From Psychromonas ossibalaenae ATCC BAA-1528 (GTDB lineage: Bacteria > Pseudomonadota > Gammaproteobacteria > Enterobacterales > Psychromonadaceae): a stretch of DNA of 64,000 nt. Below the pieces are notes generated by a model. The model did not search any database. It was not told the origin of the DNA and saw nothing but the letters and a program-made list of their open reading frames with translations. The stretch is taken from NCBI RefSeq assembly GCF_000381745.1, contig NZ_KB906969.1, forward strand, positions 62,001 through 126,000, written 5' to 3'. Shown here in pieces: positions 1-64,000 of the stretch (positions within the stretch are counted from its first letter, which is position 1; each line of letters begins with the position of its first letter). The position numbers were made by a program, and so were the translations under genes.

Positions 1-967
1 GCGCCGTTGCCAGCTTCTCTCTCATCATTAAAACAGCCAGCGTGATGGTAGCTGTTTTAGCCAGCATCACGCCGACAACAACCAGCAATAACGTACTAAT
101 ATTATCTATCAATATGGGAAAGTGTAACAAAGTACCTATGGAGATAAAAAACATCGCCATCAGAATATCTTTAAAAGGCCGAATATCAGCTGAAAGCTGA
201 TGGCGGTAATGACTTTCAGCCAGCATCATGCCTGCCAAAAAAGCGCCTAAGGCCATTGATAAACCCAGCAGCTGGGTAAACCATGCGGCCAGCAGCGTAA
301 CAAATAGAGTCGATAGAATAAAAACCTCATCAAACCTGACGCGCCCCATTTCATCGAAAAAACGCGGTAACAACCAGCGTCCCACCGATAATAATACCGC
401 AACTGCAAATGCGCCTTTAACAAAAGCAATCGACAAAGGGATCAGTATTCCACCTTCGAGGGTAGGCATGGCAATAATAGGAATAATAATTAAAAATGGA
501 ACAACAGCAAGATCCTGGAAAAGTAAAATCGCAATCGCCAGTTTTCCTGTTTTAGAATGCAGCCGCTGCTGATCTCCCAAGACCTTAACTATAATTGCCG
601 TTGACGACATGGTTAATACACCGGCAACAGTAAACGACTCTACCCAGCTCATACCAAAAAATTGACTAAGCAGATAAAACATTAGAAATGAAACAATTAC
701 CTGTAATGCACCGACACCAAATACAGATCGGCGCATTTCAATAAGCTTATTTAATGAAAATTCTAGCCCCAGTGAAAACATTAAAAATACAATGCCGAAC
801 TCTGCAATCAGTTCTATCTCGTGATATGAGTCCAAGAAGTTAAGCAGGGAAGGACCGAGCACAAACCCAGTAAACAGATAGGCAACAATATTCGACAAAC
901 GAACCTGTCGAAACACAATCACACTAATAATGGCAAAAGATAATAGTAATAACAGATCGTTCAGCAC
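1..967 (-). CDS. CPA2-family monovalent cation/proton antiporter, partial (C-terminus outside window)
   Basis: I translated this frame from a GTG at 965-967, preceded by an AGGAGG ribosome site a few bases upstream. It stays open for about 322 codons to the window edge, so the C-terminus is missing. The protein is a chain of hydrophobic helices. An LGPSLLN segment near residue 40 and a FLMFSLGLEFS segment near residue 67 are typical of the CPA2 (KefB/KefC/YbaL-like) membrane antiporter domain, which exchanges K+ or Na+ for protons in the inner membrane. Whether a cytoplasmic TrkA-N (RCK) domain follows, as in Kef proteins, cannot be seen. It is divergent from the diguanylate cyclase gene. The family call is firm; the transported ion is unknown. 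Confidence 0.85.
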   Translation of the reverse strand, partial: MLNDLLLLLSFAIISVIVFRQVRLSNIVAYLFTGFVLGPSLLNFLDSYHEIELIAEFGIVFLMFSLGLEFSLNKLIEMRRSVFGVGALQVIVSFLMFYLLSQFFGMSWVESFTVAGVLTMSSTAIIVKVLGDQQRLHSKTGKLAIAILLFQDLAVVPFLIIIPIIAMPTLEGGILIPLSIAFVKGAFAVAVLLSVGRWLLPRFFDEMGRVRFDEVFILSTLFVTLLAAWFTQLLGLSMALGAFLAGMMLAESHYRHQLSADIRPFKDILMAMFFISIGTLLHFPILIDNISTLLLVVVGVMLAKTATITLAVLMMREKLATA

Positions 968-969
968 TA

Positions 970-1303
970 TTCTAAAAACCTCCTAATTGACACAACTGTC
1001 AAATAACGCCATTTATATGTCATCAAATATTTTCAGAAAAAGAATACAAACAGTGAAATATTTTTAGATCTGTACCTAATAATTTTTATTTCATAAATGT
1101 TTCTGCCTGTAACATTTAAAAAAAGCAAATAAATTAATCAGTTATCTCGTCAAGTTTAGCCAGATAAAAAGCATTGCTTTAAGCATAGCTAATCCTCAGA
1201 AAATCATGGTAAATAAAACGTCAATTACAATTTTCTATTCTGGCATAGATTGTGCATTTGTTATTGCCGAAGCATTATTTTTTGTCAGATAGAGGGATTT
1301 ATT
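970..1303. other. Divergent intergenic region, 334 bp
   Basis: AT-rich gap between the antiporter and the diguanylate cyclase. It contains a 6-bp inverted repeat (TTGACA at 987-992 and TGTCAA at 997-1002, CAAC between) just upstream of the antiporter ribosome site, which could be an operator. A GG-N10-GC element lies at 1241-1256. No gene was recognised. Confidence 0.5.
1241..1256 (+). promoter_or_regulatory. Candidate sigma-54 promoter of the diguanylate cyclase gene
   Basis: Reads TGGCAT, five bases, GTGCA: GG and GC in the required -24/-12 spacing, with one mismatch in the TTGC half. It lies about 48 bases before the chosen ATG. It is weaker than the sigma-54 sites found at the flagellar genes in this window. 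Confidence 0.4.
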
Positions 1304-2197
1304 ATGGAAACAATCACACAAGCAGAAGTTGGGGGATTTCCTATCAGCACCAACGTCTTTACAGTGTTTTCTAATGACTCGGTCTTAACACCTGAAAATA
1401 AACTAACCGTTCTCGAGCTGCTGCATGAATCATTGGACTTAAAGACCATGATGAACAGTTTTGCCTCTATAACGGCAAAATTTGTCCGCCCTTTTAATAT
1501 CAGTTTCCAGTCTGCACATGGTTTTTTCAGTTCCAAAATCGATACTAAATCGCATTACAGTAAAAGTTATAACCTGTCCTTGCCGTCAACCAGTGCGCGA
1601 ATAGGATCAATAACCTATCAAAGTGACAAGCCGCTTTCTGTGCAGGAAAATAAATTATTAACGGAGCTGCACAACCTACTGATTCCCAGTTTAAAACATG
1701 CATTAAAATTCTCTGAATTAAATTCCATGGTACTCAAGGATCATCTTACTAATATCGGCAACCGTGCTTATTATGATGAATGCTTAAACCGGGCAATTGA
1801 ACAAAGCAGCCGCAACCAGCAGGGCTTATCCTTAATGGTCTTAGACATTAACAGCTTTAAGCTTATCAATGATACTTACGGACATTTACAAGGTGACAAG
1901 GTACTGCAGGCTTTTGCCGGGTTGTTAACAAAAAGCGTGCGCACATCGGATATGGTGTTTCGCTTAGGCGGTGATGAATTTGCTGTTATTCTGCAGCCGG
2001 GTGAACAGTGCTCAGTTAATAAAGTCATCAGCCGCTTATCTCATGAAATCGCAGGCAACTCTTTCTTAACTGAGCTGCAGTTTTCAACCAGTATCGGTTT
2101 CAGCCACTGGGAGATGGGTAAAAGCATCAATGAACTGTTTTATCAGGCAGATCAAAAACTCTATCAGAATAAAGCGTTAAGCAAAGCGAACCGTTAA
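1304..2197 (+). CDS. Diguanylate cyclase (GGDEF domain) with N-terminal GAF-like region
   Basis: Makes the second messenger cyclic di-GMP from two GTP. The C-terminal half is a GGDEF domain: DHLTNIGNR at its start, the metal-site stretch LDINSFKLINDTYGH, and an intact GGDEF at residues 222-226. An RTSD inhibitory I-site lies five residues before GGDEF, so product feedback is expected. The N-terminal ~130 residues look like a soluble sensory GAF-like domain, without membrane segments. The frame is open from 1250, but ATG 1304 has a GAGGG ribosome site and gives a 297-residue protein, so I prefer it. The 3' end overlaps the convergent tilS by 21 bases. The input signal is unknown. Confidence 0.88.
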   Translation: METITQAEVGGFPISTNVFTVFSNDSVLTPENKLTVLELLHESLDLKTMMNSFASITAKFVRPFNISFQSAHGFFSSKIDTKSHYSKSYNLSLPSTSARIGSITYQSDKPLSVQENKLLTELHNLLIPSLKHALKFSELNSMVLKDHLTNIGNRAYYDECLNRAIEQSSRNQQGLSLMVLDINSFKLINDTYGHLQGDKVLQAFAGLLTKSVRTSDMVFRLGGDEFAVILQPGEQCSVNKVISRLSHEIAGNSFLTELQFSTSIGFSHWEMGKSINELFYQADQKLYQNKALSKANR

Positions 2198-3544
2198 GCA
2201 GGAATCGATACCTCCAGACGCCTCTGGAGTGCACTGCCATAAACCGACGGCACTGCTCAGTTTACCGTTGATTAAAATAAAGGGCACAAAATCTCGTAAC
2301 CAGGGCGGTACATGATACTCATGAAGCAGCTTTTTAACAGTGCGCGAACCATTACGCCCGGCCGGCCGGCAGCTCAGTTTAGCCGGCAGCTGCTGACGAA
2401 AGCAGACGGCAATTTCTGCCCCCTGCTTAAAACAGATACTGTCACTGTTATTAACCTTGTCTTTAATCATAGAAAACTGCAGCTTAACCCGTCCGTCCAG
2501 CAGGTTCAACTGCGCTTCACCAGCCCAGACTACAGGCGAATCAGGCAGACTCACTGCCGGCAGATCTTTCACTAAATACAGATGCCCGCGATAACGGCGT
2601 ACAGAATACCCTTTAAACTGAATCTCAGGTAACGCATCTTCCCCCGCTAATACAACATCCTGCCAGATCGCAAGCAGCTGCTTAGATGACGGATAACTAT
2701 AGTTGTTTTCTTTAAACCAGTAACGCAGAACATTATTACGACGCGCGATACTTAATTCTTTTATGCTGCTGATATCTACAACTTGTTGATTTAACAGTGC
2801 CATGCTGCAATGCTGAAAATCGATCCCGCCGATTTCATCTAATAACGTCTGCTGCTCCTGACAGAGACTGGCTGTACGTGCTGCAGTTTTAGTAATAGCC
2901 GGCCAGCGCTGTTTTAATAACGGCGTAATACTATGGCGGATAAAGTTACGGTCAAACACTTGATCACTGTTACTTTCATCTTCAATCCACTTTAAAGCGA
3001 AAGCCTGGGCATAGGACTCAAGCTGCTGACGAGAGAAATTTAATAACGGACGAATTAAGTGTCCGCATGTTAATTTCTGCTTACTGAGTATCCCCTGCAG
3101 CCCGGTATTACCGGAACCGCGCTTTAGTGCTAGTAAGACCGTTTCAAGCTGATCATCCTGATGGTGAGCAGTTACTAAATAAGCCTTCTCGGATAGCTTC
3201 TCGGTTAAGCACAAATAGCGTTTTTCTCTTGCCAGAGCTTCAATACTGGTACGACTCTTTTTTACTAAACTTACCTGTGAAGTTATAAATTTAATATTTA
3301 ACTCTTTACATAAATCCCGACAAAAAACTGTCCAGGCTTGCGCATTAGCGCTTAAGCCATGATCGACGTGATGTCCACAGACAGAAAGCTCTCCTCCACG
3401 ATTACGCAGCCTGGCAAACAGGTGCAGCAGTACAACAGAATCTAAACCGCCGCTTAAAGCAATATGAAATTCTGTTTTATCCTGCACGGCAGCTAATGTA
3501 TTTAACTGCCCGGAAAAACTATCCAATAAATCATTGTCGGTCAT
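2177..3544 (-). CDS. tilS: tRNA(Ile)-lysidine synthase
   Basis: Attaches lysine to C34 of the tRNA-Ile with CAU anticodon, converting it to an AUA reader; an essential cytoplasmic enzyme. The PP-loop ATP-binding motif SGGLDS is at residues 31-36, followed by GHHVDHGLS and TAHHQDDQLET, which are family signatures of the N-terminal catalytic domain. The C-terminal part with SCRPAGRNGSRTVKKLLHE matches the TilS C-terminal tRNA-binding domain. The 455-residue length is normal for the longer gammaproteobacterial form. It follows dnaE by 15 bases and is the last gene of the long reverse-strand block. Its tail overlaps the convergent diguanylate cyclase gene. Confidence 0.97.
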   Translation of the reverse strand: MTDNDLLDSFSGQLNTLAAVQDKTEFHIALSGGLDSVVLLHLFARLRNRGGELSVCGHHVDHGLSANAQAWTVFCRDLCKELNIKFITSQVSLVKKSRTSIEALAREKRYLCLTEKLSEKAYLVTAHHQDDQLETVLLALKRGSGNTGLQGILSKQKLTCGHLIRPLLNFSRQQLESYAQAFALKWIEDESNSDQVFDRNFIRHSITPLLKQRWPAITKTAARTASLCQEQQTLLDEIGGIDFQHCSMALLNQQVVDISSIKELSIARRNNVLRYWFKENNYSYPSSKQLLAIWQDVVLAGEDALPEIQFKGYSVRRYRGHLYLVKDLPAVSLPDSPVVWAGEAQLNLLDGRVKLQFSMIKDKVNNSDSICFKQGAEIAVCFRQQLPAKLSCRPAGRNGSRTVKKLLHEYHVPPWLRDFVPFILINGKLSSAVGLWQCTPEASGGIDSCLTVRFA

Positions 3545-3559
3545 CTGTTTATCTCAGAG

Positions 3560-6500
3560 TTAATTAACATGATCAAAATGCAGAGTAACGTTTTCTTCAC
3601 CAAGCAGGCGCGCCAGGGCAAACAACAGATCATCCGTCGGGGTGATTGCCCACTGCCGCCCTAAGGTTAGCTCAGCCTGCGCCTGCTTATTGGTATATTC
3701 AATAAACACCGGACATAAGCCGCCGATCGCCGGCTGCAGTGCTTGATGTAACTCAGTCTGAAAATCCGGGCCGATAAAATCAGCATTTATTTTTAAACGT
3801 AATTTCGAAGCAAAACGTTCGCGCGCCTGATCAATGCTCATCACCTCACGAGCATTCATTTTCAGGCCGCCGTTAAAGAAGTCTTCACTTACCTGCCCCT
3901 GCAGTATCAGCACACTATCAGTGACCAGCAGTTCTTCATACTGATCCAGCAGATCCGCAAAAACGGTAATATCCATACGCGCACTTTTATCGTCCAGGGT
4001 AATAATCCCCATGCGCTTACCTGCTTTAGTCACCATCACGCGCATACTCAGAATCAAACCGGCCACACGGCTGTTCTGACCGCGGCGGTTAGCAACCAGG
4101 TTAACCAGTTTAGTACAGTGGAATGCACGCACATGACTTTCATACTGATTGATCGGATGTCCGGTCAGGTATAACCCCAGAGTCTCCTTCTCTCCTGCCA
4201 GCCACTGTTTTTCCGGCCACTCCTGTACACAGGCAAATTTATCGGCAATCTCTTCACTGTCAGTGGTTAACACGCCGAACAGATCACTTTGTCCAAATGC
4301 TTCGGCTTTTTTATGCTGCACAGCAGACTGCAGCGCACCCGGCAGGGTTTCCATCAGAGCCGCTCGATGCGGTCCTAATTTATCTAATGCCCCCGCTAAA
4401 ATAAGTTTTTCTAAAATGCGCTTATTACAGCGTTTTAGATCAATACGATTACAGAAATCAAACAGATCTTTAAACTTGCCGCCAGCTTCACGCGCTTCAA
4501 TAATTGCATCAACGGGGCCTTCACCCACCCCTTTAACCGCGCCGATGCCGTAAACAATACGCTGATCCGGATCCACATTGAATTTAAACAAACCTTCGTT
4601 AACATCAGGCGGGCCAAGATCTAATCCCATGCTTTGGCACTCTGCCACCAGAACAACGATTTTTTCAGTATTATCCATATCCGCAGACATAACCGCGGCC
4701 ATAAAATAAGAGGGATAAAAGGTTTTCATCCACAATGTTTGATAGGAAACTAATGCGTAAGCTGCTGAGTGAGATTTATTAAAACCATAACCGGCGAATT
4801 TTTCTACCAGATCGAAGATCTTCATCGCCAGTTCGCCGTCGATACCGTTAGCAACAGCCCCCTCTTCAAAGGCGGCACGCTGCTTAGCCATCTCTTCGGG
4901 TTTTTTCTTACCCATAGCACGACGCAGCATATCGGCGCCGCCCAGCGTATAACCCGACAGAACCTGGGCAATCTGCATTACCTGTTCCTGATACAGGATG
5001 ATGCCGTAGGTCGGTGACAAAATATCTTTTAATGACTCATGCTGCCATTTTTCATCCGGGTAGGAAACGGCCTCACGCCCGTGTTTACGCTCGATAAAGT
5101 TATCTACCATGCCTGAGCCTAACGGCCCGGGACGGAACAGAGCAACCAGTGCGATCATATCTTCGAAACAGTCGGGCTGCAGGCGGCGGATCAGATCCTT
5201 CATACCGCGTGACTCCAGCTGGAATACCGCGGTGGTTTCATAACGCTTTAACAGATCAAAACAGGCCGGTTCAGTCAGATCTATCTTCTCAATATAAATC
5301 GGCTCTTCACCGCGCATTTTTTTATGCGCGTTAGCCATATCTAATGCCCACTGCACAATAGTCAGTGTCCGCAAACCTAGGAAGTCGAACTTTACCAGAC
5401 CGGCGGTTTCTACATCATTCTTATCAAACTGAGTAACCGGGTTATGACCTTCATCATCACAGTAAAGCGGTGCAAAGTCGGTAATGGTGGTCGGAGAGAT
5501 AACAACACCACCAGCGTGTTTACCGGCATTACGAATAGTGCCTTCCAGCGTACGGCACATGTCGATTAAGGCGCGCACCTCTTCACTGCCGTCATAACGC
5601 TCCTGCAGACGAGGCTCTTCTTCAAAAGCTTTAGTCAGGGTCATGCCTGGTGTCGGCGGTACCAGTTTAGAAATACCGTCAACAAAACCATAGGCATGAC
5701 CAAGTACACGCCCGACATCACGAATTACCGCTTTAGCCGCCATGGTACCGAAGGTGATAATCTGCGACACCGCATCACGCCCGTAGAGCTCTGCTACGTG
5801 ATCGATTACTTCATCACGCCTGTCCATACAGAAGTCAATATCGAAATCGGGCATAGAAACACGTTCAGGGTTCAAAAATCGTTCGAACAGCAGCTCAAAT
5901 TCCAACGGATCCAGATCGGTGATCTTCTGTGCATAGGCAACCAGAGAACCGGCACCAGACCCTCGGCCCGGGCCGACCGGAATATTATTATCCTTACTCC
6001 ATTGGATAAATTCCATTACGATCAAGAAGTAACCAGGGAATCCCATGGTATTAATAACGTCTAACTCAATCTGCAGACGTTCATCATAGGGTTTACGAAT
6101 TTCAGCAAAATCCGGGGAGTTTTTATCAAATAAAAATTCTAATCGTTCCTGTAAACCTTTTCGGGAAACATCACAGAAATAATCGTTGATCGACAAATCA
6201 CCGGTTGGAAAGTCCGGCAGGAAGTATTCACCTAACCGCAGGATAACATTACAGCGTTTAGCTATTTCCACGCTGTTCTGCAGTGCTTCCGGGATGTCTG
6301 AAAACAGTTCACACATCTCCTGTTCACTGCGCAGGTACTGTTCAGGGCTGTAGTCTTTTGGACGGCGATCATCACCCAGTGTATAACCCTGATTGATACA
6401 TACTCGGATATCATGGGCATCAAAGAGTGTCTGGTCAGCAAAAACCACTTCATTAGTCGCAACAACCGGTAGTTTATATTTTTCCGACCAGGCAAGCGCC

Positions 6501-7081
6501 AGGTGCAGATAATCTTCCTCATTAACACGATTAGTTCGAATCAATTCCAGATAATAACGCTGCGGAAAATGTTCCAGATAAAATGCTGTTATCTGTTCGG
6601 CTGCTTCCTCATTGCCTTTTAACAGCATACGCCCAAGATCGCCGTCTTTTGCACCGGAAAGCAGCAGCACGCCTTTATTGTGCTCAATCAGCCAGTCCTG
6701 ATCAATAACCGCACGCCCGCCGACATGCCCGCGCAGGTAAGCTTTAGATATTAATTCGGTGACATTTTTATACCCGTCATTATCCATTGCCAGTGCAGTC
6801 AGGCGAAACTGTTCTCCTTCTAGCAGTTCACTCTGCACCCAGAAGTCAGCCCCCACTATCGGCTTAACACCCGCACCGTGGGCTGCCCCGTAGAATTTAA
6901 CCAGGCCGCAAAAATTAGTCTGATCGGTAATCGCCAGTGCCGGCATCTTCATCGAAGCGGTTTTAGCAACCAGTGGTTTTACTTTGGTTAAACCATCCAC
7001 CATTGAAAAATCACTATGCACACGCAGGTGAATAAATTTAGGCGGTTGATTGTTAACAACAGGGTGCTCTGATTCAGACAT
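3560..7081 (-). CDS. dnaE: DNA polymerase III alpha subunit
   Basis: Catalytic subunit of the replicative polymerase. The N-terminal PHP domain begins with [13 protein letters not shown]. The palm-domain catalytic aspartates are visible in PDFDIDF near residue 410, and the third in [17 protein letters not shown] beta-clamp binding motif lies near residue 935, followed by an OB-fold region. The length of 1173 residues is close to the 1160 of E. coli DnaE. It lies downstream of rnhB, as in E. coli, but here a 153-base gap carrying a decayed copy of the rnhB 3' end separates the two. It is probably co-transcribed with tilS downstream. Confidence 0.98.
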
Positions 7082-7095
7082 AAGGTTATCTACTT

Positions 7096-7178
7096 TTATA
7101 ACAAGCCAAGTGCTTTTTTACTGGTTTAAAACTTTTACGCTTTCCGGAGTAACGTTTTACTTTTGTAGAACGTTTCAA
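7096..7178 (-). pseudogene. Degenerate duplicate of the rnhB 3' end
   Basis: This stretch in the dnaE-rnhB gap aligns base for base with the last ~83 bases of rnhB (7235-7317), with scattered substitutions and a few single-base indels. In the reverse-strand reading, the RKSFKPVKK segment and the terminal TTATAA are preserved, but a missing base breaks the frame before the stop. No start codon or full domain remains. It is best read as the remnant of a tandem duplication of the rnhB tail. Confidence 0.75.
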
Positions 7179-7234
7179 TGCGCTGTTAATAAAGGTCCCC
7201 CTTACAAACAACGCACTTGAATTTCAACTGAAGA

Positions 7235-7849
7235 TTATAACAAACCCAGCGCTTTTTTTACTGGTTTAAAGCTCTTACGGTATTCCGGGATAACCCCGTA
7301 CTTTTCTAGTGCTTCAAAGTGTGCTTTGGTTGGGTAGCCCTTATGTTTGGCAAAGCCGTAATCCGGATATTTTTGGTCAAGCGCAACCATCTCCCGATCC
7401 CGCGTTACTTTAGCAATAATGGAAGCGGCACTGATTTCGGCCACACGTAAATCGCCTTTTACCACCGCTTCACTGGGCATTTTTAGTTCAGGACAGCGGT
7501 TGCCGTCAATAAATACAAACTCAGGCTGCACAGTTAAATTTTCAACCGCACGCTGCATCGCTAACATAGTGGCATGCAGAATATTAAGATCATCTATTTC
7601 CGCAGGCGAAGCGCGCCCCACCGCAATACATAAAGCTTTTTCCTGAATCTGATCGAATAACAGGGCAAGTTTTTTGTCCGTGAGTTTTTTAGAGTCAGTC
7701 AGCCCTTCAATGGGATTATTGCCGTCTAAAATCACAGCCGCCGTAACGACATCACCAACCAGCGGGCCGCGGCCGACTTCATCAACACCGGCTATTAAAG
7801 TAAAGTCGGGATAAATAACTTCTGGAAAATCGTTTTTTAACTTACTCAT
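7235..7849 (-). CDS. rnhB: Ribonuclease HII
   Basis: Endonuclease that cuts the RNA strand of RNA/DNA hybrids and starts removal of misincorporated ribonucleotides. DEVGRG at residues 23-28 carries the first acidic catalytic pair. FIDGNRCP and the [12 protein letters not shown] segment supply the other conserved residues. At 204 residues it has normal length. It sits between lpxB and dnaE, as in E. coli, 21 bases downstream of lpxB. The final ~83 bases are duplicated in degenerate form in the gap to dnaE. Confidence 0.97.
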
Positions 7850-7870
7850 TCTATTCTCTATACAGCAGGA

Positions 7871-9013
7871 TTATTTGCTTTCTAATAAATTAACTACAGC
7901 CTGGGCCGCTTGTGAGTCTGCATCGCATTTTATTAACTGATGTAACTCAGTAAAAGTCTTAATCATATCGCTATTGTCTTGTCCTAATAAACGATTTAAT
8001 TCTCCGACAATTTTTTCTACCGTACAGTCGTGCTGGCTGAGCTCTTTAACCACTTCCCTGTCAGCAATCAAATTTGGTAAAGAGGTATATTTAATTTTTG
8101 ATAAAGATTTCGCAATCACATAAGTTAACGGCTTGACCCGATATGCAACTACCATCGGCGCTTTAGCCAGCATAGCTTCAAGCGCGGCAGTACCGGACGC
8201 AAGTAATACAGTATCGGCAGACTGAAGCACAGCACTCGCCTGGCCGTCAAATATAAGCAAAGGCAGATCCGGCGCATACTGTTCTTTCTGGGCTAAAAAC
8301 TGTTTTTTACGCGCTTCATTTACCATAGGCACGATAAACTTAAGTTCAGGGTACTGTTTACTAATAAGTGCCGCTGACTGTAAAAAGATCGGCCCTAACA
8401 TCTCAACTTCGGCTTTACGGCTGCCGGGTAAAACTGCTAACAATTTGTCTTGCTCAGCAAGACCAAGGCGGGAACGTGCAGCCGCTTTCTCAGGCAGTAA
8501 CGGCAGCTGATCCGCCAGGGTATGACCGACAAACTGACAAGGCACATTAAACTTATCATAAAATGCTTTTTCAAAAGGCAGGAAAGCTAAAACCAGATCG
8601 GTGGCCTTAGCAATTTTATGAATTCTCCACTGCTTCCAGGCCCAGACTGACGGGCTGACATAATGAATTGTTTTAATATTTTTTTCTTTTAATTTCAATT
8701 CAACAGTTAAGTTAAAATCAGGGGCATCAATACCGATAAATATATCGGGCGGATTAGCAATAAAATGATTAATAATCGATTTACGAATGGTTAAAATACT
8801 GCGTAATTTCCCCAGTACTTCAACAAACCCCATCACCGATAAGGCTTCAAGCGGATGTAATGCTTTACAACCTTGTGCAATCATTTTCGGACCGGCAATC
8901 CCTTCAAACACTGCATCTGGATAATGCACTTTTAAGGCTTTAATTAACCCTTCGCCTAAAATATCACCGGAAGCTTCGCCTGCAATCAGACCGATTCTTA
9001 ATGGTTTACTCAT
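7871..9013 (-). CDS. lpxB: Lipid-A-disaccharide synthase
   Basis: GT19 glycosyltransferase that condenses UDP-2,3-diacylglucosamine with lipid X to make the lipid A disaccharide at the inner membrane. GLIAGEASGD near the N-terminus is the LpxB signature, and LLASGTAALE is the nucleotide-sugar site. The 380-residue length is standard. It follows lpxA but is separated from it by a strong intrinsic terminator-like hairpin (9029-9056), so its expression may depend on read-through or on an extra promoter. It runs on to rnhB. Confidence 0.97.
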   Translation of the reverse strand: MSKPLRIGLIAGEASGDILGEGLIKALKVHYPDAVFEGIAGPKMIAQGCKALHPLEALSVMGFVEVLGKLRSILTIRKSIINHFIANPPDIFIGIDAPDFNLTVELKLKEKNIKTIHYVSPSVWAWKQWRIHKIAKATDLVLAFLPFEKAFYDKFNVPCQFVGHTLADQLPLLPEKAAARSRLGLAEQDKLLAVLPGSRKAEVEMLGPIFLQSAALISKQYPELKFIVPMVNEARKKQFLAQKEQYAPDLPLLIFDGQASAVLQSADTVLLASGTAALEAMLAKAPMVVAYRVKPLTYVIAKSLSKIKYTSLPNLIADREVVKELSQHDCTVEKIVGELNRLLGQDNSDMIKTFTELHQLIKCDADSQAAQAVVNLLESK

Positions 9014-9028
9014 TTCTAATTCACCCTT

Positions 9029-9056
9029 AAAAAAAAAGGCTCTAATGAGCCTTTTT
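9029..9056 (-). terminator. Intrinsic terminator between lpxA and lpxB
   Basis: Read on the reverse strand: an A-rich left arm, GGCTC, loop ATTA, GAGCC, then nine T residues. The stem extends through A-T pairs, so it could also work on the forward strand. It lies directly upstream of the lpxB start, inside an otherwise continuous lpx operon, and would act as an attenuator there. Confidence 0.75.
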
Positions 9057-9081
9057 CTAATAAAACTAACTGGTTATCAAA

Positions 9082-9870
9082 TTAACGGACAATACCGCGG
9101 CTGTCTTCACAGATAAAGTCATATAAGACCTGCAGTTCAGGACAGCTGTCTAATTTTGCAGCAATTTCCTGCTTAGCCTGTTCAAGGGTATTTCCCTGAC
9201 GGCAGATCGCTTTATAAGCACGTTTGATTTCCATAATGGCGGCGCTGCTGAAACCACGGCGCTTTAAACCAACCGAATTAATCCCCTGAGCCTGTACATA
9301 ATTCCCCGTTGCCATGAAATAAGGCGGGATGTCTTTATTAACAGCAGAGCAGCCGCCGATCATTGCATACTCGCCGACACGAGTGAACTGATGCAGTGCC
9401 GAAAGACCGCCGATAATCACATTATTAGCCAGTTTAGTATGGCCGGCTAATGTCGCATTATTAGATAGGATAATATTATCACCAAGGACACAGTCATGAG
9501 CGACATGTACATAAGCCATTAGTAAGTTATTATTACCGATGCGGGTTGTGCCCTGATCCTGAGCCGTACCACGATGAATAGTACAACTTTCACGAAATAC
9601 GTTATTATCACCTATTTCCAGAAAGGTTTCTTCACCGTTATATTTCAGATCCTGGCAGTCTTCGCCGACTGAAGCAAATTGAAAAATTTTATTACCCTGC
9701 CCCATTTTAGTCGGGCCCTTGACAACAACATGCGGTGCAATCCAACAGTCATCACCAATTTCTACACGATCCCCGATAATACTATACGGACCAATTTCTA
9801 CATTTTTACCGATCACGGCATTTTCATGCACAATTGCAGTTGGATGAATTCTTGCTGTTGAATTTGTCAT
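9082..9870 (-). CDS. lpxA: UDP-N-acetylglucosamine acyltransferase
   Basis: First enzyme of lipid A synthesis; it moves 3-hydroxyacyl from ACP to UDP-GlcNAc. The protein has the left-handed beta-helix hexapeptide repeats of the family, beginning with [14 protein letters not shown]. The catalytic His is in the YVHVAHDC segment, and a C-terminal helical domain follows. An upstream in-frame start exists at 9891. The ATG at 9870 overlaps the fabZ stop by one base (TAATG), has an AAGAGAG ribosome site inside fabZ, and gives the standard 262 residues, so it is chosen. Confidence 0.96.
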
Positions 9871-10322
9871 TAGATCTCTCTTCTTGCGCACATGATCATC
9901 GCCTGACAGGCTATTTCACCGTCAACTTTTGCTGTACATTCAAATTTGCCCATACCGCGGCGATCTTTTAGGTAAATAACTTCAAGGTGAATTATATCGC
10001 CAGGTACAACCGGTTTACGGAAACGTACTTTATCGATTGATGCTAAGAAATATAGTTCATTTTCAGCAGGTTTGCCGTAAGTTGCAAATGCTAATACACC
10101 CGTTGCCTGTGCTAATGCTTCAACAATCATTACACCGGGAAATACCGGAGTACCCGGGAAATGACCTTGAAACTGCGGTTCATTAAAAGAAACATTCTTT
10201 ACACCATGCAGGGTTTTACCAGGAACATAATCTAATACGCGATCCACCAATAAAAACGGGTAGCGATGCGGTAAAAGATCCATGATCTCTTTAATATCCA
10301 GTGAATTTAATTCGTTACTCAC
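9870..10322 (-). CDS. fabZ: (3R)-hydroxyacyl-ACP dehydratase FabZ
   Basis: Dehydrates 3-hydroxyacyl-ACP in fatty-acid elongation and competes with LpxA and LpxD for substrate. The hot-dog fold signature is clear: [14 protein letters not shown], then [17 protein letters not shown] with the catalytic His and Glu. It is 150 residues long and starts at GTG. It sits between lpxD (16 bases upstream) and lpxA (one-base overlap), the usual arrangement that links lipid A and phospholipid supply. Confidence 0.97.
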
Positions 10323-10337
10323 GATCAGTTCCTTTAT

Positions 10338-11354
10338 TTAATCTTTAAGTTGTTTTTCAAGTTCTTTAACACGTTTGAATAAATCATCAATTTTTAACGT
10401 GTAGGCAGTTGTTTTACGCCATGCCCGATTTTTTTGTGCCGGTACGCCGGATGAATAAATACCAGGTTGATCAATGCTGCGCATCACCATGCTGTCACCG
10501 GTAATAACCACATTATCAGTAATATTTAAATGGCCGTTCATTGCAACCGAGCCGCCGAGTATACAGTTTTTACCAATTTTTGTACTGCCGGCAACATTTG
10601 AACCACCGGCAATTGCTGTATGGGCTCCGATCGACACATTATGAGCAATCTGGCATTGATTATCAATTTTTACACCATCTGCAATGACGGTATTGGATAA
10701 TGCGCCGCGGTCAATGGTTGTTGAGGAGCCGATTTCAACATCATCTCCAATCAAAACCTGACCTATCTGCGGAATTTTGACCCAGGTTCCCTGATACGGT
10801 GCATTACCGAAACCATCTGAGCCGATAACGGTATTAGCATGAATAATACAGCGTCTGCCTAACTGGCAGCTATGATAAACAGTCACGTTAGGGTAAATTT
10901 TAGTACTTTCACCGATAATCGAATCCTGACCAATCACTGTATTTGCCAGAATTTGGCAATTATCGGCTATCTGTACATTAGCGCCGATAACAACATTATC
11001 TGCAATAGCAACATTTTTACCGATTACTGCTGTGGCATCAATCACAGCAGAAGGCGCGATGCCGGCCTTCGAATTCGGAGTGGTATCGAATAAAGACGCG
11101 AGTAATGCATAACCTACATAGGGGTTATCCATAAACAGTGCATTACCCTGATAACTTTCCTGTAACTCAATCGGTAATACAATTGCATCTGCTTGACATA
11201 GCTCAAGTTTAGCCAGTAACTTTTTGTCTGATACAAAAGTAATATCACCGGTTCCCGCGGTATCAAAGGTAGCAAGACGTTCTAAGACAAGATTTTCATC
11301 ACCGCCTAACTGTGCATTTAACTGCTTAGCTAACTGAGCCAGATTATATGTCAT
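10338..11354 (-). CDS. lpxD: UDP-3-O-(3-hydroxyacyl)glucosamine N-acyltransferase
   Basis: Third lipid A enzyme; adds the N-linked hydroxyacyl chain to the glucosamine ring. The N-terminal uridine-binding domain (about residues 1-100) is followed by a long left-handed beta-helix of hexapeptide repeats. [15 protein letters not shown] and the catalytic His segment [16 protein letters not shown] are present. The C-terminal helix ends in a KRVKELEKQ coiled segment. At 338 residues it is normal in length. It lies between skp and fabZ. Confidence 0.97.
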
Positions 11355-11364
11355 TACCTGCTGC

Positions 11365-11877
11365 CTACTTCTTACTGATTTCTTTAATGATGATGTCTGA
11401 AATATCTAATGCAGGGTTAGTATAAAGAGTTTGTTCACCGTTCATGATCACATCATAACCCTGCTTAGCAGCAACCGCTTCGATAACCTTCTGCACTTCA
11501 AGGAAAGATTTCTGCTGCTCTTCATTCTGACGACGGCGGTTATTTTCTTCGAATGCTTTACGCTTAAGCTGGTACTCAGAGCGTTTAACTTCAATCTGTA
11601 GATTTAGTTCGAATGCATCCGACGCAGACATCATTTCTCGATCACGTTTCAGTTTTGCATCTAGCTCTGTTAATTTAGCTTCAATAGTCTGGATGTCTTC
11701 ATAACGATCTTTGAACTCAGCTTGTAAGCTTTTCTGTATCGCGTCACGCTGCGGCGATGCTTTTAGAATTTTAGTTGGAAATACGACACCAATTTTTGCA
11801 GCTTCCTGCGAAGCATTAGCCATTGGAACAGAAATTAATGCAACAGCGATTGTAACTACTTTAAAAAAAGACTTCAT
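11365..11877 (-). CDS. skp: Periplasmic chaperone Skp (OmpH)
   Basis: Holdase chaperone that carries unfolded outer-membrane proteins to the Bam complex. A signal peptide ([15 protein letters not shown], cleavage after MANA, about residue 22) precedes a short beta core and two long charged helices (about residues 50-130) that form the jellyfish-like arms of the trimer. The 170-residue length fits the family. It lies directly downstream of bamA, the conserved order. Confidence 0.95.
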
Positions 11878-11948
11878 TTTATAACTCCGTAATAATAAAA
11901 GATAACACTGCAGTCTGTTATATAGGCTGCAGTTATATTTGTAAAAAA

Positions 11949-14372
11949 TTAGAATGTTTCACCAATATTGAATGAGAATACTTCCGTACGATCTCCTTCA
12001 TATTTTTTGATCGGCCAGGCCAGAGTGAAAATTAATGGTCCCATGGGGGAAACCCAGGTAATCTGCGTACCCGCTGAAACACGTATTCTACCAGGCTTAG
12101 AATAATCACCAAAATAATCACAGTTATATGAACAGCTTACCTGCTGATATTTCTCATAATCAAACTCAGTATCCCACACTTCACCGGCATCGATAAACAA
12201 ACTGCTGCGTACCTGTCTGGTATAGGCTTCATCAAGGAACGGTACCGGGAAGATGACTTCACCGCTTAATGTATATTTAGCATTACCACCTACAGCATTA
12301 TCAGTCAAAAGCAGTGAGTTATTACCCACGCTGTTTTGTCCGCTGTACATTGCACGAGGACCTACCGTATTACTGGCGAAACCACGCAGGGTTCTGTAAC
12401 CACCAGCATAATAATTCTCGAAGAAAGGCAGTATCTGATCATGACCTTCGAAGGTACCGTAACCATTACCGTAACCGGCACTGCCTCGAAGCAGGGTCGT
12501 CCAGTCACCGTCATCGGTAATACGCTGATAATTGCTGATCTCAAAATTTATTTTAAAGTACTGCAGATCTGAACCTGGTACGGTCATTTTGCCCGATAAA
12601 GAGTGCTTCATACCTTGAGTGGCTAACTGCCCTTTATCTAGATTATTTCGTGTCCATTTAGCTGTTACATCAAAATTCTGGAAGTTAACCGAACCGTCGT
12701 CATTAAGCATTGAACCATAAATATCCCAGAAAGTAGTTAACTGTTCGTAGGATTTTAATTGTGAAATACCGTTATTTTCCCAGCCGACACTGAAACCTAA
12801 GCGGTTAAGTTCATTCACTGGAAAGCCTAAATTACCGCGTACACCATAAGTTGTATTGGTGTAGTCAACAATGTTTGCTTCACCCGCTTCAAATTTATCA
12901 TAAAAGAGTCGACCGCCGCCGCTGACGCCGTCTTTGGTTAAATAAGGTGTCGTATAATTTACATTTGCGCTGGTATTATATTTATTAGTTTTTACTTCAA
13001 AACCAACTTTGTCACCGGATCCGAGGAAGTTGTTCTGCTGTACACCACCTGTCAGGCTCATACCTGATTCAGTACCGTAACCAACGCCCGCATTAAAGGA
13101 GCCCGAAGCCTGTTCTTCTACAGCAATATTCAGGTCGACTAAATCATCACTGACTCTTTCGGTATTGATATCAACCTTAGAGAAAAAACCTAAACGGTTA
13201 AGACGAGCTTTTGACGTTTCAATACTTTCGCTTGATAACCAGCCGCCTTCCATCTGACGCATCTCACGGCGTAATACAACATCTTTAGTCGTAGTATTAC
13301 CGGAAATATTAATATGACGAACATAACCACGCTGACCGGGTTCAATAGAAAAGTTAACTGAAACCGTCTTGGTTTCATCATCAATTTCAGGGTAGGTGGT
13401 AATTTCCGGGTAGGCATAACCTAAACGCCCGAAGAATTTACGAATACTTTGTTCTGCAAATGAGACATCAGATGCGGCATAAACATCGCCACTCTTAAAA
13501 GGTACCAGCGAGGCAATTTCAGCATCGTGATCTAATAAATCACCGATAAATTTAACATCATCGATTTTATATATATCGCCTTCATCCACATTCACCGTTA
13601 CATAAACACCCTTTTTATTCGGGGTTAACGCAACTTGTGTTTCATCAATCGCAAAACGAATATAACCGCGATCCAGGTAATAGCTTTTTATAACTTCTAA
13701 ATCACCCGCAAGCTTCTGCTTCTGGTAATTATCATCGGCAAAAAAGTCCCACCAGCCGCCGGAGTCACTTAGTGTCAGACGTTTGAGCAGCAGCTCATCG
13801 GGAAAAACAGTATTACCAATAATATTAATCTGTTCGATCTTTGCAGTCAGACCTTCTCGAAATACGAACTGGACAGAGACCCGGTTACGAGGCAGCGGCG
13901 TGACGATAGTTTCAACTTTTGCGCTGTATTTACCGACACTGTGATAGAAATCTTCCAGGCTTTTTTCGATAGCACTGAGTGTTGTGCGGTCTAGAGATTC
14001 ACCAACCTGCACTGCAGATGATTTTAATGAATCAAAAATTTGTTCTTCGGTTAATTTATCGTTGCCGCTTAATTCAACATTACTAATCGTCGGACGCTCT
14101 TTAACGGTGAAGATAACAACATCACCGTCTCTGCTCAGTTCGATTGATTCAAAATGACTGCTGGCATAAAGCTTTTTGACTGCTTTAGATAATTCATAAT
14201 CATCAACAACATCACCTTCTCTAATTGGCAGGCTCAGTAAAGCTGCACCTAAAGTGACCCGCTGCAGACCTTTAAACTGCAGATCTGAAACAGTGAATTG
14301 TTCTGCAAATGATAATGCAGGTAAACAGCTGCCGATTACAATCGCAGAAGAAAGTAGATATTTCTTAATCAT
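11949..14372 (-). CDS. bamA: Outer membrane protein assembly factor BamA
   Basis: Central outer-membrane subunit that folds and inserts beta-barrel proteins. A signal peptide ends near LSFA (residue 23), followed by five POTRA repeats (roughly residues 24-420) and a 16-strand C-terminal barrel. The barrel ends with FSFNIGETF, the aromatic-terminated signal of outer-membrane proteins. The loop [12 protein letters not shown] carries the conserved RGF motif of Omp85 proteins. At 807 residues it matches E. coli BamA (810). It is preceded by rseP with a 198-base gap. Confidence 0.98.
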
Positions 14373-14570
14373 TTTATCCGTTAATCCTTTACAACACTTA
14401 TATGAGTGTTTTTATTAAGCGCATTCAGTGCTGAAATTTTTAGTAAAACCGCGAGTATTAACTCTGCTATGAAACTATACGAAATCATTTTAATTAGGCT
14501 GAGTTTATAAAGTTATAAATACACTTTCAACACAATGATTTATCAACCACCTACAACGCAGTCTGGAGAC
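14373..14570 (-). other. rseP-bamA gap
   Basis: AT-rich spacer of 198 bases with a weak hairpin (AACACT and AGTGTT arms, about 14390-14410) just upstream of bamA. I searched by eye for a sigma-E type promoter (GGAACTT) and did not find a convincing one. Confidence 0.35.
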
Positions 14571-15947
14571 CTAGAGTAAATTAAAATCATTGAGTATAGC
14601 AATCAGCATTAAACTCATTAAAATAGCTCCGCCAATCCGGAAACCAATATCCTGTATCCTTTCCGGCACAGGTTTACCTGTTATTACTTCGACGAAATAA
14701 TACATCAGGTGTCCGCCGTCTAATACCGGCAGCGGAATTAAATTCATTAAACCTAAATTGACACTGATTAAAGCCAAAAATCCGAGAAAATACTCAATGC
14801 CGTAATCGGCACTCATGCCCGCCCCTTTTGCTATCGCAACAGGACCGCTCAGGTTTTTAACCGAAATATCACCTGTAACTAGTTTTACCAGGGTATCAAA
14901 AGTCAGCTTAGTTAACTGTCCGGTCTTGTGCAGCGCTTTGGTGAAAGCCTGCCATGGACCATATTGTAATTTTACCCGGTATTCTTCAGGAAATGCCTCA
15001 ACAACAGGTGAAAGGCCTATATAGCCCAAAGCACTACCAGACTGAGTTTCGCGAGCGTCAGGTGTCAGAGTCATTTCCTGCGCTATTGTGCCTCTTTCAA
15101 TATCAAGTTTCAGTACCTGGTTAGCATTTTGCTGGATAAGTTCAACAAATTCCTGCCAGCTGCTTAATTTAACACCGTTAATAGCGATTAATTTATCACC
15201 TGCGAGTAGTCCAGCTTTCTCTGCGGCCCCGCCTTCTGCAACAACTGCCGCCTGAAGATAAGCCTGCGGTGAAAAAGGAATCAAACCCAAGCTGGTTATT
15301 ATCGACTCTTTTTTAGGATCAAATGTCCAATTCTGCAGTGAGACCGTAAAAGTTTTTGTTGGTTCAAAGGTCAAGTCAATTTTATCCGCAGTTAGCGGTT
15401 TAATCGTGATATCAAACGCAGTTTCACCAATCTGAGCAACCAGAGCAAGATTAAGCGCTTCCCAGTCACCAACAATCTGCTTATTAACAGCCGTCACCTG
15501 ATAACGGCTGTCGTTCTCAATAACACTCATGGGACTGCCGGAAACTGTATCACTGATAACCGGCTTGGCACTATTAACACCAATCAAGTACATAAAGAAA
15601 AAAGCGATCACCGCGAGAATAAAATTAGCGATCGGGCCGGCGGAAACAATGGCAATACGCTGCCAGACTGTTTTTTTATCAAATGCAGAGTCCTGCTCCG
15701 AAGGCGGAATATCTTCAACCCGCCCGTCAAGCATTTTGACATAGCCGCCAAGGGGCACAGCGGCAACAGCAAATTCGGTACCGTGCTTATCGATACGCTT
15801 AAACAGCACTTTACCAAAGCCGATTGAAAAACGGTGTACTTTTACGCCGCAGCGTCTAGCAACCCAGAAATGACCGTATTCATGAATCGCCACTAAAATG
15901 CTTAATGCAACAACAAATGCACCTAAGTTCCATAAAGCACTCAGCAT
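14571..15947 (-). CDS. rseP: Site-2 protease RseP
   Basis: Inner-membrane zinc metalloprotease that cuts anti-sigma factor RseA after DegS and releases sigma-E; it also clears signal peptides. The zinc-binding HEYGH is at residues 22-26 in the first membrane helix. Two PDZ regions span roughly residues 115-310. [11 protein letters not shown] near the C-terminus supplies the third zinc ligand. The 458-residue length is normal. Its start overlaps the end of dxr by seven bases, suggesting translational coupling. Confidence 0.97.
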
Positions 15948-17140
15948 AAATTTTCTCGATTAATCAGCTGCAAAGCACTTTGCCTTGCCTGTTTATCAAT
16001 TTCTAACAAGTGGGAAATTGAGTCAACCTGAACGGCGCTGCTGTTATTTAAAACGCGTTCAACAAGCTGTGCTATCTGGGGAAATTTAATTTTGTTATTT
16101 AAAAAAGCTTCAACCGCTATTTCGTTAGCCGCATTTAACGTGGTGGTCGCATGCTGTCCTTGATAACAAGCATCAATAGCTAATTTTAAACACGGATAGC
16201 GCTGATAATCGGGTTCACTGAAACTAAAATCAGGGCTGGAGAAAAAATCTAGACAACCAGCTCCGCTTTCTATCCGCTGGGCGCCTCCCATCACATGCGC
16301 AATCGGGATACGCATATCCGGATTGCCCATCTGCGCAATCACACTGCCGTCTTTATACTGTACCATAGAGTGGATAACAGACTGTGGATGTATAATCACC
16401 TGCAGCTGCTCTTTAGAGGCATTGAATAACCAGCGGGCTTCAATATATTCAAGGCCTTTATTCATCATAGTGGCGGAATCAATGGATATTTTCTGCCCCA
16501 TTGACCAGTTAGGGTGTTTAACGGCCTGCGCAGGTGTGATCCCGGCAAATGAGTCAAGCGCAGTGTTTAAAAAAGGACCGCCGGAGCCGGTCAGTAATAT
16601 TTTAGCAACTCCTTCGCCTTCTAGATCACATTCACCGATGCTGTCCTGCAGTTTTGCAGATAATGCCTGATAAATGGCGTTATGCTCACTGTCAACGGGC
16701 CAAAGCTTACTGCCCGATTTTGCAGCCGCATCCATTAACAAGGCGCCTGACATCACCAGTGACTCTTTATTAGCAAGAAAAATCTCTTTACCGGCGTTAA
16801 CTGCCGCCAGTGTCGTTGTTAATCCGGCGCCGCCGACAATAGCAGCCATTACCGAGTCAACTTCACTGCTTGCCAGCAGCTGCAGTAACTGCTCTTCATT
16901 ATCAACAACAATACAGGCCAGTTTAGCCTGCTGCAGCCGGGAAGATAAAGCGGCACTTGCCAGAGGATCACTCATTGATACATAGTCAGGAGAAAATTCC
17001 CTGCACAGGGCAAACATTTTATCAACACTAGACGCAGCGGCTAATAAAGAGATCTGATATAAACCCGGATTTGCTCTGCACACGCTAAGCGTGCTTGCAC
17101 CGATTGAACCTGTTGCGCCTAAAACAGCTAACTTTTTCAT
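15941..17140 (-). CDS. dxr: 1-deoxy-D-xylulose 5-phosphate reductoisomerase
   Basis: Second step of the MEP isoprenoid pathway: converts DXP to MEP using NADPH. The N-terminal Rossmann motif [12 protein letters not shown] binds [16 protein letters not shown] and PVDSEHNAI are the metal and substrate site; [15 protein letters not shown] is a further signature. At 399 residues it is nearly the E. coli length. It sits between cdsA (three-base gap) and rseP. Together with uppS two genes upstream, it supplies and uses isoprenoid precursor for lipid carriers. Confidence 0.97.
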
Positions 17141-17143
17141 TTA

Positions 17144-17995
17144 TTAAATAAGCCAAATAAGATAGATAAGAGCAAAAACAGGTACAGCAGCCGTCAGACT
17201 GTCAATTCGGTCTAATATGCCTCCATGCCCGGGTAAAAGATTACCGCTGTCTTTTAAACCAGCTTCACGTTTGAAAATGCTTTCATTTAAGTCACCAAGT
17301 GCCGAGACCACATTGGTTAACAATGCACCAACAAAGAAGAATGCCATTTTATCCGTAGGAATAGCAAAATAAATGGAACCTAGCAGCGCGACCAGCATTG
17401 AACTCACTAAGCCGCCCAAAAAACCTTCGATAGTTTTTCCCGGACTGACACTAGGCGCTAACTTGTGTTTACCAAATTTCTTACCACAGAAGTAGGCACC
17501 GGTATCTGCGGCCCAGACCACCAGAAAGACAAACATTAACAGTTCTGCACCGTAATAAAAATCATGGTGCATATTAACCGAGCGTAATAACACCATTCCC
17601 CAGAAAAACGGCACTAGAGTCAACAAGCCAAACAGACTTTTGACTAATTTATTTTTCGCCCAGAGTGATGCTGTTTTCGGGTAGCTAACCACCATGAGTA
17701 GTGCCAGACACCACCACAGCGCAGTTACAATAAAGCCGTTAATTAAGATGGAATTAGCGATACCTTTCACCCAGACCTGTTCTATGGGCATAAAAATTAA
17801 TGTAACGCCAAGCACTAAGCCGAACAGATAAAGAACCAGACTGGAAGGTTTATTATCAACAAATGCTCCCCATTCCTTGCTGGCCAGTAAATAAATAGCA
17901 GCGCAAAAGAGCATAAAAAATTTAAGCGGTAAGAAAAAAATGCCCGCAATTACCAGAGGAGCTAAAATCAAGGCGGTTATTATTCGTTGTTTCAC
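17144..17995 (-). CDS. cdsA: Phosphatidate cytidylyltransferase
   Basis: Makes CDP-diacylglycerol from phosphatidate and CTP in the inner membrane, the branch point for all phospholipids. The protein is hydrophobic, with about eight membrane segments. The C-terminal block holds the family signature: DTGAYFCGKKFGKHKLAPSV, then SPGKTIEGFLGG and GDLNESIFKREAGLKDSGN. The 283-residue length is typical. It is followed closely by dxr. Confidence 0.97.
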   Translation of the reverse strand: MKQRIITALILAPLVIAGIFFLPLKFFMLFCAAIYLLASKEWGAFVDNKPSSLVLYLFGLVLGVTLIFMPIEQVWVKGIANSILINGFIVTALWWCLALLMVVSYPKTASLWAKNKLVKSLFGLLTLVPFFWGMVLLRSVNMHHDFYYGAELLMFVFLVVWAADTGAYFCGKKFGKHKLAPSVSPGKTIEGFLGGLVSSMLVALLGSIYFAIPTDKMAFFFVGALLTNVVSALGDLNESIFKREAGLKDSGNLLPGHGGILDRIDSLTAAVPVFALIYLIWLI

Positions 17996-18034
17996 AGAGA
18001 CATCCTGTTAAATTCGGTTACGATATTCATGCGG

Positions 18035-18781
18035 TTAAGGTGACTTTGAGCTGACTTGTTCACTGGTTTTTCCAAAACGACGTTCCTTTCCAGAAAAAAC
18101 ATCTAAAGCGGTCTGAAAAGCAGACGCATCAAAGTCAGGCCATAAAATGTCAGTAAAATACAGTTCCGCATAGGCCAGCTGCCATAATAAGAAATTACTA
18201 ATACGCTGATCACCACCGGTTCGAATCATCAGATCCACAGGCGGCAGCGACTCTAAGGAGATAGCTTGAGTTAACATTTTCTCATCAATGTCATCTGCGT
18301 CTAATTCACCGCTTGCGGCTAGCTTAGCCAATTTTTTAGCTGCTTGAGTTATATCCCAGCGTCCGCCGTAATTAGCAGCAACATTAAGTACCAGCCCGGT
18401 ATTATTCTCCGTGGCTTTTTCTGCTTCCAAAACCTTTTTCTGCAGGCGCTCACTAAAACCGCTTAATTCACCAATGATTTTTAATTTAATATTGTTTTTA
18501 TTTAATTTCTTTATTTCACTTTTTAATACGGTAAAAAACAATTCCATCAGCATACTGACTTCTTTTGCCGGCCGCTGCCAGTTTTCACTGCTGAAAGCGA
18601 AAATAGTTAATGCTTTAATATTGCTGTCGCTGGCAAAAGTAATCGCTTTACGTAAAGCTCTGACGCCATGCTTATGTCCAAAAACACGGTGCTTTCCTTT
18701 GCTTTCCGCCCAGCGGCCGTTACCATCCATAATGATAGCGACGTGCTTAGGTAATTTAAAACTTTCATTTAACGTTATCAC
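18035..18781 (-). CDS. uppS: Undecaprenyl diphosphate synthase
   Basis: cis-Prenyltransferase that makes the C55 carrier lipid for peptidoglycan, O-antigen and capsule. [10 protein letters not shown] near residue 16 carries the catalytic Asp and the pyrophosphate-binding loop. [11 protein letters not shown] and [19 protein letters not shown] are family signatures. The start codon is GTG (18779-18781). At 248 residues it has normal length. The frr terminator lies between it and frr, so this gene may have its own promoter. Confidence 0.97.
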
Positions 18782-18815
18782 AATCGACCCTGAGAAATAT
18801 TACTAACAGAAAACA

Positions 18816-18837
18816 GCACACCTGCAGCCAGGTGTGC
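18816..18837 (-). terminator. Intrinsic terminator after frr
   Basis: Nine-base perfect stem GCACACCTG / CAGGTGTGC with a four-base loop, followed on the reverse strand by TGTTTTCTGTT. It lies between frr and uppS. Confidence 0.75.
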
Positions 18838-18851
18838 CGATTATTATACGA

Positions 18852-19409
18852 TTAAACTTCTAACAGCTCTTTTTCTTTTACCGCAAGAATTTCATCAATT
18901 TGTTTGATGCTTTCATTGGTAACTTTCTGAACAAGTTCTTCACCTGTACGCTGTTCATCTTCGCTGATATCTTTATCTTTTTCTAGCGTTTTCAAATCAC
19001 CGTTTGCGTCACGACGAATATTACGGATAGCAACACGGCTGTTTTCTGCTTCGCCACGAACCACTTTAATCAGATCTTTACGACGCTCTTCCGTTAACGG
19101 TGGTAATGGAATACGAATAACCGTACCGGCAGACATAGGATTCAGCCCCAGGTTTGAACCCATGATCGCTTTCTCTACGGCCTGGATTAACGATGCATCA
19201 AAAACGGTAACCGTTAATGTACGCGAGTCTTCTGTTGATACATTACCCACTTGACGAAGTGGTGTATTACTTCCGTAATACGGCACCATAATACCGTCTA
19301 AAAGGCTTGGATGCGCTCGACCAGTGCGCACTTTTGCAAGCTGGCTTCTAAATGATTCAATGCTTTTACCCATGCGAGTCTGAGCATCATTTTTTACTTC
19401 ATTGATCAT
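18852..19409 (-). CDS. frr: Ribosome recycling factor
   Basis: Splits post-termination ribosomes together with EF-G. It is a 185-residue, highly charged two-domain protein. [17 protein letters not shown] and [10 protein letters not shown] near the N-terminus, [15 protein letters not shown], and the helical [11 protein letters not shown] segment are all conserved in the family. It lies 38 bases after pyrH, the universal gene order, and is followed by a strong terminator. Confidence 0.98.
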
Positions 19410-19447
19410 AACAATTCCCTTAATTTTTTACGTTTTTAAGTTTTTAT

Positions 19448-20188
19448 TTATTTAACTTCAGTACAGTGCGTAATCGTTGTGCCTTCATTTTCGCCAAGTA
19501 CAACGCGGCTTAAAGCACCAGGTTTATTCATGTTAAACACGCGAATCGGTAAACTATGGTCACGTGCTAATGTAAATGCGGCTAAATCCATAACCTGCAG
19601 CTCTTTTTCTAATACAACCTGGTAATCAATCTCGCTGTATAATTTTGCATCTGGATTTTTCACCGGGTCTGCATCATATACACCGTCAACTTTGGTGCCT
19701 TTTAATACGGCATCAGCTTCAATCTCAATACCGCGCAGGCAGGCTGCAGAATCAGTAGTAAAGAACGGATTACCGGTACCCGCAGCAAAAATAACTACAG
19801 TACCTAGTTTTAGATGCTTAATGGCTTCTGCCCAGTTGTAATCATCACAAACACCGTTTAACGGGATTGCTGACATTAAACGTGAGTTAACGTGTGAGCG
19901 GTGCAGTGCATCACGCATTGCCAGACCGTTCATTACCGTTGCCAGCATGCCCATATGGTCGCCGACAACACGGTTCATACCCGCTTCAGCCAGACCTGCC
20001 CCACGGAAAATATTACCACCACCGATAACTAAACCAACTTGAACACCTGCTTCAATTAGTGATTTGATTTCCAGGGCCATACGATCCAGCACCTTAGGGT
20101 CAATACCAAACCCCTCTTCACCGACGAGGGCTTCTCCACTTAATTTCAATAAAATACGACGATATGCAGATTTAGGATTCGTGCTCAT
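19448..20188 (-). CDS. pyrH: Uridylate kinase
   Basis: Phosphorylates UMP to UDP; bacterial hexameric amino-acid-kinase family enzyme, regulated by GTP and [14 protein letters not shown] at the N-terminus and [10 protein letters not shown] form the nucleotide-binding loops; [15 protein letters not shown] is a further signature. The 246-residue length is normal. It is preceded by the tsf terminator and followed by frr. Confidence 0.98.
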
Positions 20189-20317
20189 AGTGTTCTTTCC
20201 TCAAAGTGGAGTTAATACCGATTACATTAGCAAGCTGCCTGTTTTTAAAACGATCCGGCATTCAAATCGAACAGTTTTAAAGCAGCTTGTTAATAAAATC
20301 GCCATATTCTTAATATA

Positions 20318-20347
20318 AAAGAACCGCAGTCTCAGCCGCGGTTCTTT
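20318..20347 (-). terminator. Intrinsic terminator after tsf
   Basis: Ten-base stem AAAGAACCGC / GCGGTTCTTT with a ten-base loop, continued by a T-rich tail on the reverse strand. It separates rpsB-tsf from pyrH-frr. Confidence 0.8.
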
Positions 20348-20384
20348 AAAGACAACAAGTAAAACTCATTGTTTATTAAGATGA

Positions 20385-21257
20385 TTATTTTGCAGAAGCG
20401 GCCATTGTTGCAGCAACTTCAGCAGCGAAATCTTCTTCTACTTTTTCAATACCTTCACCCACTTCTAAGCGGATGAAAGATTCAACGTCAGCACCAGCAT
20501 CTTTAAGAAGCTTAGCAACTTTCATTGAAGGATCTTTAATGAATGCTTGACCAGTAAGGCTCACTTCACCAGTGAATTTAGCCATACGACCAGAAACCAT
20601 TTTTTCAGCAATTGCTTCAGGCTTACCGCTTTCAATTGCAATCGCAAGTTGAATTTCTTTCTCTTTAGCAACAACTTCAGCAGGTACGTCTTCAGGCTTA
20701 ACGTATGTTGGAGCAGCTGCTGCAATGTGCATTGCGATATCTTTAGAAAGGTCAGCATCGCCGCCTTTAAGTACAGATACAACACCAATTTTGCCACTGT
20801 GTACGTAAGCGCCAAGGTTTTCACCTTCAACGATTTGTAAACGACGTACAGAGATGTTTTCGCCGATTTTAGCAACTAGTGCAGCACGAGCATCTTCAAC
20901 TGTATCAGCATCGTATGCTAATTCAGCTAGCGCTTCTACGCTATCTACTTTGTTTGCTAATGCGATATCTGCAACTTTATTTGCGAATGCAAGGAAACTT
21001 TTGTCCATTGCAACGAAATCAGTTTCACAGTTAACTTCTGCGATAAGTGCAACGTCACCAGCAGTTTTAGCCAGGATAACACCTTCAGCTGCAACACGAC
21101 CTGCTTTCTTAGCTGCTTTTACAGCACCAGATTTACGCATGTTTTCAATTGCAAGCTCGATGTCGCCATCTGCTTCAACTAATGCTTTTTTACAATCCAT
21201 CATACCCGCAGCTGTGCGGTCACGAAGTTCTTTAACTTGCTTAGCTGTAATAGCCAT
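20385..21257 (-). CDS. tsf: Elongation factor Ts
   Basis: Guanine-nucleotide exchange factor that regenerates EF-Tu-GTP. The N-terminal UBA-like segment [20 protein letters not shown] and the core NCETDFVA motif are diagnostic. An in-frame start exists at 21296, inside the upstream hairpin region. ATG 21257 (MAITAKQV) matches the family N-terminus, has a TAGGAA ribosome site and gives 290 residues, so it is used. It lies downstream of rpsB across an attenuator-like hairpin. Confidence 0.98.
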
Positions 21258-21280
21258 TGTCGAATTCCTATTATTTTCAA

Positions 21281-21306
21281 TTAAAAAGGGGGTCATTAAG
21301 ACCCCC
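21281..21306 (-). terminator. Attenuator-like hairpin between rpsB and tsf
   Basis: Read on the reverse strand: GGGGGTC, a five-base loop, GACCCCC, then TTTTTAA. It is a classic terminator shape located inside the rpsB-tsf operon just before tsf, and would lower tsf relative to rpsB. Confidence 0.75.
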
Positions 21307-21355
21307 GATAATCAGTTTGACACTGATTAATAAGAGCTTTTTAGCTTAGAAGTGC

Positions 21356-22093
21356 TTATTTCTCAGCAACTTCTTCAACAAAACCGTCTTGCTCAGCTTG
21401 TACGATAACATCTTGCTCACGACCTTCTTTAACAGTCAGAGCAGCTGCATCTAAGTACAATTTGATAGCACGGATAGCATCATCATTACCAGGAACAACG
21501 AAATCGATGTTGTCTGGGCATGAGTTAGTATCAACAACAGCGATAACTGGGATACCCAGGTTATTCGCTTCTTTAATTGCAATGTGCTCGTGATCTGCAT
21601 CGATTACGAAGATTACATCTGGGATACCGCCCATGTTTTTGATACCACCAAGCGTTTTTTCAAGTTTGATTAACTCACGAGAACGCATAAGCGCTTCTTT
21701 TTTAGTTAACTTGTCAAAAGTACCGTCTTGGCTTTGAACTTCAAGGTCTTTCAAACGTTTGATCGATTGACGAACTGTTTTCCAGTTAGTCAACATACCA
21801 CCTAACCAGCGGTGATCAACGTAGAACTGATCACAGCTTTCAGCTGCTTCTTTAACAGCTTCAGAAGCTGCACGTTTAGTACCAACAAATAATACTTTAC
21901 CTTTTTTAGCTGCTTTCGCTTCTAAAAAGTTAAGTGCTTTGTTGAACATTGGAACAGTCTGCTCAAGGTTGATGATATGAACTTTATTACGAGCACCGAA
22001 AATGAAAGGTTTCATTTTTGGGTTCCAGTAACGAGTTTGGTGACCGAAGTGAACGCCAGCTTGTAGCATATCGCGCATTGATACATTTGCCAT
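21356..22093 (-). CDS. rpsB: 30S ribosomal protein S2
   Basis: Small-subunit protein needed for binding S1 and for translation initiation. [22 protein letters not shown] and [16 protein letters not shown] are standard S2 signatures; [13 protein letters not shown] is near-invariant. At 245 residues it has normal length. It is preceded by a long leader and a strong promoter with a G/C-rich start region, features expected for stringent and autogenous control. Confidence 0.98.
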
Positions 22094-22310
22094 TAGAATT
22101 TCCTCTTAGGGGGTTAGGCCTCCACACATCCCATACACTCGACCCAATACTCAAACAACTTGAATAAAAGGCACCCCGAGTTACGTGTCGATGTGTGTGT
22201 GTTATTTTAAGTACGCCTTTAAATTTCATTGTTCACCAGGTGAACTATGTAAGAAAAAGGACGTATCAGTTAAGTGAGTTCTGCAACAACTAACTGCTGT
22301 TACAAACTCG
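22094..22310 (-). promoter_or_regulatory. rpsB 5' leader, probable S2 autoregulatory region
   Basis: About 215 bases of untranslated leader lie between the predicted start of transcription and the rpsB ATG. It holds G-rich and C-rich stretches (TCGGGGTGCC near 22170 and GGCCTAACCCCC near 22110) that can pair. In E. coli and relatives, S2 represses its own mRNA through a structured leader. The same role here is inferred from position, not from a covariance match. Confidence 0.5.
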
Positions 22311-22316
22311 ATGCGC

Positions 22317-22345
22317 TTTATATCACACTCTGTGGTTCAACTCAA
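22317..22345 (-). promoter_or_regulatory. rpsB sigma-70 promoter
   Basis: On the reverse strand: -35 TTGAGT (22340-22345), 17-base spacer, -10 TATAAA (22317-22322) preceded by TGA, an extended -10. The bases after the -10 are GCGC, a discriminator typical of ribosomal promoters under ppGpp control. Confidence 0.7.
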
Positions 22346-22516
22346 TAATTCCTGTGTTAAAGTTATACGATTATTATCCAGCTTTCTATCTCCCGATACC
22401 GGCTATCCCACAGCACTAACAAGGGTTAAAGAGCGTAAACTTAACTAGCTTCGGTAACATTATTTCTTTATAGTTATCGCTTAATTATTCATGTAACAAA
22501 ATAGAGACATAAACAG

Positions 22517-23305
22517 ATGGCAGCAATCATAAAAACGGCAGAAGAAATCGAAAAAATGCGTATCGCAGGCCAGTTAGCCGCGGATGTACTGACGATGATC
22601 GAACCTTTTATTCAAAAAGGCACAACGACCAATGAGCTTAACCGACTCTGCCACGACATGATTGTTAATGAACAACAAGCAGTACCGGCACCGCTTAATT
22701 ATCACGGCTTTCCAAAATCAATCTGTACTTCATTAAACTATGTTGTCTGTCACGGTATTCCTAATGATAAAGCGCTGAAAGACGGCGATATTATTAATAT
22801 TGATATTACAGTAATCAAAGACGGCTATCACGGCGACACATCAAAAATGTTTGTGGTCGGTAAGCCTTCTATCTTAGCAGAGCGTTTATCTCGTGTTGCA
22901 CAGGAATGCTTATATATAGGCATCAACTTAGTAAAGCCAGGTGCTCGTTTGGGTGATATCGGCGCGGCCATTCAAAAACATGCAGAGAAAAACAGTTATT
23001 CAGTAGTTCGTGAATACTGCGGCCATGGTATCGGCGCAGGCTTTCATGAAGAACCGCAGGTTTTACATTACGGTAAAGCTGGAACCGGTGAAACATTAAA
23101 AGTCGGCCAGTGTTTTACTATTGAACCTATGATCAATGCCGGCAAGAAAAACTGCAAAGTACTGAAAGATGACTGGACTGTGGTCACTAAAGACAAAAAA
23201 CTATCTGCGCAGTGGGAACATACATTATTAGTTACTGAAAACGGCGTTGAGATTTTAACATTACGCCCGGAAGAAACTATCGAACGCTTTATCAGTCACA
23301 TTTAA
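22517..23305 (+). CDS. map: Methionine aminopeptidase, type I
   Basis: Removes the initiator methionine from new proteins using two divalent metal ions. CHGIPNDKALKDGDIINIDIT and DTSKMF supply the aspartate ligands, and GHGIGAGFHEEPQVLHY and TIEPMIN the His and Glu ligands. At 262 residues it is the short bacterial type. It is divergent from rpsB and followed by glnD, the order known from E. coli. Confidence 0.97.
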   Translation: MAAIIKTAEEIEKMRIAGQLAADVLTMIEPFIQKGTTTNELNRLCHDMIVNEQQAVPAPLNYHGFPKSICTSLNYVVCHGIPNDKALKDGDIINIDITVIKDGYHGDTSKMFVVGKPSILAERLSRVAQECLYIGINLVKPGARLGDIGAAIQKHAEKNSYSVVREYCGHGIGAGFHEEPQVLHYGKAGTGETLKVGQCFTIEPMINAGKKNCKVLKDDWTVVTKDKKLSAQWEHTLLVTENGVEILTLRPEETIERFISHI

Positions 23306-23363
23306 TCTCTCTACGCCTTCATTAATATAATGGGGGCCCCCATAACACCTGCATGAGGTTAAA

Positions 23364-25982
23364 ATGGATTTCGAAAAACTTTCCCCAGTCAATATTCAAG
23401 AAGATAACCTCACTATCAGTTATCTGAAAAATCACCTTAAACAGTTTCAAGAATGGCAGGTTGACTGCTTTAAAGCACGCCATAAAATTACCACCATCAT
23501 TACCCAGCGTGCACGTTATATCGATGAACTTCTGGCACGCCTGTGGAACTCTATCGGCTTGAATGAAAGTTACGATCTCAGCCTGATTGCGGTTGGCGGA
23601 TACGGGCGCGGTGAACTGCACCCTAAATCAGATATTGACCTGCTTATTCTGTCAGAAAGCGGCTTCAGTAAAGAGTCAGAAGAAAAGATAAGTACATTTA
23701 TCACTCTGCTCTGGGATCTTAAACTTGATATTGGTAACAGTGTGCGCACCCTGCATGACTGCTCTGAGCAGGGTAAAGCTGATATCACCGTTGCTACCAG
23801 CATGATTGAAGCACGCCATATCGTAGGTAACCACAATACCTATGAAAAACTACTGCAGCTGGTTGACGGGAACGATTTCTGGCCTGCTGATGAATTTTTT
23901 ACGGTCAAAAAAGATGAGCAGAAGCAGCGCCATAGCAACTGCCGCGGTGATGGTTACAGCCTTGAACCAGATCTTAAAAACGGCTGCGGCGGCATGCGCG
24001 ATATTCAAACCATTGCCTGGATTTCAAAGCGTCATTTCGGGGCGCATACTTTGTTAGATTTAATCACCTACAACTATATTACTCAGGGAGAGTACCGGGA
24101 GTTAGTTGACTGCCAGACTTCGCTGTGGACAATCCGTTTTGCCCTGCACACGGTAACTAACAGGCCTGATAACCGCCTTCTGTTTGATTATCAGAATGAA
24201 GTGGCAGCATTATTAGGTTACCGCGGGCAGGGAAATCAAGCCGTTGAGCAGATGATGAAAGCTTTTTATCAAACTATTCACCGGGTCAAAGAGCTTAACG
24301 AAATGCTCCTGCAGTATTTTGATGAAGCCATTTTAGGTAATATCGCACAGCACATTGAATATATCGATGAACACTTCCACCTGCGTGAGCATATGATTGA
24401 ATTAAAAACCCGCAGCCTGTTTAGTGATCAGCCTGAATCGATTCTGCAGCTGTTTCTACATGTCGCTAAAGACCCGCGCATCACAGGTATTTACTCACCA
24501 ACTTTACGTGAACTGCGCGAAGCGCGGCGAGGCCTGACTCACTGGCTGCAGAATATTCCTGAGTGCCGGGAAATTTTCCTGCATATCCTCAAACATCCGA
24601 GAGGCATGGGCCTGGCTTTCACATTAATGTACGAATACGGAATCTTAGCCGCTTATATTCCACAGTGGAGTCGTATCGTCGGGCAGATGCAGTTCGACCT
24701 GTTCCACGCCTACACAGTTGATGAGCACAGCCATAAACTGGTTAAAAATATTTACAACTATCCTAAAACGAAAGAACATCACCCGCTGGCAAATGAAATA
24801 TACAGCTATTTAGAGAAGCCTGAACTGCTTTTTTTAGCGGCTATTTTTCATGATATTGCCAAAGGCCAGAAAGGAGATCACTCCACTCTGGGCGCCGTTG
24901 ATGCACAGGCTTTCTGTCAGCTGCACGGTTTTAGCCGCTATGAAAGCAATATTGTCTCCTGGCTGGTTAAACATCATCTGACCATGTCAGTTACAGCGCA
25001 GCGCCGAGATATTAGCGACCCGCGCGTGATCATTGAATTTGCCAAACTAGTGCGCGATGAAAAACACCTAAATTTATTACACTGTTTAACAGTTGCCGAT
25101 ATCTGTGCAACCAATGAAGACACCTGGAACAGCTGGAAAGGCGCGCTGTTACGCGATCTATATTACAGTACTTTAAAAATGCTTCGCCGCGGACTGGAAA
25201 ATCCCCCCGATATACGTGATCGTATTCGCGACAGGCAGCGTAAAACACTAGGCCTGTTAATGGAAGCCGGTATTACTGAAAAGCAGGTAAAACCTTTATG
25301 GAAACGATTTAGACTGAACTATTTTTTCCGTTACCACTCGGCACAGATTGTATGGCATACGGTTAACCTGTTAAAACATGATGACCACAGTCGCCCGATG
25401 ATCTTAATCAGTGATCAGAATGAACGCGGTGCAACGGAAATATTCGTCTACCACAAAGATATGCCGGCACTATTTTCTTCCGTGGTGACTGAAATTGATA
25501 ATAAAAAACTCAGTGTGCATGATGCCAAAATACTTTCCAGCCGTGATTATTTTTCACTTAGTACGTTTACTGTATTAGAGCAGGACGGCGAGCATATTGA
25601 TCCGGATAAAATTCAGCGTTTAAAACAAGCGATAGAAATGGCGCTGCTTGCACCGGAGAAAGTTAATATGCAGCAGACCCGGCTGCCCAGGGTTAAGCGT
25701 CAGTTTAAGTTTGAACCTGAAGTCACTTTTTTACCAACCCGCCGAAAACGCACGCAGATTGAACTGGTCGCCTTTGATGCACCGGGTATTCTGGCCAATA
25801 TAGGTGATGTATTCCGCAGCAGTGGTCTGGTGTTGGATACCGCCAAAATAACCACCATTGGTGAACGCGCAGAGGATCTGTTTATTGTATCAACCGAAGA
25901 GGGAAATGCACTAACCGAGCAGCAGGAAGAAAACTTAAAAGCACACTTAATTGCAGAACTTAGCCCGGAAAGCTCATTATAA
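23364..25982 (+). CDS. glnD: Bifunctional PII uridylyltransferase/uridylyl-removing enzyme
   Basis: Senses glutamine and adds UMP to PII proteins (GlnB/GlnK), or removes it, setting nitrogen control. Domains in order: nucleotidyltransferase with GGYGRGELHPKSDIDLLIL (about residues 76-94), a PII-UTase linker domain, an HD domain with FHDIAKGQKGDHS (near residue 495), and two C-terminal ACT domains (about 690-872; the last begins with IELVAFDAPGILA). The 872-residue length is normal. It lies 58 bases after map. Confidence 0.97.
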   Translation: MDFEKLSPVNIQEDNLTISYLKNHLKQFQEWQVDCFKARHKITTIITQRARYIDELLARLWNSIGLNESYDLSLIAVGGYGRGELHPKSDIDLLILSESGFSKESEEKISTFITLLWDLKLDIGNSVRTLHDCSEQGKADITVATSMIEARHIVGNHNTYEKLLQLVDGNDFWPADEFFTVKKDEQKQRHSNCRGDGYSLEPDLKNGCGGMRDIQTIAWISKRHFGAHTLLDLITYNYITQGEYRELVDCQTSLWTIRFALHTVTNRPDNRLLFDYQNEVAALLGYRGQGNQAVEQMMKAFYQTIHRVKELNEMLLQYFDEAILGNIAQHIEYIDEHFHLREHMIELKTRSLFSDQPESILQLFLHVAKDPRITGIYSPTLRELREARRGLTHWLQNIPECREIFLHILKHPRGMGLAFTLMYEYGILAAYIPQWSRIVGQMQFDLFHAYTVDEHSHKLVKNIYNYPKTKEHHPLANEIYSYLEKPELLFLAAIFHDIAKGQKGDHSTLGAVDAQAFCQLHGFSRYESNIVSWLVKHHLTMSVTAQRRDISDPRVIIEFAKLVRDEKHLNLLHCLTVADICATNEDTWNSWKGALLRDLYYSTLKMLRRGLENPPDIRDRIRDRQRKTLGLLMEAGITEKQVKPLWKRFRLNYFFRYHSAQIVWHTVNLLKHDDHSRPMILISDQNERGATEIFVYHKDMPALFSSVVTEIDNKKLSVHDAKILSSRDYFSLSTFTVLEQDGEHIDPDKIQRLKQAIEMALLAPEKVNMQQTRLPRVKRQFKFEPEVTFLPTRRKRTQIELVAFDAPGILANIGDVFRSSGLVLDTAKITTIGERAEDLFIVSTEEGNALTEQQEENLKAHLIAELSPESSL

Positions 25983-26187
25983 TACTAATTCCACTCATTG
26001 GGTGATCTATTTAGGCGTAGAAAAAATGATTGATTGTCCCCATACCATGAGATTCATATATAGTGCTGGATGATGGATTTCATACATAGTGCCGATGGAG
26101 GGAAAATGAAGTGCAAAATCGAGAATTACTGCTGTTCAAATTTAAAAACGTAGAAAAATGAATGTTGAAATTTAAAAAGGTTCATCC
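25983..26187. repeat. Intergenic region with short imperfect direct repeats
   Basis: This 205-base gap after glnD holds two adjacent imperfect copies of GATTTCATACATAGTGC (about 26051-26067 and 26073-26090). Two copies of a GAAATTTAAAAA-type element (about 26139 and 26166) are also present, each close to a CGTAGAAAAA motif (26015 and 26149). No coding sequence or clear terminator was recognised. It marks the boundary between conserved genes and the accessory cassette and may be a decayed mobile element. Confidence 0.4.
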
Positions 26188-26859
26188 TCATTTTACTTTG
26201 ATAAAAGATAATAATAACTGACACAAATCTGTCGGGGTGTGACAAAGGTAATCGGCTCCCCATAAGTTAAAATCATCGTTTTTAAATTTAAAGCCATAAT
26301 TAACAGCAATGCTTTTCATACCTGCATTTTTAGCTGTACAAATATCTTTAGCATGATCACCACAATAAATAGCATCTTTTGGATCCACCCCCAAGTAATT
26401 ACATGCTTTCACTAAACCTTCGGGATCTGGCTTAATAACACTAACTTGTTCAGGGCAAATTATAATCTTAAAAGCATGATCTAAACCTATTGCTGACATT
26501 ATGGGCAGTGCTAACTTTTCAGGTTTATTAGTTACAACCGCCATTGATATATCAGCCTTATAAAGGTGCTGTAAGGTGGCAACAATTTCACCGTATGGTT
26601 CTACATTTAATGCGGATATAGGCTGATAATGATCAAGAAACACTTTTCTAATTGCTGTTTTACGTTCTGTGGTAAATTCACTGTCGCAAAGTTCTTCTAT
26701 GATTCCAATAGATCCATGAGAGATACGCTCAATAAAAAAATCATCATCAGGACAATCAATACCATAAACTGAAAAAGCATACTTTAATGATTGAACAAAA
26801 CCTGCAGATGTATCAACAATAGTGCCATCTAAATCAAAGAGTAATGTTACTTTTGTCAA
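26188..26859 (-). CDS. HAD-superfamily phosphatase, phosphoglycolate-phosphatase-like
   Basis: A 223-residue Mg-dependent phosphatase. The nucleophile motif DLDGTIVDT (Asp9, Asp11) is intact, VVTNKPEKLA is motif II/III, and YCGDHAKDICTAKNAG is motif IV. A helical cap domain (about residues 15-80) places it with Gph/PGP-like HADs rather than with the capless KdsC type. It lies 16 bases downstream of the aldolase/cytidylyltransferase fusion, so it probably acts on a sugar-phosphate intermediate of that cassette. The substrate is unknown. Confidence 0.8.
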   Translation of the reverse strand: MTKVTLLFDLDGTIVDTSAGFVQSLKYAFSVYGIDCPDDDFFIERISHGSIGIIEELCDSEFTTERKTAIRKVFLDHYQPISALNVEPYGEIVATLQHLYKADISMAVVTNKPEKLALPIMSAIGLDHAFKIIICPEQVSVIKPDPEGLVKACNYLGVDPKDAIYCGDHAKDICTAKNAGMKSIAVNYGFKFKNDDFNLWGADYLCHTPTDLCQLLLSFIKVK

Positions 26860-26875
26860 AATAATTTCCTATTCA

Positions 26876-29182
26876 TTACTCTATGCCTTTACTAGTTAAA
26901 AAAGCTTCTACTTTGTCAATATCTTCAGGTACATCTACCGCAATTGAAGAAAAAGTAGTTTCCGTCATTTTAACCTTGTGCCCTAAATCAACTAACCTGA
27001 GCAATTCTATATCTTCATACTTTTCATTTCTTGTTTTATCATTGCTAGTGAAAACTTCTAAAGCATGCTTAGTAAAACCATACACACACACTTGACGGTA
27101 TGCCTTTAATTTTTGTTGTTTACTGTAATTAACCGGAAGCGCTGCCCGAGACATGTATATGAGTTCATTGTCATTATTGAGCACTACTTTTACAATTGTT
27201 GGAGTGTTAAATTCGCTTTCTGTTACTTCTTTAAAACAATTATAGGCGATGTATTGCTCTCCATGTATTCTATAACTATCAATCACTTCATTGACGACAG
27301 AAGGATCTATAACGGGTTCATCCCCTTGAACATTAACATACAAGTCATAATCATAACGAGAAGCAAACTCAGCAACCCGATCAGTCCCGGTTAAACATTG
27401 TTCAGAAGTCATTATTACTGACATATTCTGGGACAGACAAAACGCTTTAATTTGTTGATTATCAGTCAAAATAAAAGTATCGACCTCAGGAATATTGACT
27501 ACTTGCTGATATGTTCGCTTTATCATTGGTATACCTGCAATTTTAGCCAGAGGCTTACCGGGAAAACGTGAAGATTTATATCGTGCAGGAATAATAACAG
27601 CTATTTTTAGCGGCAAATCTTTCTTATAAAGTGAAGGTGTTAAAAATTGAATAGAAAGGTTAGTCGTTATTTTTTTTAATCCAGCTAAAACTTCCTCATT
27701 ACGGGATGCTTTTTCTTTAGAACTTAATGCCCCATAACTAGATCCGTGAATCAAATCATCGGAATTTATTTGGTAACCATCTAACCCAGCAATAGATACC
27801 CGTTTGGAACCTGACAGGCTTAATGCATTTAACAATAATAACACAGCATTATTGCTGAATACTTCACTGTTTTCATAAAGCGTCTTAAAGTTTAAACGAA
27901 TGCATGCTCTATGTTGAGATAACATTGAAAGATTGGACGTTACTATTAAACGAGTACTATCCCAAATAAAGTGCGCAAATTCGTTGTACCTTTTTTGATT
28001 AGAAAAAAATAGATAATCAGCTTTCAACGTGTCAGGTACATGGTTTATAGCAATGATATTATAATCATAATGAATTACTTTTTTTTCTATTTCACTTTGG
28101 TGTAAAGCAACACTAGTACCCGGAGCTATCAACAAAAGATTGCCAACATCAAAAGGTAAAGTATCACAACAATCAGTATTTTCTCTTTTATTATAATCAA
28201 GATAAATTGTTTCTATTGCCTCTTGTCGGTAATTATTTTTTTCAACTTCATTCAATTCATTTAACAAGCGTTGAATAATAGATACGGGTAAGGTTTTCTG
28301 ATTGATTAAATAAGAGGCATAATTAGGGTGAGTTCCAGCAGCTGCAGATAAAAATTGTCCTAAATTTGGCCCCCAATTATATTGTTGAGCAATAGGCTCA
28401 ATATAATTATCGATGGCTTCAAGTACTTCCAGAAGTTGGTATTGAGGTGCAATATGTTTAAGACTGTTAATCAGCACTTCTGTAGGAAGGTTTCCAGCTC
28501 CTCTCCCCATCCCCATAAGTGATGAATCTACGATTAACTCTCTTTTAAGAGACATATTAAAAAATGTCATCGCGTTTGATAACGAAAGCTGCATATTATT
28601 ATGAGAATGAAAGCCCATCAGAATATCAGACGACAAATTATGATCAACAAGTAAAGCTAAACGATTCAGGCATGATGCGTCCATATTGCCAAAGCTATCA
28701 ACCAAATAAAAAGCATACGGCGCTAATTTATTTACTTCTTCTAATAACGCCAACAATTCCATATCAGAGTAGTTAGCCGTCACCATAGGCTGAATAAAAA
28801 CCTGATAACCTAAAGCTTTTATTTCTTTAGCCTGACGGATAGCATCATGCCAATCTTTCCTATGGAATGCTAACCTTATACCCGATAAAGAAGGTATTAC
28901 ACATTTAGCTGGTAATTGCTTAATATCTAGTTCACCATAATTGCACATCACGACAAATTTCGTATTTATGTCAGAAAAATCATTTCCAATATAAGAAGTT
29001 AAATTATTAATATCCTTACTATAAGTGTTGCCAATATGCTGTTCATGGCTTAAATAACCTATTTCAATAAGATCAATATTTGCCACAACCAAACTGGTGA
29101 TAATTCCGCGGATATCCCGGCCTTTAAACTGCCAGTTATTTATATAACCACCATCACGTAAGGTACAATCAAGTATCATCAT
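26876..29182 (-). CDS. Fusion: DRE-TIM aldolase, MptE-like domain and KdsB-like cytidylyltransferase
   Basis: A 768-residue protein with three parts. Residues ~1-270 are an HMGL-like (4-hydroxy-2-oxovalerate aldolase type) DRE-TIM barrel: DCTLRDGG at 5-12, metal ligands in GFHSHNN, and the GMGRGAGNLPTE signature. Residues ~335-520 (starting LLLIAPGTSVALH) resemble the MptE-like fold that is also seen in Maf proteins. Residues ~523-768 are a full KdsB-type CMP-keto-sugar synthetase, with PARYKSSRFPGKPL, TGTDRVAEFA and VNVQGDEP. The start overlaps the upstream gene by four bases (ATGA). The order suggests that a keto-acid sugar is made by the aldolase and activated with CMP by the same polypeptide. 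The actual substrate is not known. Confidence 0.82.
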   Translation of the reverse strand: MMILDCTLRDGGYINNWQFKGRDIRGIITSLVVANIDLIEIGYLSHEQHIGNTYSKDINNLTSYIGNDFSDINTKFVVMCNYGELDIKQLPAKCVIPSLSGIRLAFHRKDWHDAIRQAKEIKALGYQVFIQPMVTANYSDMELLALLEEVNKLAPYAFYLVDSFGNMDASCLNRLALLVDHNLSSDILMGFHSHNNMQLSLSNAMTFFNMSLKRELIVDSSLMGMGRGAGNLPTEVLINSLKHIAPQYQLLEVLEAIDNYIEPIAQQYNWGPNLGQFLSAAAGTHPNYASYLINQKTLPVSIIQRLLNELNEVEKNNYRQEAIETIYLDYNKRENTDCCDTLPFDVGNLLLIAPGTSVALHQSEIEKKVIHYDYNIIAINHVPDTLKADYLFFSNQKRYNEFAHFIWDSTRLIVTSNLSMLSQHRACIRLNFKTLYENSEVFSNNAVLLLLNALSLSGSKRVSIAGLDGYQINSDDLIHGSSYGALSSKEKASRNEEVLAGLKKITTNLSIQFLTPSLYKKDLPLKIAVIIPARYKSSRFPGKPLAKIAGIPMIKRTYQQVVNIPEVDTFILTDNQQIKAFCLSQNMSVIMTSEQCLTGTDRVAEFASRYDYDLYVNVQGDEPVIDPSVVNEVIDSYRIHGEQYIAYNCFKEVTESEFNTPTIVKVVLNNDNELIYMSRAALPVNYSKQQKLKAYRQVCVYGFTKHALEVFTSNDKTRNEKYEDIELLRLVDLGHKVKMTETTFSSIAVDVPEDIDKVEAFLTSKGIE

Positions 29183-30585
29183 TTTACCACCTTATTTTTC
29201 AGCTTACCCACCAAGGCTTGATGAACCCGAGCTATCACAGCATCCCAACCTAACTCTCCAACTTGTTGATTAAAAACAGTCACAGATGGAAAAAATAATG
29301 ATTGATTATCGGTAGTAGTACGCCACCACCAAAATGGATACTTAGAGCACATTAACAAAGTTGGTACCCCTAAAGCACCCGCAAAGTTTGCAACCGCATT
29401 ATCAACCGTAATAACAAGATCCAGTTGTGATATTAATGCTCCGTAGTCAAGAAAATCACCTGATGGAGAGGCATTGTCAACTACATGAATGAGTTTACCT
29501 GTTTTATTCTCCAACTGCTGAATCTCGGTTCTTATCTCACCGTGTTGTAAATTCACCCAGGTAATATTGTTTTCATTAAATAAACCAGACAAATTATTTA
29601 ACGCAATAGATCGACTATTATATTGATAATCATTATTGCCTCCTTTCCAGGATATACCAACTTTCAAACCAGAATATTCTGGAAATTCAACCTTACTTTT
29701 CGCTTGTAGAGGAAGAAATGATTGTTGAAAAGATTCAATTGTTGGTCGCATATATTCAAATAAATCGCCAGCCAAACAATAGCAATCTAAATGGGTTTTC
29801 AATTCAGTGGTATTTAGACTTACAATTTTTTTATTAAATGATTTGTAGCTGTGCACTATGCACGAAGGAAAATTACTACTGAATAATTTTTTTAGCCTTT
29901 CATTCACCACTAAAGAACATTCCAGCCCTTGTTTTGTCAACTGATGAATTACCGTAGAAAAGAGTAATTCGTCACCAATCCCTTGTTCAAAAATAATAGC
30001 TAATTTAACTTTATTATTTTTATCCCCCTTCCACAAAGGAAGTTTACGACTAATAACAACGGAATGATCTGTCTCTAATTTTTTTCTTAATCGATATAAT
30101 TGCCAGCCATTATGAAGATCACCACAATAAAGTTGCAGCTGCCCATGCCCATAAAGATCTTTATCATTGCCTCTTAAGTCAATCAATTTGGCAGATACAG
30201 CCAAAGCGCCAACAAAATCCCCTTGATAAGCCAAGTTACGAGAAATATCCAATAAAATACTGACATTACCAGTTTGATTGAATAATTGTTCAAATATTGA
30301 TTGAGCTTCATCATAATTTTGACGCTCAGTTAAAACTACACCGAGCAAGTGCCAAATAGCAAGATCTGCTTTATTCAAAGCAACTAACAGCCGGAGCATT
30401 TTTTCTGCCACAGAAAAGTTTTTTACTGATACCGCAGATGTGGCCACCAATTTAAGAATAAGGCCATTGTTAGGAAATTGCTCTAATGCTTTAGAGCCTT
30501 TAACAACAGCTTCTTTAAAAAATTTCTTTTTGATCAGCTTTTGCAATTGGCGGACAGTTTGTTCTACAGTTTTTTTCAACGCCAT
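29179..30585 (-). CDS. TPR protein with C-terminal GT9-like glycosyltransferase domain
   Basis: A 468-residue protein. The N-terminal ~170 residues are TPR-like helical pairs (for example LWHLLGVVLTERQNYDEAQS). The C-terminal half resembles heptosyltransferase-like GT-B enzymes: EQGIGDELLFSTVI in the acceptor domain, KVGISWKGG at the start of the second Rossmann domain, and TVDNAVANFAGALGVPT in the donor site. No signal peptide or membrane segment was seen. It is translationally coupled (four-base overlap) to the fusion gene downstream. It likely transfers a sugar to a protein or glycan; donor and acceptor are unknown. Confidence 0.75.
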   Translation of the reverse strand: MALKKTVEQTVRQLQKLIKKKFFKEAVVKGSKALEQFPNNGLILKLVATSAVSVKNFSVAEKMLRLLVALNKADLAIWHLLGVVLTERQNYDEAQSIFEQLFNQTGNVSILLDISRNLAYQGDFVGALAVSAKLIDLRGNDKDLYGHGQLQLYCGDLHNGWQLYRLRKKLETDHSVVISRKLPLWKGDKNNKVKLAIIFEQGIGDELLFSTVIHQLTKQGLECSLVVNERLKKLFSSNFPSCIVHSYKSFNKKIVSLNTTELKTHLDCYCLAGDLFEYMRPTIESFQQSFLPLQAKSKVEFPEYSGLKVGISWKGGNNDYQYNSRSIALNNLSGLFNENNITWVNLQHGEIRTEIQQLENKTGKLIHVVDNASPSGDFLDYGALISQLDLVITVDNAVANFAGALGVPTLLMCSKYPFWWWRTTTDNQSLFFPSVTVFNQQVGELGWDAVIARVHQALVGKLKNKVVK

Positions 30586-30737
30586 AATGTATATAAGTAA
30601 CCATTGAATTTATAAATTAAAAGTGGACTTAAAAGAATAAACAGCATTTTAAATTTAGGCAAGGACTTATATCGATAGATGCTACAAGGTATTGACGTTT
30701 AGTTATTTTACATAGGCTCTGTTCCATTCATGTATTG
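30586..30737. other. AT-rich gap with probable insertion-sequence end
   Basis: Between the TPR-glycosyltransferase gene and the transposase remnant. GGCTCTGTTCCATTCATG at about 30716-30733, next to the remnant stop, could be a terminal repeat of the lost element. No partner repeat was found nearby. Confidence 0.35.
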
Positions 30738-30918
30738 TTACCCATATGCAGATTGTAAGATTCGCCGATAATCAAAGCTTGAGTTACTTTCTCTAAACCA
30801 AGTAAGATAATGTAACAAATACTTTGTCGCAACACCTCGCATTTTTGCATCTATCCAGCCTTTGAAATGAGCTATTGCTCTGAATATCGGCTCAGGCAGC
30901 CGGACTTTATTTAAAGCG
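30738..30918 (-). pseudogene. Transposase C-terminal remnant (IS1595/ISXO2-like)
   Basis: About 60 codons in one frame, ending in TAA, read as the tail of an ISXO2/IS1595-type DDE transposase: AHFKGWIDAKMRGVATKYLL followed by HYLTWFRESN. These families end with a similar aromatic-rich W...GV..KYL..YL.WFR pattern. The open frame runs back into the end of fbpC without any start of its own, so only the 3' end survives. The family assignment comes from pattern memory and is tentative; that it is a broken transposase is more likely than not. Confidence 0.55.
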
Positions 30919-31968
30919 TTAGGCTTCAAACACCACAAAGTCATGACTTAAGACTTTTAATGAAACCCTGTCGCCAAGGTTAAACTGCATGCTGTTATGC
31001 AGATGGTTACTGTGCTTAATGATGTAGTTTTTATTTAAGTAACTTACCGTTACCTGCTGGTATGCCCCTAAAAACTCAACCTCCAGCACCTCTCCTAAGC
31101 CCTGCCCATCAAGCTCAATAACAACCTGTTCCGGTCTTAATAACAGGCTAAACGGCTTGCCTTTGCTATGCTTAAGAGGTCTATCACTAGTTAGTAAACC
31201 TAAATCGGACTGATAGGAGTAATCGTCGTTAACGGTAACATTTAGATAATTACTCTGCCCCATAAAGTCGGCAACATATCTTGATTTCGGCTGCTGATAT
31301 AAGCGCTGCGCGCTGTCTATCTGCACAATTTTTCCGGCCTGCATCAAAGCAATTTTATCTGCAAAGGCAAAACCTTCCTCTTTAGAGTGAGTAACAAACA
31401 AGGCGCTCATAGAGCGTGCTTTAAGCAGGCTGCGGATCTCTCTAATCAGCTGAAAACGCACATTATGGTCAAGATTTGAAAAAGGCTCATCTAAGAGCAT
31501 TAAATCAGGCTGATAAGCTAACGCCCGGGCAATGGCAATACGCTGCTGCTGGCCGCCGGAAAGCTGATGAGGAAAGCGCTCAGCATAATCACTTAACTGC
31601 ACCAGACTCAAAACGTCGTTAACACGTTCTTTCTTCTCTAAAGCAGTAAGCTTATTCAAAGAAAATGCTACATTATCAAAAACATTAAGGTGCGGGAAAA
31701 GCGCATAGTCTTGAAAAATCAAACCTATTTTTCTTTTTTCAGGGGTAATGTTAATGCCCTGTTCATTAACCGTTTTACCGTTAATGACGATAGAGCCGCA
31801 AAGCTGCTTCTGCAGTCCGGCAACCGCTCTTAAAAGGGTTGTTTTACCGCAGCCGCTTTCACCCAGCAGACAAACAATTTCATTTTTTTGTAATTTTAAA
31901 TCGAGTGAATTGAGCACTTGGTTGTGTTGATAAAAACAACTTAATTGTTTAACAAGTAACGCACACAT
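30919..31968 (-). CDS. fbpC: Ferric iron ABC transporter, ATP-binding protein
   Basis: Powers Fe3+ import through FbpB. Walker A GESGCGKTTLL near residue 37, signature LSGGQQQRIAIARAL, Walker B LMLLDEPFSNLD and the H-loop FVTHSKEEG are intact. A C-terminal TOBE-like regulatory domain (about 240-349) follows. The 349-residue length is usual. Its ATG shares one base with the fbpB stop. The downstream sequence is the transposase remnant, and no clear terminator was seen there. Confidence 0.93.
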   Translation of the reverse strand: MCALLVKQLSCFYQHNQVLNSLDLKLQKNEIVCLLGESGCGKTTLLRAVAGLQKQLCGSIVINGKTVNEQGINITPEKRKIGLIFQDYALFPHLNVFDNVAFSLNKLTALEKKERVNDVLSLVQLSDYAERFPHQLSGGQQQRIAIARALAYQPDLMLLDEPFSNLDHNVRFQLIREIRSLLKARSMSALFVTHSKEEGFAFADKIALMQAGKIVQIDSAQRLYQQPKSRYVADFMGQSNYLNVTVNDDYSYQSDLGLLTSDRPLKHSKGKPFSLLLRPEQVVIELDGQGLGEVLEVEFLGAYQQVTVSYLNKNYIIKHSNHLHNSMQFNLGDRVSLKVLSHDFVVFEA

Positions 31969-33599
31969 TAAGAGGCTTTCTCCAATAAACGGTTAACAAC
32001 AATAAAAGGAACAAGTCCCATTAATACAATCAGCAATGCCGGCAGAGCCGCGTACTCTATCATCTCATCGGAAACAAACTGATACACATAAGTTGCTAAG
32101 GTTTCAAAGTTGAACGGACGTAATAACAAGGCAGTCGGCAGCTCTTTCATTGCTTCGATAAACACTAAAATAAACGCGGTCAGCAGCCCTTTTTTAATCA
32201 AAGGTAAGTTTACCCGGCGAATAGTTTGTGAAGCATTCTGTCCAAGCGTACGCGATGCTAAATCCAAAGAGGGAGAAACCTGCGCTAAACTACTGTCAAT
32301 ACTGCCGACAGCAATTGCACTAAAGCGTACTAGATAGCCCATCACTAAAATAAACAGTGTCCCAGAAAATAGCAGCCCGACACGAGAAAAACCAAACTCA
32401 ACCAGCAGCTGATTTAACCATAAATCAATATTAGTGAAGGGAATAAGCACGCCGATCGCAACAACAGTGCCCGGGACTGCATAACCTAACGATGTGAAGC
32501 GTATGCATGTTTTAGCCAAAGGGCCGGGAGATAAGCGCTGGTAAAAATTAACGATTAAGGCCACCAGCAGTGCTAAAAATGCAACGATAACCGCAAGCCA
32601 AAGGCTGTTGACTGTATACTGCCATAATGATTCATTCAGCGATTCGCTGAAATAGTGGAACGCATAATAAAAAAGTACACACAGAGGCAGAATAAATGCA
32701 GCGAAAAGCAGTCCCCAGGAAAAACTAAGAGCCCCCCATTTTTTCCAGCCCTGTAAAACAAAACGCAGCTCTGTATGTGTTGCACCGCTGCGCTGATAAA
32801 TTTTCTGCTTACGGCGGCTGTAATTTTCCAGGGTGATTAATATCACCAGCCCCAAAAGCATAAAGGAAGAAACTTTAGCAGCTGTAGTCAGACTGCCTAG
32901 CTCTAACCAGGTATCATAAACAGCTGTTGTTAAAGTACTCACTGCAAAATAATTGACAGTAGCAAAATCACCTAAGGTTTCCATTGCAATTAGTGATAAA
33001 CCCACCGCAATTGCCGAACGTGAAAGCGGTAATGAGACGCGCCAGAAAGCTGCCCAGGGGGATAAACCTAAGGTTCTGGCCGCCTGAAACAAACCGCCGG
33101 ACTGCCCCAAAAAAGCACTTCGCAATAACAGATACAAATAGGGGTAAAGTGTCAGGCTAAGCACGATTACCGCACCGGATATTGTTCTAATATCAGGGAA
33201 ATAATAATCTGAGGCCTGCTGCCAGCCCATAAAAGAGCGTAAAAACTGCTGCACCGGTCCGCTGAAGTCTAGAAAATCAGTATAAACAATAGCAACAATA
33301 TAAGGAGGAATAGCCAGAGGCAGCATAAAAGCCCACTGCAGAACAGTACGACTTGGGAATTCACAGCAGGCAACAAACCAGGCGGCCGGCAGTGCAAGAA
33401 TAAAACTTAAACAGATAACACCTAGAATTAACAGCAGGGTATTAAATGTATAGTTTATCAGGACCGTATCGATAAGGTGCTGAAAACTGCCGCTGTTATC
33501 AATACTAAATGCGCTGATGATCAGCGCAAAAATGGGCGTAATTATAAGACAAGTTACTGCCCAGGGCAGTAACTTGTACAGGTTAAACTTAGAGATCAA
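31968..33599 (-). CDS. fbpB: Ferric iron ABC transporter, permease
   Basis: A 543-residue inner-membrane permease with two fused MetI-like halves and about twelve membrane helices. The EAA-type loops are visible (AARTLGLSPWAAFWRVSLP in the first half, ASRTLGQNASQTIRRVNLP in the second), as in FbpB/SfuB/HitB iron permeases. The start codon is TTG at 33597-33599, overlapping the end of fbpA by 11 bases. This favours translational coupling and a lower level of permease than of binding protein. Confidence 0.93.
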   Translation of the reverse strand: MISKFNLYKLLPWAVTCLIITPIFALIISAFSIDNSGSFQHLIDTVLINYTFNTLLLILGVICLSFILALPAAWFVACCEFPSRTVLQWAFMLPLAIPPYIVAIVYTDFLDFSGPVQQFLRSFMGWQQASDYYFPDIRTISGAVIVLSLTLYPYLYLLLRSAFLGQSGGLFQAARTLGLSPWAAFWRVSLPLSRSAIAVGLSLIAMETLGDFATVNYFAVSTLTTAVYDTWLELGSLTTAAKVSSFMLLGLVILITLENYSRRKQKIYQRSGATHTELRFVLQGWKKWGALSFSWGLLFAAFILPLCVLFYYAFHYFSESLNESLWQYTVNSLWLAVIVAFLALLVALIVNFYQRLSPGPLAKTCIRFTSLGYAVPGTVVAIGVLIPFTNIDLWLNQLLVEFGFSRVGLLFSGTLFILVMGYLVRFSAIAVGSIDSSLAQVSPSLDLASRTLGQNASQTIRRVNLPLIKKGLLTAFILVFIEAMKELPTALLLRPFNFETLATYVYQFVSDEMIEYAALPALLIVLMGLVPFIVVNRLLEKAS

Positions 33600-34602
33600 A
33601 TTTCACTTCATCCAGTAACTTAACGGCAGCTTCGTGCTGCTTGGCAATTTCAGCAAGCGGCAGCGGGTCAGCTTTAAATGTGCCCCATGATGCAACCAAT
33701 TTTGAAGGTTGTACACTTTCTTTTACAGGATATTCGTAATTAACTTCAGCATACATCTGCTGAGCAGTATCATCTGATAAGAATTCCATCAGTTTAACTG
33801 CATTTTCTTTGTTTGGCGCATACTTAGCTAAAACCACACCGCTTACATTTACATGCGAACCGGTTGTTTTCTGGTTAGGGAAGTTAATATCAACCGCTTC
33901 TGCCCAGCTAACCTGCTTAGGATCTGCCAGCATTTTACCCAGGTAATAGTTATTACCCAGCGCATAATCGCATAGGCCGTCTTTAACTGCTTTAACCTGT
34001 GCACGATCATTACCCTGTGGCTTACGTGCAAGGTTTGCTTTAAAGCCCTCTAACCAGACTTTTGCATTTGCTTCACCTTGATGTGCGATAACAGATGCCA
34101 CTAATGATACGTTGTAAGGGTGTTTACCTGAACGAGTACAGATTTTTCCTTTAAATTCAGGAGAGGCTAGATCCAGATAAGAGATTTCAGCTGCTGGACC
34201 AATACGTTCAGAAGATGAATAAATATTACGTACACGTGTTGTTAATGCAAACCAGTGCTGTCCCGGATCACGGTACTGAGCTGGAATATTTTCGCTTAAT
34301 ACTTTGCTGTCAACCGGCTGTGTTAAGTCCTGATCAGTCAGTTTCATTAAACGGCTGATATCAGTCGTTAATACTAAATCAGCAGGAGACAGTTCGCCTT
34401 CTCGTTTAACTCGCTCAATTAATCCTTTTTTAGCAAATAAAATATTTACTTTAATGCCGGTTTGCGCAGTAAACTTTTCCATAATCGGTTCAATCAGAAA
34501 AGGCTGACGGAATGAGTAAACGTTAACTTCATCTGCAAAGGTTGTAAAAGAGCTGAGACTTAACGCAGCAAATGCAGCGGCTGCCGTGATCATTTTTTTC
34601 AT
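33589..34602 (-). CDS. fbpA: Periplasmic ferric-iron-binding protein
   Basis: Captures Fe3+ in the periplasm and hands it to FbpB/FbpC. It has a signal peptide (MKKMITAAAAFAALSLSSF, cleavage near FADE), then NVYSFRQ and the paired tyrosines in LGNNYYLGKML that bind iron in the FbpA/FutA family. The open frame begins at 34632, but the ATG at 34602 gives a proper signal peptide with a GGAAA ribosome site, leaving 337 residues. Two Fur-box-like sites and a promoter lie upstream, so repression by Fur with iron is expected. Confidence 0.94.
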   Translation of the reverse strand: MKKMITAAAAFAALSLSSFTTFADEVNVYSFRQPFLIEPIMEKFTAQTGIKVNILFAKKGLIERVKREGELSPADLVLTTDISRLMKLTDQDLTQPVDSKVLSENIPAQYRDPGQHWFALTTRVRNIYSSSERIGPAAEISYLDLASPEFKGKICTRSGKHPYNVSLVASVIAHQGEANAKVWLEGFKANLARKPQGNDRAQVKAVKDGLCDYALGNNYYLGKMLADPKQVSWAEAVDINFPNQKTTGSHVNVSGVVLAKYAPNKENAVKLMEFLSDDTAQQMYAEVNYEYPVKESVQPSKLVASWGTFKADPLPLAEIAKQHEAAVKLLDEVKFDL

Positions 34603-34646
34603 AAATATTTTCCATTTCTTAAACAAGAACAATTATCAGTTGCAGG

Positions 34647-34667
34647 GATAATAATGATAACAGTTAC
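34647..34667 (-). promoter_or_regulatory. Fur box overlapping the fbpA promoter
   Basis: GATAATAATGATAACAGTTAC on the forward strand resembles the Fur consensus of repeated GATAAT units. It covers the -10 of the fbpA promoter, the usual place for Fur repression. Confidence 0.65.
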
Positions 34668-34676
34668 TATTTGCAA
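34648..34676 (-). promoter_or_regulatory. fbpA sigma-70 promoter
   Basis: On the reverse strand: -35 TTGCAA (34671-34676), 17-base spacer, -10 TATTAT (34648-34653), about 45 bases before the fbpA ATG. Confidence 0.6.
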
Positions 34677-34700
34677 GTTTGTTTACAATTCTTTTCTGTA

Positions 34701-34719
34701 AATAATAATCATTATGCTT
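34701..34719. promoter_or_regulatory. Second Fur-box-like site in the divergent region
   Basis: AATAATAATCATTATGCTT contains AATAATCATTAT, the palindromic centre of the Fur consensus. It lies between fbpA and the divergent EIIB gene and could control both. Confidence 0.6.
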
Positions 34720-34842
34720 CTCATAGATAAAAGCCTAACGCAGTAATTTTTTAACATTTTGATTTCAAACAATAGATAATAACAAAGTCGGAGTAGACTC
34801 TTTATCTTATCTGTAAAATGTATATTTAAAAGGAAATAAATA

Positions 34843-35088
34843 ATGGAAAAAATTATCCAGGAAGTGATTACCGCAGTCGGCGGTATCAATAACATTACAG
34901 AATGCACTAACTGCATGACACGCCTGCGTTTAACATTAAAAAATGAAACGAATGCAGATCGTCAAAAAGTAAAAAATATCAGCGGCGTATTCGGAATAAT
35001 TGAAAATGATCAGCAGTTTCAAATCATTCTCGGCCCGGGTAAAGCGCAGAAAACAGCAGATATGATGAACAGCATGTTCAATTTTTAA
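34843..35088 (+). CDS. Stand-alone PTS EIIB domain (glucose/GlcNAc type)
   Basis: An 81-residue protein consisting only of a type-1 PTS EIIB domain. The phosphocysteine motif is C24-M-T-R-L-R, with an extra Cys21; GVFGIIENDQQFQIILGPG is the conserved second half. EIIB domains accept phosphate from EIIA and pass it to the sugar bound by EIIC. No EIIC or EIIA gene is nearby, so this must serve a permease encoded elsewhere or act in regulation. It has an AAAAGGAAAT ribosome site and is divergent from the Fur-controlled fbpA. Confidence 0.85.
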   Translation: MEKIIQEVITAVGGINNITECTNCMTRLRLTLKNETNADRQKVKNISGVFGIIENDQQFQIILGPGKAQKTADMMNSMFNF

Positions 35089-35119
35089 TAAGCAGAAAAA
35101 CAGCTGTTGAGAGTAACCA

Positions 35120-35143
35120 GCCGTTCATCTTAACAGGAACGGC
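35120..35143 (+). terminator. Hairpin after the EIIB gene
   Basis: Seven-base stem GCCGTTC / GAACGGC with a ten-base loop, but only a short T run follows. It is a weak terminator candidate between the convergent EIIB and flrC genes. Confidence 0.4.
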
Positions 35144-35156
35144 AGCTCAGTTTAGA

Positions 35157-36557
35157 CTAGACAGGTAAAGCGATCCCCTGATCTTTCATACGTGCAATTT
35201 TGTAACGCAGCGTGCGCGGGCTGATACCCAGCAGCTCGGCAACATCCTTACGCTTTCCACGGCAGGTCTGCAGCGCATCTAATATTATTTTCTGCTCTTG
35301 TTCCTTCAAGCCTTTACCTAAAGCTCTTTCCTCTGCATCAATGAAGTCATTTTCAAGCTCTTCTTGTAAAATATCATTTTCCGCCAGCTCTTGATTAGCC
35401 GTCTCACTTGCGCTTTGAATATGTTCAAACTGCATATCCTCTAATATTAATGCATGTTGATCAATCTTTTCACCATCAGATAAAATCAGCGCCCGCTGCA
35501 TAACATTATCGAGTTCACGCACATTACCCGGCCATGGATACGCCAGCAGCATCGTTTCCGCCGTTTCCGTAAGAGTTGGGACAGCCTGTGACTGCTCAAT
35601 GGCATGGCGCTGCAGCAGATGCTCTGCTAAGGGTAATATATCTCCTTTGCGCCTGCCAAGCGGCAGCCACTGCAGAGGAAAAACATTCAGACGGTAGTAA
35701 AGATCTTCACGGAATTTGCCCTCTTCGACCGCTTTTTTGATATCGCGGTTACTGGTGGCAATCACACGTATATTCAGTTTAATTGTTTTACGAGAGCCTA
35801 ATCGTTCAACTTCACGCTCCTGCAGAACACGTAGTAGTTTCACCTGCAGATCCAGCGGCATTTCACTTATTTCATCTAATAAAATCGTCCCGTTCTGCGC
35901 TTGTTCAAACTTACCCGGGCATGCCTGCACGGCACCGGTAAATGCCCCCTTCTCATAACCAAACAGAGTTGATTCAAGCATGGTTTCAGGAATAGCACCA
36001 CAGTTAATAGCGACAAAGCTTTGATCCGAGCGGCTGGATTTATCATGCAGATAACGAGATAAAACTTCTTTACCGGATCCGCTTGGGCCTGTCACCATCA
36101 CAGACGCATCTGAAGCGGCGACTTTTTCCGCCACCTGAAATAAACGCGCAGTACTGGGATCTCCGTAAATAGGCGTGCGAGACTCTACTTTATTAACCGG
36201 TGCATAACGGCTCACCTGGTTTAACAGTACCTCTGGCGAGAAGGGTTTTGCCAGATAATCGATAGCCCCGTCACGCATTGCATTAACCGCATCATCAATG
36301 GTTGCGTATGCCGTCATTAATAAAACCGGCACTAGCGGGTATTTATCTTTGATATTCTGCAGCAGGGTCAAACCGGACATGCCGCCCATTTGAATATCAC
36401 TGATCACTAAATCGTATTTTTGTTTAGTTAAAGCGACCAAAGCAGCTTCGCCGCTGTCAACTTCAGAGCAGTCGTATCCGGCCAGCAGTAAAGTGTCGAC
36501 CAATGCTTCGCGAAGTCCTGCATCATCTTCCACAACTAATAATTTACCTTGTGACAT
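35157..36557 (-). CDS. flrC: Flagellar sigma-54 response regulator FlrC
   Basis: Activates class III flagellar genes with sigma-54 after phosphorylation by FlrB. Domains: receiver (1-120) with phospho-acceptor Asp54 in DLVISDIQM; AAA+ domain (about 130-370) with Walker A GPSGSGKE and the sigma-54 contact loop GAFTGA; C-terminal Fis-type helix-turn-helix with RKDVAELLGISPRTLRYK. At 466 residues it fits Vibrio FlrC. It starts two bases after flrB. In Vibrio the fliEFGHIJ genes follow flrC; here they do not. Confidence 0.95.
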   Translation of the reverse strand: MSQGKLLVVEDDAGLREALVDTLLLAGYDCSEVDSGEAALVALTKQKYDLVISDIQMGGMSGLTLLQNIKDKYPLVPVLLMTAYATIDDAVNAMRDGAIDYLAKPFSPEVLLNQVSRYAPVNKVESRTPIYGDPSTARLFQVAEKVAASDASVMVTGPSGSGKEVLSRYLHDKSSRSDQSFVAINCGAIPETMLESTLFGYEKGAFTGAVQACPGKFEQAQNGTILLDEISEMPLDLQVKLLRVLQEREVERLGSRKTIKLNIRVIATSNRDIKKAVEEGKFREDLYYRLNVFPLQWLPLGRRKGDILPLAEHLLQRHAIEQSQAVPTLTETAETMLLAYPWPGNVRELDNVMQRALILSDGEKIDQHALILEDMQFEHIQSASETANQELAENDILQEELENDFIDAEERALGKGLKEQEQKIILDALQTCRGKRKDVAELLGISPRTLRYKIARMKDQGIALPV

Positions 36558-36558
36558 A

Positions 36559-37677
36559 TTAGCCTCCCACTACCTGGTTAAACTGATTGTTATTGTGAAT
36601 TTCATGGCGATATAAACCAACTCGATGTAAGGGTAATACCAGAGTAAAACAACTGCCTTTACCGAACTCCGATTTAACTTCCACACTGCCCTTATGCGCC
36701 TGCGCTATCGACTGTACAACAGCAAGCCCTAGCCCGGTGCCCTGTGATTTGGTAGTATAAAATGCTTCCATTACTTTAGCTAAATGGCCTTTTTCAATGC
36801 CGGGGCCGTTATCCATGACAGATATTTCCACCAGATCATCACCTCGGCGCGCAGTCGTGATGTAAAGCTGCGAGCCCTTACCGGCGGCTTCTACGGCATT
36901 GGAAATCAGGTTTGTCATGGCGCTGGCCAGCGCATTTTTGTTAGCCATAATAAGCAGGTCAGGATCAGGAAGGCGGCACTGCAGATGTCCATCCACCTGA
37001 GTGATCAAACTTTCACTGGCATCCTGCACCTCTTCAAGCAGGGTCACTAAAGAAACTTCTTCAACTATCTTGCGCTCGCCGCTGCGGGCAAATAGAAGCA
37101 TATCATTCACTTGTGTTTCCAAATCATTAAGACGATTCATTAGTTTCCCCTGAAAACGCGAACGAGAACTTTCGGTCAGGGTTTTATTCGCAAGGTTTGC
37201 GCCATACAGCATAGCGGCAGACAACGGTGTTCTAATCTGATGAGCCAGTGACGCAACCATTTTTCCTAAAGATGACAGGCGCTTTAATTTAGCAACATGC
37301 TCCTGCAGTTCACGCGTATCGGTTAAGTCTGTTAATAAAATAAGTTGTCCCGGGCGCCCTTCAAGTGATGAAATAGAAAGCTGAATACGTCGGCCGTTCT
37401 TAAGCGATATTTCATGACCGTCATCGTTTTTAGGTGCAAATGAGCGGTTAATAATATCGCTCCATAACTGCCCCTCTAACGGCTCTCCCAGCAGAGCAAC
37501 CGCAACACGGTTAACCTGTTCAACAACACCATAACCATCAATAACAATTAAACCCGACGGCAGCTCACTGTAAAGCTGTTTCATATAACTCGCCTGTGCA
37601 CGCAGCTGCTGAAGTTCACCTGAATAGCTTTCCTGCTCCAGCGCCGACGTCTCTGCCTGTCGATTAATTGATGTCAT
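36559..37677 (-). CDS. flrB: Flagellar sensor histidine kinase FlrB
   Basis: Cytoplasmic two-component kinase that phosphorylates FlrC. A PAS-like sensor domain (about residues 30-130; LPSGLIVIDGYGVVEQVNR) precedes the H-box SLAHQIRTPLSAAMLYG. The ATPase domain has an N-box (NLISNAVEAAG), DNGPGI and GTGLGLAVVQ. No membrane segments are present, as in Vibrio FlrB. The upstream sequence has a good sigma-54 promoter, consistent with activation by FlrA. It is co-transcribed with flrC. Confidence 0.94.
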   Translation of the reverse strand: MTSINRQAETSALEQESYSGELQQLRAQASYMKQLYSELPSGLIVIDGYGVVEQVNRVAVALLGEPLEGQLWSDIINRSFAPKNDDGHEISLKNGRRIQLSISSLEGRPGQLILLTDLTDTRELQEHVAKLKRLSSLGKMVASLAHQIRTPLSAAMLYGANLANKTLTESSRSRFQGKLMNRLNDLETQVNDMLLFARSGERKIVEEVSLVTLLEEVQDASESLITQVDGHLQCRLPDPDLLIMANKNALASAMTNLISNAVEAAGKGSQLYITTARRGDDLVEISVMDNGPGIEKGHLAKVMEAFYTTKSQGTGLGLAVVQSIAQAHKGSVEVKSEFGKGSCFTLVLPLHRVGLYRHEIHNNNQFNQVVGG

Positions 37678-37717
37678 AACACAACCTTACTTTATAGTTT
37701 GTTCTTACACGCTATAA

Positions 37718-37733
37718 AGCAATATTTAGACCA
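37718..37733 (-). promoter_or_regulatory. Sigma-54 promoter of flrBC
   Basis: On the reverse strand: TGGTCT, five bases (AAATA), TTGCT, matching the -24/-12 consensus with GG and GC correctly spaced. It lies about 41 bases before the flrB ATG. Confidence 0.8.
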
Positions 37734-37807
37734 ACACCATAAAATAGATACACAACAGCCACTTACCAAGCTAGCGCCACAAAAATGACGCTAATTTCAG
37801 CTAAAAA

Positions 37808-37840
37808 AAAAGCCCGTTATCAAAAAAATAACGGGCTTTT
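37808..37840 (-). terminator. Intrinsic terminator after flrA
   Basis: Stem AAAAGCCCGTTAT / ATAACGGGCTTTT with a seven-base loop and an extended T run on the reverse strand. It separates flrA from flrBC. Confidence 0.9.
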
Positions 37841-37862
37841 AAAAATTAAAATAACAGTGCCT

Positions 37863-39314
37863 TTAACCGTCTTTGTTAAGGCCGTACTTTTTCATTTTTT
37901 CGACCAGTGTGGTACGACGCATAGATAGCAGTTCAGCCGCATGGGACACAACACCGTCCTGACTGTCTAATGCCTGGCGGATCATCTCAATTTCAAATTC
38001 AGTCAGCTTATCTTTAAGGTTCATTCCCTCAGCAGGAAGATGCCCTAAAAAGCCCAGAGACTCATCAAACGCCTCAGGTCCGTCAAGTGTCTGCGGTTCA
38101 TCCCCAAACATGCCGCAGAGGGCATCCCGCTCTGCTAGCGCCTCTTCTTCTGGGCTGTACTGAAGCTGCTCAACCATCTCGCCGGAAGCGTCAAGGTGAC
38201 GATATTTAAGCGGTAAATCGCCCAGATCAACTATTTGACCGGCATGCAGAATAAGCAGCCTTTCCAGTAAGTTAGATAACTCACGAACATTACCCGGCCA
38301 GGCGTGTTTCATTAATGAATCCAATGCACGCTGGGTAAAACGCAGTGTCGCTTTATGTTCCTCTTCCAGACGAGATAACAGCTCCTGTAATAAAAGTGGA
38401 ATATCTTCCTGACGCTCACGCAGTGCAGGTTTCTCTATCGGAAAAACATTTAAACGGTAAAAAAGATCTTCTCGAAATTTCCCCTGTTCAATTAACTCTT
38501 CTAAATTTCGATGCGTAGCCGCTACAACACGCACATCGGCCAGCAGAGACTTTGTTCCCCCGACACGTTCAAAGGTACGCTCCTGTAAAACTCGCAGCAG
38601 TTTAACCTGCATCGGCATCGGCATATCACCAATTTCATCTAAAAACAGTGTCCCGCCGGCAGCTAACTCAAAGCGTCCTTTGCGCGCAGAGAAGGCTCCG
38701 GTAAAAGCCCCCTTTTCATGGCCGAACAACTCACTCTCAAGTAATTCAGCAGGGATCGCACCACAATTAATCGGAACAAAAGGCCCTTTTTTTCGATTTG
38801 ATACTTCGTGAATAGCCCGGGCAACAACTTCTTTGCCGGTACCGGACTCGCCAAGAATAAGTACGTTAGCTTTGCTGTCAGATACCTGCTCTACCAGATA
38901 GCGAATTTCCTGAATACGTAAACCACGCCCGACCAGAGAAGACATCAAGTATTTATTGGCTTTTTTCAGTTTCTTAGCTGGATTGTGAAATGACTGACAG
39001 TAATGCAGCAGCTGTGTCAGCTCAGCATACACAACCGGTATGGTTAAGACCCCAATATGATTGCTGTCATTCTTAACAGGCGCCCCGCTTAAAGTTAAAA
39101 AAGGCGTTTCCGACAGACGGTTAAAAACCTCGTCAGAGGGAGCATGCTCCCCTCCCCAGATAACACATAATGGATTGATGTGATTTATTTTCTCAGATAA
39201 ATCAGCACTATCTACCGACTCACTTGTTTCTCCGATAAAATGTAATACTGTGGTTAATGTATCGTATTCTTCCCGGCTAGTATGAACCAGGTAAATAGGT
39301 GCTCTTTGTTCCAT
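37863..39314 (-). CDS. flrA: Master flagellar sigma-54 activator FlrA
   Basis: Top regulator of polar flagellum synthesis; with sigma-54 it switches on flrBC and other early genes, and in Vibrio it is inhibited by c-di-GMP. It has an N-terminal degenerate receiver (FleQ-type) domain (1-120), an AAA+ domain with Walker A GESGTGKE and the GAFTGA loop, and a C-terminal Fis-type helix ending in [20 protein letters not shown]. The frame is open from 39467 as a hydrophobic, unlikely extension. ATG 39314 ([10 protein letters not shown]) gives 483 residues, close to Vibrio FlrA (488). Confidence 0.95.
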
Positions 39315-39640
39315 AAAAATCCACTTATTAAATATCCTTGAGTGAGCATAGAGTAAACAGAGACATATAGAAATGATAAAAGTCAAAAACATGACGATGA
39401 CCGAATTATGACACGTAGAATGATTAATGACAGCCCAAATAACCAGCATGAAAGAACAAAAAAGCAAAGTATGGACATTTGGTATGCTTATTGCTTTACT
39501 TCTATCGGTGATGAAAAAAAAATTTCAACGAATAAAGCGTCAAAAGACACAGAGTTATTCTAAAAAAGATGCATTTCTCAAAAGCAGACGTAAACTGACA
39601 CTAGTAAACTTAAAGTCGTTAGCAAGGAAATAATCATATT
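39315..39640. other. flrA-fliS divergent intergenic region
   Basis: AT-rich gap of 326 bases between divergent flrA and fliS. It holds the sigma-54 promoter of fliS. The open frames in it lack ribosome sites and recognisable domains, and I treat them as chance. Confidence 0.55.
39480..39495 (+). promoter_or_regulatory. Sigma-54 promoter of fliS-fliT
   Basis: TGGTAT, five bases (GCTTA), TTGCT: a good -24/-12 match on the forward strand. It lies 146 bases before the fliS ATG, and transcription could continue into the sugar cluster since no terminator was seen before 40397. Confidence 0.75.
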
Positions 39641-40036
39641 ATGCGCGGTTCTATCAAAAAATATCAAAATACCAATCTGGCACATGTTGAACAGGCCGAT
39701 CCCCATACCCTGATCTCGCTGGTAATGCAGCATATATTAGGTAATCTGGCAGCAGCCAAAGGCGCTATCGAACGTAAAGAGATAGAAAACAAAAATAAAA
39801 TGCTCAGTAAAGTTATTGGTCTTATTGGTGAATTACAAAACAGTCTGGATATGGAACAAGGCGGTGAGCTTTCTGAAAATCTATATGGTTTATACGCTTA
39901 TATGATAAGCCAGGTAACCCAGGCAAATATAAAAAATGATGTCGAACCCTTGGCGGAAGTCAGTGCTTTGATTGCAGAGATAAAATCCGGCTGGGACGGC
40001 ATTCCGCAGGACATCCGCCAGCAGTACAAAAAATAA
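39641..40036 (+). CDS. fliS: Flagellin export chaperone FliS
   Basis: Binds the flagellin C-terminus and prevents premature polymerisation before export. It is a 131-residue helical protein with the FliS hallmarks: YQNTNLAHVEQADPHTLI near the N-terminus, VMQHILGNLAAAKGAIE, LDMEQGGELSENLYGLYAYM and a C-terminal Trp-containing SGWDGIPQ. The ribosome site is AAGGAAA. It is followed by a fliT-like gene. Confidence 0.95.
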   Translation: MRGSIKKYQNTNLAHVEQADPHTLISLVMQHILGNLAAAKGAIERKEIENKNKMLSKVIGLIGELQNSLDMEQGGELSENLYGLYAYMISQVTQANIKNDVEPLAEVSALIAEIKSGWDGIPQDIRQQYKK

Positions 40037-40049
40037 TCAGAGGTGAAAT

Positions 40050-40352
40050 ATGCAGCTGCCAGTAGAATTACAACTCGATGCGCTATTTGACTTTGAACAA
40101 CAACTGCAGGCCCTGCTTGATGGCGAACAATATGAGTTGTTTCAGCAGCAGCAGGATCTTTTTTCTGATCAGATAAAAGCACTGCTTGATACTAACTCGA
40201 GTGAAGATTTAGCCGTCGTTGTTGAACAGTTAAAAATACTTGAAGCTAAAATAGCCGCATTACAGATAAAATCTGATACCTGCTACCAGCAGCTTAAAGA
40301 AAAGTCTTTATTGCAGAAACGTAATAAGAGTAAAATCAAAGCTTATAAATAA
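40050..40352 (+). CDS. fliT: FliT/FlaI-like flagellar chaperone
   Basis: A 100-residue, acidic and glutamine-rich helical protein. Size, composition and position directly after fliS match the FliT/FlaI family, which chaperones the filament cap protein FliD. Sequence conservation in this family is low, and the call rests largely on synteny. It has an AGAGGTGAA ribosome site 13 bases after fliS. Confidence 0.65.
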   Translation: MQLPVELQLDALFDFEQQLQALLDGEQYELFQQQQDLFSDQIKALLDTNSSEDLAVVVEQLKILEAKIAALQIKSDTCYQQLKEKSLLQKRNKSKIKAYK

Positions 40353-40369
40353 GTAAAATAAACAACTAG

Positions 40370-41392
<1,023 letters not shown>

Positions 41393-41410
41393 TAATTATA
41401 ACTAAAGCAT

Positions 41411-42571
41411 ATGATCCCCTACGGTAAACAAGACATTAATCAGCAAGATATCGACGCAGTCATTGATGTCTTGCGATCTGATTTTCTAACTCAAGGCCCT
41501 AAGGTACCTCTTTTTGAAAAAACCATAAATTCAGTCTGCAGCTCTCAATATGCCGTTGCCGTTAACTCTGCAACTTCTGCACTGCACATAGCCTGCCTTG
41601 CGCTCGGGGTTAGTCAAGGAGATCTAGTCTGGACAACACCTATCACCTTTGTGGCTTCTGCAAACTGTGCTTTGTACTGTGGTGCGAGCATCGATTTTGT
41701 CGACATTGATCCAGATACCTATAACCTTTGCCCAATACAATTAGAAAAAAAATTACAGCAGACTAAACAGCTAAAACAGCCTCTACCAAAAGTTGTCATT
41801 CCTGTTCATCTATGCGGCCAGTCTTGCGATATGCAGGCAATCCACCAGCTCAGCTTAGAATATGGCTTTTCTATTATTGAAGATGCATCTCATGCCATTG
41901 GTGGAAAATATCAAGAGCACCCGATAGGTAATTGTTTATATAGTGATATAACCATTTTCAGCTTTCACCCGGTAAAGATTATTACCACAGCTGAAGGTGG
42001 AGCGGCAACAACTAACGATCCACAGCTGGCTGATAAAATGGCCTTGTTTCGCAGCCACGGCATTACTCGTGATGAAAATTTAATGACAGAGCCCTCTCAC
42101 GGCGCCTGGTATTACCAGCAGATTGAATTAGGTTTTAACTACCGCATGACAGAGCTGCAGGCGGCGCTTGGAATCAGCCAGCTGTCGAGGATAAATGAAT
42201 TCATTTCTGAACGTATTCAATTAGCTGAAGTATATAATCAGCAGTTAAAAAAACTGCCTATAACCCTTCCTAAGCAGTTGAAAGAAAGCAGTTCATCCTG
42301 GCATCTCTATGTTATTCAACTGCAGCTGGGTAAAATAACTAAAACACACCAGCAGGTATTTGAGCAGTTAAGATCATCGGGAATAGGAGTAAATCTACAC
42401 TATATCCCTGTTCATATTCAGCCCTATTACCAGGAATTAGGTTTTAAACCTGGTCAGTTTCCTGTTGCTGAAAGTTACTACCGGCAGGCTATAAGCCTGC
42501 CGCTGTTTCATCATATGAGTGAAAAACAGTTTAAAAGAGTAGTTAATACACTGACAGACATACTGGAGTAG
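41411..42571 (+). CDS. pseC: UDP-4-keto-6-deoxy-L-AltNAc 4-aminotransferase
   Basis: DegT/DnrJ/EryC1-family PLP enzyme that places the 4-amino group, giving UDP-4-amino-4,6-dideoxy-L-AltNAc. The PLP-binding Lys is in FSFHPVKIITTAEGG; IIEDASHAIGG and NYRMTELQAALG are family signatures. The 386-residue length is normal. It lies 18 bases after pseB and is followed by a GNAT acetyltransferase, the standard order. Confidence 0.94.
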   Translation: MIPYGKQDINQQDIDAVIDVLRSDFLTQGPKVPLFEKTINSVCSSQYAVAVNSATSALHIACLALGVSQGDLVWTTPITFVASANCALYCGASIDFVDIDPDTYNLCPIQLEKKLQQTKQLKQPLPKVVIPVHLCGQSCDMQAIHQLSLEYGFSIIEDASHAIGGKYQEHPIGNCLYSDITIFSFHPVKIITTAEGGAATTNDPQLADKMALFRSHGITRDENLMTEPSHGAWYYQQIELGFNYRMTELQAALGISQLSRINEFISERIQLAEVYNQQLKKLPITLPKQLKESSSSWHLYVIQLQLGKITKTHQQVFEQLRSSGIGVNLHYIPVHIQPYYQELGFKPGQFPVAESYYRQAISLPLFHHMSEKQFKRVVNTLTDILE

Positions 42572-42574
42572 ATA

Positions 42575-43129
42575 ATGTTAAAAACCCCATTATTAACCGG
42601 GAAGCAGATTTACTTAAAAGCACTGATGCAGACAGATGTCACAGATGAATATGTACAGTGGTTAAATGATTCCAGCATCAATCAGTTTTTAGAATCCCGT
42701 TATCAGACACAAACTGCAGCATCTTGCCGGCATTTTGTTGGTGAATTGCAGTCACAAAATAACAACTGTTTTTGGGGCATCTATTGTAATCAAAGCAAAC
42801 AGCATATCGGCAATATAAAACTGGGACCAGTTAACAAACTTTATCAGCGTGCCACAATCGGTTTATTAATTGGCAATAAGTCTTATTGGGGAAAAGGAAT
42901 TGCCACTGAAGCAATTAACTTGGTAAGTGACTTTGCATTTCAGAAGCTGAGTTTGCATAAAATAGATGCCGGCTGCTACGTCTCAAACCAAGGCTCAAAA
43001 AAGGCCTTTCTTAAAGCGGGTTATCAGGTCGAAGGGCTTTTAAAAGACCACTTTTTTTATCAGAATAAGTTTGAACATTGTGTACTGTTAGGCAAAATAT
43101 GTGAAAATTCACAAAAGGACACGCAATGA
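42575..43129 (+). CDS. pseH: UDP-4-amino-sugar N-acetyltransferase (PseH-like)
   Basis: A 184-residue GNAT-fold enzyme expected to acetylate the 4-amino group made by PseC. The acetyl-CoA loop region IGLLIGNKSYWGKGIATEAI and the following helix are typical of RimJ/RimL-like PseH proteins. It lies three bases after pseC and overlaps the aldo/keto reductase gene by four bases (ATGA). The PseH role is inferred from family and position. Confidence 0.85.
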   Translation: MLKTPLLTGKQIYLKALMQTDVTDEYVQWLNDSSINQFLESRYQTQTAASCRHFVGELQSQNNNCFWGIYCNQSKQHIGNIKLGPVNKLYQRATIGLLIGNKSYWGKGIATEAINLVSDFAFQKLSLHKIDAGCYVSNQGSKKAFLKAGYQVEGLLKDHFFYQNKFEHCVLLGKICENSQKDTQ

Positions 43130-43989
43130 AGCTGGCACTGGGCACAGTTCAATTTGGTTTAGATTACGGCATCACCAACCTAGATGGAAAAATAACCAAT
43201 AGTGAAGCGAACAAGATAATCAAGAGAGCTGACAAAGCAAACATTTCACTATTTGATACAGCCTGTGTTTACGGGGATAGCGAAAACCGTTTAGGTAAAT
43301 TAACCCAAGGTTACCCACAGTTTAAGTTTATTAGTAAATTTTCGACAACAGCAAAAGAAACCATTAATATCAGTAAAACCCTGCATAGCTCTCTCGAGAA
43401 ACTAAACTGCTCTTCACTTTATGGTTTGTTATTTCATGATGAAAATGATCTATTAAGCCCTCAAGGCTCTGGTTATTATCAGCAGTTAACTGATTTGAAA
43501 GCACAAGGTAAAATTCAGAAAATTGGCGCTTCATTTTATACACAACAAGCATTAGAGAAAGCTCTTGAACAATATCAGCTAGACCTTATTCAGATCCCGG
43601 CAAGCTGTCTTGATCAGCGCTTCCAGCAGAGCGGCTTGTTACAAGAAGTACAAAAACAAAATATTGAGGTGCATGCCCGCTCACTATTTTTACAAGGTTT
43701 ACTGCTTAGTCAGAATACTAACTTACCCGCTTCACTGCAGAAATTCATGCCCGAATTAGAGTTTTATTTCACCACGGCAAAGCGCTTAAATTTAACACCA
43801 TTACAGCTTGCTTTAGCTTATTTAATACAAACCGACGAAATTAATTATGGTGTTGTCGGCTGTCAAAACTCACAACAACTTTTAGAGATCATTAATGCTT
43901 ACAGTGAAATGCAGCAAAAAGAACTAAATATCAACTTTAATTCACTAGCCGTCACTAATGAGCTATTAGTAAATCCAGCCCTCTGGTAG
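43126..43989 (+). CDS. Aldo/keto reductase in the sugar cluster
   Basis: A 287-residue NAD(P)H-dependent oxidoreductase of the AKR superfamily. LGTVQFGLDYGI at the N-terminus, the catalytic FDTACVYGDSE (Asp and Tyr), the Lys in KFISKFS and the His in LLFHDEND form the AKR tetrad. GVVGCQNSQQL is the cofactor segment. It is not part of the classical Pse pathway. Its position between pseH and the cytidylyltransferase suggests that it reduces a keto group on the sugar or a side chain. The substrate is unknown. Confidence 0.85.
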   Translation: MKLALGTVQFGLDYGITNLDGKITNSEANKIIKRADKANISLFDTACVYGDSENRLGKLTQGYPQFKFISKFSTTAKETINISKTLHSSLEKLNCSSLYGLLFHDENDLLSPQGSGYYQQLTDLKAQGKIQKIGASFYTQQALEKALEQYQLDLIQIPASCLDQRFQQSGLLQEVQKQNIEVHARSLFLQGLLLSQNTNLPASLQKFMPELEFYFTTAKRLNLTPLQLALAYLIQTDEINYGVVGCQNSQQLLEIINAYSEMQQKELNINFNSLAVTNELLVNPALW

Positions 43990-44013
43990 TAACAATAAAA
44001 CGAGGAAATAAAA

Positions 44014-44775
44014 ATGAAAGTGGTTGCAATTGTTCAGGCTAGATGCAGTTCTACTCGCCTGCCGAATAAAGTATTAAAAAAAATACTCGGCAAACCTATG
44101 CTGCAGCAGCAGATTGAGCGTATTCAGCGCAGCAGATTAATTGACAAACTGGTCATAGCAACCTCAACGAAGACTGAAGACGAAGGTATTGTGGATTTAT
44201 GCCGACAGCTTAATGTCAGCTGCTTTACTGGAAGTCTAAATAATGTTTTAGAACGCTATTATCGAGCAGCTGGAGAATACAAGGCAGATGTTATTGTACG
44301 TTTAACTGGGGACTGCCCTCTGACAGATGCGGCAGTTATTGACCAAGTTATCAAAAAACACCTTAACTCAAACAATGACTACACATCTAATATAGATCCA
44401 GAAACCTTTCCTGACGGATTAGATGTTGAAGTATTTAACTATAAGACATTACAACAAGCGGAGTTAAAAGCTAAAAAACCGTCTGAATTAGAGCATGTCA
44501 CGCCATATATACGAAATAATAAAGAGTTTATAAAGGGCTCCCTGCAGTCTTCACAAAACTATAGTCAATATCGATGGACTGTTGATGAACCTGAAGACTT
44601 AGAGTTTGTAACCCAGATCTATCAGCAGCTGGGAAGTACCGGGCAGTATTTTGATGCCGATAAAATCTACCAGCTGTTAGAAGAGCACCCGGAATTATTA
44701 ACGATAAATCAAAACCTTATTCGTAATGAAGGCCTGCTCAACTCATTAAAAGAAGATAAATTACAGGAAAATTAA
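44014..44775 (+). CDS. SpsF-like cytidylyltransferase, candidate CMP-pseudaminate synthetase
   Basis: A 253-residue nucleotidyltransferase of the SpsF/KdsB-like group. AIVQARCSSTRLPNKVLKKI is the CTP-binding loop, followed by VRLTGDCPLTDAAVID, the metal site. Typical PseF/NeuA enzymes instead start with an IPARGGSK-type loop. It is the only cytidylyltransferase in this cluster and may do the CMP activation. It is probably in one transcript with its neighbours. I leave the gene symbol blank because a PseF role is not proven. Confidence 0.8.
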   Translation: MKVVAIVQARCSSTRLPNKVLKKILGKPMLQQQIERIQRSRLIDKLVIATSTKTEDEGIVDLCRQLNVSCFTGSLNNVLERYYRAAGEYKADVIVRLTGDCPLTDAAVIDQVIKKHLNSNNDYTSNIDPETFPDGLDVEVFNYKTLQQAELKAKKPSELEHVTPYIRNNKEFIKGSLQSSQNYSQYRWTVDEPEDLEFVTQIYQQLGSTGQYFDADKIYQLLEEHPELLTINQNLIRNEGLLNSLKEDKLQEN

Positions 44776-44777
44776 AT

Positions 44778-46064
44778 ATGAGCCGCTATCAACACTCAGA
44801 AGAGTTATTAACGAGAGCATTACAAACGATCCCTTTAGGCTCACAAACTTTTTCAAAAAGCAAAACACAATTTCCCGAGGGAGCTTCGCCCTTCTTTTTA
44901 GAAAAAGGCAAAGGCTCAAAGGTCTGGGATGTAGACGGTAATGAATATATTGATTTCATGAACGGCCTGTTGTGTGTCTCCATCGGTTATGCCGACGATG
45001 AAGTTAATAATGCCGTCTGTACACAGATTCAGAACGGCACAAGTTTTTCATTACCTCACCGGCTAGAGATGGAAGTCGCTGAAAAGTTAGTTGAGATGAT
45101 TCCTTGTGCTGAAAAAGTCCGTTTTGGCAAAAACGGCACAGATGCCACTTCTGGTGCAATTCGTCTAGCACGAGCTTATACCAATAAAGAGATGATATTA
45201 GTATGCGGTTATCACGGCTGGCAGGACTGGTATATAGGCTCAACAAGCAGAAACTTAGGCGTACCGGAATCAACCAGAGCGCTAACAAAAACCTTTGTCT
45301 ATAACGATATTGAATCACTTAAGCGCTTAACTGCCTTATACAAAGGTAAAGTCGCGGCTATTATTATGGAGCCGATGAATGTTGAGTTTCCAAATCCAGG
45401 TTATCTTGAATCAGTACAGCAGATAGCCAAAGAGGAAGGCATTGTTTTCATATTTGATGAAACCATTACCGGCTGCCGTTTTGCTAAAGGTGGTGCTCAA
45501 GAGTTGTTTAATATTACGCCAGATTTGGCAACCTTTGGAAAAGGGCTGGCAAATGGTTTTCCGCTTTCAGCAGTCGTTGGCAAATCTGAAATAATGGATC
45601 TGATGGAAGATATTTTCTTTTCCGGCACCTTTGCTGGTGAAACAGCCTCACTTGCGGCGGCCAAAGTTGTGCTCGAAAAAGTTGAAAAATTAGATACCCC
45701 GACAGCTCTAAGAAAAACAGGTGAATACCTGCTGACCAACCTGAATAAATTAATTATTGATCTAGAGTGTCAGTCATTTTTAAAAACAGCAGGCCATCCC
45801 TCCTGGTCATTTCTAATGATCCAGGATACTGAGCCCTACTCAAGCTTTGAAATCAAGACACTGTTTATGCAGGAGGTATTACAACGAGGTATTCTAACCT
45901 TCGGCACCCATAACATCAGTTATTCACACAGTGTCGAAGATATCGATACTTTACTCTCTTGTTATAAGCAGGTATTTCCTATTTTAAAAGAGGCGATAGA
46001 AACACAAACAGTTAAAGAAAAACTGAACTGCAAAGTATTACAGCCTCTATTTAAGGTGAGATAA
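44778..46064 (+). CDS. Class III aminotransferase (GSA-aminomutase-like)
   Basis: A 428-residue PLP enzyme related to HemL. PLP-binding features are IIMEPMN, FIFDETITGCRF and the Schiff-base Lys in TFGKGLANGFPLSAVVGK; GKNGTDATSGAIRLARAYT binds the cofactor phosphate. It is unlikely to be the tetrapyrrole enzyme given its location two bases after the SpsF-like gene. It probably adds an amino group to the sugar or its precursor, with the aldo/keto reductase acting nearby. The exact substrate is unknown. Confidence 0.82.
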   Translation: MSRYQHSEELLTRALQTIPLGSQTFSKSKTQFPEGASPFFLEKGKGSKVWDVDGNEYIDFMNGLLCVSIGYADDEVNNAVCTQIQNGTSFSLPHRLEMEVAEKLVEMIPCAEKVRFGKNGTDATSGAIRLARAYTNKEMILVCGYHGWQDWYIGSTSRNLGVPESTRALTKTFVYNDIESLKRLTALYKGKVAAIIMEPMNVEFPNPGYLESVQQIAKEEGIVFIFDETITGCRFAKGGAQELFNITPDLATFGKGLANGFPLSAVVGKSEIMDLMEDIFFSGTFAGETASLAAAKVVLEKVEKLDTPTALRKTGEYLLTNLNKLIIDLECQSFLKTAGHPSWSFLMIQDTEPYSSFEIKTLFMQEVLQRGILTFGTHNISYSHSVEDIDTLLSCYKQVFPILKEAIETQTVKEKLNCKVLQPLFKVR

Positions 46065-46066
46065 TA

Positions 46067-47146
46067 ATGCTGAATATTGCCTTTCGAGCAGACTCTTCTT
46101 ATGAAATTGGTACTGGTCATATTATGCGCTGCTTAACGCTTGCTTTAGCAGTCCAAAAAAAACATAAAGCCAATATCTACTTTTTCACTCGTAAAAACAG
46201 CGGCAGTATAAACAGCTTAATAACAGATGCAGGCTTTTACCTCGTAGAGATGAAAGCCTCAGAAAAAATCAATAACCCAGCCTTGAGCCATTCAGCCTGG
46301 TTAGGCGCTGCACAGGAAGAGGATGCAGAAGAGTTTATTAAGTTATGCAATAAGCGCCGTTTTGATCTTCTTATTATTGACCACTATGCCATTGACAGAA
46401 AGTGGCATCAGCTAGTTAATAAACAAACAAAAGAGATAGCAGTCATTGATGATCTCGGAGATCGTTACCTGCAATGTGATTATCTACTGGATCAAACATT
46501 TAACTGCCCGGATCATAAATATAATAAACTTGTCAGCCGTAACTGTGTTCAGATGCTGGGCACAAAATTCGCTCTATTACGGGATGAATTTCAACATCAG
46601 CCTCAAAAACAGCCGGCAAATACAGCTTCAAAACTGTTAGTTATGTTTGGAGGAACGGATCCGGACAATCTCACTCTGCAGGCATTAACTCAGCTCAATC
46701 AACGAACCGATATTGATAAAATTACAATCATTATGGGAAGAGCTGCTTTACATATCGATAGTGTGGTTCAGTTTATAGAAAAGCAGAATAATATAATAAC
46801 CTTTGATTTACAGATAAGCCCGGAAAATATTGCAGTATTAATGTCAGAAGCAGACCTTGCTGTCGGTGCTGCAGGCACCACCTCATGGGAGCGCTGCGCA
46901 GCAGGATTACCCACGGTGGTAATTATCCAGGCAGAAAATCAAAGGCAGATCGCATCTGAATTAAATAATCTGCAAATAATCACTTATCTCGAAGCAAAAC
47001 AGATAAAAACGCTACTAAATAAACAGGTGACAGAGTGGATTAGCAATCCAGCCAAACTACAGGCATCGATTAACAACGGACAAAAAATTTGTGATGGTTA
47101 TGGCGCCTCACGAGTCATAAACAGGATTTTTAATCATGAACAATAA
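46067..47146 (+). CDS. pseG: UDP-2,4-diacetamido-trideoxy-L-altrose hydrolase
   Basis: Releases UDP from the 2,4-diacetamido sugar so that PseI can use it. It is a GT-B-like fold of 359 residues with the PseG signature FRADSSYEIGTGHIMRCLTLA (glycine loop and His) and the C-terminal AVGAAGTTSWERCAAGLPTV. The 3' end overlaps the formyltransferase-like gene by 11 bases. It is consistent with pseudaminic rather than legionaminic acid, whose route uses a NeuC-like enzyme. Confidence 0.92.
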   Translation: MLNIAFRADSSYEIGTGHIMRCLTLALAVQKKHKANIYFFTRKNSGSINSLITDAGFYLVEMKASEKINNPALSHSAWLGAAQEEDAEEFIKLCNKRRFDLLIIDHYAIDRKWHQLVNKQTKEIAVIDDLGDRYLQCDYLLDQTFNCPDHKYNKLVSRNCVQMLGTKFALLRDEFQHQPQKQPANTASKLLVMFGGTDPDNLTLQALTQLNQRTDIDKITIIMGRAALHIDSVVQFIEKQNNIITFDLQISPENIAVLMSEADLAVGAAGTTSWERCAAGLPTVVIIQAENQRQIASELNNLQIITYLEAKQIKTLLNKQVTEWISNPAKLQASINNGQKICDGYGASRVINRIFNHEQ

Positions 47147-47831
47147 CTATGTTGTTGCCACAATAAAAGAGTGGAATATAAGCCAGTATGAACAGCAGAA
47201 AAAAAAGCTGCCTGGAACTTGGCACCTTATATCCACTCCAGAGCAGCTGACAATTGAACAGCTCAGAAAAATAAACCCTCGTTATGTCTTTTTTCCCCAC
47301 TGGAGCTGGATCGTCAGTGAAGAAATATTAAATGAGTTTGAATGTGTCTGTTTTCATATGACGGATTTACCATTTGGACGCGGCGGAAGCCCGTTACAAA
47401 ATCTGATTCAACGAGGCTATAAAGAAACACAATTAACCGCATTAAAAATGAATAAACAGCTTGATGCTGGAGATATTTATTTAAAGCACCCTCTTAATCT
47501 GAGCGGCAGTGCCGCAGATATCTTTTTAAAAGCAGCTCAGTTAACTTTTATAATGATAAAACAAATTGTAACATCAGAGCCGGCAGCATCACCACAGCAG
47601 GGACAAGTTGTTGAGTTTAAACGGAGAACACCTGCACAAAGTGAAATACCTAAAAATTTAACGATCGAACAAATTTATAATCATATACGCATGCTGGATG
47701 CAGAAAGTTATCCCAAGGCATTTATCGATTATGGTGACTTTAGAATTGAATTTAAAAATGCATCAATCAATGAACAACAAACCCTTACAGCGCAGATAAT
47801 ACTCTCGCCCAAAAAACAGATTGAGAAATAA
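47136..47831 (+). CDS. Formyltransferase-fold protein with altered catalytic triad
   Basis: A 231-residue protein aligning with the catalytic domain of methionyl-tRNA and sugar formyltransferases. The stretch from Cys72 to Pro78 (CFHMTDLP) followed by GRGGSPLQ corresponds to the NVHGSLLP...GAAPIQ region. LDAGD (Asp110) matches the catalytic aspartate. In the usual Asn-His-Asp triad the Asn is replaced by Cys72, while His74 and Asp110 remain. It could formylate an amino group of the sugar with 10-formyl-THF, but the missing Asn makes the activity uncertain. It overlaps pseG by 11 bases. Confidence 0.72.
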   Translation: MNNNYVVATIKEWNISQYEQQKKKLPGTWHLISTPEQLTIEQLRKINPRYVFFPHWSWIVSEEILNEFECVCFHMTDLPFGRGGSPLQNLIQRGYKETQLTALKMNKQLDAGDIYLKHPLNLSGSAADIFLKAAQLTFIMIKQIVTSEPAASPQQGQVVEFKRRTPAQSEIPKNLTIEQIYNHIRMLDAESYPKAFIDYGDFRIEFKNASINEQQTLTAQIILSPKKQIEK

Positions 47832-47835
47832 GCAG

Positions 47836-48894
47836 ATGATTAAAAACTATATTGAAATTGATGGTAAAAAAATTGGTCCCGATCACAAACCCTATATCAT
47901 TGCAGAGCTTTCAGCTAACCATAATGGTGATATCAATAAAGCGTTACAAACAATCGAAGAAGCTGCCAAATGCGGTGCGGATGCTATAAAAATTCAAAGC
48001 TATACAGCCGATACCATGACTATCAATTGTGATAAAGATGACTTTCAAATTAAAGGCGGTTTATGGGATGGTTATAAGCTTTACGATCTTTATCAGGAAG
48101 CACACACTCCTTTTAAATGGCATTCACAGCTTTTTGCAAAAGCAAAAGAAGTGGGTATAACCCTATTTTCAACACCATTTGATGAAACAGCCGTTGAATT
48201 ACTTGAATCACTCGATACACCCGCTTATAAAATTGCTTCATTTGAGATGACGGATCTGCCTTTAATAAAACGAGTAGCAGAAACAGGCAAACCAATGATT
48301 ATCTCTACAGGCATGGCAGATTATGCGGAGATTAAAGAAGCCATTACTACCGCAAGAAAGCATGGCTGTAACGAGTTAGTCATCTTACACTGCATTAGCG
48401 CTTATCCTGCTCCCTATGAGCAGGCAAATTTAGCAACGATAAAAGATATATCGCAGCAGTTTGAGGTCATATCAGGTTTATCCGATCATACCCTAGGCAC
48501 AGCCGTTTCCATTGCAGCTGTTACCCTAGGCGCCTGTGTTATCGAAAAACACTTTACCCTAGACAGAAATGATAAAGGGCCTGATTCAGCATTTTCTATT
48601 GAGCCTGAAGAGCTAAAACAGCTTGTTAGAGACACTGAAATTGCGCAGCAGGCAATTGGCCTGGCTGGTTATGAACGCAAACCCATTGAACATGCTAGTT
48701 TAACATTTAGGCGTTCACTCTATTTTGTTCAAGATATTAAACAAGGGGAAATAATCGCAGAAGCTCATATCAGGCGCATTCGACCAGGTTTTGGACTGGC
48801 ACCTAAATATTATGACCAGATTATCGGTAAAAAATGTAAACAGGACATTAAGCGTGGGACAGCAGTGCAGTGGGAGTTAATAGATGACAAATAA
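47836..48894 (+). CDS. pseI: Pseudaminic acid synthase
   Basis: Condenses the 6-deoxy-diacetamido-altrose with phosphoenolpyruvate. It is a NeuB-like TIM barrel: IAELSANHNGDINKAL, ADAIKIQSYTADTM, STGMADYAEI and SGLSDHTLGT. A C-terminal SAF (antifreeze-like) domain begins near residue 290 (RSLYFVQDIKQGE). The frame is open from TTG 47821, but ATG 47836 gives the family N-terminus and 352 residues. It starts five bases after the formyltransferase-like gene. Confidence 0.93.
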   Translation: MIKNYIEIDGKKIGPDHKPYIIAELSANHNGDINKALQTIEEAAKCGADAIKIQSYTADTMTINCDKDDFQIKGGLWDGYKLYDLYQEAHTPFKWHSQLFAKAKEVGITLFSTPFDETAVELLESLDTPAYKIASFEMTDLPLIKRVAETGKPMIISTGMADYAEIKEAITTARKHGCNELVILHCISAYPAPYEQANLATIKDISQQFEVISGLSDHTLGTAVSIAAVTLGACVIEKHFTLDRNDKGPDSAFSIEPEELKQLVRDTEIAQQAIGLAGYERKPIEHASLTFRRSLYFVQDIKQGEIIAEAHIRRIRPGFGLAPKYYDQIIGKKCKQDIKRGTAVQWELIDDK

Positions 48895-49558
48895 CAGAGT
48901 ATTAGTCGTAGCAGCACACGCTGATGATGAAGCATTAGGCTGTGCCGGCACGCTGGCTAAACACACAGCATCAGGCGATCAGGTTAGCATCATTTTTATG
49001 ACGGACGGCGTTTCATCTCGGTATCCATCAAACACTGAGCAGTCGCAGGCAAGAAGTGATGCGAAATTAAAAGCAATGGAACTGCTTGGAATCACTAATA
49101 TTTATCAGCATTCATTTCCAGATAATAAAATGGACAGTGTGCCCCTGCTTGATATTGTGCAGGTTGTAGAGCAGACAATCTCCGATATTCAACCTACAAT
49201 TATTTACACTCATTTTGCTTCTGATCTGAATATTGATCATAGAGTAACCCATAATGCAGTGATGACAGCCTGCAGACCTCAAAAAACAAGCTCAGTTAAA
49301 ACGATTTTATCCTTTGAAGTATTATCCAGCACAGAGTGGAACTCACCTTCTCAAACGGCTTTTACTCCTCAATATATAGTGGACATCACTAACTTCTGGG
49401 CAGTAAAAGAAAAAGTACTGAATTGTTATCAGGAGGAGCTGCGGGTTTTCCCGCATAGCCGCAGTTTACAGTGTATAGAAGCACTCGCGACTTTGCGCGG
49501 CGCAACGCACGGATTAAATAAAGCAGAAGCATTTTTTGTAGAAAGAATAATAAATTAG
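48884..49558 (+). CDS. PIG-L (LmbE) family deacetylase
   Basis: A 224-residue zinc-dependent N-deacetylase. The metal motif is AHADDE at residues 11-16 (usually AHPDDE), and DLNIDHRVTH supplies further ligands. Members remove acetyl groups from amino sugars and related compounds. Here it overlaps pseI by 11 bases and precedes a formyltransferase-like gene, which suggests removal of an N-acetyl group and its replacement. The substrate is not shown by the sequence. Confidence 0.85.
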   Translation: MTNNRVLVVAAHADDEALGCAGTLAKHTASGDQVSIIFMTDGVSSRYPSNTEQSQARSDAKLKAMELLGITNIYQHSFPDNKMDSVPLLDIVQVVEQTISDIQPTIIYTHFASDLNIDHRVTHNAVMTACRPQKTSSVKTILSFEVLSSTEWNSPSQTAFTPQYIVDITNFWAVKEKVLNCYQEELRVFPHSRSLQCIEALATLRGATHGLNKAEAFFVERIIN

Positions 49559-49594
49559 CAACTGTTGGATATAAGCAATGCATTGGAAATTAAA

Positions 49595-50248
49595 ATGGAC
49601 AAAAAGCAACTAAAAATATCTATCTTAGCAGATAACCCGAACAGCTGGATTATGCCCTATATCCACAATTTAATAGGTAAATTAACCGACTTACATCATC
49701 ATGCACTATTAATTCAAAACCAGCAGCAGATAACTCCAAGCGATATCGTTTTTATACTTGCCTGCGAGAAAATTGTTCCGCCAACAACATTATCACTAAG
49801 TCAGCACAATTTAGTTATACATGAAAGTGCCTTACCCTATGGAAAAGGCTGGTCTCCACTAACCTGGCAAATATTAGATGGAAAAAAACGAATCCCCATC
49901 ACTCTGTTTGAAGCAGACGAAAAAGTTGATGCTGGTGATATCTATTTTCAAGAAATGATGAATTTTGAAGGCCATGAATTAGTTGATGAATTACACCAGA
50001 TACAAGGACAAGCAACCATTCGATTATGTCTTAAATTTATCGATGCGTACCCTGATGTCAAAGGGATTAAGCAGACAGGCAGGGAGTCATATTTTCCGCA
50101 AAGAACCGCAAAAGACAGTCAGGTCTCAGTTAATAACACCATTGAAGAGTTATTTAATAATTTCAGAGTCGCTGACAATGAAAAGTACCCCGTTTTTTTC
50201 GAACTGCACGGTAAAAGATACAATCTAAAAATTGAAAAAGTTAATTAA
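49595..50248 (+). CDS. Second formyltransferase-fold protein with altered catalytic triad
   Basis: A 217-residue formyltransferase-domain protein, distantly similar to the one at 47136. VIHESALPYGKG corresponds to the catalytic loop of the family, and VDAGD (Asp112) to the catalytic Asp. The Asn of the Asn-His-Asp triad is replaced by Val74; His76 and Asp112 are kept. The frame is open from TTG 49565, but ATG 49595 has a GGAAAT ribosome site and is preferred. It is the last gene of the cluster. The role as a formyl transferase for the sugar is inferred and uncertain. Confidence 0.7.
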   Translation: MDKKQLKISILADNPNSWIMPYIHNLIGKLTDLHHHALLIQNQQQITPSDIVFILACEKIVPPTTLSLSQHNLVIHESALPYGKGWSPLTWQILDGKKRIPITLFEADEKVDAGDIYFQEMMNFEGHELVDELHQIQGQATIRLCLKFIDAYPDVKGIKQTGRESYFPQRTAKDSQVSVNNTIEELFNNFRVADNEKYPVFFELHGKRYNLKIEKVN

Positions 50249-50271
50249 ACCAACAGCCACAAACAAAACTA

Positions 50272-50340
50272 TAGCTATCTATTACTAATATAGAAATAGA
50301 TAGCTAGTCAGCTGATAACGGGCTAGCTTTTATATATAAA
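50272..50340. terminator. Hairpin region between convergent sugar cluster and maf
   Basis: A 12-base stem TAGCTATCTATT / AATAGATAGCTA (50272-50283 and 50295-50306), followed by GCTAG / CTAGC arms and CTTTTATA. The two arms can pair alternatively. It likely stops transcription from both sides. Confidence 0.55.
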
Positions 50341-50348
50341 AACAAATA

Positions 50349-52337
50349 TTAAATTTTAGATGGTTTGTTATAGTTGTTGTTGAGTTCCTCAAGAAGCCAC
50401 TCAAAATGCTCATTCATAACGGCTAAACAAAATTTAATGTACTTTTCCTGCTGCTGTGCATCTTCATATAAATGAGCATTAGTCATAATATTTGACTGCA
50501 TATAGGTCAGTGTGCCGTTCATAAAGCGGTGAAAAAGCTGCTTACTAGTATCACCATGGAAATTTATTAGAAATTTATACTGAGCAGTAAAAGCCTTGGC
50601 CAGGTCTACACGAGATTTCACATTCTTACTCAAAGAGACCAAAGTTTCTATATGCTTTTTAAACTCAGGTAATAAAGCTTCAAATTTTTGTTCTGGGTGA
50701 ATCATAAGGTAATCTTTATTGTCAAAACTATCAAAAAGCATTTGTTTGGTCATTTCAGATTTTTCGATTAATTCTGCGAATTCAGGTAAATCAGCAGATT
50801 TAACCGCTTGAGTTAACTGAACTTTTGCTCCATCACTGCAGTTCACACAGGTCACATCAGGGTTTGCCTGCAGAAGCATTTCCAGCATCATGCGCGAATT
50901 ATCAAAAAACTGAGTTGTGTGGACCTTTTCAACAAAATTACCCTCGACCTCAAAATCCCCCTTCATCTCTTTTCTATGCTGCTCGGCATCTGCATCAAAA
51001 TATAAACTGCCCTTTGAGTGGTGATATTCTTCTGATTTATAGCCGTAATCCACACCAAACAGATACATATTTTTAAAGCCCATCGCAACAGCAGCCGATG
51101 TCGCAGTATTGGTCACGGTCGGATTACAAAAGGCTATTTGTGCATATTTGTCCGAAATAAACTGGCTCATAAAAGCACTGCCTGCATCATCATATTTTAA
51201 AATAAGGTGTGCTTGTTTAAATAACTTTAATATTTCAGGATAAACCGTATTTAAACTAATTAAATTTATCTGCTTTAATTTTTCTTTATGTCCAACTTGA
51301 TCAACCCACTCAAATAAGGCGGCTGTCCTTTCAGTCTCTGCATGAAAGTCAGGCGTAATACCATAATCCAATAAGGGTTTTAATGCTGTACCGCAAGAAA
51401 ATATAATCACTTTTCCTTGATGGTCTTTCAAAAAGGCTAAATTATCATCTAGCGAAGGGCCGTTACCAACAATAAAGATCGGGATATCACGTTTAACTTC
51501 TTTTGCTTTTTTTAATATGCTGGGAAACTGATGCGTTGAAATATTTGAAAGCGTATGTGTTAAGCTGATTATTTCATCTTCGAAGAACCCCCAGCCGCTG
51601 ACATAACGATAAGCGAGATCATGCACTTTTTGATAAGCCTCATCGGTCTGCTCACTGAAATAGTGACGATAAAGATACATTTTAGCAACGTTGAAATACC
51701 CCTGACGTTTAAAGATCCTTGCTATTTCATTAACAAAAGATGCGGCATTACCACCAACTTGAAGTGTTAACTGCCCTCCGCGTTCAAAACAGCCGACAAT
51801 CATATTACCTATATCAATGCTGTGAAGGGTACAGTAAAAACAGTCAGGATCTGGTTCAAAAACAAAAGCATAGCGTATATCATGTGCATCAAACATCCCC
51901 TGCAAATGATAACCGAGGCCGGTTCCCATAAAGGCAATAAAATCGATCTGTTCGTTTTTATGTAAAACGGTTTGATATTTATAACCAATCTCACTGCCTC
52001 GGCGCTTCACCATTTTTCCTAAAACTCTCTCATGCTCAAATTTACCGCTGCCGTCTTTTGCCACATGATAGGTAATATTACGCGGATCTTTTAAAAATGC
52101 CTCAACTTGAGCATCGCTTAATTTTTTAGGATCATCCTGATAAATCAAACTGCCGTTTGAAACCAGGTTTAAAAAACCATTTTCATCAAATATTAACTTC
52201 ACCCGAGTGGGCGTATATTCTTTATAAAAATTATAAACATCAGGCAGGTACTTTTTTAACACCGCCATATTATTAACAAATGTTGCTCGTAGTACTTTAG
52301 TCTGGATATCTAATAGCGGATCGATTTGCTGGGCCAT
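50349..52337 (-). CDS. maf: Motility-associated factor (Maf) flagellin glycosyltransferase
   Basis: A 662-residue protein of the DUF115/Maf family that transfers nonulosonic acids such as pseudaminic acid to flagellin. The central MptE-like domain begins with FIVGNGPSLDDNLAFL and continues with FSCGTALKPLLDYGITPDFH. An N-terminal Maf domain (about residues 40-250) and a C-terminal helical domain (from about 560) flank it. It lies convergent to the sugar cluster and next to fliD and the flagellin. A sigma-54 promoter is seen upstream, so it is likely made in step with the filament. Confidence 0.9.
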   Translation of the reverse strand: MAQQIDPLLDIQTKVLRATFVNNMAVLKKYLPDVYNFYKEYTPTRVKLIFDENGFLNLVSNGSLIYQDDPKKLSDAQVEAFLKDPRNITYHVAKDGSGKFEHERVLGKMVKRRGSEIGYKYQTVLHKNEQIDFIAFMGTGLGYHLQGMFDAHDIRYAFVFEPDPDCFYCTLHSIDIGNMIVGCFERGGQLTLQVGGNAASFVNEIARIFKRQGYFNVAKMYLYRHYFSEQTDEAYQKVHDLAYRYVSGWGFFEDEIISLTHTLSNISTHQFPSILKKAKEVKRDIPIFIVGNGPSLDDNLAFLKDHQGKVIIFSCGTALKPLLDYGITPDFHAETERTAALFEWVDQVGHKEKLKQINLISLNTVYPEILKLFKQAHLILKYDDAGSAFMSQFISDKYAQIAFCNPTVTNTATSAAVAMGFKNMYLFGVDYGYKSEEYHHSKGSLYFDADAEQHRKEMKGDFEVEGNFVEKVHTTQFFDNSRMMLEMLLQANPDVTCVNCSDGAKVQLTQAVKSADLPEFAELIEKSEMTKQMLFDSFDNKDYLMIHPEQKFEALLPEFKKHIETLVSLSKNVKSRVDLAKAFTAQYKFLINFHGDTSKQLFHRFMNGTLTYMQSNIMTNAHLYEDAQQQEKYIKFCLAVMNEHFEWLLEELNNNYNKPSKI

Positions 52338-52385
52338 AATTTTGATTCTCTGAAGTGGCGAATAGATTAATTATATCGGGGAGGA

Positions 52386-52401
52386 AGCAAGTTGCTATCC
52401 A
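52386..52401 (-). promoter_or_regulatory. Sigma-54 promoter of maf
   Basis: On the reverse strand: TGGATA, five bases (GCAAC), TTGCT: the GG-N10-GC spacing is exact. It lies about 49 bases before the maf ATG, just after the fliD terminator. Confidence 0.75.
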
Positions 52402-52426
52402 CAATTAAAAAGTCTTCGGAATTAAT

Positions 52427-52467
52427 AAAAAAAACGTGCGCATTATCTAGTTATTAGCTAATGCGCA
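52427..52467 (-). terminator. Intrinsic terminator after fliD
   Basis: Nine-base stem TGCGCATTA / TAATGCGCA (52437-52445 and 52459-52467) with a 13-base loop. On the reverse strand ACG and eight T residues follow. Confidence 0.85.
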
Positions 52468-52493
52468 GTTATATAGACAATATTTTGTATGAG

Positions 52494-54548
52494 TTAACTT
52501 TCTCGTGTATATCCAGGTAAGGCATCCAGAGCACTTTTCAAATAGCCCATGGTATTATTAAGGCTGGAAACCGCAATATCCATGGCATTAAAGTCTTTAT
52601 ATAAACGCGCTTCCAGCTTTTCCATACGGTAGGTTAAATTTTCTTCCTGCTTTTCAAGATCAGTTATTTTTTTGTACAGCGAGTCAACTTTACCGTCTAT
52701 AGTTCCTTCACTTAAGTCCACATCCCCGCTGGTTCCCGAGATACTTTTATCAATAATACTGGTAAGTAGATTATTCATGACCACAGTCATGCCTTCAGCA
52801 AAAGTAACATCACCGCGGCTGCCTAAAGCGCCGCCTTCAATAAGTAACTTGATACCACTGGAATCACCATTTTCAGATAACAAGTACTGGCCGTCACCAA
52901 GTGCATCTTGACCGTCTATTTTCCCTTCAACATTCACTCCAGCAGTGCCTGACTGCACATCAATACCGAGATCTGCCAGAAAGTTTGTATCCACTTCAGT
53001 GAAAGCAACACTTGATGAAGATCCGTATTTATTAGAGGTAAAGGAAAGTTTACCTGCATCTTCAATTATTTTAAGGCTGATACCTTTCTCGATAAAAGTC
53101 GGATCGGAATTTATTTTTGACTGCAGCTCTGTTGCTAAATCACCAATCGAGGCATAAGTTGCCTGATCAAGTACAATATCACTGGATAATGTACCATCAA
53201 CGCGCATTTTAAAAGTGTCGTTATCCGCATCAATAGTCAAGTTATTGACTGCTGCTCCAGTTAACGAGCCCTGTGTCGCTAACTGCGTTACCTCGACACT
53301 ATAGGTCCCCGGTTTAGTCAAGCTGTTACTGCTGTCAAAAGAGATAAATGAATCACTGGCGGCACCCGATGCAGTAAAGAAATCAGCCACTCCATCCATA
53401 TCGCCTTTTAATACATCGGCAAATTTAGTCGCATCTAATTCCAGAGTGCCATCTCGATTAGTTAAAATACCCAGATCTGCAAAACTATGCACCGAACCTT
53501 CAATATGATCAACAGTTGTATTTAAAACGCCGCGCATCAGGCTCTCTATATTTCGCACCGTCGCATCACCGTTCAAAATACCGTTTGTCTGCCCCTGGCC
53601 GTTAAAGACAGTTAACTCGTTCATTTTTGTAATAGTGCTATTGTAATTATCTACAAATGCCTGAATCTGATCTTCTACTTTACTGGTATCTTTACTGATA
53701 TTTAGTTTTACTGTTTTACCAACTTCTGTTTCACCATTAATGTTAAGCGTTACCCCTTCAATAACACTGCTGATCTCATTGCTGTCACGGGTAATAGTTA
53801 TACCGTTCATAACAATTTCTGCATCTTGTGCTTCTGAGGTCTGCTCTAAATTTTTATCTGCAGCGCTATATACAAAGCGTGATAATCCCGATGTATCAGT
53901 ATTATTACCGTCATCGTCCGTTACCGTTAACTCAACCGCATTCTGCTCTCCAGTCTCTTTGCTGGTCAGTACTAGGCGGTAGTTTGTTCCGTCATTAATA
54001 ATTGAGGCGCTGACGCTATAATCCCCTTCATTAATCGCATCACGCATGCCGGTCAGTGAGTTATTGGTATTATCAATGGTTAACTTTTCAATGGGTTTAT
54101 CAGCATCAACAGCAAAAGCAGTATTACCAACGCCGCTGTAACTGCCGTAACGCAGCTGTATTTCACCAGTACCAACAGGGTCATTGACACTGGAGAAAGA
54201 ACTCGCTGAAGATGAGACAAGTGTATGGGATTGAGCACGCTGATTAACTTCAAACTCCCAGCTTCCTGTTTCTGCGCCAATACCTAATTTTGCATCAAGA
54301 ATATCACTGTCACTAGTGGTTGAGCTGGCAGCTGAAAAAGTTGAACTCAGCGCGAGATCTTTATAGGAGGATTTAAAAGTAGATAGTTCACTGTTAAGCG
54401 TGCCGTAAGCTGAAATCTGTGCAGTAGCTTCAGCGGCAGATTTAGTCATTTTAGCCAGAGCCGGATCTTTTTCCGCGCCTACAATCGCTTGAACGATACT
54501 GTTGATATCAAGCCCGGAACCTAGACCCGTTGAGGTGATTGAAGACAT
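52494..54548 (-). CDS. fliD: Flagellar filament cap protein FliD
   Basis: Forms the cap that folds exported flagellin at the filament tip. The N-terminal SITSTGLGSGLDINSIVQAI is the FliD signature, and the C-terminal coiled coil (KKITDLEKQEENLTYRMEKL) ends in a helix for the cap interface. The frame is open from GTG 54554, but ATG 54548 sits five bases after a GGAG site; the protein is then 684 residues. The length is near that of Vibrio FliD, with several flagellin_IN-like middle domains. It has a sigma-54 promoter upstream and its own terminator. Confidence 0.95.
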   Translation of the reverse strand: MSSITSTGLGSGLDINSIVQAIVGAEKDPALAKMTKSAAEATAQISAYGTLNSELSTFKSSYKDLALSSTFSAASSTTSDSDILDAKLGIGAETGSWEFEVNQRAQSHTLVSSSASSFSSVNDPVGTGEIQLRYGSYSGVGNTAFAVDADKPIEKLTIDNTNNSLTGMRDAINEGDYSVSASIINDGTNYRLVLTSKETGEQNAVELTVTDDDGNNTDTSGLSRFVYSAADKNLEQTSEAQDAEIVMNGITITRDSNEISSVIEGVTLNINGETEVGKTVKLNISKDTSKVEDQIQAFVDNYNSTITKMNELTVFNGQGQTNGILNGDATVRNIESLMRGVLNTTVDHIEGSVHSFADLGILTNRDGTLELDATKFADVLKGDMDGVADFFTASGAASDSFISFDSSNSLTKPGTYSVEVTQLATQGSLTGAAVNNLTIDADNDTFKMRVDGTLSSDIVLDQATYASIGDLATELQSKINSDPTFIEKGISLKIIEDAGKLSFTSNKYGSSSSVAFTEVDTNFLADLGIDVQSGTAGVNVEGKIDGQDALGDGQYLLSENGDSSGIKLLIEGGALGSRGDVTFAEGMTVVMNNLLTSIIDKSISGTSGDVDLSEGTIDGKVDSLYKKITDLEKQEENLTYRMEKLEARLYKDFNAMDIAVSSLNNTMGYLKSALDALPGYTRES

Positions 54549-54616
54549 AAACACTCCTTACTTACTTAACAGAAAACGATCAGCACTTAACTTATTAAAT
54601 GCAGACAACATTTTAC

Positions 54617-54632
54617 TGCAAGATTCAGACCA
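54617..54632 (-). promoter_or_regulatory. Sigma-54 promoter of fliD
   Basis: On the reverse strand: TGGTCT, five bases (GAATC), TTGCA, an exact -24/-12 spacing, about 69 bases before the fliD ATG. Confidence 0.78.
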
Positions 54633-54795
54633 TATAACATATTTTAATAACATAAAGGCGAATAATATAATTAAGGAATATTATTTAACTTTATCCTATC
54701 AAGTATAGTTACTTACACTATTCCCGGGGCTCACTTTAACCTTTTCATTATCTGAGAAGTGAAGGATAAAACCTCTGCCCCGCGCATTACAAAAA

Positions 54796-55179
54796 TCATA
54801 CTTTGGTATCAAACAAAATACCGGCAACATCATCCATTTTTTTAAGCAGTACCATTAAATCTTCCGACGGAATCTGGCGAATGACCTCCTCCGTTTCGAC
54901 ATCTGTTACCGATACAATATCTTTACCTAACTGTTCATCCACACTAAATGACAGATTACGCTGCATGCTCTGCATAAAGGCATTCATCTCTTCAACAACA
55001 TGCTCAACCTCTTCCGGTACAGCCTGCTTCTTTTCCTGATCAGGTTTTACTTCCGCGGCCGGTTTTAATTCCGTAACACTTTTTTCCACCTCGACAGGTT
55101 TCACCGTTGGCTCTGAAGCTGTATTTTTTTCCATACCAGTCATGTTGGGCGATGCTGCAGTAACATTTAAATCAGACAT
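54796..55179 (-). CDS. flaG: Flagellar protein FlaG
   Basis: A 127-residue FlaG-family protein that affects filament length in Vibrio and Aeromonas relatives. The charged, low-complexity N-terminal half (KPVEVEKSVTELKPAAEVKP) is followed by the conserved C-terminal FlaG domain: NLSFSVDEQLGKDIVSVTD, then EEVIRQIPSED. The ribosome site AGGAGG is strong. It lies between the flagellin terminator and fliD, the standard order. Confidence 0.93.
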   Translation of the reverse strand: MSDLNVTAASPNMTGMEKNTASEPTVKPVEVEKSVTELKPAAEVKPDQEKKQAVPEEVEHVVEEMNAFMQSMQRNLSFSVDEQLGKDIVSVTDVETEEVIRQIPSEDLMVLLKKMDDVAGILFDTKV

Positions 55180-55210
55180 ATAACCTCCTATTTATTCAAC
55201 CCGTTAATGG

Positions 55211-55237
55211 CAAAAAAGCCCCCTATTACTAGGGAGC
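55211..55237 (-). terminator. Intrinsic terminator after flagellin
   Basis: On the reverse strand: GCTCCCTA / TAGGGGGC with a four-base loop and one G-U pair, followed by TTTTTTG. It lies between flagellin and flaG. Confidence 0.9.
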
Positions 55238-55271
55238 TAAATTATTGCCTATTTTAACTAGCTACCCCAAC

Positions 55272-57254
55272 TTAGCCAAGAAGAGAAAGTACACTTTGTG
55301 ATGACGCATTTGCCTGCGCTAACATTGATGTACCCGCTTGTTGTAAGATCTGCGATTTACTCATTTTTGACGTTTCAGCCGCGAAATCCGCATCCTGAAT
55401 TCGTGAGTTTGCCGCCGAGATGTTCTGCGATACATTCTCTAAGTTAGAAATAGTAGAGCCTAGACGGTTTTGAATCGCACCAAGGTTTGCTCGAGATTCA
55501 GTGATTTTATTCAGTGCATCATCGATACGGTCAATACTGTTTGACGCATTGGCGGCCGTAGTAACACTTAGACCAATACCTACGGCTGTATCACTACCGC
55601 CCATATCAGTAACACCCAGTTTAGCTAGTGCTGTATCTTTAAGCGCTTCGGTGTTTGCAGAACTGGTAACAATCACATCTTTACCGTTTTCACCAGTCAA
55701 GGTAACCGAACCAGCAGTGAACCCTGTCACGGCGGAAGTATCAACACCGCCTTGTGTAATATCGCCGTCGGTGGTTTCTAAAGTAATATCTTGACCTGAT
55801 GATGAGGTTAATATCAATGAACCGGTATCTTCATTAGTTGATGCAACAACCCCTTGCACCCCTGAATTGTTGATTGCTCCAACTAACGCATCCATTGTTG
55901 CTTGACCAGACATTGCGGTTGTCATATCAATTGATACACCATTAATAATAACTCCAGTGTCCTCATTAGCCGCTGAGATAAGGATCTCCATCTCTACCGT
56001 AGTTGTTGCCGAAGCTGTTACCCCGGTTTCTCCAGAAATAGCATTGATGGCAAAGGCTTTATCAGCAGCCGTTGTACCTGTTACCGCGCCTAAATCAACA
56101 CCGTTTACCTGGATACTATCATTTGCAGTAATGGCCGTACTGGCAACAGCCCCGCCTTTGACAACATCCGATCCGGTTGATTCATTAAAGCCCATCTGCT
56201 GCAGCTGTGTGGTACCCGTTGTACCAACAGTGCTGCCGGCAGCGCTCGCATCAACTAAACCAACTTCAATTGCACTTCCGTCAGCACTGGTTAATGATAC
56301 ATAACCTTGATAATCGCCTGCCACCATACCAGAGCCTGCAAGTACACCGTCAACATCAATCTGTTCACCGGTATCATTACTTAAAACTAAACCACCTTCA
56401 CTGCTTAATGATGCGGTCACACCAGCAACATCACGGTTAATCGTATCAACTAAATCACTCGAACTAGATGTCGTTCCTAATGTTACGCCGTTAATCTCAA
56501 GGCCATTTGTAACACCAGAAATATCACCAGTCCCTTCTACCGTATTATAGGCAGAGGCTGTAACTCCGGTTAGGCCTGTTTGAACATTAATCATATCTTT
56601 TACAACGACCGCAGCATCACCGGCAGCTGTAACATCAGCACCGGTTAAAGCAACACCATTAACTGTTACAGATGCAGTTAAAATAGCTGTAGCGGTATTT
56701 GCACGCCCGCCGTTCAGATCACCCGTACCAGATACGGCATTCAGGTTAAGGTCTTTAGTGGTTACCGCATCAATCGAGAAAGACAGGGTTTCACCTGAGT
56801 TTGCACCGATCTGCAGTGTTGTTGATGAATTTGAACCGTCTAATAGTTTAGTCCCATTGAACTGTGTTGTGTCAGCGATACGGTCAAGCTCAGAGTAAAG
56901 CTGATCCACTTCTTTCTGGATTGACGCTCTGTTTGAAGAGGAGTTAGTATCATTGGCAGCCTGCACAGACAGTTCACGCATACGCTGCAGGATGTTAGTC
57001 ATTTCATCCATTGAACCCTCTGCGGTTTGTGCCATTGATATACCGTCATTAGCGTTACGCACGCCCTGGTTGATACCTTTAATCTGCGACTGCATACCTG
57101 TTGAGATAGCAAGACCGGCAGCATCATCTTTTGCGCTGTTGATACGTAAGCCAGAAGATAAACGTTCCATAGCCTGGTTACTAACTGATTGTGATTTGTT
57201 TAACTGACGTTGTGCATTCAGCGACATTACGTTGGTGTTTACTACTGCAGCCAT
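55272..57254 (-). CDS. Flagellin with enlarged central domain
   Basis: Filament subunit, 660 residues, much longer than the ~380 of Vibrio flagellins. The D0/D1 ends are classic: [20 protein letters not shown] at the N-terminus, [36 protein letters not shown], and a C-terminus ending in [14 protein letters not shown]. The extra length (about residues 170-560) is Ala/Thr/Val/Gly-rich and holds about four flagellin_IN-type repeats, each starting with a (I/V)NGV motif. The many Ser and Thr there are possible glycosylation sites for the pseudaminic-type sugar. Two sigma-28 promoters lie upstream. Confidence 0.95.
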
Positions 57255-57332
57255 GATGTGCTCCTTGGTTATTTATTTTCTGACTTAAGTTTTCTAAAAA
57301 CTTACGAATCAGTTTGATTAAGTATGTATCTC

Positions 57333-57359
57333 TTATCGACCGCTTAAAAAATAACTTTA
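57333..57359 (-). promoter_or_regulatory. Proximal sigma-28 (FliA) promoter of flagellin
   Basis: On the reverse strand: TAAA (57356-57359), 15 bases, GTCGATAA (57333-57340), one mismatch from the GCCGATAA -10 consensus, with ideal spacing. It lies about 78 bases before the flagellin ATG. Confidence 0.8.
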
Positions 57360-57421
57360 AAACTTTTTTAATTTATTTAACGGTTCATTTCAAAACAGTC
57401 GAATGTTCAGACTTAATAAGG

Positions 57422-57448
57422 TTATCGACAGGTCAAAAAATAACTTTA
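57422..57448 (-). promoter_or_regulatory. Distal sigma-28 (FliA) promoter of flagellin
   Basis: On the reverse strand: TAAA (57445-57448), 15 bases, GTCGATAA (57422-57429). It is nearly identical to the proximal site, including the GTTATTTTTT start of its spacer, and is placed 89 bases further upstream. Confidence 0.75.
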
Positions 57449-57498
57449 GGAAAAATGGGGAATTAATTTAACTGCTTCAGCAGGGAGGCAATAAATGT

Positions 57499-57520
57499 TT
57501 CCGGCCTAAGCAGGCCGGAA
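57499..57520 (-). terminator. Perfect hairpin downstream of the MaoC gene
   Basis: Nine-base stem TTCCGGCCT / AGGCCGGAA with an AAGC loop. The reverse-strand T run is weak (AACATTTATT), so it may be a less efficient terminator. Confidence 0.55.
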
Positions 57521-57549
57521 GCAAAAAACGAGTGAAGAATCAGCTGGAT

Positions 57550-58236
57550 TTAGAAATAAACCCGCACTACAGAAACAGCAACACAGCCGGGACGACGGGT
57601 ATTTTTGATTTCAATGGAAATCTCTTTTTCAATCTCCAAACCGCGCTTAATCGGTGTCACTTTAATCAGGCGACTGTGTGCGCGCACCACACTGCCGGTT
57701 TTGACCGGATAGGGAAAGCGTACTTGGTTTAAGCCGTAATTAACCGTCATCTTAGCACTTGGATAGAGTGGTTTCTCCGGATTAACACTGTCGGTTAAAC
57801 GCGGCAGCAGCGACAGCGTTAAAAAACCATGGGCGATAGTGGTTTTAAAAGGCGACTCTTTTTCGGCTTTTTCTACATCATTATGCAGCCACTGATGATC
57901 TTCAGTGACATCTGCAAAACGGTCAATGCGATCCTGTGTAATCTCCAGCCAGTCTCCCACATGCACCTCTTCCCCAATCTGTGCCCGCAGCTGCAGGAAC
58001 AGTTCTCTTGCTTCAGGAGAAAGCTGTACCGGTTTTTGTGCCACGCTTATTGAGCGGCCGTCTTTTAAAATGGAGTACTCTTTAACCCAGGAAAGAAGCT
58101 GGCTTTTATTAGTATGTGCTTTTTTAATAAATAATGAGTAATAATCACGAATCGTCGGTGACATCCACTCTTTAAATTCAAAAGCAAATTTTTCCATAAA
58201 TTCGACTTTATATTTATTAATATCGATTTTTTTCAT
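57550..58236 (-). CDS. MaoC-like (R)-hydratase family protein
   Basis: A 228-residue hot-dog-fold protein of the MaoC/enoyl-CoA hydratase 2 family. The catalytic Asp/His motif region is RIDRFADVTEDHQWLHND, and the IAHGFLTLSLLP segment is the conserved hydratase signature. The N-terminal ~75 residues are a helical extension. Members hydrate (2E)-enoyl-CoA or dehydrate (R)-3-hydroxyacyl-CoA. It stands alone between flagellin and pyrF, with no clear metabolic partner, so the pathway is unknown. Confidence 0.85.
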   Translation of the reverse strand: MKKIDINKYKVEFMEKFAFEFKEWMSPTIRDYYSLFIKKAHTNKSQLLSWVKEYSILKDGRSISVAQKPVQLSPEARELFLQLRAQIGEEVHVGDWLEITQDRIDRFADVTEDHQWLHNDVEKAEKESPFKTTIAHGFLTLSLLPRLTDSVNPEKPLYPSAKMTVNYGLNQVRFPYPVKTGSVVRAHSRLIKVTPIKRGLEIEKEISIEIKNTRRPGCVAVSVVRVYF

Positions 58237-58305
58237 TGAACAGTTCCAGCTTTTAAACCGCAGGAGAGCTCTTCCGGTTTAAAAGGTTTTTAACTTACAG
58301 GATGA

Positions 58306-59010
58306 TTAATTCAGCGTTGCGTTTATTTCACTAAGCACTTGAGCAGGATCCGAAGCCTGGGTTATCGGACGGCCGATCACTAAATAATCCGCTCCGGCAT
58401 TAACTGCCTGTTCAGGCGTCATAATACGACGCTGATCACCAGCATCTGAGCCTGCAGGGCGAATACCAGGGGTGATCAGCTTAAACTCATCTCCTAGCAA
58501 GGCTTTTAAGTCCTGCGCTTCATGAGCTGAACAGACGACACCGTCAAGGCCGCTGGATTGAGTTAAACTTGCCAGACGTTTAACCTGTTCAGCCGGTGAC
58601 AATTCAATACCCAGCTCTTTTAAATCTGATTCATCCATACTGGTTAAAACAGTGACTGCTATTAGCAGCGGTGCTTTATCGCCGTAGGGCTCCAATACAG
58701 CTTTAGCGGCTTCCATCATACGGCGCCCGCCGCCGGCATGAACATTTACCATCCATACACCTAGATCAGCAGCTGCTTTAACAGCTTTGGCGACAGTATT
58801 AGGAATATCATGAAATTTAAGGTCTAAAAATACATCAAAGCCTTTCTCTACAAGTCTTTTTACGAAATCAGGTCCAAAATGAGTAAACATCTCTTTCCCT
58901 ACTTTTAAGCGACAAGCTGCGGGATCAAGTTGACTGATAAAATCCAGCGCCTGCTGCTGATCTGCATAATCTAAGGCAATCACTACTTTGGGATCTACTA
59001 ACTGGCTCAT
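58306..59010 (-). CDS. pyrF: Orotidine 5'-phosphate decarboxylase
   Basis: Last step of UMP synthesis: decarboxylates OMP. It is a 234-residue TIM barrel. [14 protein letters not shown] contains the catalytic Asp-Lys-Asp set, and [12 protein letters not shown] is the C-terminal phosphate-binding signature. It is preceded by lapB, as in E. coli, and starts 58 bases after it. Confidence 0.97.
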
Positions 59011-59067
59011 TTTTTTTCCTATTTTGATTCTATTTTTTAGTTCCCAGTCTTTGTCTAGGAGATTATA

Positions 59068-60240
59068 TTATTCGCCGTCAAGACCGCGAATCGGTTTAAT
59101 TCGTCCCCAGCTTTTACAGGAAGGACACTGCCAGAAAAGCTTTTTACTAGCATAGCCGCATTTCTGACAGCGGTACTGAGGACGAAGTGTAATCTGCTCT
59201 GATACTAATTTTTGTAAGAAAGACAAACTGTCTATCTCATTTTTCGACTCTGCCAGCTGCAGGTGATAAGTCATCAGATGGTTAAAACCTTTCATGGTCG
59301 GGTTACGACGCAGCTCCTGGAGCATAAAGGCCTGAGCTTTATCAACACTGCGGTATTGAGCAATCAGTTTTGACAGCAGGATAACGGTACTCGCTCCGGC
59401 CCCTAAACTGACAATACGGTACAGATAATTAATCAGCTCTTCTTCACTGCCGAGCTGATGATGGAGCTGTAATAATTTATCTAATATCACTTCACTAAAA
59501 TCGATATCTAGTTCAGGGATCATCTGCAGTGTTTTTAACGCTTTTTCCGGTTTATTATTTATCTGGTAGTACTCAGCAAGCTCGATACTTGCCAGAATGC
59601 AGTTAGGGAAAACTGCTAGTGCTTTCTGATACAGCTTAACTTTCTGTTTTTCGTCGCTCGGGGTGGTTAACTGCTCAGCTAGGCTGCAGTACAAATAAGC
59701 AAGTGTTCTACGCTTAGCTTTGCCTTTAGACAGTTTGTTTAAGGTCTCGGTCACCGCAACGGCATCTTTCCACTCTTTAAGCTGCTGATAAATATTCAGC
59801 AAATTTTCCAATGCAACCGTTTGATATTCAGGTGACTCTTTTAACTGAATGAATATATCTTCGCTTCGGTCAAACAGTCCTGACTGGTAAAAATCTTTGC
59901 CTAACTGTAACAGCGCTAAATCTCTCTGTTCTCGCGTAAGTGTCGGTCTGGCAATTAAATTCTGATGGATACGAATAGCACGCTCTACCTCGCCGCGCTG
60001 GCGAAACAGATTGCCTAAGGCGAGATGGGTTTCGATGGTTTCGCTGTCAACTTCTAATAATGCAATAAAATGATCAACCGCTTTATCGGGCTGATCACCT
60101 AATAAAAAGTTTAAGCCCTGCACATAATCACGGCTTAATTTATTACCTTTTTTCTGATTTTTCTGATGAACGCTCCGCACTCCCATATACCAGCCGTAAA
60201 AGGCAGCAACGGGAAGTAAGAGAAAGAATATTTCCTGCAC
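59068..60240 (-). CDS. lapB: LPS assembly protein LapB (YciM)
   Basis: Inner-membrane TPR protein that adjusts LPS synthesis by presenting LpxC to FtsH. An N-terminal membrane anchor (LLLPVAAFYGWYMGV) is followed by about nine TPR-like repeats. A C-terminal rubredoxin-like zinc domain has two Cys pairs (CQKCG and CPSC). At 390 residues it matches E. coli (389). It follows lapA by six bases. It is functionally linked to the lpx genes elsewhere in the window. Confidence 0.95.
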   Translation of the reverse strand: MQEIFFLLLPVAAFYGWYMGVRSVHQKNQKKGNKLSRDYVQGLNFLLGDQPDKAVDHFIALLEVDSETIETHLALGNLFRQRGEVERAIRIHQNLIARPTLTREQRDLALLQLGKDFYQSGLFDRSEDIFIQLKESPEYQTVALENLLNIYQQLKEWKDAVAVTETLNKLSKGKAKRRTLAYLYCSLAEQLTTPSDEKQKVKLYQKALAVFPNCILASIELAEYYQINNKPEKALKTLQMIPELDIDFSEVILDKLLQLHHQLGSEEELINYLYRIVSLGAGASTVILLSKLIAQYRSVDKAQAFMLQELRRNPTMKGFNHLMTYHLQLAESKNEIDSLSFLQKLVSEQITLRPQYRCQKCGYASKKLFWQCPSCKSWGRIKPIRGLDGE

Positions 60241-60246
60241 TAAGGG

Positions 60247-60534
60247 TTAGGCTTTTACTGGCAAAGTGCGCAGTTGATTAAGCTCTTTACGCTGTTTTTT
60301 ATTCAGTTTACGCAGCTTTCTGTTTTTCATTTTTAATTTCATATAAAAAAATGTGCCGATCAGAGAAGACACCACAAAGCCGATTAAAAATATAACGGCA
60401 AACAGGGTAGAAAGACGCATCTCACTTTGAGCAACTAAATAATTAATATTAACTAACTCTTGGTTTTTAAGGCCAAGAATAACCGCAATCGCAAACAAAA
60501 AGATTGTCACAGACAGAGTGAAAAAAAGTTTCAT
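60247..60534 (-). CDS. lapA: LPS assembly protein LapA (YciS)
   Basis: A small membrane partner of LapB. Its 95 residues contain two hydrophobic segments (about 4-22 and 42-64) and a Lys/Arg-rich cytoplasmic C-terminal helix (KMKNRKLRKLNKKQRKELNQ), the LapA pattern. It lies directly upstream of lapB, as in E. coli. Confidence 0.9.
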   Translation of the reverse strand: MKLFFTLSVTIFLFAIAVILGLKNQELVNINYLVAQSEMRLSTLFAVIFLIGFVVSSLIGTFFYMKLKMKNRKLRKLNKKQRKELNQLRTLPVKA

Positions 60535-60859
60535 AGCAGACCTTAAGAGTAAAAGATGAGTTAATCAGTTTATTATATATTAACCTGGGAATAAATCATT
60601 GATATGGGTAGTTTACAGATTTTGTCTAATAAAGGTAAGCAAAGTATATGCAGATATCGCCCCAGAGATAACAGACGCTCTTTTATTCAAAGCGATAGCC
60701 TATTCATCCAGCGGCTTACAACGCTATCCTACGGGCCTGCCAGCAGGCGACGAATCATTCATACTATATTTACAAACACACAGATACTGCCGGCCTGTTG
60801 TATAAACCGGTAAACAGCAGAAACAAAAAAGGTGCTTTTAAAGCACCTTTTTATTTCAC
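60535..60859. other. lapA-ihfB intergenic region
   Basis: 325 bases. The ihfB terminator is at 60826-60852. The lapA upstream side holds an AT-rich TATATAATA stretch (about 60573) that may be a -10, with no clear -35. A forward open frame (60599-60805) from TTG lacks a ribosome site and homology I recognise, and is not called. Confidence 0.5.
60826..60852 (-). terminator. Intrinsic terminator after ihfB
   Basis: Stem AAAAAGGTGC / GCACCTTTTT with a short AT loop; T runs on either strand make it bidirectional. It lies eight bases after the ihfB stop. Confidence 0.85.
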
Positions 60860-61147
60860 TTATGCATTGGCAGCATTTACTCGCTCTCTCAATGCTTTGC
60901 CTGGTTTGAAGTGAGGAACATACTTACCACCCAATTCAACTTTATCTCCCGTTTTGGGATTACGTCCAACGCGTGGTCCGCGATAATGCAAAGAGAAACT
61001 GCCAAAACCTCTGACTTCAATACGCTCGCCTTCAGCAAGTGAATTGGTCATCAACATTAGTGTTTCTTTTACACTGTCTTCAACTTCTTTAACCGACAAT
61101 TGAAAGTGCTTGCTGGTTAGTCTTTCAATCAGATCAGACTTAGTCAT
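60860..61147 (-). CDS. ihfB: Integration host factor subunit beta
   Basis: DNA-bending partner of IhfA. A 95-residue HU-family protein: [12 protein letters not shown] at the N-terminus, [15 protein letters not shown] and [23 protein letters not shown] in the DNA-binding arm. The order rpsA-ihfB-lapA is conserved with E. coli. IHF usually helps sigma-54 activators by bending DNA, which is relevant to the sigma-54 promoters in this window. Confidence 0.97.
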
Positions 61148-61233
61148 AACTTACCTCGTTTTCATAAATGAATGCAGTAAACCGACTCCAGTTAATGCTA
61201 ATTAATGGCGACAGTAAACTGACGCCTTATTAA

Positions 61234-62904
61234 TTACTTGCCTTTAGCTGCATTAAACGCGTCAAGCATTGCATTACCCATGCTTGCTTCATCTTGTTGT
61301 TTTAACGTATCAATTGCTTCTTTCTCGTCAGCTTCATCTTTCGCTTTAATAGAAAGGCTAATTACGCGGTTTTTACGATCAACACCAACGAATTTAGCTT
61401 CAACAGATTCACCAGCTTTTAACACTGTAGATGCATCTTCGATACGGTCACGAGAGATATCAGCAACGCGGATATAACCTTCAACAGTATCAGCAAGAGT
61501 AACAGTTGCACCTTTAGCATCAACTTCAGAAATAGTACCTACAACAATAGACCCTTTCTTGTTTTCTGCTAAGTAATTGTTGAACGGGTCAGCAGCAATT
61601 TGCTTGATACCTAGAGAGATACGTTCACGCTCTGGGTCAACTTGTAGTACAACAGCTTCGATTTCGTCGCCTTTTTTGTACTCTTGAACTGCTTTCTCGC
61701 CTTCAACATCCCAGCTGATATCAGAAAGATGTACTAGACCGTCGATGTTGCCGTCAAGACCGATGAAGATACCGAAATCTGTGATAGATTTGATCTTACC
61801 AGAAACTTTCTGACCTTTATCGTGAGTTGAAGAGAACTCTTCCCAAGGGTTAGCTTTACACTGTTTAAGGCCTAGAGAGATACGACGACGTTCTTCGTCG
61901 ATATCAAGAACCATAACTTCAGCCATGTCACCAAGGTTAACAACTTTAGACGGGTGAATGTTTTTGTTAGTCCAGTCCATTTCTGAAACGTGTACTAAAC
62001 CTTCAACGCCTTCTTCAATCTCAACAAAACAACCGTAATCAGTTAAGTTAGTCACTTTACCAGTTAAACGAGTTGATTCAGGGTAACGCTTAGCGATTGC
62101 TACCCATGGATCTTCACCAAGCTGCTTAAGACCTAGAGAAACACGAGTGCGCTCACGGTCAAATTTTAGAACTTTAACGTTGATTTCATCACCAACGTTT
62201 ACGATTTCACTTGGGTGCTTAACGCGTTTCCAAGCCATATCTGTAATGTGTAGCAGGCCGTCTACACCACCTAGGTCTACGAAAGCACCGTAGTCAGTTA
62301 GGTTTTTAACGATACCTTTAACGTCTTGACCTTCTTGAAGATTTTCAAGCAGCTCTTCACGTTCTGCACTGTTTTCAGTTTCGATAACAGCACGACGAGA
62401 CACAACAACGTTGTTACGTTTCTGGTCAAGTTTGATCACTTTGAATTCAATATCTTTGTTTTCAAGGTGAGCAGTGTCACGTACAGGACGTACGTCAACT
62501 AATGAGCCAGGTAAGAATGCACGAATACCGTTTAATTCAACAGTGAAACCACCTTTAACTTTACCGTTGATAACACCGATAACAGTTTCTTGGTCTTCGT
62601 ATGCTTTCTCAAGCTGGATCCAAGCTTCATGACGTTTCGCTTTTTCACGAGAAAGTTTAGTTTCACCGAAACCATCTTCAACCGCGTCAAGTGCTACATC
62701 ACATACATCGCCAACAGCAACTTCGATTTCGCCAGCAGCGTTCTTGAATTCTTCAGCTGGGATTGCAGCTTCAGATTTAAGACCAGCATCAACGAATACT
62801 AGGTTGTTACGAATTCCTACGATTGTACCTTTAACAATCGTACCCGGGCGAGTTTCTACCTGTTGAAGAGATTCTTCAAATAGTTCAGCAAAAGATTCCA
62901 TCAT
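61234..62904 (-). CDS. rpsA: 30S ribosomal protein S1
   Basis: mRNA-binding ribosomal protein with six S1 domains, required for initiation on most mRNAs. [19 protein letters not shown] at the N-terminus matches E. coli S1. S1-domain signatures are seen repeatedly (for example [20 protein letters not shown] and [20 protein letters not shown]). The ATG-ATG start is kept at the first codon, giving 556 residues (E. coli 557). It lies between cmk and ihfB. Confidence 0.98.
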
Positions 62905-63008
62905 CTATTTATTCACACTTATTTTATACAACCCAACACAATCCATTCGCGAGGGAGGCAAGAAAGATAACCACTTCATCCATAAAGTAGTGTTTTTACA
63001 GCAGGAGA

Positions 63009-63695
63009 TTATTCCCCTGCCAAATTTAATTTCAGCTTAGTCAGTTCAAGAACCTGATTCACAACCTGATCAATTGTTAATGAAGTTGAGTCGATCACTA
63101 ATGCGTCTTCTGCCGGCCTTAACGGCGCAACAGCTCGGTTTCGATCTCGAAAATCCCGCTCTTTGATTTCGCTTAAAATTTGCGCGATGCTAACATTAAA
63201 ACCCTTATCTTGCAACTGATTAAAACGACGCTGCGCCCGTTCTTCCGCGCTGGCATCTAAAAATACTTTAACCGGAGCATCCGGGAAAACCACCGTGCCC
63301 ATATCTCGACCGTCTGCAATTAAACCGGGAGCCTGGCGAAAAGCAATCTGTCTTTCTAATAACGCTTCTCTGACCAGCTCAATCGATGCTATCTGAGAAG
63401 CCGCCTGGCCGACAGTTTCTGTTCTTAATTTATCACCGACATTTTCACCCGCTAATAAAGTATCAACGCCTTGACCATTCGATTTAAAAGACACCTGCAG
63501 GTTCAACGCTAGTGCCGCCAGCCCTTTTTGATCATCTAAATCAATTTTTTCCTGAAGCGCGGCAAACGCTAATATTCGGTATAAAGCCCCGCTATCGAGT
63601 AAATTCCAATTTAGTTTTTTGGCCAGTATATGGCATACCGTGCCTTTACCAGATCCGCTTGGACCATCGATAGTAATTAAATTAATGTTAGACAC
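63009..63695 (-). CDS. cmk: Cytidylate kinase
   Basis: Phosphorylates CMP and dCMP. The P-loop is [12 protein letters not shown] near residue 8. [12 protein letters not shown] binds the nucleotide, and [16 protein letters not shown] is the CMP-site signature. The 228-residue length is standard. It lies upstream of rpsA, as in E. coli. It is preceded by an unrecognised reading frame that runs off the window; in E. coli the neighbour is aroA, which is not what is seen here. Confidence 0.96.
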
Positions 63696-63733
63696 ATACC
63701 CTCCTAAGGTAAATAAAAAAAGGTGTTAAAGCG

Positions 63734-64000
63734 TTAATCAATTTCATCCATAAAGTCCTCTAAATTAGAGTCAAACTCTTCTTCTTTTATGACTGTTTTT
63801 TCTTCTATAAACAGATTCATATCTTCGCTGTTTGCATGAAATTTAAATGCTTCATACTGGATATAGGCTTCCTTAACAAACATATAAGGATCCAGTGACT
63901 GTTCGAGCAGCGCTTCCTGACCTAATAAACTTGCCCGTTTCTCTAACCCGTCAACGCCCCACAGGGTCAGTGTCTGCCAGAAAGTTAAGTAGCTTCCGGG
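63734..64000 (-). CDS. Unrecognised protein, C-terminal part
   Basis: I translated an 88-codon frame ending at TAA (63734-63736) that runs to the window edge. It reads FWQTLTLWGVDGLEKRA, then EQSLDPYMFVKEAYIQYEAF, and a very acidic tail rich in Glu and Asp. It resembles neither AroA nor SerC, which commonly precede cmk. No domain was recognised. It ends 38 bases upstream of cmk on the same strand, so the two may be co-transcribed. Confidence 0.55.
   Translation of the reverse strand, partial: PGSYLTFWQTLTLWGVDGLEKRASLLGQEALLEQSLDPYMFVKEAYIQYEAFKFHANSEDMNLFIEEKTVIKEEEFDSNLEDFMDEID

Follow-up and report, generated by a model that had tools for sequence, protein, structure and literature searches.

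The window, that is the whole stretch of 64,000 nucleotides that was analysed, carries an island of three genes on the minus strand. Its features are:

26188..26859, minus strand: HAD-family gene, 223 aa, TTG start, PF13419 at 135.2 bits (cut-off 23.8)
26876..29182, minus strand: ALD-MID-KdsB fusion gene, 768 aa, ATG start, free of internal stops
26876..27610, minus strand: KdsB-like CMP-sugar synthetase, residues 525-768 and stop
27611..28168, minus strand: middle domain (MID), residues 339-524, placed by its model in the Maf/GT42/GT29/MptE fold group
28169..29182, minus strand: DRE-TIM aldolase domain (ALD), residues 1-338, HMGL-like at 2-244
29179..30585, minus strand: upstream gene, 468 aa, weakly matched by TPR and by heptosyltransferase-like families

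The earlier note on this DNA had described one three-part polypeptide and left its strand unstated. Such a polypeptide is indeed encoded, on the minus strand; frame 1 of the plus strand contains many stops between 26876 and 29182. All five motifs quoted at that time are present in the translation of the minus-strand reading frame. Pfam assigned residues 2-244 to HMGL-like (PF00682; 60.1 bits, cut-off 29) and residues 528-731 to CTP_transf_3 (151.9 bits, cut-off 22.6); the same scan of the 768-aa protein assigned no family to the middle third. The junction is close-coupled, without a linker. The HAD gene begins 16 bp downstream of the fusion gene, and the upstream gene overlaps the fusion start by 4 bp. 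Every listed Pfam or NCBIfam match of this 468-aa protein is below the curated cut-off; it is possibly a transferase. The reading frames and Pfam matches of the three-gene island include no PEP synthase. A Pse-type cluster is located in the same window, 11-21 kb from the fusion.

An error of sequencing or assembly may fuse two genes, and in same-genus relatives (L024-L026) the parts do occur as separate genes. Against this, a Sulfurovum MAG encodes a homologue of 770 aa (L030) which is 45% identical over the full length, across both junctions. The same three-part order is present in three further genomes (L110, L113, L114; up to three candidates were scored per genome in these searches). Because full-length homologues occur in four independent genomes, an artefact is ruled out and its probability is negligible; the tight coupling of the junction also argues against it.

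Including the window, the three-part fusion was found at five loci. A KdsB- or NeuA-type synthetase is fused to the ALD+MID gene or located within 1.5 kb of it at 23 of 26 loci, and at 17 of the 20 loci outside the profile seeds. The synthetase was absent near control aldolases (0/16 loci, L050-L065) and was present near 2 of 17 solo aldolases. The three other ALD+MID loci (L046-L048) lack a synthetase within 1.5 kb, and the longer stretches that match them (L104-L106) lack one as well; L104, the one in which the neighbours were scanned, has a split transketolase instead. Eight of the ten proteins scanned from the 16 control loci pass the TIGR03217 cut-off of 286. L050 and L051 do not reach it (137.3 and 134.5) and adjoin sugar-type aldolases in the aldolase tree; therefore these two are not proper ordinary controls. 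A consecutive arrangement is seen on plasmid NZ_CP081038.1 of Leisingera sp. M527 (aldolase WP_260008641.1, KdsB WP_260008639.1, HAD WP_260008638.1). NeuA-type synthetases accompany the same type of aldolase, for example at L027 among L024-L026 of one genus. Cassettes and fusions are located in polysaccharide or flagellar loci. Thus, the suggestion that aldolase and CMP-sugar synthetase share one pathway is supported at the level of gene organisation, i.e. by several fusion architectures or adjacency compared with none of the 16 control loci.

A HAD gene (at least 35 bits) was present at 17/26 ALD+MID loci (11/20 non-seed loci) and near none of the 16 control and 17 solo aldolases. It is missing at nine of the 26 loci, two of which show matches of 16-26 bits alone. 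The earlier note had placed the entire pathway within one protein. Its core idea stands; completeness does not. Because a HAD gene often accompanies the aldolase-synthetase pair, a single protein probably does not cover the whole route, and the aldol step probably yields a phosphate. The cassette HAD genes were typed by Pfam (HAD_2) alone, and the window HAD and a profile of those from five other cassettes matched in neither direction. Its part is therefore deduced from adjacency, and we propose it as a candidate ulosonate-phosphate phosphatase.

In the C-terminal third the NCBIfam KdsB subfamilies NF009905 (256, cut-off 255) and NF003952 (233.4, cut-off 193) were recognised; the kdsB equivalog TIGR00466 was not reached (134.4, cut-off 155.2). 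K543, R602, D621 and D750 are kept. According to an excerpt of PMC3149649, two Asp of KdsB bind the metal and a Lys binds phosphate; D621 and D750 would be the metal-binding Asp and K543 the phosphate-binding Lys. The CTP-site residues K543, R602 and D621 are kept in 20/20 cassette or fusion KdsB rows and in 28/28 distinct viral fusions (duplicates among 39 were dropped). The positions of the housekeeping signatures HIG and EQLR are replaced in the window synthetase. The Gln of EQLR is present in 14/14 housekeeping KdsB rows and in 0/20 cassette or fusion rows, counted after removal of three duplicates. In the KdsB tree these 20 rows separate from the 14 at 100/99, with the housekeeping label given per locus and neighbour genes examined for L028 and L029. 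The best solved relative is the capsule CMP-Kdo synthetase KpsU (1gq9, 1.9e-35). It shares the CTP-site residues, but the C-terminal domains differ where the HIG and EQLR motifs lie, and the window enzyme is fused. The fusion synthetase thus does not resemble a Kdo enzyme of the housekeeping kind, and the sugar is probably one other than Kdo. Elsewhere in the host genome there are two KdsA genes, on contigs other than that of the window, one KdsC and two other KdsB (TIGR00466 scores 313.8 and 256.1). One of these KdsB genes adjoins MsbA and LpxK; the second clusters with genes for KdsA and for a KpsF-type isomerase.

The N-terminal domain is a DRE-TIM metallolyase, with PF00682 above cut-off and the R-D and HxH residues of the metal site present. 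R9, D10, E40, H192 and H194 are conserved in 29/29 bacterial aldolase rows. These five residues are also conserved in 28/28 distinct viral ALD-KdsB fusions, a sample biased towards motif-holding proteins because the viral scan was filtered by two aldolase motifs. In the sequence alignments the metal and CTP sites are both intact. By profile the closest characterised relatives are hydroxy-oxovalerate aldolases; the equivalog TIGR03217 (4-hydroxy-2-oxovalerate aldolase) was not reached (75.9 bits, cut-off 286), and homocitrate and isopropylmalate synthases matched weakly. DmpG (1nvm) and 3dxi, a putative aldolase of Bacteroides vulgatus, have the same fold family, DRE motif and HxH metal ligands. 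The His of the DmpG motif LRDGSH is present in 14/16 control aldolases, whereas the window protein has Tyr13 and all 29 aligned bacterial rows have Tyr, as does 3dxi. Therefore, the chemistry may differ from that of DmpG. In contrast to the hydroxy-oxovalerate aldolases, the window aldolase sits in a sugar-locus context. The aldolase tree, from a quick search, contained 94 of 128 rows after removal of near-duplicates and short pieces, and its outgroup is not a single group.

The middle domain was modelled with AF2 from a 7-row alignment (pLDDT 78.9, pTM 0.80); a whole-protein model from two sequences had a pLDDT of 44.3. VIA-align of the middle-domain model gave Z 12.7 to Maf (5mu5), 12.4 to MptE (8sd5) and 11.3/10.8 to the GT42 sialyltransferases Cst-I/II. 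Thiamin pyrophosphokinases followed at 8.0-7.1, and the next row was at 4.8. In Foldseek SteA was the sole match at E <0.001; Maf, MptE and the sialyltransferases were matched by VIA-align. As modelled, the domain is a member of the Maf/GT42/GT29/MptE fold group. In sequence, Maf, GT42 and MptE are weakly related to it. Profile comparisons by hhalign gave 73% with a 20-row GT42 set, which includes some truncated ORFs, 64.5% with 16 rows of long MptE-like/Maf proteins, 20.8% with phage GT29 seeds, 18.4% with phage MptE-like seeds, 4.4% with the single Maf sequence of the window and at most 0.7% with six unrelated profiles. PF01973 (MptE-like, cut-off 34.6 bits) did not match the window domain and matched 7/22 middle-domain members weakly (best E 0.0024). 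The earlier description as MptE-like is hence correct for the fold group; the domain is not plainly MptE. Maf has additional domains which are missing from the fusion. GT42 transferases use a catalytic His, and no His stands in any column of the middle-domain alignment that is invariant or nearly so. Going by the model, the domain most likely binds a CMP-sugar, as a transferase or as the relic of one.

We consider it probable that the fusion protein and the neighbouring HAD gene constitute a short route which leads, without PEP, to a CMP-activated 3-deoxy-2-ulosonic acid. We infer the catalytic steps as follows. The N-terminal class II aldolase would add pyruvate to a sugar-phosphate aldehyde, with D10, H192 and H194 holding the metal and R9 the pyruvate carboxylate. 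The HAD phosphatase would take the phosphate off the aldol product. The C-terminal domain would activate the ulosonic acid with CTP and thereby draw the reversible aldol step forward. Function by function the route would stand in for KdsA-KdsC-KdsB without PEP. The common logic is C-C bond formation, dephosphorylation and activation by CTP with a homologous last enzyme. The differences are a DRE-TIM aldolase in place of a PEP-using synthase at the first step, the fusion of the parts and a synthetase whose clade stands apart and whose sugar domain is altered. The NeuB/PseI pathways to nonulosonic acids also lead to CMP-activated ulosonic acids, and some cassettes share their NeuA-type partners; the window island differs from them by the absent PEP synthase. 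The sugar may be destined for flagellin or a surface glycan.

Alternatively, the synthetase might be a usual CMP-Kdo synthetase that draws on the KdsA of the cell, with the aldolase serving another glycan step. The two KdsB subfamily matches and the conserved CTP site agree with this. However, the kdsB equivalog cut-off was missed, the clade is apart from housekeeping KdsB, the sugar-domain signature is lost, two other KdsB genes are available in the genome and the same aldolase type is also paired with NeuA-type synthetases (L027). The tree and the signature in particular make an ordinary Kdo enzyme unlikely. About equally unlikely is that the aldolase catalyses another reaction, e.g. of the Claisen type, or extends or modifies a nucleotide-bound sugar, so that the product would be no classical 3-deoxy-ulosonic acid. 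Such a reaction would fit the uniform replacement of the motif His by Tyr and the weak matches to homocitrate and isopropylmalate synthases; also, we know of no assayed enzyme from this aldolase clade. Yet among characterised enzymes the hydroxy-oxovalerate aldolases are nearest in the profile searches, and the partner enzyme activates keto-acid sugars. Aldolases of this kind are reversible and often catabolic; accordingly the domain might run in the retro direction and salvage or limit a sugar acid. That the domain is fused to an activating enzyme which consumes CTP, and lies in polysaccharide or flagellar loci, makes this very improbable.

To our knowledge all bacterial CMP-activated ulosonic acids are built by PEP-dependent synthases. 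The open-licence literature searched yielded no account of the fusion, of the cassette or of a natural route by way of an aldolase. If true, the PEP-independent route proposed here would be a second chemical solution to such sugars. It would account for genes labelled merely 'aldolase catalytic domain-containing protein' and predict surface sugars as yet undescribed.

Related genes were found in viral contigs. At 79 viral loci there were 39 ALD-KdsB fusions (28 distinct sequences; 25 clusters at 99.5%) and four NeuA-ALD fusions; several of these 43 fusion loci are near-copies. GT29-like genes lie near 11 of the 43 (own profile, with profile seeds among the counted loci). The three that were scanned with Pfam, at L178, L202 and L209, exceed its cut-off, as does one beside the ALD+MID gene of L224. 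A phage MptE-like gene reached 18% in a profile comparison with the middle domain, which does not establish their identity. Small 'HAD' genes at phage loci were identified by motif and own profile; a Pfam scan of one typical gene found no HAD, and its PHROGs label is phosphoheptose isomerase. PHROGs at E 0.001 had no family for a viral fusion, three cassette genes of L218 or the window protein. Matches were present in 8 of 50,697 phage records, none over 80% of a viral fusion or the window protein, and in 34 of 72,556 plasmids, none over 80% in one place. It is a tentative, rather doubtful extension that one polypeptide performs all steps, and that phages carry a simpler fused module. The aldolase would then make an ulosonic acid other than Kdo from pyruvate, the KdsB part would load it with CMP, and the Maf/GT42-like middle domain would be the transferase. 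If so, phages may spread the PEP-independent module or dress themselves or their hosts with the sugar. The fused forms, including the two-part ones of phage contigs, are compact candidate catalysts for making CMP-sugars enzymatically in one pot.

The fusion of aldolase, middle domain and KdsB-like synthetase lies between two genes on the same strand:

26876-29182, minus strand, ALD-MID-KdsB fusion, a single open frame of 768 codons
26188-26859, minus strand, HAD gene, 16 bp downstream of the fusion
29179-30585, minus strand, 468-aa gene upstream, overlapping the fusion by 4 bp, with weak TPR and heptosyltransferase-like matches

Pfam assigned residues 2-244 of the fusion to HMGL-like and 528-731 to CTP_transf_3; no Pfam family was found between residues 244 and 528. 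The best solved relative by sequence was 3dxi, a putative aldolase, for the first third (2.3e-33) and 1gq9, which we take to be KpsU, for the last third (1.9e-35). The synthetase part is joined without a linker. G+C is 33-36% in parts of the fusion, HAD and 468-aa genes versus 41% for the window, and the three-gene stretch, with glnD on one side and a set of ABC-transporter genes on the other, has the look of an acquired island.

In four congeners the parts are separate. In three of them (L024, L025, L026) a gene for aldolase plus middle domain (ALD+MID) is closely followed by a HAD gene and then a KdsB-like gene; the fourth (L027) has a NeuA-type gene in third place. Such sets with a separate synthetase gene are termed cassettes here. 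The whole fusion was present in a Sulfurovum MAG (L030, 45% identity) with a HAD gene directly after it, and the Sulfurovum-phylum set gave three further fusions (L110, L113, L114). Surveys for an ALD+MID gene covering most of the model gave 13 positives among 394 genomes from the order of the window, 2 among 398 sampled from its phylum (both already in the order search) and, by our own count of result rows, 13 among 397 genomes from the phylum of Sulfurovum. Aldolase, KdsB and HAD genes are consecutive on a plasmid of the alphaproteobacterium Leisingera sp. M527. At two further loci, L111 and L115, several copies of the aldolase gene adjoin numerous NeuA-type genes, which may reflect a broadened repertoire of sugar acids; the bacterial locus L115 also holds a reverse-order fusion, NeuA-type synthetase then aldolase (10523-12298).

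Synthetase and HAD neighbours were scored with our own profiles, some seeds of which came from the counted loci. A synthetase was fused to the ALD+MID gene or at most 1.5 kb away at 23 of 26 loci (L036-L048, L069-L081), and at 17 of 20 with the seed-supplying loci left out. A HAD gene reached at least 35 bits at 17 of 26 loci (11 of 20 without seed loci). Neither gene was found at 16 control aldolase loci (L050-L065); the 4-hydroxy-2-oxovalerate aldolase cut-off was passed by eight of the ten control proteins scanned and failed by two. In the Sulfurovum phylum two of 17 solo aldolases had a NeuA-type gene nearby and none had a HAD gene. Locus L049, outside both the 26-locus and the control count, is devoid of the middle domain and of a synthetase but does have a HAD gene. 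The three ALD+MID loci without synthetase had none in wider stretches either (L104-L106). Immediately before the ALD+MID gene of L104 lie genes for a short-chain dehydrogenase and for a transketolase split into two halves (2405-5116); L105 and L106 may be similar. No match in either direction was obtained between the HAD of the window and a profile built from the HADs of five other cassettes; the HAD genes are of more than one kind.

R9, D10, E40, H192 and H194 of the aldolase are conserved in all 29 bacterial rows and all 28 distinct viral fusions. The motif His of the 4-hydroxy-2-oxovalerate aldolase DmpG is replaced by Tyr (Tyr13 of the fusion) in every one of these rows; 14 of 16 controls have His at this position, and 16 of 22 other viral sugar-type aldolases have Tyr. 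Solo aldolases of about 325 aa with no synthetase nearby (L084-L098) are frequent in the Sulfurovum phylum; 15 of the 17 solo rows L082-L098 have Leu at the Tyr13 position. In a quick tree 76 sugar-type aldolases grouped at 96% SH-aLRT with none of seven control rows inside; the controls did not form a single group.

The synthetase residues K543, R602, D621 and D750 are invariant across 20/20 cassette or fusion rows and 14/14 housekeeping KdsB rows. Two positions of the C-terminal domain of the synthetase differ markedly: the HIG His is present in 14/14 housekeeping versus 4/20 cassette or fusion rows, and the EQLR Gln in 14/14 versus 0/20. Therefore, we infer that these synthetases probably act on a sugar other than Kdo. 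The same 20 synthetases stood apart from the 14 housekeeping rows with a support of 100/99. The genome has its own Kdo genes: two KdsA and one KdsC over family cut-offs, and two KdsB besides the fusion. One of these KdsB genes follows MsbA and LpxK; the other has the second KdsA at a distance of about 1 kb and a KpsF-type isomerase gene at 5.6 kb. Judged from this gene content, the fusion would thus not be needed for the Kdo supply of the cell.

In the proposed route the aldolase part would join pyruvate to a sugar-phosphate aldehyde, the HAD protein would dephosphorylate the product and CTP activation would yield a non-Kdo CMP-ulosonate. We consider this whole route probable. The upstream 468-aa gene could be the transferase: FlmG, a flagellin transferase, combines TPR and GT domains (PMC7591256). 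The two are likened by domain make-up, and the 468-aa gene has weak TPR and heptosyltransferase-like matches.

The fusions fell in two places of the KdsB tree (window/L030/L110 versus L113/L114). In the aldolase tree all five fell within a single 11-row group whose internal branching is uncertain. Therefore, the fusion would have arisen twice or more, or once with a subsequent exchange of the synthetase. Among closely related aldolases the partner switches between KdsB and NeuA type (L027 next to L024-L026; L107/L108 next to L030/L110).

For the middle domain a 22-row profile had as best match among solved structures the GT42 sialyltransferase 9c08 (E 0.0015), followed by Cst-II and MptE (E 0.36). 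A model from seven sequences (pLDDT 78.9, pTM 0.80) resembled Maf (Z 12.7), MptE (12.4), SteA (11.6), Cst-I (11.3), Cst-II (10.8) and GT29 (9.8), then thiamin pyrophosphokinase (8.0); the next unrelated row had 4.8. Foldseek E-values were weak, SteA excepted. The predicted structure places the domain in the Maf/MptE/SteA/GT42/GT29 fold group; it is not plainly MptE. CMP-sugars are used by enzymes of the Maf, GT42 and GT29 types, so a natural guess is that the domain may bind a CMP-sugar. A transferase role is plausible in principle since CbMaf is reported in PMC11339370 to take Kdo as donor sugar. Against transfer count the absence of a conserved His column from the middle-domain alignment and of an acceptor domain from the fusion. 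Transfer appears unlikely to us.

A scan of viral contigs gave 79 loci: 39 aldolase-KdsB fusions without middle domain, four reverse-order NeuA-aldolase fusions, two aldolases with middle domain and 34 aldolases alone, some with an adjoining separate synthetase gene. A separate middle-domain-like gene precedes the aldolase gene in L218, L221 and L230 (42-59 bits). Synthetase positions 697/699/727 are Q/C/I in all 27 covering viral-fusion rows, a near match to Q/C/L in the window. Features of the phage contigs are:

L226, L231, L232, L233, about 4311-5951, reverse-order NeuA-aldolase fusions
L178 2801-3418; L209 3522-4211; L202 8546-9238; L224 4306-4995, GT29 (sialyltransferase family) genes by Pfam, close to the aldolase genes

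Within at most 5 kb on each side (less at contig ends; own profiles) an MptE-like gene was near 29/43 viral fusions versus 0/36 other viral loci, a small DxDG protein near 29/43 versus 7/36 and a GT29-like gene near 11/43 versus 1/36. The phage MptE-like gene scored 18.4% against the middle domain in a profile comparison, which does not establish their identity. All three of the 11 GT29-like genes that were scanned exceeded the Pfam cut-off, as did the one adjoining the ALD+MID gene of L224. One typical DxDG protein had no Pfam match and was named phosphoheptose isomerase by PHROGs; its assignment as HAD phosphatase is not confirmed. L209 has a Pfam-confirmed HAD gene of 210 aa. For L195 and L181, UvsX-like recombinase and exonuclease genes close to the fusions support a phage origin. 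Neighbours tried in L178, L197, L207, L218 and L226 had no PHROG match, and the fusion was absent from 50,697 named phage records.

In another gammaproteobacterial MAG (L031 51-3909) a cassette-type KdsB and glycosyltransferase-like genes, read from sequence, lie beside glnD-map-rpsB, the same place as window 26188-30585. Possibly this neighbourhood is an insertion hot spot. About 6-28 kb from the island are two-component regulators, a Pse-type sugar cluster, FliD and flagellin genes (names read from sequences) and a Maf gene, a PF01973 match in the own-genome search. The Pse-type nonulosonic acid cluster (40397-50248, plus strand, read from sequences only) includes:

47136-47831 and 49565-50248, plus strand, formyltransferase-like genes
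48884-49558, plus strand, PIG-L-type deacetylase

These three genes suggest that the product may be an unusual N-formylated derivative.
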